Of a DNA stretch of 64,000 nucleotides, positions 1 to 64,000 are shown piece after piece (within the stretch, counting starts at the first letter, position 1; each line of letters begins with the position of its first letter). The notes below the pieces were generated by a model. The model saw nothing but the letters and a program-made list of their open reading frames with translations. It searched no databases and was not told where the DNA came from. This DNA is from Alligator mississippiensis (taxonomy: Eukaryota > Chordata > Crocodylia > Alligatoridae). Location: the NCBI RefSeq assembly GCF_030867095.1, contig NC_081828.1:47717434-47781433 (forward strand). Reading direction: 5' to 3'. Both the position numbers and the translations under genes were made by a program.

Positions 1-1574
1 GAGGAGGGGCAATAGTCACGCTAAGTGAATAAGCAACTGTAAGACTTGCAGAAATCAAATAGCATGCTTTTGGGAGTTGGTTGATCATTTCAGGGGTCAA
101 AAAGGGATCCCAACCCCCTCTACTGTGTCACAAGTTACAGGTGCTAGACGTGTATGAACCTACCACTGTCACCCACTGCTATTCATTAGCTTCTCTCATT
201 CAGGGGGATTTGCCTGGAACTGAACTTCCATTAGACCCCAGACTCCAAGGTTTTACCAGATGCTGCCATTCTGGCTGAGCTCTGTGGAAACCCAGAAGTG
301 AGGCCTCATTCAAAGAAAAGCTGTGCCTGTAAAATCTGAGCTGTGACCCATACCCTGGTGCTTAGATCAGGGGCTGGTGAGGAAGGATGCTCTTCTGTGG
401 GCCTGTGAGCAGTTCAAGGCCTGGAAGTGGGAAAGCAGCTTGCCCCTGGGGAAGTTTTGAGTAGTTCAGCCTGAACTGTTCTGGTGCTGATGTTGCTGGA
501 GAGCCCTCCCAGCACTGGCTCATAGTGCCCTGATCACAGAAGAGGGCTTGGATAGTGGAAAAGGCAGGGAGCTGTCAGATTTACTCCATAGACAGATTAC
601 CCTTTTGGCAAACTTCCTAGTTCTGCTGGAGGCTCCTATGCCTGTTGGCCTGAACTCTTTGGCTGTGCCTCCCATCAGCCCCTGGTAAACCCCCCTGGCT
701 CCAGCTCCACCCCTAATCCAGCTGTGGGGCACTGACTGTGAACATCTGCCTTCCCCAGGAATGGGGAAGCAAGGAACCACAACATAGCCATGGGAGGCAG
801 TTATGGGGCTGAAGGCGAAACCTCTCCTTTGCAGTTCAGAGACCTTTTGAGAGGTAGATACTGTTTCTGCTCCCAGTGGCATTTCTAGCACTTGCTCCAT
901 GACTGGATTGCTAAGTCTTGGCCGACAGAACCTGGGGCATTAAATTGGGCTGCCTGTTCAGGGAACAGACAAGGGTCCATCAGGTAACAAACCAAGGTAG
1001 GTGTCTGAGGCACCTGTGTGGGGAGGGGTAGAGTAATGGCCCTGACTACTGCCCTCTCTCTTATCTATTCAGCTCAGGGCTTCCAAGACCAGTGAAACTT
1101 GATGCACACTGACCTACTTCCTATAATGCATCACAATTCATGGTGGTCTGGGTTCTAGTGCCAGCAGCATTGCAGTGATGCAGCCAGGTGCTGCTATGTT
1201 CAGACGGAGGCCAGAATGTTCAGAGTATCCAAAGAAAGGAAAGAAGACTTGCTGCCCCTCCCCCTTCAACCCCCCAGAGTTGCTTTTCCCTTATAGTTCT
1301 GGATGGCTTCATGGCATGCATGAAAGGGCCCAGAACAGATTTCAACTGTATTACTTGTCCACAGCACAGCTTGCCTCCTTGTTGCCTAGCATGGTAGGCT
1401 GGGAGGTGGTAGCAGTCACAAAGATGTGGTTGGGGAGGGTTTCCCCAGCTGTGCACCTGTTCTTCCTGCTGTTGGGGCCTTCTCTAGACTATCTTCCTCT
1501 ACCATCTGACCCACCTGAGCTCAGGCAGCTATTCTAAATGTCTTCCTACACCCTGAAACTGATCCCCAGCTTGT
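1..1574. other. UCK2 intron 1, left part; nothing recognised
   Basis: This is unique-looking, moderately GC-rich sequence upstream of the first visible UCK2 exon. I see no P-loop-encoding exon (GVSGGTASGKS) in any frame. The short open frames here are unlike any family I know and lack splice context. Confidence 0.5.
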
Positions 1575-1582
1575 GCCCACAT

Positions 1583-2063
1583 AGAATCATAGAAAATGGA
1601 TAAGCTTGAGAGAGTCCAGAGGAGAGCCACCTGTATGATCAAAGGCCAAAAGAGTAAGCTTTACGAGGATAGGCTGATGGACATGGAACTCTTCAGCCTG
1701 GCAAAGAGAAGGCTCAGGGGGGACTTGGTGGCAGCCTAGAAGTATATAAGGGGGGTGCATCAGGATCTGGGAGAGTACTCATTCACCAGGGCACCCCAAG
1801 GGATAACTAGGTCTAATGGCCACAAACTTCTACAAGACTGATTCAGACTCAGTATAAGGAAAAACTTCTTGACAGTCCGAGTGTCCCAGGTCTGGAACAG
1901 ACTTCCCCCAGAGGTGGTGCAAGCACCTACTCTGGACTCATTCAAAAAGTGTTTGGATGTTTATCTTCCTGGGATCATTTGATTCCTGCAGACTTCCTGC
2001 CTCTGGCTGTGGGGCTGGACTTGATGATCTCACAAGGTCCCTTCCAGCCCCTAACGTCTATGA
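1583..2063 (+). mobile_element. CR1 LINE 3' end (+)
   Basis: The + strand translates, with interruptions, to the C-terminal tail of CR1 reverse transcriptase: LERVQRRATCMIKG, RLRGDLV, SNGHKLLQD, IRKNFLTVR, VWNRLPPEVVQAPTLDSF. It ends in the family's 3' sequence GGTCCCTTCCAGCCCCTAA followed by CTATGAA. It is 5'-truncated, as usual for CR1. It abuts a second CR1 on the other strand, tail to tail. Confidence 0.9.
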
Positions 2064-2065
2064 AA

Positions 2066-2640
2066 ATTAGGGTTGGAAGGGACCTCAAGAGGTTATCTAG
2101 TCCAGTGGTTCTCAACCTTTTTTGTACCAGGATCCATTTGTAAACATCGATAGCCAGTCCCGACCCAATGCCTCTCACTCCTGACCTGCTGTCTCCCACC
2201 CCCAGCCCCCTAGTGTGTGGGGCAGGAAAGGGGGGGGGGAGGGGGGCAAACACCTTGCAGCTGGAACTCTGCCAGCTTGCAAGAGAGAAACAATGGCTTT
2301 CCATGTTTCTCTCCTTTTAAAGGAGAATCTACTTTTTAAAGTTTGTTGATCCATTTTTAAAGTTAGTCTTGTGACCCTTTCATATATTCTTGCAACCCAC
2401 TTTTGGGTCGCAACCCATGGGTTGAGAAATGCTGATCTAGTCTATCCCCCTGCTCAAAGCAGGCCCAGCTCCAACTAGATCACCCCAGCCAAGGTTTTAT
2501 CTAGCCAGGTCTTAAAAACCTCCAAGAATGGAAATTTCACAACCTCTCTAGGTAACCAGGTCTGTGCTTTACTACTACCCTCCTTCTATGATAGTTCTTC
2601 CTAATATCTAACCTAAACTTCCCTTGCTGCAACTTGTTAC
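2066..2640 (-). mobile_element. CR1 LINE 3' end (-), split by a hAT-like MITE
   Basis: On the + strand this begins GGGTTGGAAGGGACCTCAA and runs through CCCTGCTCAAAGCAGG, CTTAAAAACCTCCAAGAATGG and TTCTTCCTAATATCTAACCT, the well-known antisense signature of sauropsid CR1 3' ends. A MITE at 2103-2434 interrupts it. Joining the two sides across the MITE restores the CR1 order. Confidence 0.85.
2103..2434. mobile_element. hAT-like MITE with 8-bp target duplication
   Basis: The element starts CAGTGGTTCTCAACC and ends GGTTGAGAAATGCTG, giving imperfect terminal inverted repeats. It is flanked by a perfect 8-bp direct repeat, ATCTAGTC, at 2095-2102 and 2435-2442, as expected for hAT insertion. It is 332 bp long with no transposase, so it is non-autonomous. 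It sits in a CR1 copy and is therefore younger than that copy. Confidence 0.88.
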
Positions 2641-3424
2641 ATGGCTTTGTGCTTGGGCCAGTCAAAGGGGCTGGCTGCCTCTGCTAGACTAACTTTGCAG
2701 AATGTCATGCAGCATCAGCCAGAGCCACCTAGCCTTTGTTGGCAGAAACCAGGTTGCTCATTCAACAGCTCCTTAGTTTGTCTATGTCAACAGGCACCAG
2801 GATATGCCTTCCTAGCCCTGTGCTATGGCTGAGCTCTCTGAGAGGCTTAGTGCTGTCTGGCTAATGAAGACCCATTTATGGCAGATTCAGTTGCTTTCTA
2901 GCCTTTAATCAATTAGGATATCAAATTACCTCTTCCCCACAGACTTCCCCCTCCACCTTCTCCAAGGAGAGCCAGGTTGCTGCTTTTGCCAGCCCTTGCT
3001 GCAGTAGCATAAGCTAGTGGTGTTATCTCCATGAGTGAAGAGAGGATCTGGTTTGTGGGAAAGAAGTAGACATTAGAAGATAGTCTGAGTGTAACTGCAA
3101 AACTCTGCTGCTGCTTACAGGCTTCAAAGCTGCATCAAAAGGAGGCAGATCTAGAGCCTAGTTAGTTGCTTCCGCTAAAGGATAGCGGCAAAAGTGACTA
3201 AAAGTTGTGTTGTCTTTATGCTACTGCTTAGGTAGGGGGAGGACTGAGCATTAGCCAGGGGCAGCTGTTAGAGCTATTTGCTAGAGATGGAGGATGAGAG
3301 AGACCAGTGGAGTGGTGTAAACCCTCAGTAGTAAGGAAGTTCTGACCTGGCTGGAAGAACAGGCCTGGGGCACAGGGAAGGGAATGCTCTCCTGACTTCC
3401 TTCCTCTTGCCGCTTCTCTCTTAG
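2641..3424. other. UCK2 intron 1, right part
   Basis: Unique-looking intron sequence ending in the pyrimidine-rich acceptor CTTCTCTCTTAG that precedes UCK2 exon 2. No gene or recognisable repeat was seen. Confidence 0.5.
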
Positions 3425-6400
3425 TCATCAGTCTGCTCCAAGATTGTCCAGCTGCTGGGCCAGAATGAGGTGGACCATCGCCAGAAGCAAGTGGTGATAT
3501 TGAGCCAAGACAGCTTCTATCGGGTCCTCACTTCAGAGCAGAAGGCTAAAGCACTCAAGGGCCAGTTCAACTTTGACCACCCAGGTGAATGGAGACTGAC
3601 CCTAAGGAACTGCATTTGGGAGGCATTGCTGGGGCCAGTGGGTCTGGAATGATCACTCTGCTAAGCAGGACCACTCATCAAACTTCACCAGCAGAGAACC
3701 TGTTGGTAATGCCAGGGACTCATGACCTGGGCTGAATGATGCAGTCATGCGGGGCTCTGGCATGCAACCACAATGCCCAAGTATTTGGGGTTGGTCCCTG
3801 TGTTATCTTGTCCCAATTTTCTGGCTGCCTCTATCTCAGTATTTACATTTCAATAGAATACTTCATTTTGAAAGGTCCCAGATTGCCCTGCACACTGTGC
3901 AGACAGCTTCCCACAAAAGGAGCCATCTCTGGATCCAGGTGCTCGGCAGAGTGCACAGCTATAGAACAGAAAAGAAAAAAAAAGGTTCATTGAAGGAAAC
4001 TGGTGCTAAGACCTCCTCTTTCTTTTAAAGACTTGGTATTAAAGACCCACCCCCTCCACTGCACCACTACATGTAAGTAGGTGAATGCACATGGAAAGGG
4101 CAGCTCAACCTGGTGCTTAATTCTTCTCTAGGAAGGTACCATATCATGCACTAGGAGTTGCAGCTTCTTTCTACAGACCAAACTGACTAAACACAAAGAG
4201 AGCCCATGCCCTGTCCCTACAGTAGGGACTCTTTGAACAGCTTAATGGGCTGGTGGGGAAATTCTAGAACTGCTTCACCCAAAAGAACAATCGCCTGAGG
4301 CAGCAGGCCGCCTTGCAAACAGAGCCCTTTCTGTGAGGCTGAGGGAGGGAGAACCAGGAATAAAAGGCAGCTCCAGTCTAGGGGCTTGGTGTTGGGAGGA
4401 GACTCAATTTTTAAAAAAAAGTCTTAGCTTTCAAAACAACTAGTACAAGGATCATATTGATCTTCTAGGGCCAGATCTGCAGCTGGTGTAAAACAACGTA
4501 GTCCCATTGACTCCAGCAGAGTTCTGTCTACACCAGCTAGACAGATCTGGTTTATACTTCCTTTGGGCAGTATGACTGCACAAAGGTGGGCTTTCTGACT
4601 TGACCTTCCAGGGGCTTTGTGTAAACAGAAGCACAGTGCTAATTGGGGATGTGGTTGGACAGACTGCTTCTAACATCTCCCCATTTTCTCTCTCTCTGTC
4701 TCTCTCTCTCTGTCTCTCTCTCTCCCTCCGACCCCCAGATGCCTTTGACAACGAGCTGATCATCAAAACACTCAAGGAGATCACACAGGGGAAGACTGTC
4801 CAGATTCCTGTCTATGACTTTGTCTCCCATTCCAGGTCAGGTGGCTGAACCTGCCTCACTATCAGCATGCTGTTCCTTGATCTGGAGCATGGGATACAGC
4901 CATGCCAATCCTGATCTGTGTTTGTCACTCTCATCCTCCACAATATCCCAAACTTGGCTCTCTTCAGAAGAGGCTGTATTTCTACAAAAGGCAGTTTTAT
5001 TTTACCAGCTCTGGCATAGACTTTTTTACCCAAATGCTTCTGCAACCATATATTCCATACGAAAACAGCAAGGTTTTAGAAAATCTTGCTCAGTTGGCAA
5101 AGTCAGACACTCCAAAACTAAGAAGTTCCACCATATATGTTGCCCATTCATCTTCGTGTGTGTGTGTGTGTGTGTGTGTGGTGGTGGTGAGACAGATGAT
5201 CCCTAGCCAGTTTCTTACAGGACCTCAGTTTCTTACAGTCCTGTGAGAGAGTTCCAGTGATCATGTCATAAATGGGTTGCACTGTGAATGGGGCTGGTCC
5301 AAGAAGGACCCTTGTCTTCTCCAGAGCAGGGCACACTTTGTAAAATGCTGAATGGGTGGATCCTAGGTCATGCACTTCATAGGCCTCCTGGATTAGCTTT
5401 ATGGCAGTTGAAAGCAACAACTGCCTGGGTGTGTGTGGTGATAGCAGGTAGGGGAAGCTCTACCTGCGTTCACCATGTTCTAGGAAAGAGTATGTTCTCT
5501 TAGAATTCCTTGAGAAAAGCCTTGCCATACTGGGATAAAGCATGTGTAGTCAAGATGGGGGTAGGGAGGTTGTTTCTCCCAGGGTTTCTACTGGTGGGGA
5601 ACAGAGCCTAGAAGTCTTTGCATTCTGTATCCTCCATCAGCACAGCTCTTCCTGTCCACATGTTATTCTGACTGGGGGCTCTCCTGTACAACAGGAAGGA
5701 GGAGACAGTGACCGTGTACCCGGCTGACGTGGTTCTCTTTGAGGGCATCCTGGCCTTCTACTGCCAAGAGGTCCGGGATCTCTTCCGGATGAAGCTGTTT
5801 GTGGACACGGATGCAGACACCCGTCTCTCCCGCAGAGGTGAGGCCCATGGGAGCCTACATCACCTTGCTGGTGGGGGAAGTGCTGCTTAATTTAGTGTGC
5901 AACTGATCTGGAAACTCATCCTTGGGAGATGTGAAAAGCAAACAGGTTCCGAACAAGAACGGGACTTCCTGGGGTCAACAAAAAGGTATCTGGACTGACC
6001 CCTCATTAGAAACAGCCAGGGTGTGCAACCTTTATGATTCGGGGCATCAAACTGATCAGCTAGCACAACTAGGAAAGTCCCCACTCTCTCCTCAGTAGTA
6101 CTGGACTGTGCAGGACTTGCACTGCCTCAAGTATCCTGTCACAGGATGCCAGACTAGCTGTGCTGTTCTGCTGTGGCAGCTCCTCGTTACAAAAGGAGCT
6201 GCCTCTTCACAGAGGGGAATTCCCTCTTTTCCAAGGCCTAATTATACTGAGAGCTAGGGGTGTGCGAAATGGGCCGTATTTGATTCGGATTAGGATTTGG
6301 CTCAAACTGGGGACAGTGATTCGGATCGCTGTCCCCAATTTGATTTGGCCAAATCCGAATTTGAAGATTCAGTGCTGATTCAGAGAATCGGCGATTCGGC

Positions 6401-9400
6401 CATAAACACAGCTGTAAATGTTTTTTCTATATACCTCAAGGTACCAGGTGCAGCTCATGAACGCTGTGATACTGGAGCAGATGGAGCATCCCACAGGAGC
6501 ACGAGAGGGCCCCCTGTGTGCTTGGCAGTGAATCTGGAAGTGGACCAGAAGCACTTCTGGGTCTGCCAGGGAGCCTGCTTGGGTGCACCCCTGCCCCACC
6601 CCATGCCCCCCTGGCTCAGTGATCTGCCATGGGAGGACCCCAGGTGCCGCTGCTGCCGCACACCCCCCCACTTGGTCCTTAGGCTAGGTGGCCAGGCAAG
6701 CCATCATCAATAATTTAGGCTGACTCTCAGGCTGGCTTGTTTGCCAGGGTAGAGAGATGCAGGGCAAACGACTCTAATTTCTCTAAAGATACAATTCATC
6801 CTCTTGTCTTGTATTGGGCCTTTAGATGCTTGTCTTGGTTTCAGCTTTCTACCTGGTTAACACTTTGGCCAGCCTGGAAACAAACTCTATCTAGACTGTT
6901 TCATTGCCCCAGAATATGGTTCCTCTTCTCCTGGCAGCATAGCCCTGTGATGGGAGGTACAGGATGGCAGAGCGCCCTGGCTTAGCATTAATTACAGAAT
7001 GCAAGTTGCATTTCAATGTCAGCAACAGGAAGTAACTATAAACTGCTGCAGCCATTACTTCACTGTCTATACTAGTGTTGCAGCCAAGACCTGAGCTGAT
7101 GTCATCCACTGCAACCAACTCTAGTAAAAATGCCTAAGTTAACCACTGTAGGCACTGTATTGGACCCTTTGTGGAAACACCTCTTCACCTTGTATGGGAA
7201 GGACCTTGAGCATTCCAGGATCGCTGAGACATCATAAGATCCAGTTTGCTAGTAACTGCAGTCTAAATTCTTAGGCTGCTTTGGAAAAAAAGTCTTAGAG
7301 ATGACTTCTGGGGAAAAGCATCTAAATCAGCTAGATATCAAAAATCTCAGCTAAGGTGCCTGGATATAGAGAGGACAGGTGATAAGATCCCAGATTAGAC
7401 CTCCCTTAATGACGTTTAGGAGTGGCACACCCTGTGTGAGTTGGCATTTTAAGTATTCGTATCCCAGAGAGCTGTGAGACGGAGCATTCTGCGTCTGACA
7501 CGCAATTCTTACTGCTACTGAAAAACCTGCAGGAGCGCTGCTGTCGTCAAGCAAACGTTACCATCTTTTCAGCTATTGTAATGTCATCATTGCTGATGAA
7601 AGCAGCTTTCAACATACCCCTCTGTCTTCTCTGCCCAGCCTGCTACTTCTGCATGACTCATTGATCGAGGTCACAGTACAGTCACTGCCTGGGGAAGAAT
7701 TAGCAGGTCACAAACACTGTATGAATATTCTCTGGAAGAACAAATCTCCCTTATCCATTGTTCATGATATTAGGAATTCAGGATTTTCTGTCCATCCAGC
7801 TGAGTAGCCCAATTTGGCAGAGGCCCCTACTGGAAGTTCCAAGAAAAGGTGAAAGTTACAGGCACTTAGCCAACAACGGAGAGCTTTGTAGAGTTTTTAA
7901 CTATTTGCCTGTCTGCTCTGTGAAATGTCTTGTACTCTGAAGCATGCAAGTCCGTTACTTACCATTACTGCGTAACAGTGAGATCAACAGCGGTGGAAGG
8001 GAGTGGATGACTTTAAGAATCAGCAACAGTTTCTTTCTGATGTAACAACTAAAGATAACATTCTCTCATCCCAGTGAGGAAACTGAATGAGCTGATTTGG
8101 AACAGGACTTGTCATTTGCCTATCTGAAAGGGGGTTTTGCAGACTGAGCACTTAAAGCAAGGTACACATGTCTTATCACTGCCCACTGGAGCTCTCTCCA
8201 CTCAGACTTGGCTTTTTCATAGATCAGATGCATCAAACGTAGCCCACAGGCCAGATGTAGCTCACATTGGTGGGTCATATGGCCCACAAAGCTTTTTGCC
8301 ATGGATGCCAGGAGGCAAGTAGTTAATGCTGCTGCCACTCCACCCACTTGCCTTTCCTGGAGCTGCAGCATGGCCAGCACCCTGGGGGGCAACTGCAGCC
8401 CCAGAATTTGGTGGTTTAGGTCGCCACTGGTGACTAAAATTAGCAGTGTTCATCCCCTGGTTGTTGGCCACCTTGATGCTGTAATTCTGTAACCCCTGCT
8501 TTGGGAGTTGAACAGTGATGGCATTAACTCCCTAGCTGCTGACGCTGGCACACTAGCACTTACAGCCATGGGCAGAAGCCTGGCAGTCCCAGTTTGGCCT
8601 GCAAAGAGCCCTGCAATCCCAGTCAGGCCCGTGGGGCCAAATGAATGTTTTACATCCTTACCATAGATAAGATCAGTCACTCAATTCTTCTTTCCCCCAT
8701 TCCTGACCAGCTTTTACCTTCTAAAGAACTGATTTCTTCCCCCACCAACCCTGAGTGGGCATTGTGGAAACTGACAGTCAGCCCTTGCAGAGCTTTTTGT
8801 ATGTCCACTATCTAGGCCTGCCCCTGTCACTAAAGGGGAAGGAGAAGCGTGGCTGTGTAGAACCAAACGATAAGGTCATAAGGTACCACTAGATCAATGA
8901 ACCGCATTGACCGCATGAACTGCATCCAATGAAAGGTGGGTGGTACTGGTGGGGTCAGGCTGGAATGCTGGATTGCACCATGCACTTGAGGCCCAAGAAC
9001 AGCTGTCTGTGACTTCTATAAGCAGAACAGAATTGTGGCCTTGGAAGGGAATTGGATGCTACAGCTTCCAGAATGCAGCACCAACAGCTGTAGTGATCAC
9101 TAGGTTTGAGATTTAGCTTGTTGTTATTTAGGCCCACAAGTTTTCCTTTTCTTTGGGTAAAAGAGGGTCTGCTGCCAGATTGCTGGCCAGCCCCTTTAGG
9201 AAATTCCCTTTGCTGTGGGACTGATTACTTCCCACTGGAGTCAATTGGGAGGCTTTCTGTCTATTTCCAGGGGCCTGCTCCAGCTCTTGGATCTGATCTT
9301 TGCCAGGGCTCCTTTCTTTTACACACCTACCAGTTACTGCAGCATACCTGTTTTTCTGCCTGTGAATTGTACTTCAGTATAATATAGGCCACTATAAATA

Positions 9401-12400
9401 TCAGCGTAGTAATAGTTAACGCCCCATTCCTGTGTAGGGTGGGTGAACTCCATGAAAGCAGGATCAGAATCTTCTTACCTGTTCTTGGAGCAGTACATCT
9501 CCGCACAACAGTGGGACTGAAACCATGGTGGCCCAAGGGCATTGTACTTCTTGCCACCCTAGCCTACATGCTGGTGCCCTTGTTTGGTGCTGCAGGATTG
9601 CCAGTGTCCTGCTCTCCAGCCACTCCAGTACCAGCTGCTAGAGAGGAAAGGCACAAGCCTCCCATAGTCTTTATATTGGGTTTGGGATGGTGATTGTCCC
9701 CCTGAAAAATTTTCCTTCTGTCCTTTTATAGGCCAAGCTTGCTTATGCCATGAAACATGAAGATTTGTATCCTTGGGGAATTTGCTTGTCCTGGGCTCTA
9801 GCAGTGGTTCCTAAATTGTACTGTGTTTGAAAGGAGCCAGGGAATCCTGCTATATAGACTATAAATTCAGTATGTGCTTTCTCCCCATTGGGTGGCTGGC
9901 AAGTGTCATATGAAACCAGGGAGCCAAACTTTCCCTCTTTTCTTGCCCACTTGTTTGCTGCTAGAAAACCCCTGCTGGGGCTTTACCCCTTTTTCTAGGC
10001 ATGGGGGAGAGGTGGCAAGAGCAGCCTGGGATGGGGCTGGGACATTCCATGGCCAGGCAGGGAGCTGCAACTGAGTTTGCCAGCTTCTCCTCCCTGTAAT
10101 CCTGTGGATTGTGCTGCAAAAGGGCGTGCTTTGGAGCTGATAGCCAAGGGCAAACAGGAAAAGCAAGAGATCATTGGAGCTGCTGGGTCAGCTCCAGTGG
10201 AGCAGTCGGAGACCAGTTCTGTTCTGGCTCTGTCTCCTGCTAGCACAGAAGGCTCTGGATGTTTGCTGGGCCACTAGCCAGCCTCATGGGGAGCCCACAG
10301 TGACCTGGCTCTGTTTGACTCCTGGCATTTGGAGAAAGTTGCTAAATCACTGGCAATGCAAGCTCTGCTTCCTGCAACCCCAGGGCAGAAATTCCTTCAG
10401 GCCTGCTGGGAAGGGCAGAGTGTTGTCTGCACTGTGCCTCGGGGGCTGCACCAAGGCCAGCTCCCAAATAATGGCTTTGCACATCTACGTGCTGGAGTCT
10501 AACTGCTGCTTGGGAGGAAGGGACAGGCTGCCCTGGGGAGATAGGTTCCCCTGGCAGGGACTAGTGCAAACTTTATCCGCACCAGGAGGAGAAAGTTGGG
10601 GGTGAGAGGGAGGCTGTGCTGAAACCCAACAGGAAACAGTGAGGAATGAGCAAATGGTTCCTGAATGAAACTCTTGACCAGCCACATCCCAAAAGAGGGG
10701 TAGGTTCAGAATATAGTGACAAAATCCATCCCACTAGGGAGGGGGTAGTGTAGCTTACAACCCTTCAGTGTGAAGACCTGTGTTAGAATGCATGCAGATC
10801 ACTTCTGGATTAAGATGTATCTGCTTTATACAACCTACCTTGGTCAGACTCTTGCCTGCTTTGCAAAAGGTAGTGTTTAAGTGCCAGCCCCTGCTTTCTG
10901 GAGTCTCTGCCCAGGGCCAGGGTTGAGAGGCACCAACAGAGTTGCCTGTGAGGATCCTCAGAATAGAGTAGTGCAGGGGTGTCTGCAGCTTGTCCCAGAG
11001 ATGCACTGAAACTGCAAGCTGCGGGGAGCAGAACTGAAGTAGCATGGGTGTATGGCATGGATATAGCTGAAATATGCTGGCTGATGCTACATGGACGGGG
11101 GGGGGGGGGTGTAACCAGGCCCAACCCACTGCACCCAGACTGCCTGCAATACCAGGCAGCCCTTGGCTTTCGGGCAGTCTCAAAAACAACCCATTAAACA
11201 GCAACTTACTGGGCTGGGGTGTGGCCTTAAGAGGCCACTGCCAGGGGAAATGAATGCAGCCAGCACCCAGTTCAGTGGCCTGTGTGGGCCTCTGGGGAAA
11301 GTGGTGGAGGGGGCAGGGATATGTTGATCTATGTAATCTGGCTCCTGACTGCATGATTTTGTTTTTGCTTTTTCTTCTCTAGTGCTACGGGACATCAGTG
11401 AGCGAGGCAGAGACCTTGAGCAGATCTTGTCTCAGTACATTACCTTCGTCAAACCAGCCTTTGAGGAATTCTGCTTGCCAGTGAGTAAGAGAAATAATAA
11501 CCCCATTAGCATGCTGAGAACTCATCCTTCACCACTCTTTGTTGGAGGAGCTGTATTCCCACTGAAGCCCAACACACCCTGATGTGCCAGGCTTGACTCC
11601 AGGCATCGACTCATTTGGCTTCACGGTGGGCCAGAGCCAGCTGGAGCAGGCAGTGTATCAGTTGCAGTGATCAGTGCTTTATGATTGGGATTTCCAGTCC
11701 CAGCTACATGCTGTAACAGTAAGGGAGCTCCCTGCCAGCAAGTATGTGCTGTCCTAATGGCATACAGCCTGTCCTGGATTTTCAGGCATGCTGGGCTGGG
11801 ACATATGGGATGCTATTCCCACCTCCACCTATAATCAATGCCTGCTCATATCATCTGCTTGGGCAGCCCCAAGGCCAGGGCTGAAGGAGAGGCTGTGGAT
11901 TCTTTGTCATGTGCAGCAAAACTGGACCTGCATTTCCCCTTCCTTGCTGGCAAGGCACCAGGCTTCTGAGCAGAAGGAAAGCTTGGTTGCCAGCTCTGAA
12001 TTCCTGTAATTGGAAGTGGAGTGATTTTAGGCACCAGTAATGGAGATGGTGCTAATCCTTTCTGTAGCCACAAAACTAGCAAATCAGTGGGCCTAGGGGA
12101 ACACTCAACTCGAGGAGCCCACCTTGCCTTTCAGTCTCCTGATTATTTCTGCCTCATCACCTAAGCTATTATTATGTACTGGGAGCATGATAGTAGCATG
12201 CCAGTCATTGAGCCCACTGCTAGCCTTTTCATTTAAAGCATGAAATATTTTCAGTAGGTGAAAGGGTCATCTTTATTGTCACTGCTCCCAGGAGCTTTCC
12301 AGGCCTGTTTCTGGGTAGGCCTAGCAGTGCCAATGATGCTGTCAAACACTTGGCCAACTGCTCAGGTTTGATTGTTGCTGCTACGGGGTCAGTGTCTGGG

Positions 12401-13446
12401 CCAGGGTCTGGACATGAAGTTGCCATTGGCCTGCCAAAGAAGGAAGCTGAAACCAGGCGAAGACTGGGGCCCTACACGGTTTTCCTTCGGACTGCTTCAG
12501 GCAGTGCAGATGCACTGAAACCGCACCTCAGCTTCAGTTCTTTTGCAGCCCGAGGCAGGCCATTGAGGAGTATTCAGTGAAGGGTTCCTTAAAGCACCAG
12601 CTCCTGGAGTCATGTGATCAAATGAATTTTTAATTTTGTTGTTTATTAATGGCTTTTTGTAGCTCTTGCTAGTATGGCCAGAGTCTCTGCCTTCTAATGC
12701 AGAGCTTTAGGCTATCAAAGACTCCAAAATGTGGTATTTGAAGAGAACCCTGGGTATCTTTGCCTACTGGAGTTCAGAATGCTGGACAGGGCAGTGCTAG
12801 AGTCCTGGAGCCTCCTGGGCAAGGAGCAGGAGTTATGACAATGCCTCAGAGCTGGGGGTCTTCCAGCCTCTGCTTCTTCCTGTAACATGGTCTTCTCCTT
12901 TGCAGACCAAGAAGTATGCTGATGTGATCATTCCCAGGGGAGCAGATAATGAAGGTGAGTGCTTACTGATGGGATTCCTCTGGACCATTCCTAGATGTGT
13001 CCTGTCACTAGGAAAGTTGCTGATTTAAGGTGTGGGCTGGACTATATGGCCACTAACTCAAGCTAGCAGGGGGCCCATCTCATTAGTGCTGCAAAATGAA
13101 GTGCTTCTACATTGAAATTTACAAGGAAAAACATACTCTTTGGTGGGCAATAGGTCCTCAACTGCTGTGAATCAGCATGACCCTGCTGGCTTGAATGATT
13201 CATGCTTTCTGGGGAAGAGGATGGGGTGCATTCATATGGGAAGCACTCGCTTCACTCCCTCCCACCAGGCTAACAGCTGACATCTCCCTCTGCTTCTTCC
13301 TCACAGTGGCCATCAACCTGATTGTACAGCACATCCAGGACATTCTAAATGGAGGACTCAGCAAACGTCAAACCAACGGCTACCTGAATGGCTACACCCC
13401 TCCACGTCAGAGGCAGCCTTCGGAGTCAAGTAGCCGGCCTCACTGA
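3425..13446 (+). CDS. UCK2: UCK2, uridine-cytidine kinase 2 (coding exons 2-7)
   Basis: This cytosolic enzyme phosphorylates uridine and cytidine to UMP and CMP in pyrimidine salvage. Six exons with AG/GT borders join in one frame: 3425-3584, 4739-4835, 5695-5837, 11383-11480, 12906-12954 and 13307-13446. They total 687 nt, 228 residues plus stop, and begin at the equivalent of human residue 34. Visible landmarks are QDSFYRV (catalytic Asp region), [19 protein letters not shown] (uridine-contact Tyr and His), VLFEGILAF, the Arg-rich TRLSRR...ISERGRD lid, and the UCK2-type C-terminus SESSSRPH, which separates it from UCK1. The start codon and P-loop (GxxxxGKS) lie on exon 1, which I could not find in the first 3.4 kb and assume lies to the left. 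Against remembered human UCK2, the exon 6-7 junction reads ADNEVAIN rather than ADNLVAIN. No stop or frameshift was seen, so it looks functional. Identity is very secure. Confidence 0.96.
4471..4550. repeat. Short palindromic MITE-like repeat
   Basis: It begins CCAGATCTGCAGCTGGTGTA and ends TACACCAGCTAGACAGATCTGG (read in two parts), forming an imperfect hairpin around CCCATTGACTCCAG. The same core (CCATTGAAGTCAATG) recurs at 59781-59910 and, degraded, near 61131-61204, 20420-20515 and 57400-57450. It lies in UCK2 intron 2. Confidence 0.6.
4689..4729. repeat. (CT)n microsatellite in the UCK2 intron 2 acceptor
   Basis: CT/TCTG-rich simple repeat directly before the CCCCCAG acceptor of UCK2 exon 3. 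It extends the polypyrimidine tract of that splice site. Confidence 0.85.
5155..5180. repeat. (GT)n microsatellite
   Basis: About 13 GT units followed by GGTGGTGG, in UCK2 intron 3. Confidence 0.9.
6256..6405. repeat. Palindromic MITE rich in ATTCGG/CCGAAT
   Basis: It opens with GGGGTGTGCGAAATGG and contains complementary blocks: GATTCGGATTAGGATTTGGC pairs with GGCCAAATCCGAAT, and GGGGACAG with CTGTCCCC. It can fold into a long hairpin. Repeats of this GATTCGG type are common in reptile genomes. Ends are approximate. Confidence 0.65.
8225..8660. mobile_element. Probable hAT-like MITE
   Basis: The left end CAGATGCATCAAACGTAGCCC is imperfectly complementary to the right end GGGGCCAAATGAATGTTTTAC. 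The flanks TCATAGAT (8217-8224) and CCATAGAT (8661-8668) match at 7 of 8 bases, consistent with a decayed hAT duplication. The outer sequence resembles the elements at 29765-29950 and 55954-56996 (CCCGCAGGCCAGATG-type). Confidence 0.6.
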
Positions 13447-15985
13447 CACCCACCCCCCCACCCCCACCCCCCGCCAGCTGCCTGGGGGCCAGGCTGGGGT
13501 AGACAGCAATTGGGCAGTATTCTGCTTTTCTACATACTGTGTCTATTCATTCCCCCTTACAATGTATTTAAGAAACCAGACGGAGACAAATGCCTTGAAT
13601 TTTGTATGTTTGGAAAAGCCGCGAGAGGAGCATCAGGACACCCAGGAGCCTGCACCCAGTGGGACTCCTGCTGGCTTTGCTCAATAACCACTCCAGTGCG
13701 GACCAGCTATAAATACCTATACATATAGAATTGCTCTATTTTTGTGTAAATGTATAATAATGTAAAACTACTTGCCATAAGGGATTTGCCAAACTTAGTA
13801 TTGCTGAGGGTGGTGGGGATGGGTAATGGGGAGATGCTGGGGTGGTGATCTGCAGCTTACTATGTGCAGATATGGAGGGAAGCACCAAAAGTTTCAAATC
13901 TAGCAACCAAGGGGTTTAGGAGTCTAGGAGTAGCCACTCTACTGTTTGGGGGTGGGAGTAAGATCTGTCCTGGAGTATGCTGCTGTGCTTTTGATGTTGG
14001 TCTGTATGTGGTTTGCAGACAGCCCCAAAATGCTCTTCCTGACCAGGAGAAGGGCTGAGTTGTGACTGGCAGAAAGAATTGGGGACAGGGCCAAAGGGTG
14101 GGGGGACCCTTGCCTGAAATATGCGGGGCTTCCCCTCCCTGTGACTCTTCCTTACAAGTGGTCCACAGCCTCAGGATACCCGACTTTATCTCTCCATGAT
14201 GTTGCTACCCAGCCTCAGACACCCCCATGACAGCAGTTCTGGGGGTGACATGACTTGTCCCAGTAAGAATTGACCCTACCTCATCTACACCTGGGAGCAC
14301 TGCTGTAGTAGTGAAAGTATCAGCAAGCTCTGAAGTATCTGTGCCATCTGAACAGAAGGGGCAAGAGAGCCCCACTGTAAGGAAGTAGCAGGTTTTGCTA
14401 TACTGTATAGAAGGGGCTTACTTTTGGCATACAATGGCTGAGGTGAAGTCTGCTTATAACACAGCTGAGGAAGGATCCCAGCCTGCCTGGGAGGAGAGAA
14501 CAGTTGGATTAGAAGCTGCAGAGCAGCCCCTCCCAGTAAGTTCTGTACAAGTAACACTATGCCTGAGCCCTGCCAGTCCATGGTGCTATGTGCCAAAGTT
14601 CAGCTGGGTTCATGGAGCCCAGCTCGTTCCTGGGTCTGGAGTGATTAGCTGTGCCAGTGTTTTTTTGGTGAGACTCAGGAGCAAGCCTCTAAGATGGGAA
14701 TGTTGATGTAATTCCAACCCTTGAAATCCTGTACAGCTTCTACCTAAGGCTGCTAGGGCAAACCATTGAGTATCTTGGCTGAGATTCTTGCCAGGTGGTC
14801 AGACTTCCTCCAAGCTCTCCCCTACTGCCTGCCTCCTTCGGTAGCCAATACCTGTTCTCCCTGCTGAGAGTGGGCAAAACTTGGTGGTAGAATTGGCATC
14901 AGCCTTGCTGTTCACTCCCAGCAGTTTTGGCTGTGTTTGCTTTTCACCACTACCAGAGAGTAAAGGGACAAGAAAAGGCCCAGTTTAAGCCTAAGGGAGT
15001 CGCTGAGCTGGGAACATTAATAGATAGTTTCAGAACTGGTTTGGTTGAGGTGTGAATTGAAGTGACTTGTCTGCTTTCCCTTTTCTCAGCCCCATGAAAA
15101 GACTGAACTTGTACATACCTGTCGCTCATAACCTGCCAGTGTCCCCACAACACTGGATCTCGAAACCAGTGTGATTACAGCTTCCTCCCCAGGGCTTGCT
15201 GAAAGTAACTGTTAGCTCCATCCACAGTAGAGCAGGATCAGGGTTGGAGTGCCCTGGTATGCCAGAGGATTTAGCATAGGACTAATATGACAGTGCTGCT
15301 GTCCTGTGCTAAGTTAGCTGTGAAGCCTTGGTGTACAGGAGGGGTGAGTACCCCAACACTGGGGCCTTTGAGGACCTCTGAGGCCAAAGACAGGAGTGGT
15401 GGTTAGAGGCTTTGAGCTTTGCTCTCTTTATGAGGTGCCTGGCATGGGACATGGTGGTTTCCATGGGAGCTGTCTCTGCTTGGAGCTGTGCTTGGCATCC
15501 TGTGCTTCAAATCTAATGCTTGTGGTTGGTCTTCAAGAGCTACCTGTTGGTTAGGAGTTCTAGGATCCTTTAAGGCTCCTACCCATCAGCTCTGGCACTT
15601 AAGAGTTAAAGCAGCGAGGACTAACCCCATTGGCCAAGGTCAAGGACTTGCTTTTACTTAAGAAGGCAGTGAAGATAACAGGTGCCCAAGTCAACACTGC
15701 CAAGGGCAAACATTCTCTTGCTTTCCTGTGCTTGGGGCATAGTAACACCTTTTTCCCTTGGCAAATGGTTTGGGAGTATATGAGTTTGGCCACTACAGGG
15801 AGGTAGGTAGTGATCACTGGGTCATTCCAGTTCAGGCAGATACTTGCCCTTGGGTAAGAGCAGGATGCAGCCCTGCAAAGATGTGAGATGGCTTCCAGAG
15901 GCACTCTGTCTGGTGGGGGTGATTTAAGGTTAAGTACTGTTTTCCCCTCCCCTGTAAATAAAGATGGAACAAATGGATTCTGGTG
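13447..15985 (+). other. UCK2: UCK2 3' UTR with polyadenylation signal
   Basis: The sequence follows the UCK2 stop codon without an interrupting gene. An AATAAA hexamer lies at 15957-15962. It is followed within 40 bases by a GT/T-rich stretch of the kind that promotes cleavage, so the transcript probably ends near 15980. An AT-rich stretch at 13735-13770 could hold a weaker earlier site. The extent is inferred from these signals only. Confidence 0.6.
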
Positions 15986-16689
15986 CTTTGTCTCCTCTGT
16001 TTGGTGATGGTGCATGCTGGCTGGATTACAGTCTACTTACAAGTCTAGAATAAGGAAGGCAGTTTCAGCTTTGCAGGGGACAGGTTTTTGTCTCAGCATT
16101 GCTGGAGCAAAGCCCCCCATGCGCACGTGCTGTTTTGGCCAAATCTTGTTGGAAATCACAGCTTTAGATTTCCAGCTGGCTAAGTAGGCAGCATTTCCCT
16201 GCTGGCGTATTCCAGGCTTAGTACTGGATACCCTAGTCTAGATTCGTTCTTCAGAACCAGCAGAACCTTCCATTCCAAAGCTTTCATTTAAAGTAACTCA
16301 AGATTTCATGAAAAGAACCAAATGCTGTTGGTCCTAGCCCAAGGCAGTGCCAAATTGCTGAGACTGGACTGTTTTTTTTCCTATTACGATGTTACCTTTT
16401 TACCTAGTGGGGAATTTAAAGAGTAGATTTCTCAAGCATTTCTAGGGTGCAGTTGTGATCTGATTTGCACTCAGTTACAGCTTGGGAGCAGCAATCCTAA
16501 GTGTCCTTTTTAATAACACTTCTCATTGCATGAGGCTTCACTAGCTAGCTATTGTTGCTGTGTCAGGCCACACTTTGCCCTAGCTCTTTGTGCTGTGAGG
16601 ATAGCGAGTAAGGTATGACTCAAACTCTGTCACCCCAGCCTGAACCTAAATGCACTTTGGCATTTTCCATGGTGAATTTGACTTAAGTG

Positions 16690-17010
16690 TCTTTTATCTG
16701 GGGGAATGTTTGTTCACCAGAGCACCCCAAGGGATGACGACTAGGTCGAATGGTCATAAACTACTACAAGACCATTTCAGGCTGGACATAAGGAAGAATT
16801 TCTTTACTGTCCGAGCCCCCAAGGTCTGGAACAGCCTGCCACCGGAGGTGGTTCAAGCGCCTACATTGAACACCTTCAAGAGCAAACTGGATGCTTATCT
16901 TGCTGGGATCCTATGACCCCAGCTGACTTCCTGCCCTTTGGGCAGGGGCTGGACTCGATGATCTTCCGAGGTCCCTTCCAGCCCTAATGTCTATGAAATC
17001 TATGAAATCT
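16690..17010 (+). mobile_element. CR1 LINE 3' end (+)
   Basis: An 88-codon open frame at 16650-16916 ends in CR1 tail sequence: TRSNGHKLLQDHFRLDIRKN, FFTVRAPKVWNSLPPEVVQA, TLNTFKSKLDAYLAGIL. It is followed by the terminus GGTCCCTTCCAGCCCTAATG and a short repeat of CTATGAAAT. It is better preserved than the copy at 1583-2063, so probably younger. Confidence 0.93.
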
Positions 17011-17333
17011 CCAGACATGTACTTGTGGGGAAAGCCCTGTCTACCTACAGGAGCCTAAAGCAAGGTGGATAAGTTTAAGACTCTTCCTCTAGTATATTGC
17101 TAGACTCTGGTTTTCAAATGGGGTTCTGCAGTAGGTCATTAGGGGTTCCACACATACAGACTGGGAATAATGGCAGAGTGGGCTGGGAAACTGCACTTCT
17201 ATTACCTGGACAGGTTGCCTGGCTCTGCATCAGTCTATAGGATAGGGTTGGAGGTTCTGTGGCAGAAGTGATATGAAAGGGGTTTGTGACCTCAGGAAGT
17301 TTTGAAAACCACTGCACTAGACTTCCTCTAGGT

Positions 17334-17517
17334 TAGTGGTCGGCAGCCTTTTCAGGCTGTGGAGCAAAAGGGCCCAGTACAGGTGAGAGGCAGGCACGCA
17401 GCATGGGGAAAGCACTTGTTGCACCCCACCACCAAAAAGTGCAAAGCCCTATGCCCACATGAGATCAAATGGCTTCAGAGGCATGTGGGCTGTAGGGCTG
17501 TAGATTCCTGACCACTG
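17334..17517. mobile_element. hAT-like MITE with 8-bp target duplication
   Basis: 184 bp, starting TAGTGGTCGGCAGCC and ending TTCCTGACCACTG. The flanks CTCTAGGT (17326-17333) and CTCTAGGG (17518-17525) match at 7 of 8 bases. It has no coding capacity. Confidence 0.75.
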
Positions 17518-18619
17518 CTCTAGGGGGTCTGAGGTCTACAGCCTACAGATTCAGCCTGTCTAGAAATCAGGCTGGTGAGAGATTGTTGAATGGCATTTTA
17601 ATCACTTTATACTGAGCTCAGGAATTCGCAGCCAGGATCTGTGTGGTACAGGATGCTTTTTAAATTCTAGCTCTTTCCCTTGCTGCACAACCCTGCTAGT
17701 CAAGCTGGTGGAAGCCTTTTTATTAAATATTATATAAAAGAAGCATTTTCTCTGCTGATGTCAAAATCACTTATGAGAGATGTTTGAGGCCTCTATCCAT
17801 TGTTTGCAAACTCCCTCTCATTTTGTTTTTGCCCTGAAAACTAGGTGCTTGGCCCAGGCTTCCTGTAAACTCCACCTTGATGGCATGCTGACAGCTGCTG
17901 AGCCACAGCAATAGCTGAAGGTCAGCATGTTCAGGCCTGCCCCACCTCCCTCCCCACTAGCATGCTCGCTGGGAAATGAAGATCCAGCTGTGTTAGCCCA
18001 GAGACACTCCCAGCAGGGTTATTGTCAGCCATCCTCTTATAGTAGCTTTGCATTCCCTTTTGTGCTGCCAGTGCACACCGCCATCCTCTACCACAATCAG
18101 ACTCTTCTCCCATGTGTGCCTCTGACCTGCTGTTGGTCCCTGTCCTGCTTTTGAAGGGATGATGCTTCCAGGGTGCCTGTAGTCAGAGCTGATACAGGTA
18201 TGATGGGTGGAACTAGAGAGATTGGCTCCCTTTGGTTCAACTGGAGACCTTCCTGTGCCAGATCTGGGGGAAAGGAATGAAGGAAAACAAATTCATTCTT
18301 CTGCAAAAAAAGGCCTAAGGATGTGCACTCTGCTCCACTTCTGACCTAAGTGTGTGTAGTTGAACCAAGCTCACAGCAGAAATTAGACCAGGTGTCTTAG
18401 CTCCCAGCACAGAAGTATCCAAAAACAGTGGAGCTGGGCAGGAGAGAGAGCATCAGGTATCTTCCCTGGGGCTTCTCCAATGGATGGCAGCAATATCTGG
18501 TTATCAGAATAATACCAGCATGTTTCTAATATGCACTCCTTGAAGTATCCAGTAGATGGTGTCTGTGCACCACAGATGCTGCTTAATCTAGCTTTAGCTA
18601 GAAAATAAATATGCTGATT

Positions 18620-19500
18620 CAGGGGTGTACTTGGTAGCTGAGTTGGTCTGAGACAAAAAGACATACAAAAAACTAGGAACTCTTGGTTCCAAAATGATAC
18701 CTTTTATTAGACCAACTGGAAAATGGCAAGAAAATTGTCCTTTTCTGCAAGCTTTCAGGATCAAAGTCCCTTCGTCAGGCTCTGGGAAAAGTGTAGATGG
18801 TACAAGATGGTAAAAAGTCCCCATAGGTAGGAAATAAACTTCATTTTTGCACAGAGGGAGCTGAAGATGGAAGGCTGTCCCTCTGGGTCCATGAGAATGT
18901 CTTTGTGAGCTGTGTTGATCAGGTAGAATTCCTTCCCTGGAGGTGTCAGATGGCAGGCAGGGAGGTGGGAAAAAAAAACAACAACTTCCTTGTTGTTCTG
19001 CAATGAAGTTTAAAATCCAAAATCGGCTAAAATTCGGCATCTTCCATGTTTCAGGGGTGTACTTGGTAGCCATGTTGGTCTGAGACAAAAAAATATGCAA
19101 GTACACCCCTGAAACATGGAAGATGCCGAATATTAGCCGATTTTGGATTTTAAACTTAATTGCAGAACAACAAGGAAGTTTTTGGGGGGTTTTTTCCACC
19201 TCCCTGCCTGCCGTCTGACACCTCCAGGGAAGGAATTCTACTGGATCAACACATCAAAGAGCTACTCAACACAGCTCAGAGGGACAGCCTTCCATCTTCA
19301 GCTCCCTCTGTGCAAAAATGAAGTTTATTTCCTACCTATGGGGACCTTTTACCATCTTGTACCATCTACACTTTTCCCAGAGCCTGATGAAGGGACTTTG
19401 ATCCTGAAAGCTTGCAGAAAAGGACAATTTTCTTGCCATTTTCCAGTTGGTCTAATAAAAGGTATCATTTTGGAACCAAGAGTTCCTAGTTTTTTGTATG
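18620..19500. repeat. Large inverted repeat made of two copies of one repeat family
   Basis: Arm 18662-19064 is the reverse complement of arm 19099-19500, with a 34-bp spacer (19065-19098). Large blocks match almost base for base; the arms differ mainly in the block around 18880-18930 versus 19245-19290. Each arm contains TCTAATAAAAGGTATCATTT and the block CTGAAAGCTTGCAGAAAAGG. A head sequence (GGGGTGTACTTGGTAGC...GTTGGTCTGAGACAAAAA) occurs at 18622 and again at 19053. The mirrored open frames on both strands here are repeat sequence, not genes. A third, diverged copy lies at 35410-35695. Confidence 0.85.
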
Positions 19501-20920
19501 CCAATATGCTGATTCCTAAATCATCATTTCTACAATATTCCTTTTCTTAGTTAAGAGCTGTTTCAGAGACCCTCCTTTCTTACATAGCTCCTTGTGGCTT
19601 TTGCTTTATTTGCTGCTTGGCCTTTCCATTGCTAAAAGATCAGCCCTAAATTCTTCTGAGTTCTTTCTGGTTTGCTAGATAGATAATATTTATTTTTGAT
19701 CCCTACGCTCAGGGTCAGAAAACCTTTGGTTCTGCCTTTGTAGATTCAGTATTTGCCTTTTAGAGAGATCTACGTGAACCTAACACATGTACCAGAATAG
19801 AAACCTGTTTATGAGAGAAGGAGAAAAACAAAATCAGACTCATTACACACACTGTAAAGACAGGCATCAATTATGTAATTGTAAGCATTAGTTATGGCCA
19901 GAAAAGCTTTTATTTTAGGATTACCCTCTTTATCCATGACTACATGTAGACTAAACAAAGTTTCCTTTTTTCTAAATGGCTATTTTTAAAGCATTTCTTT
20001 CATGCCTCTAGCTTATGAGTTAAAGGAGAGTGATCAACACCAGCTTGTAGCCAGGACAGTTACTGTTTATCATTTGTACTGTGGTAGCTGCTAGTAGCCC
20101 CTGTCACCAGGCAGGACCCCATTGTATTAAGCCTTTGTACAAGCAAAACAACAAAAAAAATGATCCCTGACCCAAAGAGCTTATAATCTAAAGCTCGGAT
20201 GTGGCAAAGCCCTTAAAACATGCTTAATTAATCACAGAAGTTAGGTCTTTTGACTTCTGTGGGACTGCTCTGGTATTTGTAGTTAAACAAGGGCACAGGC
20301 CATGTTTAACTGTACAGTTAAGCATAGGCCCTTTGTTGGATTGATGGGCACATTCCTAAAGCATAGCTGCTTCTTTAGTTGGCTCACAACAGGGTCTCAT
20401 CCCTTTAAAATAAAGGTTTATTGTAGGCTAGATCCTCAATGGAAGCAAGTCCACATAGCTTTGACTTCAGAAACTTTAGCTGCTTCACACCAGCTGGAGA
20501 TCTGGCCTGGCATAGATTTGGGTGCCTTGGAAGGCATCCTTGCCCTGTGAGACCCAAGACTGCATGGGGTGCCTTCAAAGCAGGAGAGCTGGACTGCTAC
20601 ATATTGTGTGTTCTGCACGTACCTAGGAGCTATAGTCTTGGAACCAGGACCCCACTCTCAACAACTGCATAAATTCAAATAAGGTGACAGGTCCCAACCC
20701 CAAGGACTAAGTAAAGAAAGAAAAAAAAAAGCTGTGATTTTTTTTTTCTCTTATTATTCTCATCTGCTTTCCCTCAGCAATGGTTGTGGGCACCATCCAT
20801 GCAGTACCAGGGGAAAAGACTTTCCCAAAAGTCAAAGTCAGATTCTGTCCAGAAGCAAATGGCAATACTCGCAAACAGTGGGAGAAGATGTTGACTTTGC
20901 ATTCACATGTTCCTGTATGG
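19501..20920. other. Intergenic DNA; nothing coding seen
   Basis: AT-rich unique-looking sequence. A degraded copy of the short palindromic repeat family is possible near 20420-20515 (CTAGATCCTCAATGG ... CACCAGCTGGAGATCTGGCC). Confidence 0.5.
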
Positions 20921-20924
20921 CAGA

Positions 20925-21085
20925 CAAGGTACTTTGGTTAAATCTAGTATCTTTTATTAGACCAACTCAAATAGTTGGAAAAAATCCTTCTTTGTAAGCT
21001 TTTGGGTATATATCAGATTTACCCAAAGAACCTTGCCTGCCTATGTCTTTAGACCAACACGACTACAAATACCCCTGTAATGTTC
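20925..21085 (-). repeat. SINE/MITE-like interspersed repeat
   Basis: On the - strand it begins TACAGGGGTATTTGTAGTCG then TGTTGGTCTAAAGACAT, passes GGTAAATCTGATATATACCC and AAAAGCTTACAAAGAAGG, and ends GTTGGTCTAATAAAAGATAC. It shares the GTTGGTCTAATAAAAG end and the AAGCTT block with the inverted-repeat family at 18620-19500, so it is probably the same superfamily. Confidence 0.65.
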
Positions 21086-24000
21086 CTGTATAGCCCTTGT
21101 GTCCAGGTGTATGCCAGAGCCTCTGTGCCTGATCTATAGGGCTATGAATCTGTAATTCGCATCTGCTAGAGACAGCCTGACTCTGTAGCTCAAACGGTAT
21201 CAGGTTGTACATTTAATTAAGCAGAGTTCTTGTTCAACCCTGGTATTGGCCAAGATGGCACCCCTCACATCTGCTGAGGGACACCATTTGTGAAAAACCC
21301 GGTTTTTCCACTGTATGGAGCCAAAAAGAGCAGTTAGCGATTATATATGAAGCATAAGTTAGGGATGAGGTCCAGCCTATGTTACAAAGTTTTGTTAGCT
21401 TTGCCAGAAAAAAGATCACCTAATCAATGTAGTGTACTAGCAAAACCCCTGGTAGATACACCTATGCTCACAGAAAAAAGGTTCTGCTAGTTTAGTTTGT
21501 CATTTGAGAAGTATATGCCAAATCCTTCCTTGGGAGCTCTGCTGACATGGCTATAGTGTCAGAGGCTCAGTAATGGAGATAAAAGGTATACAGTTATAAA
21601 GGCAAACAGTACATCTTGCTCTCCAGGTTAGCATTTCCCTGAACAGCAGAGTAGTAGGAAAGATGTAAATCAAATCTTCATCTGTTTTGTTAGGACTCTA
21701 GATGGATCACCTACAAAGACAGAGCTTTGCACCTTTGTATCTGAGCACAGGACCTGCTGCTGCCTGAAGTAGGAGGCAAGCTATGTTGGGAGCTGCCCCC
21801 TGAAGAAATGGGGTGGAAAAGAAAGGGCACTTTCTATGTGAGAAGGTAGATCCCTTGTGTGGGGATAAGAAATTAATTTGCAAATGGAATGAGACAATAA
21901 TCATAACCACCACTGAAGCAGTTTTTTGGAGACTTCTGCACCTCAGAACCAGAGGTCTTAGATTGAAAAAGCAGGCTGCTATTTACAAAGGGTTTGTGAA
22001 GTGCATGCTAAGTGTCAGTTTGGAGATGGAAGGCACCTTGGTTTTCACAGGCATTCTTGAACTTTACTCCGTACTTACCTGTGTCAGACACCACAAGAAA
22101 CAAAGATCACTCATTTTTTGACCAGCATACAAATAAGACTGAAAGATTTCTAGTGGTTACACATGGGCCATCCAGAGCCACACTGTGGCTGCCAGCCAGG
22201 CTCCATGCAGCAGAATTGCCACAGCTGCAGCCCTGGGAGGCCCCCAGAGTCCCAGGTAAGCCTGCTGGGGCCAGCACAGTGCTGGCCCCAGCCTCCCCTA
22301 CCCCACTCGGAGCAACTTGTCATGTGCCAAAGCACGCGTGGCACAGGCATTCCCTGGGGACAAGTAGCAGCAGTGCAAGGGAAACCAAACGTTCACACAT
22401 GTCTGGATGTGCCTAAGAATGACAAGTTACTTCCACATTTGAACATCACCAGAGCTGTCACAACCCCTGCCCATATTCTGGTGAGCACTCTCACACAAAG
22501 AAAGAATCATTCCCTCAGAGCAAAATGCACATGGCTTGTCTCTCTCATTGACAGGAACTCATGAATCACCCACAAACTTTTGTCAGAGTTCAAAGTCATC
22601 TTTTTCTCATAACTGAGTAGTCCTGAACATTGAAAACAGGAGACCATACACTCAACTTCTCTAGATATGCACCATGTGACCAGTATACCCCATTGGGTGT
22701 AATTTCATGTGTGTTTGCCTCCAGTGAATGCGTAAGTCATTCATGAGGCAGGCATTACATCAGCATGAATGTAGTCAGCTCTATTTTTATAACCAATACA
22801 AGTTTTCATCAGGCACTGAACCTACATTCCCCTTTATCCAAAGCCTGAGTCAGACCTCTGCATTAACAAGCCAACTGGCAGGACACTACTTTTTTCTCAT
22901 GGAAGGGAATTTCTGAGCAAAGCATGCTCTCTCTCTCTTGCTGACCATTTGTCTGTCTGTCTCCTCCTCCCCCTCCCGCTTGGTCAAAAAATGGAGAGGG
23001 ACCCTAGATGTCACATCACTTTAAGGGGCTTCTCTCAGGCATATAAGCTGTTATAATGTTGGCTGTGACAACAGTCAATATTTTGCTTGCTGTCTCTGCT
23101 GGGAAAGTCATAAAGTTAGCATAAGGAGCTACCTGAAACACTGATTTTTTGCCACCAGAAGTGGCAAAACTCCCCAAACTCCCATAGCCATTCTCTCCAT
23201 TCTGGCCCACCTTCATAAAGATTGTTATTACCACTAGAGCCAACTGTGACACAGCCTCCACAGAAGGCCTGTTGAAGAACAAGAGCAAATCAGAACTAAC
23301 TCAGAGAGATGCCACAACTGAAGTTAGCAGGTGACAACCTTTTTCTACTACACTTCCAAACTGGAATTCAGGTTTTTCCTGTGAAGATAGGTTAGGATAT
23401 CTGGTTTCTGTATCTGGTTTTGCCACAAACTTTATGCAACTGGGGCAGGCCACTTATCTTTATTTTCATATCCATTTTGTAAACTTGGAATAAGACTTAC
23501 CTGTTTGTGGAGTGTTTTGAGACTACTGGTTTCATGGTGCTACAGCAGTGTTAAAACTGACCCATAAGCACAACAGCAATGGAAACCCAAGTGATGTTAT
23601 ACCTAGAAAGATAAGTTTTCTCATGTAAAATCATATAATGACTAGACTGAATATGTACAAGGTATTGTATGTACTGTACTATGTAAGACAACTAGGTTAA
23701 TACTGAGAATATCCCAGTATGATTTATCCAAGCCGTTAAGCTTCTCCCTCTGGGACAATGCTATTTTAATTAATTTGTCTGTTCCCCAAAGCCTGCTGCA
23801 GCACTGAGGCCTAGTGAGTGTGTGTGACTGGAAATCAAACCACAGCCCACTGCTTAGTTGTGCACAACACTAACATGAATAGCCTGAGATGTGGGTTTTT
23901 CAAATAGCTCCCTCCACCCACATGCAGTTGGGGAATCTTCGCTCGTGCACTGAGTAGGAGCAGCAAAGGAGAATGTATCTCAAAAATCCCAAGGCTGGAT

Positions 24001-24600
24001 TTAGCCATCATTCTGGGGCATGACTCGCAGTGGATGCTGCAGCCTGATGGTAGAACTGTGACTCTGGGCTCAGATTCACACAGTAGGTACCTGATGTGGT
24101 TTTGCTGGAGTTGCACCTAACTTGACTATGGTCTCTTGTTCTCAAGGAGCACTTCAAGCACTGGTGTTCATTAGAGGAAGTTAATGAATCAATGTCATGC
24201 TGATGCAGAAGATTTTACAATCCACTCCACCTCTGCTCATAAGCTCCATCACTGCCTGGGCATGTGCTATGGATCTAGGGTCTCATTTCTATTTTCTGTT
24301 GCTTCTTCTGACTTAAGTTGCTACTGACTACCACAATTTAATGTTAACATCCCAATATTGCCTTTCACAATGTGCCAAAGAGAGATTAGTATAATCACCA
24401 GGTAGTATAATCAACTAATCAAAGAAAGATTAGTATAATAATCTACTTTTCCAGAAGCTCCAAGGCTTTTAGATGCAAAATGACTCTCTGTTCTCCTAGT
24501 ATCACTGCTATGACATCAATAAACACTTCATGCCTGTTTGTTAACAGGTCCTTGCTTCCTGAAATATGTTCCGTGAAGCTTCTCCAGGACACCATGGGGA
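21086..24600. other. Intergenic DNA; nothing coding recognised
   Basis: No exon-like stretch with a recognisable family was seen. A repeat-like block at 22150-22420 shares the phrase GTCTGGATGTGCC with GTGTGGATGTGCCCAG near 27515, which suggests a common dispersed element. A CT/CCTCC-rich patch lies at 22925-22980. Confidence 0.45.
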
Positions 24601-24624
24601 CATGGTATCTATCTGCAACAGGCT

Positions 24625-24890
24625 TCCATATGTCGATGCCTGTGGGCATCAGGAAGCGTAGCTGCAGGGAGTTCTGGTGCTGGAGGAGTCTGATGGAAGG
24701 TGATGAACAGGCTCTGCAGAGAGTGGATGTGGTGTGAGGTGCTGGTCTCTGTATATTGAGACCCTGTCCACTCTAGCTCCTTCCCAGGAAGCTGCCAGAA
24801 CCAGCTCCAGGAGTTACTGCCAGTGATAGAGGCACCAGTGACCATGTAGATCAAGGTGAGAATCTGTCCTGGCTTCTGTACCCATGGTTG
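24625..24890 (-). pseudogene. IGHV-type V segment pseudogene (VH4-like)
   Basis: The - strand translation has a V-domain framework: LTQPWVQKPGQILTLIYMVTG (FR1), then GASITGSNSWSWFWQLPGKE (CDR1/FR2) and LEWTGSQYTETS. The VH4-type pattern is VKPGETLTLTCTVSG...WSWIRQPPGKGLEWIG. The first core Cys is replaced by Tyr (LTLIY for LTLTC). FR3 continues only after a frame change (QNSLQLRFLMPTGIDIW), and no Tyr-Tyr-Cys or recombination signal is recognisable. It lies about 170 bp from the next V segment, too close for two complete genes. Clearly non-functional. Confidence 0.78.
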
Positions 24891-25029
24891 GGTGAGAGAG
24901 TCCTTTTGGGGAGTCCAGAAGGGCAATGGTGGGCACAAAAAAGGGGGAGCCTGCAGAAGGGATGTGTGTGTGAAGGGACTTGACTGTCAATGTGAAGCTG
25001 GCTTCATTTGCTGTGCAGAATCCAGTTCC

Positions 25030-25068
25030 CCTTTTGGCACAGCCCCTGCCCTGCTCTGAGTCACTGTG
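25030..25068 (-). promoter_or_regulatory. 23-bp recombination signal of the V pseudogene at 25069
   Basis: Read on the - strand: heptamer CACAGTG (25062-25068), a 23-base spacer, nonamer GCCAAAAGG (25030-25038; consensus ACAAAAACC). The heptamer is perfect and the spacer is exactly 23, as in heavy-chain V segments. Confidence 0.85.
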
Positions 25069-25362
25069 TAGCTCCTGGCACAATAATATGTGGCGGTGTC
25101 TGTGGCTGCCAAGGAGCACAGCTACAGGGAGAACTGGTTCTTAGAGGTGTCTCTGGAGATGGAGATTCATTTGTGCAGAGCTGAGTTGTACCCAGTGTTG
25201 CCATTGTAGTAAATATACCCCATTCACTGCAGCCCTGTCACTTGAGACTGCCAGATCCAGTGCCAGTATGTGTTCTCCAGACAGCACAGGTCAGGGTGAG
25301 GGTCTCTCCAGGGTTCACCACTTCTGGGTCAGACTGGACCAGCTGCACTTGGGACAAGACAC
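25069..25362 (-). pseudogene. IGHV-type V exon with 23-bp RSS, broken
   Basis: After a TTTCCAG acceptor the - strand reads SQVQLVQSDPEVVNPGETLT, LTCAV, then HTYWHWIWQSQVTGLQ, stop, MGYIYYNGNTGYNSALHK, stop, ISISRDTSKNQFSL, stop, LCSLAATDTATYYCARSY. Both core Cys (LTC and YYC) and the core Trp are present. At least three in-frame stops and a shortened CDR1 disable it. It ends directly at a recombination signal (separate entry). No leader exon was found upstream. Confidence 0.88.
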
Positions 25363-25699
25363 CTGGAAACAGAGAAAGACTGGAGTGAAATACAATGCAA
25401 CTCATCTTTCATTTGGGGGTGAGGGCAGCTGAACTCCTGGCTACTAAGTGAACAGCAGTCAGGACTGACTGTAGGGAACATCCCCCTGAGACATGGACCT
25501 GGGGTGAGGAGGGAGAGAGAGGAGAGAAACAGCCATAGTGGGCATGTCCAGATGAGCATGAGGGTGCCTCTTGCAGCATCTCAAACCCTTTTGAGACACT
25601 GCAGGATGCATGTGTGGGAACAAAAAAATGTTCCCCATGCTGCATATTTACAGTGCAGGGGCAAAATTTAGTACCTGGATATCCAGGTACCAAAATAAA

Positions 25700-28250
25700 A
25701 CCTCCATGGAGACACTCTGGTACCTAGCCAGAGCATCTCTATGGCTGGCCCTTGCCCCAGTGCTGAAGCATGCTGCTTGTGCATGCTGCTTGTGCATGCA
25801 AGACAAGCTGCACGCAGGCTGAAGGGATCTGGACCTGGGCTCTGTGCCAGGTAAGTAGTGGGTGGGGGGCTGGAGGAGGGAGGAGTGGACCATGGGGGGG
25901 GGGCCTGCCCAGCCCCCGCTCGCTCCCCCAGCCCCGCCGATCATTCCCCTGCCCAATCCCACCCCCAATCGCTCTCCCAGCCCCCCTAATCACTCTCCAC
26001 CTGGCCCCAGCCACCTAGCCTCATCCCCCCAGCCCCCCCATCATTCCCCTGCCTGGTCCCAGCTCCCGATCACTGCCCTGCCCAGCCCCAGCATTCCTGC
26101 ACTCACCGGCTGTAGCAGCGGCTGTCAGGGCCACTGGGGCCTCATGGCAGTGGGTCAATGGGGATTGGCCCCAGCTGCTTGGCACCTGCACTGCTGCTGC
26201 CACATCGCGCAGGTGCAGCCTGACTCGGCAGGGCACTGTGCAGCACCATGCGCTCTCTGCCAGCTTGGGGCCACTGTTGCTGTTCCTCAGAACCTGGTGC
26301 TGCTCAACCCAAGTGACCCCAAGCTGCCAGACAGGCCTCGGCACCACGCAGCACCCTGCCAAGCTGGGCTCCACCTGCATGACGCAGCAGTGGCAGCATG
26401 GGTGCCAGGTGGCCAATCCCCACTGCCTCCCACTGCCCCATGGGGGTGAGGGCAGGGCTGTGCCGTGAGGCCCCGGCAGCCCCAGCGGCTGCTGCTATAG
26501 CCAGTGAGTGCGGGGATGCTGGGGCCAGGCAGGGCAAAAATTGGGGGCTGGGACTGGGTGGGGAAATGATCATGGGGACTGGGGGAGTGAGCAGGGGCTG
26601 GGGCCAGGCAGGGAGCACATAGGCCCTGCAGGGGGCATGTCACCCCTGTTAGGGGACTTTGGCCCCTGTTGAGGGACTGTTGGCCCCTGTTGGGGGCTGT
26701 AGCCCCTGCTGAGGGACTGTAGCCCCTATTGGCTGGGGGGCTGTGGCCCTGTGGGGGAGCAGTTTGTGAGCTGTGGGGGGGGGCTGCACCCTGCGGGGGC
26801 AGAGAACCCACTCCTCCTGAGCAGCCCCCCCATGCACCCCCCACAATCCACCCACAAATCCCACACCCCCAAGCCACCCCCACAAACCCCTCACCCACAT
26901 ACCTGGCCCTGTGGGTCAGGAGTGAGGAGACTGGGGTGGGTTGAGAGTGAGGGGCAAGGGCAGGGGCAGGGCATTGGCATATCAGTGCTGCTCAGCGCTG
27001 CACATCCTGGTGAGCAAAGAGAGTAAGGGCAGCTCTGATTTTTTTCTACGACAACATCTTCCAGGCGCTAGTTGCCTAGATGGCCAGGCAGTGGCACACA
27101 TGGCAGTAGTGCTGCACAAAGGCCAACTGTGCAGCCACAGCCCACTGGCAGCTGGCCCAGAGGTGCAGATGCCTCTAATGGTCATGCAATCCCCATCTGG
27201 ATCCGGCAGTCACACAGCCTTGGGGCCACATGCTGTTGCAGGTGGCAGCAGGTCACAGGCAGGCAGCAGCCCCCACTACCAGACTGCTGCAGTAGGTAGA
27301 GGGTGCAGGGAACTCTCAGGGCTGCTTAGCAGTCCAGCTGGCACAGAGAGTAGTGTCCCCAGGTATCAGTTGGCCGGGCCCCAGAAGTTCCTGAGAGTGA
27401 GTAGCCCTGAGCTACTTGCCAGGGCAGGTTTTTATACTGCTGGGGCCAGCAAAAATCTCCAGCTCAAATTTGCACTGCTTTTGTTCGAGCAGCTACAAGC
27501 ACACATGACTGCATGTGTGGATGTGCCCAGTGACATCATGTGCTGAGACAGGCAGTATCTCCCCAGAGCTGCCAGTTCCTGCCTCTGGACAGGTGCTGTA
27601 GCCCTGCAAGAGCTGGGATTTAACCCGGGGGCCTGTGGCTCAAATTTGCATCTCTGCTGCCCTTGGGGAACAGCAGAGCCCCGTCTGGGGCTGCCCAGGA
27701 GGCCTGTCCCTTCTGCTGTGGCCCCACCCTCCTGCCTCTGCCCTTCCTCCACCCTCTGTTTCCAACTCAGCTTTGCAACCAGCCATGAACAACACGTGCC
27801 CCCGCCAGGTTGGGGGGCACGGTGGCATTGGCAGCAGGAGCATGGCGGTGGTAAGTGGGGAGCTCCCGCAGACACCACCAGCGGTGTTGCTGGTAAGGGG
27901 GGAGGGTGGCAAGTGGCGACCACCCACAGGTGCCGCTGATACTGTTGGCGGCACCTTTTTGTAGGGGGTGCACTGCCACACTCAGGGGGTGTACTTGCAC
28001 CCCCTACACATCACCAATGCTACCAGCCCTCTCTCTCTCTCTCCCTGGCCCTCTCTCTCCTTCCTGTACTTGTGCTTTCCCCAACCCGTGGGAATCCTGC
28101 TCCCCAAAGCTGGACTCTAGCTTGGTCCCTGATCAAGCCATGAGGGTCATGGAGGGGGCCTAGCCCACTCTTGTGGCCAGGCAGGTGATGCCCTATGCCT
28201 GGCTGCAGGGCACGGAGCCAAAATTGCCATCTTCTAGCCCTGCATAGCCC
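25700..28250. other. GC-rich, low-complexity region inside the V cluster
   Basis: Long C-rich or G-rich strand asymmetry (25900-26100 CCCAGCCCC-type; 26400-26800 G-rich) gives spurious open frames of up to about 200 codons on both strands. A tandem of about 20-22 bp (GGCCCCTGTTGGGGGACTGT-like) occupies roughly 26620-26770. Related phrases at its edges (AAATTTGCACTGC, GATGTGCCCAG) suggest one or more dispersed elements. I see no V segment or other gene here. Confidence 0.5.
26620..26770. repeat. Minisatellite, about 21-bp unit
   Basis: Six or so imperfect copies of a unit like GCCCCTGTTGGGGGACTGTG. Each unit is itself nearly palindromic (CCCC...GGGG). Confidence 0.7.
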
Positions 28251-29230
28251 AGGGGTTTTGAAAAGACAGACGCAGGCACTACTAAGCTCACTGTCCCTTC
28301 CCCCTTACTCGGGACTGGGAATGCTCCTTGCATGGAGCCCTATGTCCTGGGGAGGGGACTGTTAAAGCAGTAAGGGGAGCGTTGGGGCAGGAAGGCCCAG
28401 CCTGGAGAGCAGCATGGCAGAGGTGCAGGAGACTCCATACAGCCCAGGCCATGGGATGCAGGGCCTGGTGCTGAATCAGAGACCAGGGTGAGCTCACGGT
28501 GGAACTCTCAGTGCAGGACACTGGGGTGAGAATAGGTCTGAGCTGGGACTGTCAGTGTGTCTGCCTATGAAAAATAATAGTGTGTGTTTACCTCTATGAA
28601 GGAAAAGAGTAATTTAAAATGGAGGATGGGTGTGAAGCAGAAGCAGAGAGAGGTGATGATGAGGAGCAGCTTCAAGACAAGAATCAAAATCTGTGGAAAA
28701 GCAAGGCCATTCCTAGGGGAACAGGGGCCTGATTCCCTGTGCAGTGCAGTAAGGTTGGCAGAGGGAGCAGCTGAGTTGTAATGAGCCCTAAAGTCAGTGT
28801 CCATGTTCAGTCCCTAGTGTTCAGTGCCCAGCAAGGTGCTGGATTTCTGTGCCCAGCCCTGTCTGCTGCAATACCATGTCTGTGAGTACAAGGACAGTGA
28901 GGTCAGGAAGGGAGCGGCTGCTCTATGCTAAGTGTTCTCCTGCCCGGGTTTTGTGGGGGCGGTCTCTGACCTTTAACTCTTGTCTGTGCTGGTTCATTCT
29001 GGTGCGGACTGGTCTGCATCCAGTTTCCCCCCACAGTTTCCACAGTGACTTTTGGTGCAATGCAGAGGAGATCCCACAGTCTGGGGACCCCACATCCTCA
29101 CATTTAGACAAGTGCTCTGTGGGCTCTGTTGGTCACTGTTCTGGCTGGTTGTGGGCAATGGAGATGTACTGACAGGTTTTGCATCTCTTGCTCAGGGAAG
29201 TCATGTCCCATGCAGTACCTGTGGCTCATC
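28250..29230. other. Stretch between V segments; nothing identified
   Basis: No V framework, leader or recombination signal could be read. The open frame at 28849-29172 (+) has no family resemblance. Confidence 0.4.
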
Positions 29231-29239
29231 AGGGAATTT

Positions 29240-29520
29240 GCTTCTCTGACACCCAGAGCTGTAAGGATTTCTCTGACCCAAGCTCCAGATAAGAGCAGGT
29301 CTGCATCTGCACATGCCAATCATGTGCAGATGCAGCAGCCTTCTGGAGCCATCTCTGGGGGTGGTGAATTGCTCTTTAACACTGTCAGTGGAGTGTATGG
29401 GACTGGAAGAAGTGATAATACAGGCAACCCACTCCAGCCCCTGCCCTGGAGTCTTGGCAGGAGACATGCAGAGTCTCCAGGCTTCCTCACATCTGCTCTA
29501 GACACCACCAGATGCACCTA
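29240..29520 (-). pseudogene. IGHV-type V segment pseudogene (VH3-like)
   Basis: The - strand reads [20 protein letters not shown] then STDSVKEQFTTPRDGSRRLL and HLHM. This matches VH3 FR2-CDR2-FR3 (APGKGLEWVAYISSS...YADSVKGRFTISRDN...LYLQM). A remnant of FR1 (ADVRKPGDSA) lies just upstream in another frame. The core Cys residues, Trp and the YYC end are not readable and no recombination signal was found. It is on the same strand as the other V segments. Confidence 0.72.
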
Positions 29521-29764
29521 GGATTGGAGCCCTAGACAGGAAGTAGGAAGAAAATCAGTAAGGATCAACCATAAAAAAATGTATTCTTCTGACTGCAGTA
29601 AATCCCTGGGCAGAAGCGGGGCAGCTGCAGCACAGAACAAGCAGAGCCAAAGGGGCCTTGTCACTGGGCTGGTGGGAAGGGACTGGATCCTGCAGTGACA
29701 CAGGAGCTGCAGTTTCAGCTGCCTCTGCTGGGGTAGAGTTCAAAAGGGAGTTGTCACCCTATGT

Positions 29765-29950
29765 CAGGGACAGGCAAAATGCGGCCCGTGGGCCAGATGC
29801 AGCCCACCAGGCCATTCTATCCGGCCCACAGGGCCCCTAAAAATTTAGAAAATTAATATTTATCTGCCCCTGGCTGCCTGTTATGTGGCCCTCGATGGCT
29901 TGCCAAAACTCAGTAAGTGGCCCTCTGCCTGAAATAATTGCCCATCCCTG
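29765..29950. mobile_element. hAT-like MITE with 8-bp target duplication
   Basis: 186 bp, starting CAGGGACAGGCAAAATGCGG and ending GCCCATCCCTG. The flanks CCCTATGT (29757-29764) and TCCTATGT (29951-29958) match at 7 of 8 bases. The outer block GCGGCCCGTGGGCCAGATGC resembles the ends of 8225-8660 and 55954-56996, suggesting one family. Confidence 0.82.
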
Positions 29951-30304
29951 TCCTATGTGCATCTGTGTCTGCTCATCTTAGGCTTGCTCAGTGCCTCCCT
30001 CAGTGCAGGGGCTCCTGGGCAGGCTTCCCCTGAGGGGGAAGCACATGGCTCCTCTGACCATCTCCAACCCCTTAGGGTGAGCAGCCCCAGCCCCTGTCTG
30101 CCAGCAACTTGTGTCTGTGGGGTGAAGGGGAAGGGAGCAGCCCTCAGCTTGGGTGCCAGGTCATGGAAGTAGTTGTAGAAGGGCTGGGAACCTGGAACAG
30201 CAGGGTTGAATGGGCTGTACTGGGGGAGTGGGGAGCTGGTCAGGGAATGACTAGAGGTGATGGGGCTGGCTAAGGCACAGGGAAGAAGCCTCTATTGGGT
30301 GTCC

Positions 30305-31051
30305 CTAGGGTGACAGTGATTTGGGTGCTGAAGAGGAACCTGGAGTTCTTGCAGAAGGGTTGGGCAAAGTCTCTGGCTTCTTCCCATCCCCTCTAGACTT
30401 CACCAGGGGAGCCTGGATTAATATGTGGGCTGCTGGGGAGAAAAAAAAAAAGATCTGCCTAGAAATTGTAGTAGGAGAAAGAGCCTCATTCCATGGCCTG
30501 AGACTGCCCAGACCATGGGCAACAGCACCTTCCAAAACTAGTGCATTGAAAACCAGCTGGGCCCATGTCTCCTTCCCCTGGTGACATAAGGGAGTTGCTA
30601 AGTGGGTCACTGGTCCTGCACTGATCCTGGGACTGTGCCATGTCCCTCCAGGTTTATTCTGGGCAAAAGCAGGCAGATTGGCACAGGGAGCTGCTGCACA
30701 GGGAGCACCCTCTACATTAGGGACACAAAACAACTCCCTGTTAAGGCCCTTTCTCTGCACTGCTTCCTTTCCCCCACGGTCAGTGCCAGAGAGTGCTGTG
30801 AGTCCCAGTGGTGCTGAGGGTTGAGGGGGCATCTCAGTGAATATGGGTATGGGGAATGGGACTTCCCAAGGCATTTCGGTAATTTCTGCCATCAACTCTA
30901 TGTAGGACTGGGGGGTCTTGTCTGTGGAGGCCCCTCCGGCCTCAAGGGAACAGTCTCCAATAAGTACATGTTTCTCTCTTTGCAGTCCCAGGGTGTAACA
31001 GACTCTCTTGCCTTTAGCAAGACCCTGTGAGGGTTTAAGGGATGAATCCAA
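30305..31051 (-). other. Unexplained 248-codon open frame
   Basis: An uninterrupted frame from ATG to stop on the - strand. The predicted protein is Pro/Ala/Ser-rich and resembles no family I know; no transmembrane pattern or catalytic motif is visible. It is long for chance in this base composition but has no splice or promoter context. It may be chance or the worn body of a repeat. Not claimed as a gene. Confidence 0.2.
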
Positions 31052-32390
31052 AGGGGGAAGTAGAAGGGACTGGGTTTGAATCCTTTCTGGTCAAAGCCTG
31101 CTGCTTCCTTGCTACAACTCTTCCAGACTCTATTAGGCCAGAGTTGAAGTTTCACTATGCAGGTCCCAAAGGTGCATGCATCACATTCAGTGCACTGGGG
31201 CTCCTGAGCCAGCAGCTGGAGACTGCAGGTTTGCTGGATGATGTGGAAGAATGAAGCTCCTGGTCTGTTTCTTCAGCTGAGATGTCTGGTTCTTTTTCCA
31301 CTTCATTTCTGCTGACTCCAGTTAACACTGCAGATCTAGTCCTTTCCTGTCCTGGCAGGAAGGCAAGTCTGAGGCTTCTCATGATGTTTGTTTTCCCATA
31401 GCTGAGGGAGCCCAGAGATGTGGCAGAGGTTATGGGAGTGGATGGGGATTTTTTTCTACTCTCCCTGAGTCTGGGTGGTTTACAGGATGGTCCTCAGTAC
31501 CAGATCTTGAGGCCAAAGGCAGCTAGGCAGGTTCCCAGTATGCAGGGAAGGGGTTCCCAGTATGGGAGGGCTGGGTCAGCTGCTGCCTCCCAAGAGCACT
31601 GCACTCGGGCCTGGCTCTATGCACAGTCACCTGGGTGCCGGCTTAGTGCTGGGACCTGTGGCCCTTGCAGGGCTTGGTGTCCTGCTACCCCCAGACTTGG
31701 TGTCCAGGAATGATGCCTTCTCCAAGGGCCCCATGGTTCCTTCCTGATGAGGTGCTTCCCAAGGCCTTGGAGTTACAGGGGGAGCTCAACCTTTCATAAA
31801 CACTGCTCCAGCATAGGGGGCCCTAGGTTAGGTGCTGTGATGGGACCCTGGCCATCCCTGTGGAGAGCTCCGAGTATGGGCATGGGGGTTGGTGAGAGGA
31901 GGAGCCTGTCAAAGTGGACAGAACAGGACATTTCATAGGAGGGTTCAGGAGACTGGTTTCAAGGGCATAGGTGGTTGTCAGACACCTGGCTCTCCCTGGG
32001 CATGAACAGGTGCTGGGCACTGGCCTGGTGTCTGTACAGCCGAGGGGCCCTGGGAGGTGGGCCCTCAAAGATACTGATGCCTTGGGCCAGTGATTGACAA
32101 GGCATTTCCACTGTCTGTGGATCCAGAAATGCCTGGGATGGGAGTTGCTTGGATAGGGCTGGTCCGCGTCCCATCCCCTGCAGCACTGCCCTTAATGGAT
32201 CTGTCCTGCATCTCAGCTAGTGCTGCACATCAGCAGAGGAGGGTGTGGTGATGGACGACTGGGGACCCCTGTCTGAGACGTGTGGAGCAGCAGGTGAGCA
32301 GGCCTGACATAATTATGTCCCACCCACCTGGCCTGAGGGCCAATGCAGCAGGAGCTGGAAAGCCAGGTACGTGTGGTCTGCTTGGAAGCG
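31052..32390. other. Stretch between V segments; nothing identified
   Basis: No V framework or repeat boundary was recognised. Confidence 0.4.
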
Positions 32391-32395
32391 CTTCC

Positions 32396-32434
32396 TCTCT
32401 TTGCATGGCCCCTGCCCTGCTCTGTGTCACTGTG
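32396..32434 (-). promoter_or_regulatory. 23-bp recombination signal of the near-intact V segment
   Basis: On the - strand: heptamer CACAGTG (32428-32434), a 23-base spacer, nonamer GCAAAGAGA (32396-32404). The heptamer is perfect. The nonamer keeps the CAAA core but is weaker than consensus. Confidence 0.85.
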
Positions 32435-32901
32435 TGCTGGCTCTGACACAATAATACATGGTAGTGTCTGTAGCTGTCAGGGAGCACAGCTGCAAGGAGA
32501 GCTGGTTCTGGGAGGTGCCTGCAGAGATGTCAGCTTGGCTCTGGAATAATGGGAAGAGGGCCGCTCTTCCCATCTCTGGCAAATATGCTCCAATCCATTC
32601 AATCTCATTTAGCTGCTTTCCAGGTCCCAGTTGGACCCAGAACCAACCATAATTGTTATCAGTCAGGGATACACCAGAGACAGTGTACTGCAGAGTAAGG
32701 GTCTCCCCAGGCCTCACTGCACCTGGGCCAGACTGCAGCAGCATCACCCCCATGAGGGCACCTGAGAGAGAAGGGACAAGACCAGGACAGAATGAGCCAC
32801 CTGCCCAGCCCAGGGCTTGGCCCCACATCACTCCCCATCTGCTCCAGGGACTTACCTGTGGGGGCAACGAGCAGCAGGAGGAAGAGCAGAACAGCATCCA
32901 T
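32435..32901 (-). CDS. IGHV-type V segment, near-intact (leader + V exon)
   Basis: Immunoglobulin heavy-chain-type variable segment of VH4-like build. Leader exon 32856-32901 encodes MDAVLLFLLLLVAPT, a hydrophobic signal peptide, and ends at a GTAAGT donor. V exon 32435-32761 follows a CTCTCAG acceptor. The spliced frame is open: GALMGVMLLQSGPGAVRPGE, TLTLQYTVSG, NYGWFWVQLGPGKQ, EIEWIGAYL, SQADISAGTSQNQLSLQLCS, LTATDTTMYYCVRAST. The core Trp and second Cys (YYC) are present. The first core Cys is Tyr (LTLQY where LTLTC is expected), so the disulfide cannot form. An extra Cys lies in FR3 (QLCSL), a position also Cys in the segment at 25069. Flanked by an octamer and a 23-bp RSS (separate entries). 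Either a recently disabled gene or an unusual V; a VH-delta-type segment is also possible. Confidence 0.88.
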
Positions 32902-33016
32902 CCTGCTGTGGGGTGAGGCAGCTCCTGGCAGGCAGAAGTGGGCAGGGCAGGAGCTGGGTAGAGACTGAGGCTCTGGGATTCAGGGGCTGCATTTACCCAG
33001 GAGCCCCTGGGCAGGG

Positions 33017-33024
33017 ATTTGCAT
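33017..33024 (-). promoter_or_regulatory. Immunoglobulin octamer ATGCAAAT
   Basis: A perfect ATGCAAAT in the direction of transcription, about 115 bp upstream of the leader ATG at 32901, the usual place for the Oct-binding element of VH promoters. The surrounding 40 bp resembles the region upstream of the V pseudogene at 34110-34548, where the octamer reads AAGCAAAT. Confidence 0.85.
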
Positions 33025-33140
33025 GTGGGTTCCCTTGGGAGGATAAGAGCTGAAAGCATTGGACTCCTGCCTGCACTGGGGTCTATATGAAGGCTCGGCC
33101 CTGCAGGCTGCTTTTTGAGCAGACTGTAATGTGCACTGTG

Positions 33141-33566
33141 CCTTGTACAGTAATACTGGGCCTCGTCTCCAGGTTCCAGTCTACTCAGCCACAGGTGTGT
33201 TCAGCCTCTGGAGGTGTCTCTGCTTAATCTGAGGAGGCTCCTTAAAGCATAGCCCCCAGTCTATAGAGCTGCCACCAGTTCCAGCCCTTTCCCTGCTGAC
33301 TGGAACACCAGTATGTGTTGCAGTTTATGAGCAAGAACCTGGACATGGAGCAGGTCTGACTGAAAATCCCTCTAAGCTCCTGGACTCCCCACCAGACCGT
33401 ACCAGGCTGTCTTAGGTGCACACACCTACAGGGAGGGACAAAGTCAAGGGAAATAATACAGGGATTCTGGGTTGCAGGTACATTTTGGCTGTATCAGAGA
33501 ATTCATAGTACAGGCTGCAGATGGGATAAGACCAGCAGGAGGGGGATGGCAGTGCTGGAGACCATG
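33141..33566 (-). pseudogene. IGHV-like V segment pseudogene
   Basis: The - strand 3' half reads VFQSAGKGLELVAAL, stop, TGGYALRSLLRLSRDTSRG, stop, THLWLSRLEPGDEAQYYCTR. It has a V-domain FR2 and a classic D-E-A-x-Y-Y-C end, followed directly by a perfect CACAGTG heptamer (33134-33140). A nonamer-like TCAAAAAGC follows after only about 15 bases, not 12 or 23. Upstream, an ATG at about 33566 starts MVSSTAIPLLLVLSHLQPVL, which looks like a leader. FR1 and FR2 contain several stops and frame changes. Broken. Confidence 0.7.
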
Positions 33567-34109
33567 GTTGTGATGCTTGGGCAGCTCCCCAGGGGGGTGG
33601 CAAGCTAGACCCAAGCTGCCTTGATGCTGGGGCCCTGCCTGCAGCTGCTCTGTAAAGAGGGAGCTTGTTTTCAGGGGCTGAAGGCTGGGGACATTACAAA
33701 GGGTCACCTCTGAGGCTGGCTCAGAGCTTCCTAATGTGCAGTGGCCTGGCAGGTGGCTGGGTGACCCCAGCTTTGGCACAGAGGCTCTATAAGGATGCAT
33801 GCACTTGGCCTCTCTATTTCCTGCACCTGCTGAAAGCAGTTGCTACTCCACCCCCAGGGTCTGGTGTCAGGGCTCTGAGCAGTCTTGGCAAAGCTCCACA
33901 TTTTCATTTTTGTAGTATCATCTTCCTCTATGCATTCTGGGCAATCCCTGTGAGGCTGCAGCATCTCTCCTGCCTGCGACTCCCCTTTTGGGTGCAAGGG
34001 ATCATGCAGGAACCTCTTCGGCCTGAGGAGAATTGGTCTGACAGTAAGCTTCCCTCTGTTTGCAGCCCCTGCCTGGTCTGTCGCTGTGCCCCTCACTTGG
34101 GCCTTCTCC

Positions 34110-34548
34110 TTGGCTCAGTAGTAGATGGCACTGTTAGCAGCAGTCAGGGCATGCGGCTGCATCTGCACCTCCTCCTTCCAGGTGTCCTGGGTGATGCAAA
34201 TTTGGGAGGCCAGAGCTGGGTGGTAGTTGCTGGTTCCAAGCTCCATGCTGCTCTGAATGGAGCCCAGCCACTGGAGCCCAGCTCTGGAGGCTGCCGCAGC
34301 CAGTGCCAGTAGTGGCTGCTGACAGAGGCCCCAGAGACTCCACAGGTGATGCTGAGGGAGACCTGATGGGCTTCATATCTTTTGCCTGGGACTGGGCCAG
34401 CTACACCAGGCACCTGGGAAAGGGGAAGAATGCTCCATGTAGCAGGGGCTGCTGCCTTCACCTCCTGGGAATATTCACATGAGAGGAAGGAAAAAATAAG
34501 AAGGGACAGGAGCCAGGAAATTTTAATGGGGTCTACAGCAGAAGGCAC
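34110..34548 (-). pseudogene. IGHV-type V segment pseudogene with leader
   Basis: The leader starts at 34548 ([20 protein letters not shown], hydrophobic). After a CTTTCCCAG acceptor the V exon reads [20 protein letters not shown] then [11 protein letters not shown], keeping the first Cys and the core Trp. The frame is then lost near the FR2/CDR2 border. The expected second Cys codon is TGA (reading IYY-stop-AKEK). A heptamer-like CACAGCG is seen about 30 bp downstream without a convincing nonamer. An octamer-like AAGCAAAT (34644-34651, one mismatch) lies about 100 bp upstream of the ATG. Confidence 0.85.
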
Positions 34549-34699
34549 TGCTCAGAAGACAGGAGAGTACAGGGCAGGGGTTTGGCAGGGACTGAGGCTT
34601 TAGGAATCAAGGACTGTATTTACCCAGGAACTCCCAAGCAGGAATTTGCTTGTGGGTTCTACTGGGTGGCTATAAGGAAGGCGGTGCTGTGAGCCCTTA

Positions 34700-35405
34700 G
34701 TGTGTGGGTTGTCCCCTCTGGGCTTGGGGTCATCTTTAACCATGGGCAGACCTAGGATTTTGAAAAGGGGGTGCAGATGGTGTGGTTCATCATCACATAT
34801 CACACAACACAGATTGTTCTCCAGTTCAAGAGAAACTGGAAGATTTGCTAACCTGCTAGGAGCTCAGTGCTGTATAATACAGCTTAAGATCAAAGCAAAA
34901 GCTAATATAACTTTATTGGAAGAGGGGCTCATTTGATAGCGTATATATTAAGTTTTAAAAATACACAAAAAAAAAACTAGGCAAAAATAGTCCAAAATAC
35001 TGTTTTGTTAGTCCTGTAAGTCATTTTCACATGCGAGTTAATGTTTCCCTGAGTTAATATTACCACATCGGAGTTAGTTCTAGCTAAAAACTAACAACAG
35101 TCTTCCCAGCAGTGAAACAGGAGAGGGAGATTAGCAGGAACAGTGAACAGACAGAAAAATTACACAAGAAAGAATAACCTGATTAGTTGAACACTGAGAC
35201 CATTAAAAAGGAGAAAGTGTTATTAGTACCTTTGGAGGACAGAGAGATGAGCAGGAATCAGGTACATTCTACTGAGCCATGAACTTCATGCACCCCCTCA
35301 GCACCACTTAAATAGAAATGTCCCCGCCTCCCCTCTTGAAGCTGTTAGTTTAAAGTTTGGGAGGAGAAGGCAGAGACGGGCAGGTCAGTGTCTGCATGGG
35401 ACATA
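34700..35405. other. AT-richer spacer; nothing coding seen
   Basis: No family recognised. The sequence looks like unique or very old repeat DNA. Confidence 0.4.
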
Positions 35406-35409
35406 TCAC

Positions 35410-35695
35410 ATTTTTGCTATTTGATGTTGCACATCAAAGAGCAACTCACAAAGAGACTCTCATGGACCTAGAGGAACAGACTTTCACCTTCTGCTTCCGC
35501 TGTGCAAAATTAAGTTTATTTTCAACTCATGGGGACTTTTTACCATCTTTAAATTTTCCCCTGAGCCTGAAGGAAGGGTGCGTGCACCCAGAAGCTTGCA
35601 GAAAAAAAAAAAACAACCTTTTTTTTGTGATTTCTTAGTTTGTCTAATAAAAGGTATCATCTCTGAACCAGGAGTTCTAGAGTTTTGCATTTATT
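35410..35695 (+). repeat. Third copy of the inverted-repeat family
   Basis: It carries the same ordered blocks as the right arm at 19240-19500: CATCAAAGAGCAACTCA, TGTGCAAAATTAAGTTTATT, GGGGACTTTTTACCATCTT, CCTGAAGGAAGGGTG, AGAAGCTTGCAGAAAA, TCTAATAAAAGGTATCAT, AGGAGTTCTAGAGTTTTGCA. It is more diverged than the two arms are from each other. Confidence 0.8.
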
Positions 35696-36223
35696 CTGGG
35701 TGGAGTTTGTATTTAACATGGAAACCCTGGGATGTGGTTTCCTATGGTGGCTATACAAGTCCAGAGCCTGCCTGGTCAGGGAGTCCCTCCCTAGATGCCA
35801 TGACATGAGGAGCTCCTGCTTGCAGGGCTCCTGAAGGGACCGGGATGTTGGGCTGAACAACCCTGTAGGCCTGGGAACAGAGAGAACAGTTCCCTGGACT
35901 GGGAAAGACTGGGTTTCCAGGCAAGTGGCTTTCATTTATGTTAAATCCAAGGGACTGAGATACGTCTGCCAGGTGGCAGTGATATTTCTCATTCATTTGA
36001 GTTACACAGGGAGTTCAGCCTTGAGTCCTGCTGGGGTGGGGTCCAAGCCTGTTGAGATAACCCATAACCCAGGAGCCTCAGGTGGGGGTGGGGCCCATGA
36101 GGAGCCCAGGAGCCTGCAGCAAGATGGAGACCCAAGCCAGGTCAGCCCAGGGAAAGGCCGAGCTGGGCCAGAGTAATCACAAACCCAGAGTGGGCCAAGC
36201 CAGACTAGAGGATGCACAAGACT

Positions 36224-36332
36224 GAGTGGGGGCTGCTGCATGTGGGACTGGGGGGTCCGTGAGCCCAGGGGGAGGGTCTGTGAGCCCAGAGGGGAGGGGC
36301 TGCTGTGTGCAGGACCGGGGAAGTCCGCAAGC

Positions 36333-36364
<32 letters not shown>

Positions 36365-36510
36365 CTGCTGTGCATGGGATGGGACTAGGGGTCTGCAAGC
36401 TTGAATGGCGAGGGTGCTGCTGTATGTGGGACCGGGGGTCCACGAGCCTGGAAGGGGGGGGGGCAGCTGTGTGTGGGACCAGGGGTCCATGAGCCTGGAG
36501 GAGGTCAAAC
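36224..36510. repeat. G-rich minisatellite, unit about 60 bp, with a 30-G run
   Basis: About five imperfect units of the type GGGGCTGCTGTGTGTGGGAC then CGGGGGTCCATGAGCCTGGA. One copy contains 30 consecutive G at 36335-36364. The long Pro-rich - strand frame across it is a composition effect. Confidence 0.85.
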
Positions 36511-36539
36511 AGACTGGTAGAGGAAACACAGGGAGGCAT

Positions 36540-36730
36540 GCGCCCCCCCCCCGACAGGGCCGTCCCCGCAACTGATGCTGCCAGCAGCTTCTGCAGATGC
36601 TCACCAGCCCCGATTCCGATGCTGACGCCGCTGGTGGCTTCTGCGGGTGCTTGTCAGCTTTGTCCCTGCCACCGCTGCCACTCACAGCTTCTGCAGTTGC
36701 CCCCACCTGACTCAGGAGGCACCAGTCACC
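36540..36730. repeat. GC-rich tandem, unit about 60-65 bp
   Basis: Three imperfect copies around AGCTTCTGCAGATGC / GGCTTCTGCGGGTGC / AGCTTCTGCAGTTGC, each preceded by GCTG/CCGC-rich sequence. Confidence 0.6.
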
Positions 36731-36749
36731 CATGAGCTGAAATGTATAA

Positions 36750-38190
36750 AAAGATTAAAGAGAGAACATCTGTGAGGCTTGGGGCGCAGTATTGTGGGGG
36801 TGAAGGAGTCGCACAACTTGCCCTTAAGGCTCTTGGTGCCTCACAGGGGCCTTGTCAGGCTGAGAGGAGGGTGTCACCAAGCCTGAGGACTGGAGCCAGG
36901 CTAGATGGGTCTTGCGAGAAACCCAGTGGGAATTTACTGGGATTAGGGCTTACTATAAAGGCCTTTTGGCTGCCTCCCTGAATCAACATATAATATTTAA
37001 GAACAAGGTGTGGCAGGCAAGTAATCTAGGGAGAGCAGCATTAGAGTTTGAGGCAGGAGTGGTAAGGCCACTAGGAGGCATCACAGCTGCCCCTGTGGCA
37101 ATAAGCTTGTCACAGCCTTCTTAGGAATTAAGGAGCACTTGGAGAAAAGCAGTTTCTCCTCATTGGAATGGGTGTGTAGGGAGCTCCAGCAGAACCTAAG
37201 GGAGTTAGGAGCACCTGATCCCAGCACTGGGAGGGGCTCAGGCCCTGGACTAACAGCAATCCATTGCCAACCTGAAGAGAGGCTCAGTTCTCATGCTTTC
37301 ACCCGTCACCTGATACTGCAAGTTCTGTTTCACGGGGCAGAGCTAGTATGCAGGCACAAAGATATCCTTCTGGCTCTGTCTTTGGAACCCTGGGTGGCTC
37401 TGACAGATGCCCTGCAGTGCTTGGGGTCTGAGCAGGTGAAGCTGAGTGTAAGCCAAGGGCCTCAGTGCTCATCTCAGAAACTCCCAACTCTTGTCACTGT
37501 GGTCCCATATGAGTCTGAACACATGAATAGGCTCCCCCAGCTGACCTGGGCCCCTGCTCCAGCAACATTTCCCACCTCAGCATGAGTGTGGCTGCTGAAA
37601 ATCCCCAAGTCAGTCACACAGACCATCTTGGATGTGCGAGGACCCCTGTCCCTTCTGCCCCATCTCAGCATTGCTTTGAGGCAGGAGTTTCATTGTTTCC
37701 TATAACTAGATCTGTGCCATGATTAGCTCCCCACAGTGAGCACCATGTGAGGGTGGGAGAGTCTTCCTCCCTATTCATGTATGTGGGTACAAGCCCTCTT
37801 GTGCATCAGAACAGAGTGAAAGATTGGCCTGAGTTCTCAAAAGAGCCCCAAGCCGTGGGGGCGTCTGTGTGTCTTTCTGCTCCTCACCCAGTTCTGCCTG
37901 CTGACACTCCTGTCCTGTCTCAGCTCTGGCTCGGAACTCTCAGGGTCTGGACTGGAGCCTGGTATCCCCATAAGATAAGCTCCAGGACAGAGCAGGACTG
38001 TGCAGACCCTTTTCCTCCCCCAGGACAAAGCTTCTGCCCCTACCCTGCCCCAGCACAGCCCTGGAAATCCCCTGCCAGCCCCAGCCCAGCCCAGTTCTGG
38101 CTGCAGCCTCGGGGGGGGAGGGGGGGGGGGGCACCTTTAGGGATACTGTGATATATGAGGAAGCTGTTGGGGAGCGTTATGCTGTGAGGC
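36750..38190. other. Unassigned stretch, possibly repeat-derived
   Basis: No V segment or host gene recognised. The block at 36745-37130 has a TATAAAAAG-like box and a retroelement-leader feel, but no ends or duplications are visible, so it is left unassigned. A 9-12 G run lies near 38110-38130. Confidence 0.3.
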
Positions 38191-38590
38191 ATGGAAGTTG
38201 CCCCCTTGGTCAGAGCTTCTCAGGGAATAAGAGGGAGTGATGCTGAGAGCAGAGGCTTCCCCTTGGCCCCCACTTATGGGAAGCTCCTGGGTTTTTCTTC
38301 AGGGCTTTCAGCCCCACAGCCCTGGCACTGGTCTGATGGGTTCTGTGGCCCATCTCAGCTTCCCATGTGTCGGGGGGGGGGGGGGTGGAATTTCCTTGCA
38401 CCCACCAAGGACACATTTCCTAGGGGAGCCTCTGGATCTGCACCTAGGTTTGGAGACACAACCAACCCACCAGTAACTCACCACACAACCCCCTCAGCCA
38501 GACAACAAGACCACCTCCTGCCCATTCACAACCTCCCTGCCTAGACCAGGCACCACAAACATACATGCATGTGCACACCACCACCCCACA

Positions 38591-38591
38591 A

Positions 38592-38622
<31 letters not shown>

Positions 38623-38638
38623 ATACACACACACACAC
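38591..38638. repeat. (AAAT)n then (CA)n microsatellite
   Basis: About eight AAAT units followed by seven CA units, inside the array. Confidence 0.92.
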
Positions 38639-40539
38639 CCCCACACCATGACCTGAGGGATGGCCAGTTGCACCCCCAAGAAGATGCCACAGGCAGCCAC
38701 AAACCTGCCTCAGAGGCTTAACTGGGAAATGTGTCCCTGGAGGGTGCAAGAAAACTTTTTTTCACTTCAACACATGGGACAATAAGATGAGCCACAGAAC
38801 CCATAGGACCAGTGCCCAAGCTCTGTGGCTTCAAGCTGCACAAGGAGCCCAAAGATAGGGTTTGGGCATGCCATGACAAGCCCTGCATCTTTGCAGGCCA
38901 GAGTCCTGGCACTGGTCAGATGGGCTCTACAGTGCATCTCACCTTGGCATGCCTCAGAGTAGGAAAAGGAAAGTTATCTAGTGACAGTCATAAATAGACA
39001 CTTAAGATAACCTGCAAGAGGCAGATTTAAAACTGGCAACCTTGCAGTCACCAGTTCATAACTCAGGCCCTTCAGCCACATAAGAGGCCTGCTAGGGCCC
39101 TCTCTACAAACCCAGGGCTCCCACTGTCACTGGCCAGAAACAGGCACATGCACCCCACCAGCTTCAGGAGCCCCCCCCCCCAAAAATGTTTAAGTTAATG
39201 GGCCATGTAAGAGGGCCCTCTGCCCAGCAAAAAGGAGACACGAGCAGCCCCAAGCTCTCCCCTTTTATCTGCCAGCCTCATGATGAGCCTCAGAGATGCT
39301 TTGCAAGCCCCCAGGCCTGCTGCCAGGCCTGCTGCCTTCTTACCTGCTATGGGCTGAACTCTCTCAGCTGCCTCAAAATGAAAAACACCCCAAGAAAATG
39401 CATTTTGGTCGCACCAACTCATCCAGCCTCACGCACATTCCCAGGACTCTCAGGGAAGCCAAGCTAGACTCTGGGGGCTTGTCTTGGCCTGCCCAAACCT
39501 GGCACTTGTCAGATGGGCTCTGCAGCATATCTCACCTTGGCATGTCTCAGGGCAGAAAAAAGAAAAAAAATGTATGCAGTGACAACCATAAATAGTGACT
39601 TCAGGTAACCTGCCGAGAGGCAGACTTGACCCTATGACCTTGGGACTCCCAGCTTGCAACTCAGGTCCTTCACCCACAAAAGAAGTCTGCAAGGGCCTCT
39701 TCTGCAGACTCAGGGCTCCCCCTGTCACTGGCTGGAAAACAGGCACACACACCACACCAGCTTCAGCAGCCCCCCCAAAAAAATTCATAGGCCATGTAAA
39801 AGGGCCCTGTGCCCAGCAAAAAGGGGCAACTATCAGCCCCACACACTCTCCCCTTTTATCTGCCAGCCTCATACTGAGCCTCAGAGACACTTTGCAAGCC
39901 CACAGGCTGGCTGCTTTCTTACCTGTTAGGACCCGACCCCTCTCTGCTGCCCCAAAATAAAAATTAAATAAAAACAAAAACATTCATAGGCCATGTAAAA
40001 GGGTCCTCTGCCCAGCAAAAAGGGGCCACGAGCAAATCCAAACTCTCCCCTTTTATCTGCTAGCCTCATGCTGAGCCTCAGAGATGCTTCACAAGCTCCC
40101 AGGCCAACTGGCTTCTTACCCGACCCCTCTCGGTTGCCCCGAAACTAAAAAAGAACCTAAGAAAGTGCATTTTGGCTGTACCTACTCACCCATCCTCACA
40201 CAAGGGCTCCCAGGAAAGCCCAACTAGAATCTGGGGGCTTGCTGTGGCCTACTCAAACCCCTGCCCTGCATCTTTGCCCTGGCACTAGCATCATGTTCAG
40301 CCCCAGAGATACAACACAAGGCTCCAGGACTGCTGATTTCCTCACTGCTTGGGCCTCAATGGCCTCAGTTGCCCCAAAATTGAAAAAGAAATAAAAAATC
40401 ATTTTGGCTGTACCAAGTTCCCCTTCCTCACAGACACTCCAAGTTCTCCGACTGAAGCACAGGCTTGAGCATTTGCTAAGGGAGTTCTGGTACTCATGAA
40501 GGGCCATAGGGGCCCCCCCAACCTCTAGCCCCTACCCCT

Positions 40540-40790
40540 GACCTTTTGATCTCTGACCCCTGACCCCAACCCTGACCTTCTGAGCATGAACCCTGACCTT
40601 TGACCCCAGCCCCTGCCCTCTGAGGTCAATGTATGTTCTGTGGCCCTAACCACTGACACAGGCCCCTGACCCGTTGACCCTTGGTGCTGATCCCTGACCT
40701 TTTGACCCGACTCCTTGATCTCAACCTCTGACCTATGGCACCCAGCTCCTGACCTTTTGATCCATGACTCCCCACCCCTAACCTGAGAGT
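40540..40790. repeat. CCCTGACCTTTTGACCC minisatellite, block 1
   Basis: Many imperfect copies of a 14-20 bp unit such as CCCCTGACCTTTTGACCC. A second block of the same unit lies about 1 kb away (41535-41870), within the same array. Confidence 0.85.
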
Positions 40791-41534
40791 CTTAACATCT
40801 TAACTTGATGTGTCAGGGGACAAAAACAAAAAAACCTCACAGCCACAAGGGCTACCATTTGCAGCTTTGGGGCTTCAGGTCTTGGTATGCCATGCCAACC
40901 CTGAGTATTGGCTCTACAGAGGCCTGGTACTGGTCATGTTATCTCTGGAGCACATCTCAGCCTGGCATGTGTTGGGAGCAGAAAGAATGGTCACAAGTCC
41001 AAGGATTGTTTGTTTCAGCTGAGAAACCCAAACCCACCCACTAGGGCTAGAGCTCCCAACTTCTTTGTTTTCATGTCACAACACAAGCCACTTGGCTAAA
41101 GCATCCGGGGCTAGGCTGCTCCCCTGAAAACATAAAGAACTTCACTATCCAACCCCCTATACCAATAAATAGGTAAATAAATAAAAAATTGAAGTGCCTT
41201 GTGCAAGGGCCCTGTTTCCAGCAAGAAGAGGCCCCAGGCAGCCACAGACTTCCCTTTCTTATCTACTGCCCTCATGCTCAGCCCCAAACATACTACACAA
41301 GGCTCAGGGCTGCTTGCTTCTTACCTGCTAGGGCCTTGATAGTTTTGGCAGCAAAGTTTTTAAAAAAAAAACAAACCCAAAACAGATTTTGGCATGTCAA
41401 GTCACCAATGCTCAGAGATACTGCCAGGGCTCTGAATGAAACATGGGCCAACATCTGGGGCTTGGCATGGCATGCTGGTTTTGGCATGCCATGCCAAGCC
41501 CCGAGTATTTGCCAAGTGGAGCTCTGGCACTTGT

Positions 41535-41870
41535 CAAGCGCCAAAGGGCCCCCTGACCTAAACCTATGACCCAGGACCCCCAACCTCTGGCCCCAACCCC
41601 CGACCTTTTGATATCTGACCCCTGACCTCTGACCCTCACCTTTGACCCCCCAAGCCCTTATCAAAACCCCTGGACCCTGACCTTTGACCCCTGCCTCCAG
41701 CCCCTGCCCACTGAGGTCAATGTATGGCCCCGAGCACTGACCTTTTGACCCCGATCCTGACTTTTTGACATCCTGAACGTTGCCCCCTGACCTTTTAATC
41801 CCCGACCCAAACCTGGCCTCTAATCCCTGACCTCAGTCTCTGACTCCCCACCCCTAACCTTTGAGTCCTA
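41535..41870. repeat. CCCTGACCTTTTGACCC minisatellite, block 2
   Basis: The same unit as 40540-40790. Its position relative to the array anchors is also the same, so the larger unit including the minisatellite was duplicated. Confidence 0.85.
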
Positions 41871-42900
41871 ACATCTCAGCCTGACATGTGTTGCGGGGCA
41901 AAAGAAAAAAAAAAAAACCCAAAAAACTCACAGCCCCAAGAGCTGCCATTTCCAGCTTTCAGGTTTTGGGTTTCAGTCTGCCACACCAAGCCTGAGTCTT
42001 TGCTCTGCAGAGCCCTGGCTCTGGTCAGGTGACCTCTGGAACACATCTCAGCTTGGCATGTGTTGGGGGCAAAAAAGGTCTCGGACATTCCCAAGTGCTG
42101 CCATTTCCAGGTGGCATCCCCAGGCCCACTCACTGTGCCTTGGCTTTCCAACTTTCTGGTACCCAGCTCATGACCCAAGCCCCTTGGTTAAAGAGCCCAG
42201 GTTCCAGGCCTGTCCCCTGAAGACCTCAAGAACTTCACTAAATAAACTTCCTCCACTCAGGAAGAAGAAAAAAAGCTGGGAACCTTGGTGTGAGATAGTT
42301 CTGTCATTATCTTGCAACCGGCAGGGTGGGGGCGTGGGGATGGGTACCTGGATGCTGGTCCTGTTCTGAGAGCTGCTGGCAGGAGGCAGCTGCAGGCAGA
42401 CTCTCAGGCCAGGCTGATCACCATGGTGGGGCTGCCTTCCCCTGCTGAGGGCCCAGCTGGCTCCAGCCCCTGCTGCGCAGAGAAGGGGTGGAGTGGTCTG
42501 CAATGCTGGGCGCATCCCCCCTCACCTGGTGCTGGGGAAAATTCCATCCAGACAGGATTAATGTGCAAGGGGCTGGCTGGGGTCAAGACGGGCTGGGTAG
42601 AGCAGCATTTGGACTGGGGTTTGCACATTCAGCCTTGTAACCGGAGGGCAGTCAGGGTCACCGTGCTCTCCCCTGTTGCCTCCTTTACCGTGTCAAATTG
42701 CCGACTAGCACCTTCTAATTCTCGCCCGCCACAACTTTGATCTTGTAAATATATTCATAGGGAGGCTACCTTTCGTCTTCTGGTCCATGGTTGTCCTGTT
42801 ACCTCTAGTTTGTCTACGGTAGTGTGTGTTCCGTACTCTTCAGCCTTATGGGCTACGCATGGCTCCTACCACCCCTGTACCATACCCCAAGCCTCGCAGG

Positions 42901-43610
42901 TGTAACGGACGTTGTTCTGTCTCTCTCTCCGTCTCCACACCCTCTCTGGCACTTGGGCTTTCCGCAGCCGTCTCTCTCTGTGCCTTCTCAATAATGCCGC
43001 CCTCTCTCCGGGGCTCTCAAGTGCTGCCCCCTTTCCTGGGGCTCACCACAATGCTGCCCCTTTCTCCATGGCTCACCACACCTGCAGTGGGGCTTCTCAG
43101 CAATGTCCCCTTCTCTGGGGCTTCTCAACTGCCCCTCTCTGGGGCTGGGGTCTGTGCACCCCAAATGCTGCACCCTCACTGGCACTGGGGCCCTCACACT
43201 GCTGTGAGTCCCCTATGAGGCCTCCTCCAACCCCTAACAGCCTCACCCAAACCACTGGTCACAAACAGCAACACAAAAACAAGCCCCTGGGCTATGATAC
43301 AAACAGAAGCTGCCCAGCTATAATCATGCTCAAGCCTACCAGGGTTTCTTCATCTTGCAGCAGAGTAAAACATTGCTCCTGCAACAGGCTTCTCCGCTGT
43401 AACATGGCTGAGAGCTCCCTCCTCCTTGGCTGCTGGTAGAGAACTGCATCTGGCCTCTTGCCTGTGATTTATATAGGAGCCAGGCCCTGCCCCTTCTCGT
43501 CAGCTGGCTAGGTAGGTGTGGGTCGTTATTTCCCACTAGTTGCCTCAGCAACCGGCACCTGAGGGGTTATCTGGCTCTCCAAGTAGCAGGCACCTTAGTG
43601 CCCTACTACA
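42901..43610 (-). mobile_element. LTR-like fossil (probable solo LTR)
   Basis: 710 bp. On the - strand it begins TGTAGTAGGGCACTAAGGTG and ends CGTCCGTTACA, a TG...CA element. Its first ~35 bases are homologous to the starts of the LTRs at 46267-47376 and 47629-48658 (TGTGGCAGGGCACC...GTGCC.GCCACTT). A TATATAA box lies within it in the same direction. No target duplication is clear and no internal region was recognised. Family: unclassified LTR retroelement. Confidence 0.6.
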
Positions 43611-44268
43611 AGCCTGATCATTTGTGATGGCTTTTAGAACAGGGGTGTGTGTGTGTGTGCGCCTGCAGTGACACACCCCAGTCCTACTCTGCGCTGTTCC
43701 CCTGTGAATGGTGCTGTCCAGTATCTCTTGGCCCCTAAGTGAGCAGGACCTGTACCACAGGGCCAAGCTGGGAGGCAACTAATGGGGCACATGCCTGGGC
43801 AGGGCTGAACTCCTCCCTTTGGCTCAGGCAGGTTGTAGATGCCCAGGATGTGGCACTGGGGGCTCCTGCCTGGATGCATTCACTCCCAGAGATGGTCCCT
43901 GGGTTCAGGAGAGGGTCTCTGATGGGTCACCGATGTTCCCTGCCATTCCCCTCCCCACATTCAGGACTCAGGGCCTTCCTGCCCTTCCCTGAGCACTCAG
44001 ATCCCTCTTGAGCTCCAGACACTGGACTAGGGCTGGTCCTAAAGTGGGGATGTCACTGGGCATCCACAGTGCAAGAAGAAGGCATCTGCCCTCCCTGACA
44101 CCTTGGGCCCCAGCTCATGTGCTCCAGACAGGGACACTAGGAGGAGCCCTCTTCCCCACTTCCTGCTGCTAGTTGAGGGGCTGGCAAGTGAGGGATGTGT
44201 GCGCCTGTGTCACAGCAGGGTAGCATGAGGACAGGCCCTGGAAGTGATTTTCTCAGTCCCTGCAGTAA
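43611..44268. other. Spacer; (GT)n near 43646; nothing coding
   Basis: A short GT/GC repeat lies at 43644-43661. No gene or further repeat recognised. Confidence 0.45.
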
Positions 44269-44270
44269 GA

Positions 44271-44309
44271 GGTTTTTGTCTGAGCTATGCCTGGTTTCCT
44301 CTCACTGTG
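44271..44309 (-). promoter_or_regulatory. Perfect consensus 23-bp recombination signal
   Basis: On the - strand: heptamer CACAGTG (44303-44309), exactly 23 spacer bases (44280-44302), nonamer ACAAAAACC (44271-44279). Heptamer and nonamer both equal the consensus. It directly follows a badly damaged V segment. Confidence 0.92.
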
Positions 44310-44575
44310 TTTCTGGCACAGCCATGTTCTTGGGCTTCAGACTCCTTATTTGCAGGTATGGAGAGATCACAGATGTCTCTGGAGATGGTGAATTGTCCTT
44401 CCACAGCCTTGAAGTACCACTGGCTCAACCCACTTGGTTTGCTGACAGTGGCCACCCACTCCAGTCCCTGGCCAGGAGCTCAACAGACCCAGTACATCTG
44501 ATAGGGAAGGTGAATCCAGAGGCTTTGCAGGTGAGGCACAGAAGGGCCCTTGTACATGTGATGGCGGTTTAGTCC
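44310..44575 (-). pseudogene. IGHV-type V segment pseudogene (VH3-like), 5'-truncated
   Basis: The - strand shows LLCLTCKASGFTF (FR1 end with core Cys), [36 protein letters not shown], then [16 protein letters not shown], in more than one frame. This matches VH3 (LSCKASGFTF..YWVRQAPGKGLEWVA..FTISRDN..LQMNSLKPEDTAVYYC). At least two frame changes and one stop occur, the YYC end is lost, and the start of FR1 and any leader are absent. The recombination signal beside it is perfect. Confidence 0.82.
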
Positions 44576-44599
44576 TTCAGAGTTACATTCTATGCCCCC

Positions 44600-45925
44600 T
44601 AAATTGAAACGGTGGATTTTATTTTTCCGTCAACCATTGGTTGTAAAATTCATGAAAGTTCAGTGTGCTATTCACAGTAAATTACTGCAGGGGGTGCTGC
44701 ATAACAATCCACCCTGCTGATCTCTTTGTATTAAATTACAACAGGGCACTGCACACCACTAATCCCCGCTACAGACTGGTCATGTCTATAGCTCATAACT
44801 ATATTAAATCATTAATTTCATTAATTTTTAAACACATATATTTACACACATTTTTTAATTTTTTACATTTTTCAACAATATTTTTAATTTTTATTCTTAT
44901 TTTATTCTTATTCTTTTCATTCCTACCTTTATTTTTATTCTTATTTTTTATTTTCCTATTTCTATATCATCAAATAAACTTTATTTCATGTGTAAATCTG
45001 CTTGTTTTTTTTTTATTTCACTCAACCACCCTTATGAACAAGGTGCTGAAATTCTCCGATCACTTATGATATGCATACAAATCTGCACCCTTTCCCTTGA
45101 ATTTCTTTTATATCTATCTTTGTGCACATATTGGAGTGTTGTTGTGTGCTAATTGAAACTCCAATAATGTGCTCCCTGCATTATCTCACAGGGATCTCAA
45201 TCCCAGAATGCACCTGGAACCGCCCCCCATCTGCACCCACATTCCTGCAGTCACAATCCTGCACTGTTAGGGGTCATTGTTTCATTCAGTGTTTGCCTTC
45301 TGTCCCCAGACATTTCATTCTATACAACGTCTCTGTTTGGGTCTCTGTTCTCATTGCCCCCCAGGTCTCAATTTCTTCGGGCTGTCCCCCACGCTCTGAC
45401 CGCCAAATTCAAATCCACATACCGATCATCCAAGCTTCTCCACCAGGCTAACAAGAGACTCTGGCCTTCTGACTAGATATACTCCCTGCACTCTTCCCAC
45501 CCCTCCTTGTGGAGACATTTGTAGAGAGCCACTTCATTATCACCTCTCCCATCTCCAAACAGGGCACTGAAATTCTCTGAGTGCTTATAATACGCACATG
45601 AATCAGCACCCTGTGAATTTCTTATTTCTTCACACTGATATTGGGCATTGAGTTAATGTGACCAGTGGTAGATAGTGCATTTTAATGTCCTTGCCGCATT
45701 TCATGCCCCCGCCCGCCCCCTACACACAAAGCAAAGGAAAACCTGTAGACTTCAGCCCTCTCCAGCTCCCCACTACTGTCACCACAGCCTGCCCCCACAC
45801 CCACCACTAGGCACAATGTACTTATGAGACAGACAGAAGTGTTGCAATGAAAATTTTTATTTTATTTATAGAAACATTCAATGGTAACTGCTGAACAGTT
45901 TAGCATTCAGTGCTGATCAATCGGT
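44600..45925. other. AT-rich region with a duplicated block
   Basis: 44800-45010 is strongly T-rich on the + strand. A block reading GCTGAAATTCTCCGATCACTTATGATATGCATAC (45042-45150, read in parts) recurs diverged at 45555-45660 (GCACTGAAATTCTCTGAGTG then CTTATAATACGCACATGAATC), about 515 bp away in direct orientation. No ends or duplications were found. The 134-codon frame at 44665 is low-complexity. Confidence 0.5.
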
Positions 45926-46266
45926 GGCCTACAGAACACCCTCGCCATCTACAGCAGCCAGAATGTGTGCAGCCAGGCAATTCCACACAATGGATCCCTG
46001 ACCAGTGTTTGCATGCTGATCATAGGGGGCACCATGCCCTGCCTGCCCAGGTCTCTGTCTGGCTGCTGTCTCCTGCACTTCCTCAGACCAGGAATCACTG
46101 AATACCTCCCCACAGTCTTGCAAATATTATGGATGCCATGATGTTTTCTGGCTCTACCTCGAGCCTGTAGTTCAGTGACCTCCACCATGCTTTCAGACTG
46201 CCAAATGGGCTTTCAACAGTCATCTGGCATTTGCTAAGGTAGTAGCTGAATTCCATCTTTTTCCAG

Positions 46267-47376
46267 TGTAACAGGGGGCCTTCCCAGGACTGGTCAGTCA
46301 TTGGCCCACTTGCCTGTCTCTAGGCTAACCTCCCACCTTCCTCTTCTGCCATGCCTTGATGATAATAATTAAGATGTCAATCAGGTGGGAGGCTGCCCAT
46401 TTACTTGCCCGATGCCAAGGACATTACACATGGCTCCAACCTTCCTTCACCATGTCCCATGCTTCACAGATAGCACCTCAGGTAGCCAAGCTCACCTGTA
46501 CCCTTCTCCCTCTCAAACTGTGGTCCCCTCTCTGGGACCTCTGGCCTCCCAGGCCCTGGCCCTGCCTTCATCAGACCAGTCAGACCCCAGGCCCCTGACT
46601 CTGGGAGTCCCTTGGCTGGTGGGCCCCTGGCTCTTTTGACCTTCCCCCCTGGGTCCTGGCCCCAGCATTGACCAGTTTGAAGGTCCATCCAGTCAGGTTA
46701 AACTCAGGCTTGCCTTCTCTTCCATACAACTTAGCTACCCCCTCACTGGAGTTCTCCACTGTTTGAGCCTCAGCCCTCTCAATCTCTTAATAATGTGCTT
46801 TTGGGGCTGGCCCATGTGCAGCCCTTCAGGTCCACCTCAGCTGACCCTACTCTACATGCTCCAGTGCAGTCCTTTAGGCTTGCCTCCACAAAACCCACTC
46901 TGTGCAAGCCTCTCTACTTAACTCTGGGCTCCCTGCCCATCCTAACTCATCTCAGGCTCCCTTCCTATCTCTGGGGTCTCAACTGTGGAGGCTGGGGTTA
47001 TAAGGTGCCCCTACTCACCTTTTACAGGGAAGGCAACTGGCATAGCAGCCCCACCAGGCCATCCTTCTCCAGCAGGGTGCAGTTTTCAGTCATATCCAGG
47101 GCACAGGGCCTCCTCCTTCCCTGTAGCCCCATCCCATATAACTCCAAGAATGTTCTGAGCAGGAGCTCAACTGGATGTCGCTCTTTCAGCTACCAGCAGC
47201 AGACTGCTGCGCCAGCTCTGAGGGCCTGGATTAAAATGGAGGCCGCTCTGCCCCCTCCTCCAATCCCAGGGCCCTCCTGGGGTCATGTGACTACCTGATT
47301 ATGGCTAGCTCACACCACTGCTCTGCTGCCTGCTCTCAAACCTTAAGGTGGCAGGCACCAACGGTGCCCTGCCACA
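46267..47376 (-). mobile_element. Solo LTR fossil inside the Harbinger gene (copy 1)
   Basis: About 1.11 kb. The + strand begins TGTAACAGGGGGCC and ends GGTGCCCTGCCACA. CCAG occurs on both sides (46263-46266 and 47377-47380), so a 4-5 bp target duplication. Harbinger coding sequence is collinear across it. Same family as 47629-48658, with shared blocks such as GTGGGAGGCTGCCCATT and CTGTCTCTRGGCTAACC. Orientation is inferred from the TATA-bearing relative at 42901-43610. No internal region is present. LTR retroelement (ERV-like), moderately old. Confidence 0.85.
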
Positions 47377-47628
47377 CCAGTCAGTACCTTGTCCTCCGTG
47401 TGGCTTCATGAGCCAAGGTAGGAGAGGGTAATCTGGGTCTGCTATAATAAGTGGGGGCACAGCAACACCCCAGATCACTGTATCAGGGATCCCAGGTGCA
47501 TATTGTCCTTTCTCCACGATACCAGGCAGCGATGATTTTCAAAAGATGTGTGCATCATGAGTGCTTCCTGCCCAGCCTGTACAAATGTTAGTGAAGCATC
47601 CTCGGTGATCAACTATGGCCTGGAGGAT

Positions 47629-48658
47629 TGTGACAGGGGCATGCTCAAGGCCGGACCTCGTGCTGGCCTGCCCACCTGTCTCTGGGCTAACCACCTGCCT
47701 CACTTGTCTGCCATGCCCTGTTGTTTCTTAATTAGATTTAATTAGGTGGGAGGCTGCCCATTCTCACCCCAATGTCAGGAGCATTATTTGCGGCTCCGTT
47801 CCTCCCCTCCACCACAGCTCAAGCCTCTTGGCATCCACCAGTGGTTTGCACTAGGTCTTTCATAAAACATACACACAAACAGACAAACAAACACATACTG
47901 GACTCCAAGTTCTCAGCCCCCTCACTGGGACTCCACACTGGGGTCTTCCACCCCTTGGGGCTCAGGCGGCCACAGCCCTGCCTGGCCCTAGGGTCTTATA
48001 CCCCCACACTGCTCCCTCACTGGGGCTCCACACACTGCCCCTTCACTGGGGCTCACTGAGGTCTGCCACCCCATCCGGCTCAGGTGGCCATAGCCCTGCC
48101 TGGCCCTCTGCCCTGGGGTATTACACCCTGTGAGGCTCAGGTGGCCACAGCCATGCCTGGCCCCCTCTCAGGGTCCCTGCAGCCACAGGACTCATGAAGA
48201 GCCTAGGCACTGCTCCAGGTCCCTCCACCAACCTGGGCCCTGCCTCAGGACTCCCATGAGCCTGGGCTCCCCCTGAACTAGTTGAACCCACCAGGGATGT
48301 GGGATCTGGGGTTATTAAGGTGCCCCAACGCACCTATTACTGGGGTGGTAACTGGCCTGGCATTTCCTGGGGACTCCCACATCACTGGGAGCCCCACCAG
48401 ATCACCTGCTCCCTGGCAGGGTGCAGTTTTAGGTCATGCCCAGGACCAAGAGCCTCCTGTTCATCCCCATAAGCTCTTGCCCTTACCTCCTGGGTTATTC
48501 CTGCTGCAGCTCAGCCAGGCAATGTTTCTACCTCCACTGGCAGCAGCAAACTGCAGCCTTTACATGCCTAAAGTTCAAAATGGCTGCCCTCATCAGGCAC
48601 CTGGTAGCTGCCTGCCTCTGCCCTTAAAGTGGCGGGCACCCAAAGGTGCCCTGCCACA
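47629..48658 (-). mobile_element. Solo LTR fossil inside the Harbinger gene (copy 2)
   Basis: 1030 bp. The + strand begins TGTGACAGGGGCATGC and ends GGTGCCCTGCCACA. A perfect 5-bp duplication AGGAT flanks it (47624-47628 and 48659-48663). It interrupts the Harbinger frame between SKGFASVIL and QAIVDHRG. Its own duplication, different from that of copy 1, shows an independent insertion of the same family in the same orientation. Confidence 0.9.
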
Positions 48659-49010
48659 AGGATCACTGAGGCAAATCCCTTACTGGTGAATGACCAGCTA
48701 CACTGGGCTGGGGATAGGACCAGGGTGTGTGTGCTGTCCAATGCATCCACACAGTTAGGGAATCCCATGGTTCTGAAGCCTTCAATAACTTCCCTGGGAT
48801 TATGGAGGCAGATGAAGATGTTTGCTTCAATGCCGTGTAGCAGCTCGCATACCTCACATATTGTCACCTTGGCCATGCAAGGAGCCATGTTGAACTGGTT
48901 CCTGATGATGGGGATGGCCCGTTTTGTAAAGACCATGGCCATCCTCTTTTCTGGTGAAAAACCAGGGAGTGAATTAATGGTATTAGGAGGACAATTACAC
49001 TGCATCCAGC

Positions 49011-50200
49011 TGAAAAGGGATGTTTTAGAGGTGCAGGGTGGGGGGGCATATGGGGTTCCTCATGATTGTTGACAGGCAAAGTCTGGGGATTTTTGCTGTG
49101 CACGCAAGACCAATCTCCAAAAGAGCCCAGGATCACCCTGATCTGCAACCCCCAGCACACCCTGGGGCCCTTTGGACACCGACCACACAAAGTGAAATAG
49201 GAGACGACAACCACAGATCAGTTTCTTTGAATTCTTTATTTAATAAAATAATAATAAGAGGTCAGCAGAAGATTGATTCGTGTTGGGCTCTGCAGCTACA
49301 CCTGGTGTCCTAAAACATTCATTACACACAAATACCTCCAAATTGTAGCAACGCTTGATGGACAAAGGGGGCTCACTTCACAAAAACTGTAGCAACACCC
49401 AATGGACAAAAGGACTCACTACATGTCATTCAGTGAATTACCATGTACATGTGACAGATTAAGGGCTGCACCATTCCAAGTTGTGTTGTTGCAAACTAAA
49501 CTATATCAAGATGGGGATTAGTTTATTATGACAACTCGTTTTCACCAAAAACTCACATATGTGTCAAGTTTGATGCCATTAAGCCACAGAAAAGGGCAAT
49601 TTTTGTCACATGTGCAAGCACCATTTGTCAAGTTACAAGCGCCCCTTGTTGTTACTGCTTGTATAAGGGTAATACTATCTGGGGTAGAGCTAACACACAG
49701 CATTATATAGCCCTTGCCCAGCACAGCTTGCAAGCTAGCTGCACAAGACAAAGGCTGAGAGAACAAATAAAGTCACAGAGAGAGGCGGTGACCAATCCAA
49801 AGTCACACAGCAGGTCTGTGGCAGACCCAAGAGAAGATGCTAGGTTCTCTTGATTTCCAGTACTGTGCTAAACCATGATTCCACCTAGTGGAAACTTGGA
49901 CCACAACCCTTCCCTCTTGACCCCAGCAAAATGAAACCTGTCCATTCACTTCAACATGGGTACATCAGAGACCAGCAATCAGGCAGTGCAGATGGCTTTG
50001 GAGCAACCTGGAGTGGCTTGGAAATTACCCTTTGCACCACTGCCTGGCTCTCCTGAAACAGTGAGTCTGTGCACAGCCCTGAGGCACATATTTAGTGTCA
50101 CTCTGAGATACTTACTCTACCTAATGGCTAATCTCTGATGTGCTCAGCATGAGCAAGTTTATAGGGCCAGCTCTGTTGTGGACCCAGGCCCTAGAGGGAG
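49011..50200. other. Harbinger flank and intergenic DNA
   Basis: 49011-49220 is probably the 5' part of the Harbinger element (weak - strand frame ahead of the transposase). The rest shows no recognised gene. Two near copies of TGTAGCAACRCYYRATGGACAAA lie at 49346-49368 and 49387-49410, a short local duplication. Confidence 0.4.
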
Positions 50201-50214
50201 GCCATGTAGAGATG

Positions 50215-50440
50215 TTAGAAGTTTCCAAGCAGTTTCTTGAGCCACTCAGCTAAAAAAACATCCAAACCCTCTCCAGCGTCAAAAACACTGCTCCATCTAC
50301 GTAGGGACACACAACTGGAAGGGAGCTCCTCGGTTATCTCTATCTCTTCTGAGTGTTTTGCTCCTTTGAAGTTACTCATGACTGAAGGGTATTGATACGC
50401 ATGAGGCAGCAAATATTCAGAAGGTAGATCTGAACATAGC
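50215..50440 (-). other. Exon-like open stretch, unidentified (a)
   Basis: After TGTTCAG the - strand reads DLPSEYLLPHAYQYPSVMSN, FKGAKHSEEIEITEELPSSC, VSLRRWSSVFDAGEGLDVFL, AEWLKKLLGNF, then stop. Composition is protein-like rather than repeat-like. Family not recognised. It lies downstream of ANKRD45 on the same strand. In human the next gene there is SLC9C2, so a 3' exon of that gene is one possibility, unsupported by motif. Confidence 0.3.
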
Positions 50441-50927
50441 AAGACACAAGCTAATTAATATTACAAACTCACTGTAGAGAAGTTCAGATTTACCAATGTT
50501 GAGAGAGGAAAAAACACAAGTTGGGCTCGAGTGATGAATGAACCTCAGTGAAAGAAGAGAACTACTAATAAAAGGGAAAATGATGCTGTTCGTGCTAAAG
50601 GTGCACTTCCCTACTCAGCCACCATTTCCCGGATCTTCCAGCCCTTGCCAAAGAGGATTGGACAACAGGAGGGCTGTGGAAGCAAGTAGTGGAGAAAGCA
50701 GATTCTGAGGAGGTCACTTCTGCACATGTAAATTATCGCGGGGCTCCCCACTAGAAACAAAAGAAAATCTCTGAACACAAACTGTTAACTAGAATTAAGC
50801 CAGAGAATGTACAGCAGTGAGTTCATGGTGAAATGCCTCCCAGGAACTAGCAGCGCTGGCATTCTATAGCTCTGATTAGGAAGGCACATGAAGCATGGCC
50901 ATGAAGGGTTGCTAGACAAATGTCTGC

Positions 50928-51222
50928 TCTCCACTGTAGTTATAGACATTCACTGTTAGGTCCAGGGGGTTGAGGCATTGAACTCCTGTTTGGAGTGGCT
51001 GTATGGCTCTGGTGTGTGGCTCCAGTGCTGTCTTCAAAATGAGAGTGGGGGAAGGATGTGGAAGGAGCTTGGACTGCGGTTTGCCCAGCCTGGGCTGTAG
51101 GGTAGGTGGGTGGATAGGAGTTGCTGGTAGTAATATTGACAGTTTACTCATGTCCCTCAGCTGCAAAATGTTGTCCTTTGCCGTATTCATCAACCCATTG
51201 CTGACTACAGAAGAGGTGATAG
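50928..51222 (-). other. Exon-like open stretch, unidentified (b)
   Basis: After a CTCTTCTGTAG acceptor-like sequence the - strand reads SNGLMNTAKDNILQLRDMSK, LSILLPATPIHPPTLQPRLG and on to a stop after NYSGEQTFV. No family recognised. See stretch (a) for context. Confidence 0.3.
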
Positions 51223-52119
51223 TGAAGCAATAAAAAAATCACTTTGAAATCTGCTTTCTTTCAGGTCTTCCAACTGCAAAGAATGTCAAATCTGCAGTGA
51301 GCAGCAGCAAAATCCGATGCCACATTTCCCCAGATTCCGTCAATCTCAGGTCTCATTTTTTAACTTTACACAAGCATCCTCATTAATTTGAATTTAAAGA
51401 GAGGGGATGGTCAGAACCAAACCCTAAATGCTAAGTTCTGGGTTTACAGGCATACACTGCAGCAAGGTCCAACTGTGATTAGTATCTCAATGCTGAGCTA
51501 GCAACATTGTCTTGAGGTTCATAAAAAGTCAGGTTAGGTGCTGGTTCCCCATTACAGATTGGGTCAGAGGTACTTTTCATTCCAGCTAGTTCAATTAAAT
51601 GAGAAACTGTTAATATGACAAGCTTTAAAAGTGAAGGAAAAAGAGCAGCCCCTTCAGGACTCTATCACTCAGGATCACTTTAGCATTACAATAATTTAGG
51701 GTGCTTTCATCTAGAAAACTCCCATTGCCTCCAACAGAGGCATCCCTCTGAGGGGCAGGACCTTCATAATAGGTTTTATTGTCTTGCAAGCCTAAGTGCA
51801 GAGCTGCATAACATCACTGGTTCCTACTTATAATGCAATTTCTGCTCTCATATCAGACTGTTCTCTTTGTCCCTGCTTGATGGTTTCTCAGATGCAGCCC
51901 TTGTCCTTGGTGGCATAATCTACTAATGGTAACATTTCCTGAAAGGGGATGGAGAAAGCACAGGTACACTCTTGGGCTTGATCTTTCACTGAAGTTATTA
52001 GGAGAGTGCCCTATTTGTGTGAGATGTGTTGCAGATATTGATTAAAAGTCTCTGTGCTAGAGATTTTGCAATCTTAATTGTAGTATTAACAACAGCAAAG
52101 TCACCCCTCCCCACCTTTA

Positions 52120-52297
52120 AATCACTTAAACCATCATTTGAGTTTCTGCTGGTACTTAGCTGAATATCTGATTGTTTTCTGAAGCTGGTTCCAACTTCAG
52201 TTTGTTTCTTGTTTGGGTCAATGCCATTCTGTGACTGGAGTGAGGACTCCATGTACAAGTCCCGATTATACAGTGGGCTGAGAGCATACAGCTCCAT
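52120..52297 (-). other. Exon-like open stretch, unidentified (c)
   Basis: The - strand reads MELYALSPLYNRDLYMESSL, QSQNGIDPNKKQTEVGTSFR, KQSDIQLSTSRNSNDGLSDL, then K before a GTGGGG donor-like site. Protein-like composition. A stop lies just upstream of the Met in this frame, so if real it is a first or a damaged exon. Not recognised. Confidence 0.28.
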
Positions 52298-52299
52298 GG

Positions 52300-54620
52300 G
52301 TTACGGTATGGCTGTGATTCTCTACCAAAGAGCTGTAACATCATGGGGTGTTATGAGATCCTTTAAAGGGTGCTGCATAATATTAGCACTGTTAGCTGTG
52401 ATTCACATGATTCACAAGGGAAACCAAGATATTCCAACTTGTGGTCTTTCTGAGTACTTTGGAGCAGAAAAATTGCTCTAATTGCTTTGTAGACAAAAAA
52501 CAAGTCCAAGTTAAAAGCTGGCATCTTCCAAGGGATACCTTGAGTCTAACATGGGGTACCTGAAATGGATGAGCACCACTGCACTAAGGCATTCTTCCTT
52601 TGATGGAATCATCTAGTTGGTTGAACCTCAGTTGCTTGCCTACACCTTCTTTAGTCCATAAGCAAGGTGCTTACAAGGTGCTTTCAGGAGGGATCAGCAT
52701 AGATAGGTTTCATCAGTGCATAGGGCTAGTGTCTTTGGCTTGAGGTTCCTCAGCTGATCTTTTCAGTGTACTCCTGTTACCCTGGAAAATATTAATGGAA
52801 AATTAGAGACCTGTTTGTTGCATTTTCATAGCAGCAAGCAGAAAACCTACTGGTCTCCCAGGCTTTGCAAAGTGAATAAGATCTACTGGGGTAGAAGTTG
52901 TTGTCTTTGATTACTTGAATGGCCTAAAGAAGGACCCATCAACCTAAGTATTCCTGGGTTACTAAGGCAACTAGCTAGGTATGGCAGAAAGCAGCTGTGC
53001 TTGTCCCCTCTGTTCACACCACCATTGTCAGTGATCTGTAAAATAGCTTCTCTTCAAAGGGGTGTATTTTTAATTGCTATAGGTACAGTTCAGCCTGGGC
53101 AGGATGCCACTGAAGAGCCCATTTGTAATTTAAACTGCCCTTGAAGGCAGATGGGACAGTGTAGCCCTTGTATCGCTCTGCTCAGCAAATAATTTTTCAT
53201 CCAAATTCTGCACACTGAGTACATGTGGTGGATCATTAGGTGTAACAGTAGATAAAAAGCCCTGTTGATGAAGCCCCAGAAACATGAAAGACCCACTAAT
53301 AGTATATTCACACCACCGTTACTGCAGAGGCTGCAGTCTACTCAGGTGTATCCAGCTTACCTGTTATATAGCCAGCTAGGGTATTGGTAGCAGTGGAGCT
53401 GTGAAAGCAAGTTGCTGAGCATGGACTGAGCCCAGTAGCATGTACACAGCCCCTCAGATAGATTTTGCAGTTTATGCTGAACCTTGAGTTGCTGCAGTTA
53501 GCTTTCTTGCAGTGTCAGAGCCAGCTACAGTATGTCTACACTAGCTGCAGATACCAAAGCAGGCCATGCCTTAACTTAGCTTGACCACTGAATGTTGCCC
53601 TGTATCTCATCTGAGTGTCCCTTCCTGGAGCTGTATCATTCAGAAGGAGCTGTACCAGCAGCTACAGCCTTGTTGGGTAGAAATTAACTCACCGTATCCA
53701 CTTTAAATAGTGAAACTTGTTCTATTGTCTGTTAAAGTGCTTAGAGAAGCAACTTTAGAAATAGTTAGCCAACCTGCTTGCAAGAGTGCCCTTGAGTTCT
53801 GGCTTCAGACATCAGCGCTTTGGGGCCATCTTTGTTTTAATCTTTGTGCATTGCCAAGCCACCATGCATGCCTGTCACTGGAGAGCTGCAGATTACTGTC
53901 ATCTGCATAGGATGACAAACAGGAGAAATGACCTTAACTTACTGGCAGTGCACCCTTACCCTACCATCTGCCTGACTTCAGACTGCCAGCTAACTGTCTC
54001 TATCTGAGTGGGAAAGTTAGGGCCATCAGGCGTTTTACAGAGGCTGAGGAAACAAGAATAAGTACCTTAAGCTGGTGAGCAGGGCATGCAGAGAAAGGTG
54101 AAGGGTGGTGGCAGGAGCAATTAAAAAAGACTCAGCTTGGCGACAGGCAGAGGGTTGGGAAAGATAGTTCTGAGTATTGCATAGCTACAAGGCCATAGGA
54201 GAGATGGAGAAACATGCATGTATGGGCCAAGAAAGAGAGAGGTTTTTGAGTGAGCACCGGGTGCTAAGGCTTGGGAGTATGGAAGCAGTGAAGAGCAAGA
54301 GCCAGTGAGGAGAAATAGCCAGGAATAATTTGGCGGGACGGGAAGAGAAGGCTAGGAAATTCAGGACTGCATGAAGTAAAAAAGGAAAGGAGCCTCTGAA
54401 AGTTCTTAGGACATTCCCAGGACTCTGGTATGTCCTTCCTAACTCAGCAGTGAATAACTCCATAAATCCATTTTTCAGCACCTAAGATTTGTCTCTCTCC
54501 ACAGGTATTTATAGCCAATATCTACCTCCATAGTACCTGAACACCTGAACAAATAAAGACATACCTATTAACATGGTAGTATTGGAGTCATGTAGACATG
54601 ATGGTCCAGGAAATACATGA
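52300..54620. other. Intergenic or intronic DNA; nothing recognised
   Basis: Moderately AT-rich, without clear repeats or exons. Confidence 0.4.
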
Positions 54621-54625
54621 GAGAC

Positions 54626-54805
54626 AAGGATCTTTGTGAGTGGCAACTTTTATTGAACCAATTGCATGGCTGGGAGACATTTAGACAGTCTTTCAGGCAC
54701 AAGATACTTAGACCTGAGGATGAGTATTTTGTGTCTAAAAGTTTGTCTAAATATCTCCCAACTATGCATTTTGTCCAATGAAAGATATCACCCACAAAAA
54801 TCCTT
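54626..54805. mobile_element. Fold-back MITE with ~65-bp inverted ends
   Basis: The left end AAGGATCTTTGTGAGTGGCA then TTTTATTGAACCAATTGCAT and GGGAGACATTTAGACA is complementary, imperfectly, to the right end TGTCTAAATATCTCCCAACT, ATGCATTTTGTCCAATGAAAG, CACCCACAAAAATCCTT. It has no coding capacity. The ATTGRACCAA block recalls the repeat family at 18620-19500. Confidence 0.75.
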
Positions 54806-54894
54806 ATTTATTTATATATAACTTATTCCTCACTCCACATTCTCCAATCAGCAGGGGCTGGAGATAAGCACAAAGCTACCCCAAATGGACTGAG

Positions 54895-55175
54895 TATTGA
54901 GTCCATATACAGCGCAGTTCCCTAGGGCTCTGTATTGGGACCAGTGCTGCTTAACATTTGTAAGTAATCTGGAAAAACGGGGTGAGTAGTGAGATGGCCA
55001 AATTTGCCAAACACTTATTCAAAGTGGTGAAGTCAAGGTGCGCTGTGAGGAACTACAGAATGGTCTGACACAATTGTACAAATGGGAAGCTAAATGGCAG
55101 ATGAAATTAAATGTAGATAAGTATAAGGTGATGCACCTGGGCAAAAGTAACCCAACCTATACCTACATTCGTGAA
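54895..55175 (+). mobile_element. CR1 LINE internal fragment (reverse transcriptase)
   Basis: The + strand frames give CR1 RT pieces: SEMAKFA, EELQNGLTQLYKWEAKWQMK and LNVDKYKVMHLGKSNPTYTY. The family pattern is ..FADDTKL..LQ.DL..L..W...W.M.FN..KC.VMH.G. Fragmentary and frame-shifted. Confidence 0.85.
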
Positions 55176-55953
55176 CGCCTCATGCCTCCCAAGGCTGAGA
55201 GAGCACAGCGACCACCCGCAGGCGGTAGCATGGGCAGGGGCTGAAGGAGGCATTCTGTAGAAAAGAAGAGAATCTCCTTCAGACTGAGAAAGCCCCCAAA
55301 ACCAATTGCTTTAAACAGATTGCACATCCAACCAAACCATCCAGGTCTGCTCCCTGAGACATCTAACTGTCTAAAAACCCCATATACCAAAGAGAGGAAC
55401 AGCACTGACCTTCTGGAAGTGAAGCTGGCCTCTCTTGTAAGTCATCAGTAACAAGGCACATTGATTATGAGTTAACTTGTATGAGTTAATTACAGAGGTA
55501 GGTATGGACTAGTGGTCAGAGCACAGGACTGGACACTAGGAACTCCCAAGATCTCACCCAGACTCCAGGATTAACTCCTTCTGTGCTCTTGGATCTAAGA
55601 GAACTTGGCACAAGTCTCTTCAGGACCCATAAACACAGAGACACTGGAGAGGAATGTGAGGTGCAGAGCTCTTTTGCAGGAAGCTTGCAATATAAAAGCT
55701 ATAATGTGGCTCATGGATCATTGTCTCCATTCTCTCACAGGAATTAAGCAATGCAAGGCTTAATTCCTAAATCCCTTTCTGAACATATGGCACCTTCTCC
55801 CTAAGGATATCAAAGCATTATTATTAACATGGTGATCAGCTCCCCATAAAAACCATCTCAATGTCTCTTTCTGTTCTGGTGCGGGAGCCTTAGGAAAAGA
55901 GGTTGGCACTAGGACCCATATGCCAACGCAGAGTCAAGGAAGTAGGTCTAAGC

Positions 55954-56996
55954 CAGGCTTGTCCAACATACGGCCCGCAGGCTGCCATGTGGCCCGCCAA
56001 GCCATTTTATCTAGCCTGTGGCAGTAGCGGCGCAGAGCGCGGAGCTGCTGCAGCGGCGGCGGTGGAGTGTGAAGCTGCGGTGGCGGCAGCGGTGGCGGGG
56101 CCACAACGAGGTGGGCAGGGCCAGCCCTCGGGCCCCAGCCAGCAGCGAGGGGAGGGGAGCTGCTTACTGTAACTGCTTACAGCGAGGGGAGGGGGAGCAG
56201 CCCCGTGCGGGAGGCCAAGCAGTGGCCACTGGCAGTGCCGGCCCACATCTGCCTCCTCACCCGCCCGCTTCAAGCCAGCCCCGCTGCCCTGCCCTGCCCT
56301 GCCCCGCAGCAAGGCGGCGCCTGCTCCCCCAGCCAGTCTCCCCCCGGGTGCTGTGGCTCTCCGGGCCTGGCCACTCGCGCACGAGGCCCCGAGGGGGCTG
56401 CTTCTCATGTGCTGCTGGGGATGGCCCGGTGCTGCTGGGCCCGGCCCGGTCTGCACCGACCAGCAGAAGTGGCGGCGGAGCCGTGTGCCACTTGGGATGG
56501 GACAAGCCTGCACCAGTCAGTCCCAAGCCGCACACGGCTCCACCACCGCTTCTGCTGGCTGGTGCAGACCTGGCCAGTCTCCTCCCATCCCCAGCAGCAC
56601 ATGGGAAGCTGGCTTCAGCTGCATGCCGCTTTCCCTGGCCGGTGCCGACCCGGTTCTGCCCAGGCGGGTCCTGCAGCACCATGTCAACCCGGGCATGGCA
56701 CTGGCAGGCTGGGTGGGCCCCAGGTTAACCCTGGCCTGGCCCCCCGGCTTCTCCAGCACCAGGTCAACCTGTCTGTAGCCAAGCAGCTCCTGCAGCACCG
56801 TGTCAACCCGGGCATGCATGCCATGTCAACCAGCACCATGTCAACCCCTGCAACTTCATTGGTGTCAAATATCATGTGACATCACTTCCTGATATGAAAG
56901 CACTTCCTGTTACGTCTTTGAAAATGGCTCGCCAGCCCACTGGGTGATAAAAAGTTGGTGATCTGGCCCCACATTCAAAAAGGTTGGACACCCCTG
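55954..56996. mobile_element. Non-autonomous hAT element with CpG-rich cargo
   Basis: 1043 bp, starting CAGGCTTGTCCAAC and ending GTTGGACACCCCTG (inverted ends), with a perfect 8-bp duplication GTCTAAGC at 55946-55953 and 56997-57004. Its interior (about 56010-56870) is very GC- and CpG-rich and contains CGGCGG runs. It also has an internal inverted pair (TCTGCACCGACCAGCAGAAG near 56448 against CTTCTGCTGGCTGGTGCAGA near 56549) and short direct repeats of CAGCACCATGTCAACC. Long open frames inside are composition effects. No transposase. It lies at the 3' side of the third ANKRD45 exon. Confidence 0.9.
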
Positions 56997-57149
56997 GTCT
57001 AAGCTGTGCTGAGTGAGAATGTTCCTCACTGTACGAGCTCCGCACCATAACTTGTCTTCCTTGTTCAGCCTTCCCTGCACCTTCTCTGGATGAGATTGTT
57101 GCCTGAATATGGCTGATGAATATCTGCAGGGCCTGTTTAGCTTCTGCAA

Positions 57150-58440
57150 AACAGGACACAGAAGACAAGGTTCACATAATGGGAAAGTATTTACAGAACT
57201 AATCAAAGGTCTCCAGAGACAGACTACAATACAAAAAGAATCTGGCTTGGGTACCATGGGGAAAAAAGCTGCTGGAAAGGCCACATAAGTAGCAAACATT
57301 TGTCCTTATAAATATAAATGAATGAAACTTTGCTGTATGCCTAAAAGGTAGATATATAATGTCAGCCCATTTTAGAGCTGGGGATATTATGATCATCATA
57401 GTTCCATTGATGTCAATGCTAGATTACATCAGCTAAGGATTTGGCCCCTGAGAGATGAAGTGTCTGGTCCAAAGCCACCCAGAGCGCCACAATCTAATCA
57501 TTTCCTAAACATCTGTATGCCATGCTGCAGATGTGCTCAGACGATATCCCCATTAGACCATGCTGCTTCCTCTTACAAGCATCATTAAGCAACATATCTT
57601 TAAAATGTATAATCCAGATCCTGTGCAATGGTGAATGCCCCTAAATCTTTTTGGCTTTATGGGAAGTTGCCAGAACTCCACCTTCTCTCAAGATCACTGT
57701 GGTTCACTTTCATAGGGTGCAAAACTAAGGCATCAGTCTTTGGCAGACCTAGAATAAGAAAGCATCTAATAAAGAGCAGAGAGCTGACCACAGCAATAAG
57801 CAAGTGACTGAAAAACAGGATGGATCCCATTACTCACAGCAGATGAACAGTATTAACACAAGAAACTGTGACTTCAGTAGGTCTGCTCATGTGAACAAAG
57901 GGTTCAAAGTCAAGTTCTCAATGAGACCAGGTTGCCAGGTTCTCTGATTCCGTAAGTGGAATTGCTAGTCCCACTCACTCCCCGATATAAGGTAATAGTG
58001 TAATTGTCAAGCCAGGACATTGTTTTAATACTGTACTACTTTCAACTTATATAGTCCCATTCACCTGAGGTTTTCAAAGCATCATACACAAAGGGTTGGT
58101 GTCATCCCCACTTTAGAGACTGACAAACTGAGGTACAGAGAAGTTAAACCAATGGCAGAATCAGCAATAGAAATCAGTCTTTTTAACTCCTCCCCATGCC
58201 CCACTCTAATCACTAGACCACATTAGGTTGTTGTATCTTTAACTCCTTACCTTGTTTACTGAGAAAAGCTTTATGTTCCTTATGACATCATAGTACCTAT
58301 TCTGAAAAAAATCCGCAGCCGGTGAGATCACCAGTTTACAACTAGTTTGGCCTCAGTGACTAAATGCTATGATAGAAGGAAATACATCCAAGGCAATATA
58401 GTATGAGCTCTCAAGGCCACTTGCTGCTGGACCTCTGGCT
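57150..58440. other. ANKRD45 intron / TEX50 upstream region
   Basis: No exon recognised. A weak copy of the short palindromic repeat (CCATTGATGTCAATG then TTACATCAGCTAAGGATTTGG) lies near 57402-57447. Confidence 0.45.
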
Positions 58441-58500
58441 ATATTTGGTTCGTGGTGGCAACCAATTCACAGGAGTCTTTTCTGTTTAAAAAACAAGACA

Positions 58501-60281
58501 ATGTTTATTCAAAGTTTCTTCCTGGGTTTTTCTTTCTGGGCTGTCTTCTTGTTCCAGAATGGCCTTTGCATTTGTGGTCGCCCAAGCTGGAGGAGAGTTG
58601 GCATGGATATTCTTCCAGAAGATCTGAAACAAATGGAGCTTGAAACACAGCTTATGTCTACTTGCCTGCCCTACCCTTTGGACCAATTATCTCTCTACTT
58701 TACCAACCTGGAAACAACCAAAGGATGGATGGATATCCTGTGTATTAGCATCAAAGTAGTCCTTTACATCCTCTGTTCTTTATCTGTACAGTATCTATGG
58801 ATCAAATGGAAGATGCATCAAAGAAGTGTTGTGATGCCCGAAGTGAGTGATGTCCATTACCAAACTCAAAAGGTCCTAGCTCAGCAGAAACCAACCATTT
58901 TGTCTGGAAGGCTGGATAGGCAGTGCCTGTTTGCAGGCTAGATACCACCGGTGGTCCCAAATTGGCACCCAATGCAGGTGTGGCGGGGCCCCATCCGGCC
59001 ACAGAGACAGGAGTTGGGTCCCACCCACCACCCACCACCCACTCCTGTCCCTACACCCTGGGGTTGGGTCCCAGAATCCTGGAACTACCCCCTTCTAGCC
59101 CTCCATACCAGGATTGGGTCTCAAGGCCCTGGCACTGCCCCTTGCATGCTAGTTCTGGGCTGTGGGGCTCAACTGTGTCCCTGACCATGCCTTAGCATGG
59201 CAGCTAAGATGGGGCACTTGATTCAGACCTCTGGTCCTGGAGCTCCCCATGGGTCTGGAAATTTGGCAGCATGATAGCATTGCCACTTCCCACCCTCCAC
59301 TGCCAAATTTCCAGATCTGTGGGAAGTCCCACATGCTGGATGACATGGCACTGCAGCATTAATCTGGCCCAAAAGTCAGGGAGTGACTGCTCCTGGATTA
59401 GAGCATAGAACTGGAGATTCTTTAGAATTAAGACCTGTGAACTACATTCCTAAATCCATATTTGGACATTTAAATAAATAGTCCAGTTGTCAAAAATGAA
59501 GAGATTCAAGCTCTCCCACTGACTCTTCCTAGCTCTCCATGGAAAACCCACTATAAGCCCATGCATATCCTGGGAGCTGCTGCCATGAAGTTCTCCTTTT
59601 AGCTCCTGAATATTAGAGACTGGTTTAAACCCTAGAACGGGCAATGGGGAAATGTTCAAGCACTTTACCTGCAAATGTAAAACCGGTGGGAGTTTCCAGT
59701 TGAAGAGAGGGGTAAAAAAAGGAGATTTTCTTTACAAGAAACTGCACAGAACAAATCTGTGGCCGTGGAAATAAGAGTCTGGGCCAGGGCCTGAGCCTGG
59801 CATAAACCAAACTAGCTCCATTGAAGTCAATGAGTCAGATTGTTGTGTAAATCATTGTAATCATTGTAACTGTCAATGGAGCTGATTTATACTAGTTGAA
59901 GGTTTGGTCCACTGACACTTAAATTTTTAAATAAGAAAGAAATCTGGCCTGGTAGTTTGTGACTCTTGAAGAATTACATTCCCTGTGTTATGGGCTCTGT
60001 CTTTCCAGGTAGTAAGTCAGACATCCACAGTTTCGGTTGCAACAGAACTCTATGGTGAGCGCACCTCCAATGTGGACAAAATGCTGTGGAGACTGTTGGC
60101 AAATACACCCATGATGATGAAATACCTGAAGCACGTCTGCCACCATGAAAGGAAAAAAGTCCCACCATGGCAATTAAATAAAAGGAGAAAGGTGGAAGAA
60201 ACTGAGGATGATGAAGAAATATTCCCTGCTTGTCCTTATAACCACTGCTCCAGTGTGGACACTGTGATGCAGGAAGTGTAA
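58501..60281 (+). CDS. TEX50: Probable TEX50, testis-expressed single-pass membrane protein
   Basis: Two exons: 58501-58872 (ends AAG|GTCCTA) and 60009-60281 (after TTTCCAG), both phase 0, giving 214 residues and a stop. Residues 1-23 (MFIQSFFLGFSFWAVFLFQN) form a signal peptide. A Cys-rich start CICGRPSWRRVGMDILPEDL follows, then one membrane segment at about 76-103 (MDILCISIKVVLYILCSLSV). The tail is basic then acidic (KKVPPWQLNKRRKVEETEDD). It lies antisense in the ANKRD45 intron between exons 2 and 3, the place TEX50 holds in human as I recall; the name rests on that and on a loose match of the W-x-x-V-G-x-x-I-L-P-E motif. No family search was possible. The frame is fully open although ANKRD45 around it is decayed. 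Confidence 0.62.
59781..59910. repeat. Short palindromic MITE-like repeat
   Basis: Contains AGCTCCATTGAAGTCAATGA and GTCAATGGAGCTGATTTATA in inverted relation. Same family as 4471-4550. It lies in the TEX50 intron. Confidence 0.65.
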
Positions 60282-61130
60282 ATGGAACAAGGGCCCCTCC
60301 TTCTCTAAAAATCATATTTTTATGCTCTGATAGTTGTTCTCCAAATTCTTTACATGGATGTTTTTAAGGAAGTCAGTGGGGGCACTAAATAGAAATCAAT
60401 GGCTGTGTGTTTGAACTGTTCACCTAATGATCTAATGTCATCTAATGATGACAATTGCAAAGTTGAATTCTGTCATGGACAGAGGAGAATGGGAGGAGGG
60501 AAGCAAAATGGCCTAATTAAAAACAAATGTTTGAACACTCTGGTGAGCATGTTTTGAATTTGGAATATCAAATAACACCATCCTTGGCAGAAAAAAGCCA
60601 ACATTTTCCCCTACACTTTAGCTATACTGAGCCACACTAGCAGCTCAGGAGCTGATCTATCAAATTAGCTGCAGCTCCCCTGGCAAAAGGCAAGTGCCAG
60701 TGTAGCACAGAGCTGGAGTAGTACTCTTGCTCCTGAGCACTTTCCAAGTGGCCAAGCAAAGAGGGCATGGTAGGAGAACCACTGTGGGGCTACAGTGAAC
60801 CTTAGCTGCAAGAACGGACCCTCAGGGCAGCAGCTGTCAGGTATAACAGAGCAGTTCATAGACTGTGCTAAGTTGCCCCAGAGACCAAACAGGTCCATGA
60901 CCAGCCCACGTGTCTAGGAGCCACACCAGTAGGAATCAGCTTCACCCCTTCTCTCTGATCACTGGCAGGATCAGGAAATCTGAGCCAGATTTTTCCTCTT
61001 CCCTAAGAGTTTCCTTACAATCTGGTTAACTAGCTACCCATGGCCCACCCACAGTGTCACAGATGAACATCTGGTCTCAGTAGCTGAAGGGGCTAATGAC
61101 CTGAACAGCACAACATCTGCAATTCATAGG
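60282..61130. other. TEX50 3' flank / ANKRD45 intron
   Basis: No clear AATAAA follows the TEX50 stop in the first few hundred bases, and no exon was recognised. Confidence 0.4.
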
Positions 61131-61204
61131 GCTAGATCCTCAGCTGTTGTAAATCCTCCTTACATCATTGATTCAAGTGGAGCTTGGATGATTTCCACCA
61201 GCTT
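61131..61204. repeat. Short palindromic MITE-like repeat (degraded)
   Basis: GCTAGATCCTCAGCTGTTGT at the left and GATGATTTCCACCAGCTT at the right are partial inverted ends. Same family as 4471-4550. Confidence 0.5.
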
Positions 61205-61499
61205 AAGATGTATGTCCCTTTGGTGATCCAACACTCATCTGTACAGCTGTGCATCTCAGGAGTTTCTCTCTCACCTGACCAGTCCAGGAAGTCGACGCAC
61301 TCAGCCTGGCCATAGCGGCAGGCAATATCTCAGGCCTTTTCACCTCAGAAAGTGGTTGCTACAATATCAGCTCCCAGTTCTACCAGAATTTTCAAAGTTT
61401 CTAGTTGTCCCCATGCAGCAGTACAGTGAAGGAGTGTGTAACCTGGGCGAGATGTGGAAGAAAAGTCATCAAAAAGCACATAGAATTTATTTTCCTTGG

Positions 61500-62045
61500 G
61501 GTGTATTCTCATAGTACTTCAGCAACTTCCTTCCCTACAGGACCCCTGAGTGCTACATAGACATGTAGCACACCTGAAATACAGAGATGTTTGGATGAGA
61601 AGCAACCAACCAACCAGGACACAGCCCACAGCTGGGGTAGGGGAGAACATTGTGGCCAAGATAATTTCTCAAAGTGCCATGCAAGGAGCCCATCATACAG
61701 TGAGAGAGAAAAAGAGTCCAAAGTCTCTCATGGGACAGAGGCAAGGGAATTTTATGGCAAGATTTATGGAGGAGAAAAGAAATTGAGTTGCAGGAAATAA
61801 AACACATGTAGGCAGCTAAGTCAACAGAAATGGTTAAGTAATACTTAACAGCAGAGAGTTATGGGAGGGGAACTGGGAAGAAACCAAGACAGGAGTGAGC
61901 AGCATGGAGAGGTGGAGCTATGATGATAGGTGGGGACCCAGGGCCAGCTTCAAACTTAATGAAGTCAATGGAAAGATTTTCAGGGGTGTTTGGACCTAAG
62001 CAGCAGAACAAGTAGAAGAAACAGGGGTTTGTAAATTTAGAGAGG
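61500..62045. other. ANKRD45 intron, purine-rich
   Basis: AG-rich sequence without recognisable repeat ends or exons. Confidence 0.4.
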
Positions 62046-62235
62046 GTGGGTTCACAACATCATAGGGATGGAGGGGGCCTCATGAGGTCATTTAGTCCAG
62101 CCTCCTGATCATCCCTGACTATCCATCCATCCAAGACAAATGTTTGTCTAACTCACTCTTGAAAATCTCCAGGGATGGAGATTTCACAGCTCTTCTAAAT
62201 ACCCCTTTTCAATGCCTGATCACCCTCCCAGTGAG
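62046..62235 (-). mobile_element. CR1 LINE 3' end (-)
   Basis: The + strand shows the antisense CR1 signature: ATAGGGATGGAGGGGGCCTC, AGGTCATTTAGTCCAGCC, CTTGAAAATCTCCAGGGATGG, TTTCACAGC. It is an old copy in an ANKRD45 intron. Confidence 0.75.
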
Positions 62236-62665
62236 AAAGATCTGAGGATTTGAGGAGTAGTAGTCCGGGTCCTGTCCCAGTGAGGTTAAAATGAGTCTTT
62301 CCTTTGACTTGGATAGGAGGTGGAGCAGAGTAGGAGTGAGCAGGCATGGGACCCACTCCTGCTGTATACTTCTGTCTGTTTTATCTTTCTTGTCCAGCCT
62401 GTATTTGGCCAGTGCTCTGATGTGCACTCTGTCCAGCCATGCATGCTGCATACAGCAGGTCTCTGCCAATAACATCCTTTTCCAACAGCAGTTGCATGGC
62501 TTTTTCATAGTTGGGGTCCTCTGGGTCCTCAAAAATCTGCTGTACGCCCTCCACTTCTCCCAAGAGAACAGGTCTCAGGAGAGGGTTAGAATACTCTGAC
62601 TCCTCAGCCTCCTGTCCTGTATCTGCCAGCCCTATAGCCTCTGCTGGATCCATTTTTCTCAAGAG

Positions 62666-62890
62666 CAGGGGTTTTCAACTTTTTTTGATCGGTGTATCTC
62701 TGGCAGCCAGATGCAGACCAGGGGTGGCGTGCGACCAGATACAGAGGCAGCTGCCACGTGTGAGGTTCCCCCACCTATGTCCAGCCAGGTGAGCGGCACC
62801 TGCGTAGGATGATGCATGGCAGCCCTCCGTACCCTTTAGGGCTTTCTCAAGTACCCCCGGGGTATATGTACCCGTGGTTGATAACCACTG
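62666..62890. mobile_element. hAT-like MITE just upstream of the ANKRD45 start codon
   Basis: 225 bp, starting CAGGGGTTTTCAACTTTTTT and ending GGTTGATAACCACTG. The flanks CTCAAGAG (62658-62665) and CTCTACAG (62891-62898) match at 6 of 8 bases. It begins 13 bases 5' of the ANKRD45 ATG (62653) and so replaces or interrupts the immediate 5' leader. Confidence 0.72.
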
Positions 62891-63509
62891 CTCTACAGCA
62901 ATGCCTGACAAGAGACAAGGAATAACAGAGACGCCTGTAAAGCATCTGACTGCTTTTGTTATTTGCATATGCACATTTTTATACTCATCAAGATCATCCT
63001 CTTGGCCTCCTCCTCCAAACTAGGGAAAAAGAATACATCCAGCATTCACACCTGAACCAGATTCAGCTAAATGTATTTCTTTACCACATTGCCAATAGAT
63101 TTGTGCTCTTGTGCAGATTTTCTTAAAGCCCCAGCTGCTGGAACTGTAAGACTGCATTAAAATCTGAGCTTCCGTTTAAAGAACAAAGTAAATTTCTAGT
63201 CTTTGTGACTGCAGAGGAAGGCTTGAATACAAGAAGCAGGTAAGCCCCAAGACTCAAAACGCAAAAAGAAAATAGAACAACATTTAATTTTTTAATCATG
63301 ATTTTAAAGTCCATTTCCTGTTTTAGGGGCCTGGTTTAATAATTTTTGAACCTTTGAGGCTGTCAGCACTGGACTGTCACTATGCAGAGTGATCTTGTAG
63401 AATATATTTAAAATACTAAGACTTGAAAAATATTTCAGACAAAGCTAATCAAATTAACCATCAACTGCATTAAGTACAGGCTATTGCACTAAATTAAGAC
63501 TGATTCTTA

Positions 63510-63514
<5 letters not shown>

Positions 63515-63566
<52 letters not shown>
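63515..63566. repeat. (TA)n microsatellite
   Basis: About 26 uninterrupted TA units, a site prone to length change and assembly error. Confidence 0.95.
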
Positions 63567-63567
<1 letters not shown>

Positions 63568-63604
63568 CAGTGTTTAATTTTAATAATGGAAACATATTAA
63601 AGAT

Positions 63605-63630
63605 TAGATAGATAGATAGATAGATAGATG
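63605..63630. repeat. (GATA)n microsatellite
   Basis: About six GATA/TAGA units, 40 bases from the TA repeat. Confidence 0.92.
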
Positions 63631-64000
63631 TTTTACTTAACTATAGAAAAATGTGGATTTGGGGTTCCTTTTTTTAATCCAAAAAGTGGGGATTTTTTTT
63701 TTAAATCAGAGAAAACCAGGATCCCTGCTCATCAGAGGATCAGAGAGCAGTTTACAATGACTGGTTACATCTCACAGCCTTTGTGAGACAGGCAATGAAC
63801 CCACCAGCAACAAGCTTTTGCTATTATCCTTGCTTCTCCTCAGCCTCAGGAAGGGTCCGAGGGCAGGGGGAGGGTATGAAGCTAGAACCGGGAGGCCGGC
63901 AGCTGTGGTTCCGCAGGGCAAGGCTGGATGGGTGGACACTTCCTGCTGTTGAGGAGACAGGCGGTGGCAGCTCTCGCTGGTTCCAGGAACTGGCTGCATC

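Follow-up and report, generated by a model that had tools for sequence, protein, structure and literature searches.

The window analysed here is a 64,000-nucleotide stretch of the American alligator genome (C5:47717434-47781433), in an assembly of 2.35 Gb and 195 contigs. C5 is a contig of 220.9 Mb, distinct from the contig C7 to which much of what follows refers. Between UCK2 and an ANKRD45-like exon, the window carries a cluster of immunoglobulin heavy-chain-type V segments (Table 1). The initial annotation had named these two neighbours, and the left one stands: its exons at 3446-3604 (E 2.3e-24) and 11349-11450 (E 4.5e-9) align with solved UCK2. On the right, the frame of the window copy is lost past the codons for ACMAGQS while that of a copy in the flank runs on, so the neighbour proposed there is a broken duplicate; the intact-looking exon lies 15.2-15.6 kb past the window. 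That this exon is ANKRD45 we presume from the initial annotation. A PDB search with it returned no match, and Pfam gave ankyrin matches on the flank copy that were all below threshold. The pieces of the direct tandem duplication that contains these exons are 78-90% identical, and parts of 50596-52155 also correspond to the flank, there in the opposite orientation.

Table 1. Features of the window (positions are counted from its first nucleotide).
Feature	Position	Strand	Remarks
UCK2 exons, left neighbour	3446..13443	+	3' end placed by eye near 13443; two exons matched, others from ORFs
V24	24612..24882	-	putative VH pseudogene; nhmmer E 4.6e-34; Tyr at expected first Cys; FR3 out of frame
V25	25030..25370	-	putative VH4-like pseudogene; nhmmer 25348-25021, E 4.8e-75; frameshift and stops
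V29	29280..29530	-	VH3-like fragment; nhmmer 29454-29326 (E 2e-5) and 29518-29471 (0.0099); weakest of the seven
C7-collinear block	30263..33355	-	aligned with C7:5841745-5844327; V exon, intron, promoter, intergenic DNA
V32	32396..32761	-	V exon 32761-32435; nhmmer 32750-32388, E 1.5e-84; open frame; Tyr replaces Cys23
V32 leader exon	32856..32901	-	ATG, GT donor; read from sequence; inside the C7-shared block
V32 promoter octamer (presumed) ATGCAAAT	33017..33024	-	read from sequence
V33	33112..33435	-	putative VH pseudogene; nhmmer 33418-33112, E 3.6e-9
V34	34043..34415	-	putative VH4-like pseudogene; nhmmer 34406-34043, E 7.2e-27; frameshifted; stop in place of second Cys codon
V44	44271..44570	-	putative VH3-like pseudogene; nhmmer 44536-44300, E 2.6e-9; frameshift and stop
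Direct tandem duplication of right flank	53951..64000	.	repeats about 67.6-86.3 kb in window coordinates
ANKRD45-like exon	62384..62674	-	frame-broken copy inside the tandem duplication

We searched 264 kb of C5 (the window extended by 100 kb at each end, free of N) with an nhmmer profile built from 11 IGHV exons of C7. The eight resulting rows correspond to seven V segments, all on the minus strand between 24612 and 44536, with E-values from 1.5e-84 to 2e-5 and 0.0099 for the second piece of V29. No V row was obtained across the 200 kb of flanks (100 kb per side); the profile is of the VH4 type, yet it detected the VH3-type V44 and V29, and badly decayed VH3 pieces in the flanks may escape it. 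The search bears out the seven minus-strand segments over 20 kb that had been claimed from the sequence, and the mixture of builds claimed with them is likewise recovered from the frames and the tree described below, by which V32, V25, V34 and V24 are judged VH4-like and V44 and V29 VH3-like. A first regular-expression search for Ig V motifs gave seven rows, mostly unrelated, and neither Rfam at gathering scores nor ARAGORN returned a match within the window.

The state of each segment was judged by reading three frames. In six of the seven the frame is broken or a large part of the exon is missing; the one open frame, that of V32, is without Cys23. To judge from these frames, all seven V segments look non-functional. 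V25 and V24 make up one unit, a V followed by a truncated V. The three 23-bp recombination signals (RSS) of the initial annotation are present, in that V44, V32 and V25 have CACAGTG, 23 bases and then some nonamer. This nonamer is perfect in V44 alone (CACAGTG-23-ACAAAAACC), weak in V25 (5/9, heptamer at 25068-25062) and 5/9 in V32 (heptamer at 32434-32428), three C7 relatives of which have 6/9. Elsewhere, V33 has a heptamer without a 23-spaced nonamer, V34 a 6/7 heptamer with no good nonamer, and V24 a 5/7 heptamer with no nonamer and thus no recognisable 23-RSS; V29 was left out of this scoring.

Leaders and an octamer had been attributed to all seven segments, which holds for V32, with its full leader exon and an exact copy of the presumed promoter octamer, but is too wide as a general statement, since these were read for V32 alone. 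An Asn-Glu-Ile insertion in FR2 is common, among 12 exons aligned, only to V32 and its three C7 relatives, and these three keep Cys23. The chains displayed by a PDB search with V32 were those of antibody heavy chains or of constructs derived from these. An E-value of 5.1e-42, the best for a whole chain, sums two V domains, and that for a single domain is 1.5e-19. Pfam places V-set on V32 at 18 bits, below its cut-off of 26, with Ig_3 weaker still, and found no match on four of the other V pieces.

The relatives of the cluster lie on C7. In a protein search with V32 (best 150 of 508 candidates), the C5 segment itself was followed by C7:5842377, 7655121 and 5556163 at 69-72% identity, and then mostly by the plus-strand array at C7 5.1-6.83 Mb. 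The 57 further matches of V44 are all on C7, at 49-69% amino acid identity. Compared with C7 exons at the DNA level, V32 and V25 are 82-83% identical over aligned bases (V25 has 82% over 295 aligned bases with both L019 and L020) and the other five 68-74%, including V29 at 71% over 136 bases of C7_5852025 and V33 at 68% to C7_5831987, its closest exon among those compared. A DNA search with window 33980-34730, which covers V34, gave seven short matches besides itself, at VH places of C7 and C14 and with 68-79% identity. A dispersed repeat of about 160 bases lies at 34740-34900 and dominated a DNA search with 33400-34900.

Exons of the C1-set type adjoin the C7 IGHV array at C7:6.99-7.21 Mb, on both strands, in line with the inverted alpha and IgD2 genes described for the American alligator in PMC4279169. 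No C5 entry is found among the best 150 of 471 C1-set matches. Seven C-exon queries gave no match below E 0.12 over the 264 kb of C5; one of them, from L051, was in the wrong frame, and the other six retrieved each other with E-values of at most 3e-4. A J search over the same 264 kb returned one strict J-type motif, without an RSS, and four in the reversed sequence. The initial annotation had proposed extending the contig on both sides and expected an orphon if the chromosome held no C gene. Both checks agree with that option: the 264 kb yielded no further V, J or C exon, and the C1-set matches listed leave C5 out. The segments are thus orphons in the IMGT sense, being IGHV by sequence, located on another chromosome than the main IGH (C5 versus C7) and accompanied by no J or C exon found in 264 kb, with leader intron and flanks kept in V32.

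The mode of transfer can be read from the block around V32. Its core (31564-33100) has an identity of 0.811 to C7 over 1497 sites. By piece, it is highest on the promoter side (0.868), followed by the V exon (0.825), the leader intron (0.802) and the 829 intergenic sites 3' of V (0.794). Identity drops to 0.65 and less above 33130, the window has about 0.5 kb extra near 31.0-31.55 kb, and BLAST puts the block at 76%. Among the best 40 of 237 candidates, a 1792-base block was matched over its full length at four places, namely C5 itself and three on C7 (5.842, 5.556 and 7.655 Mb), which are 96.6-98.5% alike mutually; the one at 7.655 Mb is outside the main array. The C7 block at 5.842 Mb is collinear with the window block and shares its FR2 insertion; unlike it, the C7 block has open frames with both Cys and is situated in or near the main array. 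The next V downstream on C7 (5844843) is 75% identical to V25, and the V25-V24 unit has a better partner at C7:6432572-6433384 (78%) as well as a similar unit on C16 (73%). V24 has a collinear partner only within this unit, and no collinear partner was found for V29, V33 and V34.

The window and C7 have intron, promoter and intergenic DNA in common and in the same order, which supports a transfer as DNA and not by retroposition. Retroposition is further ruled out by the leader intron of V32 and the germline RSS of V32, V25 and V44. The suggestion that the segments had moved as a block of DNA is thereby supported, by the collinear C7 block and by the polyphyly of the segments within IGHV, and from these comparisons a block origin of the cluster is clear. 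They fall short of proving a single event with a single source, because the best partner of V25 lies at 6.43 Mb (78%) and those of V32 at 5.56, 5.84 and 7.66 Mb.

A tree of 31 V exons (IQ-TREE, TIM3e+R3) groups V32 with the three C7 relatives at a support of 100 and joins V25 to the C16 orphon with a support of 88; much of the remaining branching is weakly supported. The smallest clade containing all seven C5 segments is the entire tree. As the seven are scattered in this way, their diversity is older than the move, and the set did not arise on C5 by expansion of one V. The branch of V32 measures 0.162 against 0.058 for the stem of the C7 trio, which indicates unequal rates.

Substitutions in V32 were polarized with eight C7 outgroups, and the numbers are small. 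Changes on its lineage fall 7/7/7 by codon position (13 non-synonymous, 8 synonymous), and the 11 on the C7 side fall 5, 5 and 1 (9 non-synonymous, 2 synonymous). The dN/dS of V32 versus C7 is 0.52-0.59 as a mean over both lineages; a value below 1 counts against decay, and constraint on the C7 side can pull this average down. K2P distances to C7 are 0.149 on the promoter side (174 sites), 0.205 in the V exon, 0.235 in the leader intron, 0.249 in the 3' intergenic DNA and 0.251 distally; the core has 0.225, or 0.193 at 570 sites outside CpG-like contexts. The excerpt of PMC4299795 gives a crocodilian rate of 3.9e-10 per site per year, which it calls a rough estimate, and an alligator-crocodile split at 97-103 My. 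At this rate, the range of 0.149-0.251 would correspond to about 190-320 My. This is an upper limit on the move, because it dates the split from the C7 block, and the move would be younger if the source was another block, since lost. Four direct pieces of the flank duplication have K2P values of 0.106-0.136, or about 136-174 My at the same rate. The split of the V block from C7 is older than the flank duplication, a statement that refers to the split and not to the move.

We consider it very probable that the cluster consists of IGHV orphons, all of them pseudogenes, that were copied as DNA from the C7 array to C5 and then decayed. A piece of the array now on C7, carrying several already diverged V in one orientation, would have been copied to the present C5, where it came to lie between UCK2 and ANKRD45. 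Without D, J and C exons beside them, these V could no longer contribute to a heavy chain and would have decayed via point mutation, frameshift, deletion and insertion. The direction of copying, from array to orphon, its occurrence as a single event and its age are the parts of this scheme that we infer. Most likely, the cluster has no present function.

Instead of one block transfer, several IGHV could have inserted independently at one unstable spot. The best partners of V32 and of the V25-V24 unit are about 0.6-1.2 Mb apart on C7, V25 is 4.9 kb from the V32 block in the window versus 0.5 kb on C7, and the site bears a tandem duplication too. We nevertheless hold this course of events to be unlikely: all seven V are on one strand, all differ by 17-32% from the nearest C7 exon compared, and on C7 each of two V32-like V (5.842 and 5.556 Mb) is followed, about 31 kb downstream, by a V25-like stretch (5.874 and 5.588 Mb), with the order kept. 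Misassembly, in which an IGH fragment was wrongly joined into C5, has to be considered since IGH loci are hard to assemble. It is very improbable given the divergence of the segments from every other copy found, as no second copy is closer than about 76-83% DNA identity among the matches listed. Moreover, the 264 kb are free of N, C5 DNA is present on both flanks, and decay has gone further in the window than in most of the C7 V listed.

The initial annotation had left three options, of which the orphon cluster is borne out by the presence on C7 of the array, the C1-set exons and the V relatives. A VH-delta set would belong to a second T-cell receptor delta locus, and loci of this kind with antibody-like V exist in birds. 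For the duck, the excerpt of PMC5278385 describes an unconventional TCR-delta-2 locus. A TRAC-like exon is found at C7:8085922 on the minus strand (25.5 bits, E 0.0255, just above the family cut-off). The V closest to it have 40-44% amino acid identity to V32 and 50% to V44 (E 0.001), the best array match of the latter reaching 67% (7.5e-8). The closest relatives found are thus IGHV of the C7 array type, and V neighbouring the TRAC-like exon are more distant. With no C exon or J found nearby in C5 and all seven segments looking inactive, this option is extremely improbable. A position at the outer end of the IGH locus would agree with the single strand and both VH builds of the cluster; since it is another contig, C7, that holds the IGHV array and C exons, and no linked JH or CH was found, the chance of this is practically negligible.

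The orphons of the window are not alone in this genome. VH-type matches outside C7 occur on at least C5, C6, C11, C14, C15 and C16 (best 150 of 508 and of 738 candidates), and we read the sequence at eight of these places (C6:17.183, C11:75.659, C14:17.706, 20.026, 20.926 and 20.988, C15:38.397 and C16:14.272). Stops are present in the C6 copy. The C11 and C15 copies do not differ over 1201 bases, and each is situated some 0.3 Mb from the end of its contig. Their V match is free of stops, and their RSS reads CACAGTG-23-ACAAAAACC. These copies indicate that export of IGHV DNA was repeated in this genome and that copying was recent in some cases. It is less likely than not, yet conceivable, that the move to C5 predates the crown of living crocodilians, as its upper limit of age would allow. 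The relic would then be expected between UCK2 and ANKRD45 in every crocodilian, perhaps also in birds or turtles, and would preserve a remnant of the IGHV array of ancestral archosaurs. It would be one in a series of exports that reached at least six contigs besides C7 (C5, C6, C11, C14, C15 and C16); some of the exported copies have open frames and standard 23-RSS and are located close to the ends of contigs. Given its divergence, the relic could help to root the expansion of the crocodilian IGHV array as an outgroup. The six contigs that bear orphons are to be excluded from germline V sets for repertoire sequencing.

Among the matches listed in the open-licence literature, no title deals with crocodilian IGHV orphons. 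The word 'orphon' is absent from the excerpts of PMC4762898 and PMC11754216, and the excerpt of PMC3790853, on recurrent segmental duplication, contains nothing on orphons. Within the alligator genome, a close parallel to the V25-V24 unit is the C16 orphon unit, likewise a V and then a truncated V, with 73-75% identity to that of the window. It differs in having three copies (14.27, 14.86 and 15.17 Mb) that are 100% identical over 1001 bases and were recently copied within C16, in a V frame without stop in the protein search, and in the lack of a V32-like block in the 1 kb read.

Orphon V sets are already well described in human, and the example in the window looks old. The human sets are younger and partly open. 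They lie at 15q11.2 (9 IGHV and 10 IGHD) and 16p11.2 (16 IGHV) and, in the excerpt of the IMGT account, cannot contribute to Ig chains (PMC7555362). The likeness to the window lies in IGHV present as genomic DNA on chromosomes without IGH and making no contribution to an Ig chain. The alligator cluster stands apart in that its best-matched block is about 19% diverged (core) from its C7 relatives and in that all seven of its segments look inactive.

Further VH-type segments lie on several contigs of the assembly. The VH segments of C11 and C15 listed in the table are 100% identical across 1201 bases, and two places on C14 are 91-95% like them. The three copies of a unit made of a V and a truncated V on C16 share 100% identity across 1001 bases, and sequence comparison makes the window pseudogene pair V25-V24 a relative of this unit. 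Plus-strand IGHV-like segments occur at C7:7597101-7692175, with the C1-set exons (6.99-7.21 Mb) on one side and a TRAC-like exon (8.086 Mb) on the other; they include the V32-like block, the C7 relative of window 30263-33355, in a copy that is 97% alike.

Coordinates of the listed features (plus signs continue window coordinates into the right C5 flank)
Feature	Location	Strand	Remark
VH segment	C11:75.659 Mb		no stops, standard 23-RSS; ~0.3 Mb from contig end
VH segment	C15:38.397 Mb		no stops, standard 23-RSS; ~0.3 Mb from contig end
V + truncated-V unit, three copies	C16:14271700, 14860841, 15168269
Inverted pieces of flank duplication	window 50596-52155		matched to C5 flank
ANKRD45-like exon, flank copy	+79205 to +79642	minus	C5 flank; intact-looking

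Within the window, degenerate repeated units (60-87% alike, spaced ~0.2-1.4 kb) occupy 38321-42081, between pseudogenes V34 and V44, and a dispersed repeat of ~160 bases lies at 34740-34900; at least 39 further copies, 79-86% like it among the matches listed, are spread over at least seven contigs besides C5 and over other parts of C5. To the right of the V cluster, window 53951-64000 forms a tandem segmental duplication with the right C5 flank, reaching window +86 kb, whose direct pieces show 78-90% identity and whose window copy of the ANKRD45-like exon has a broken frame.
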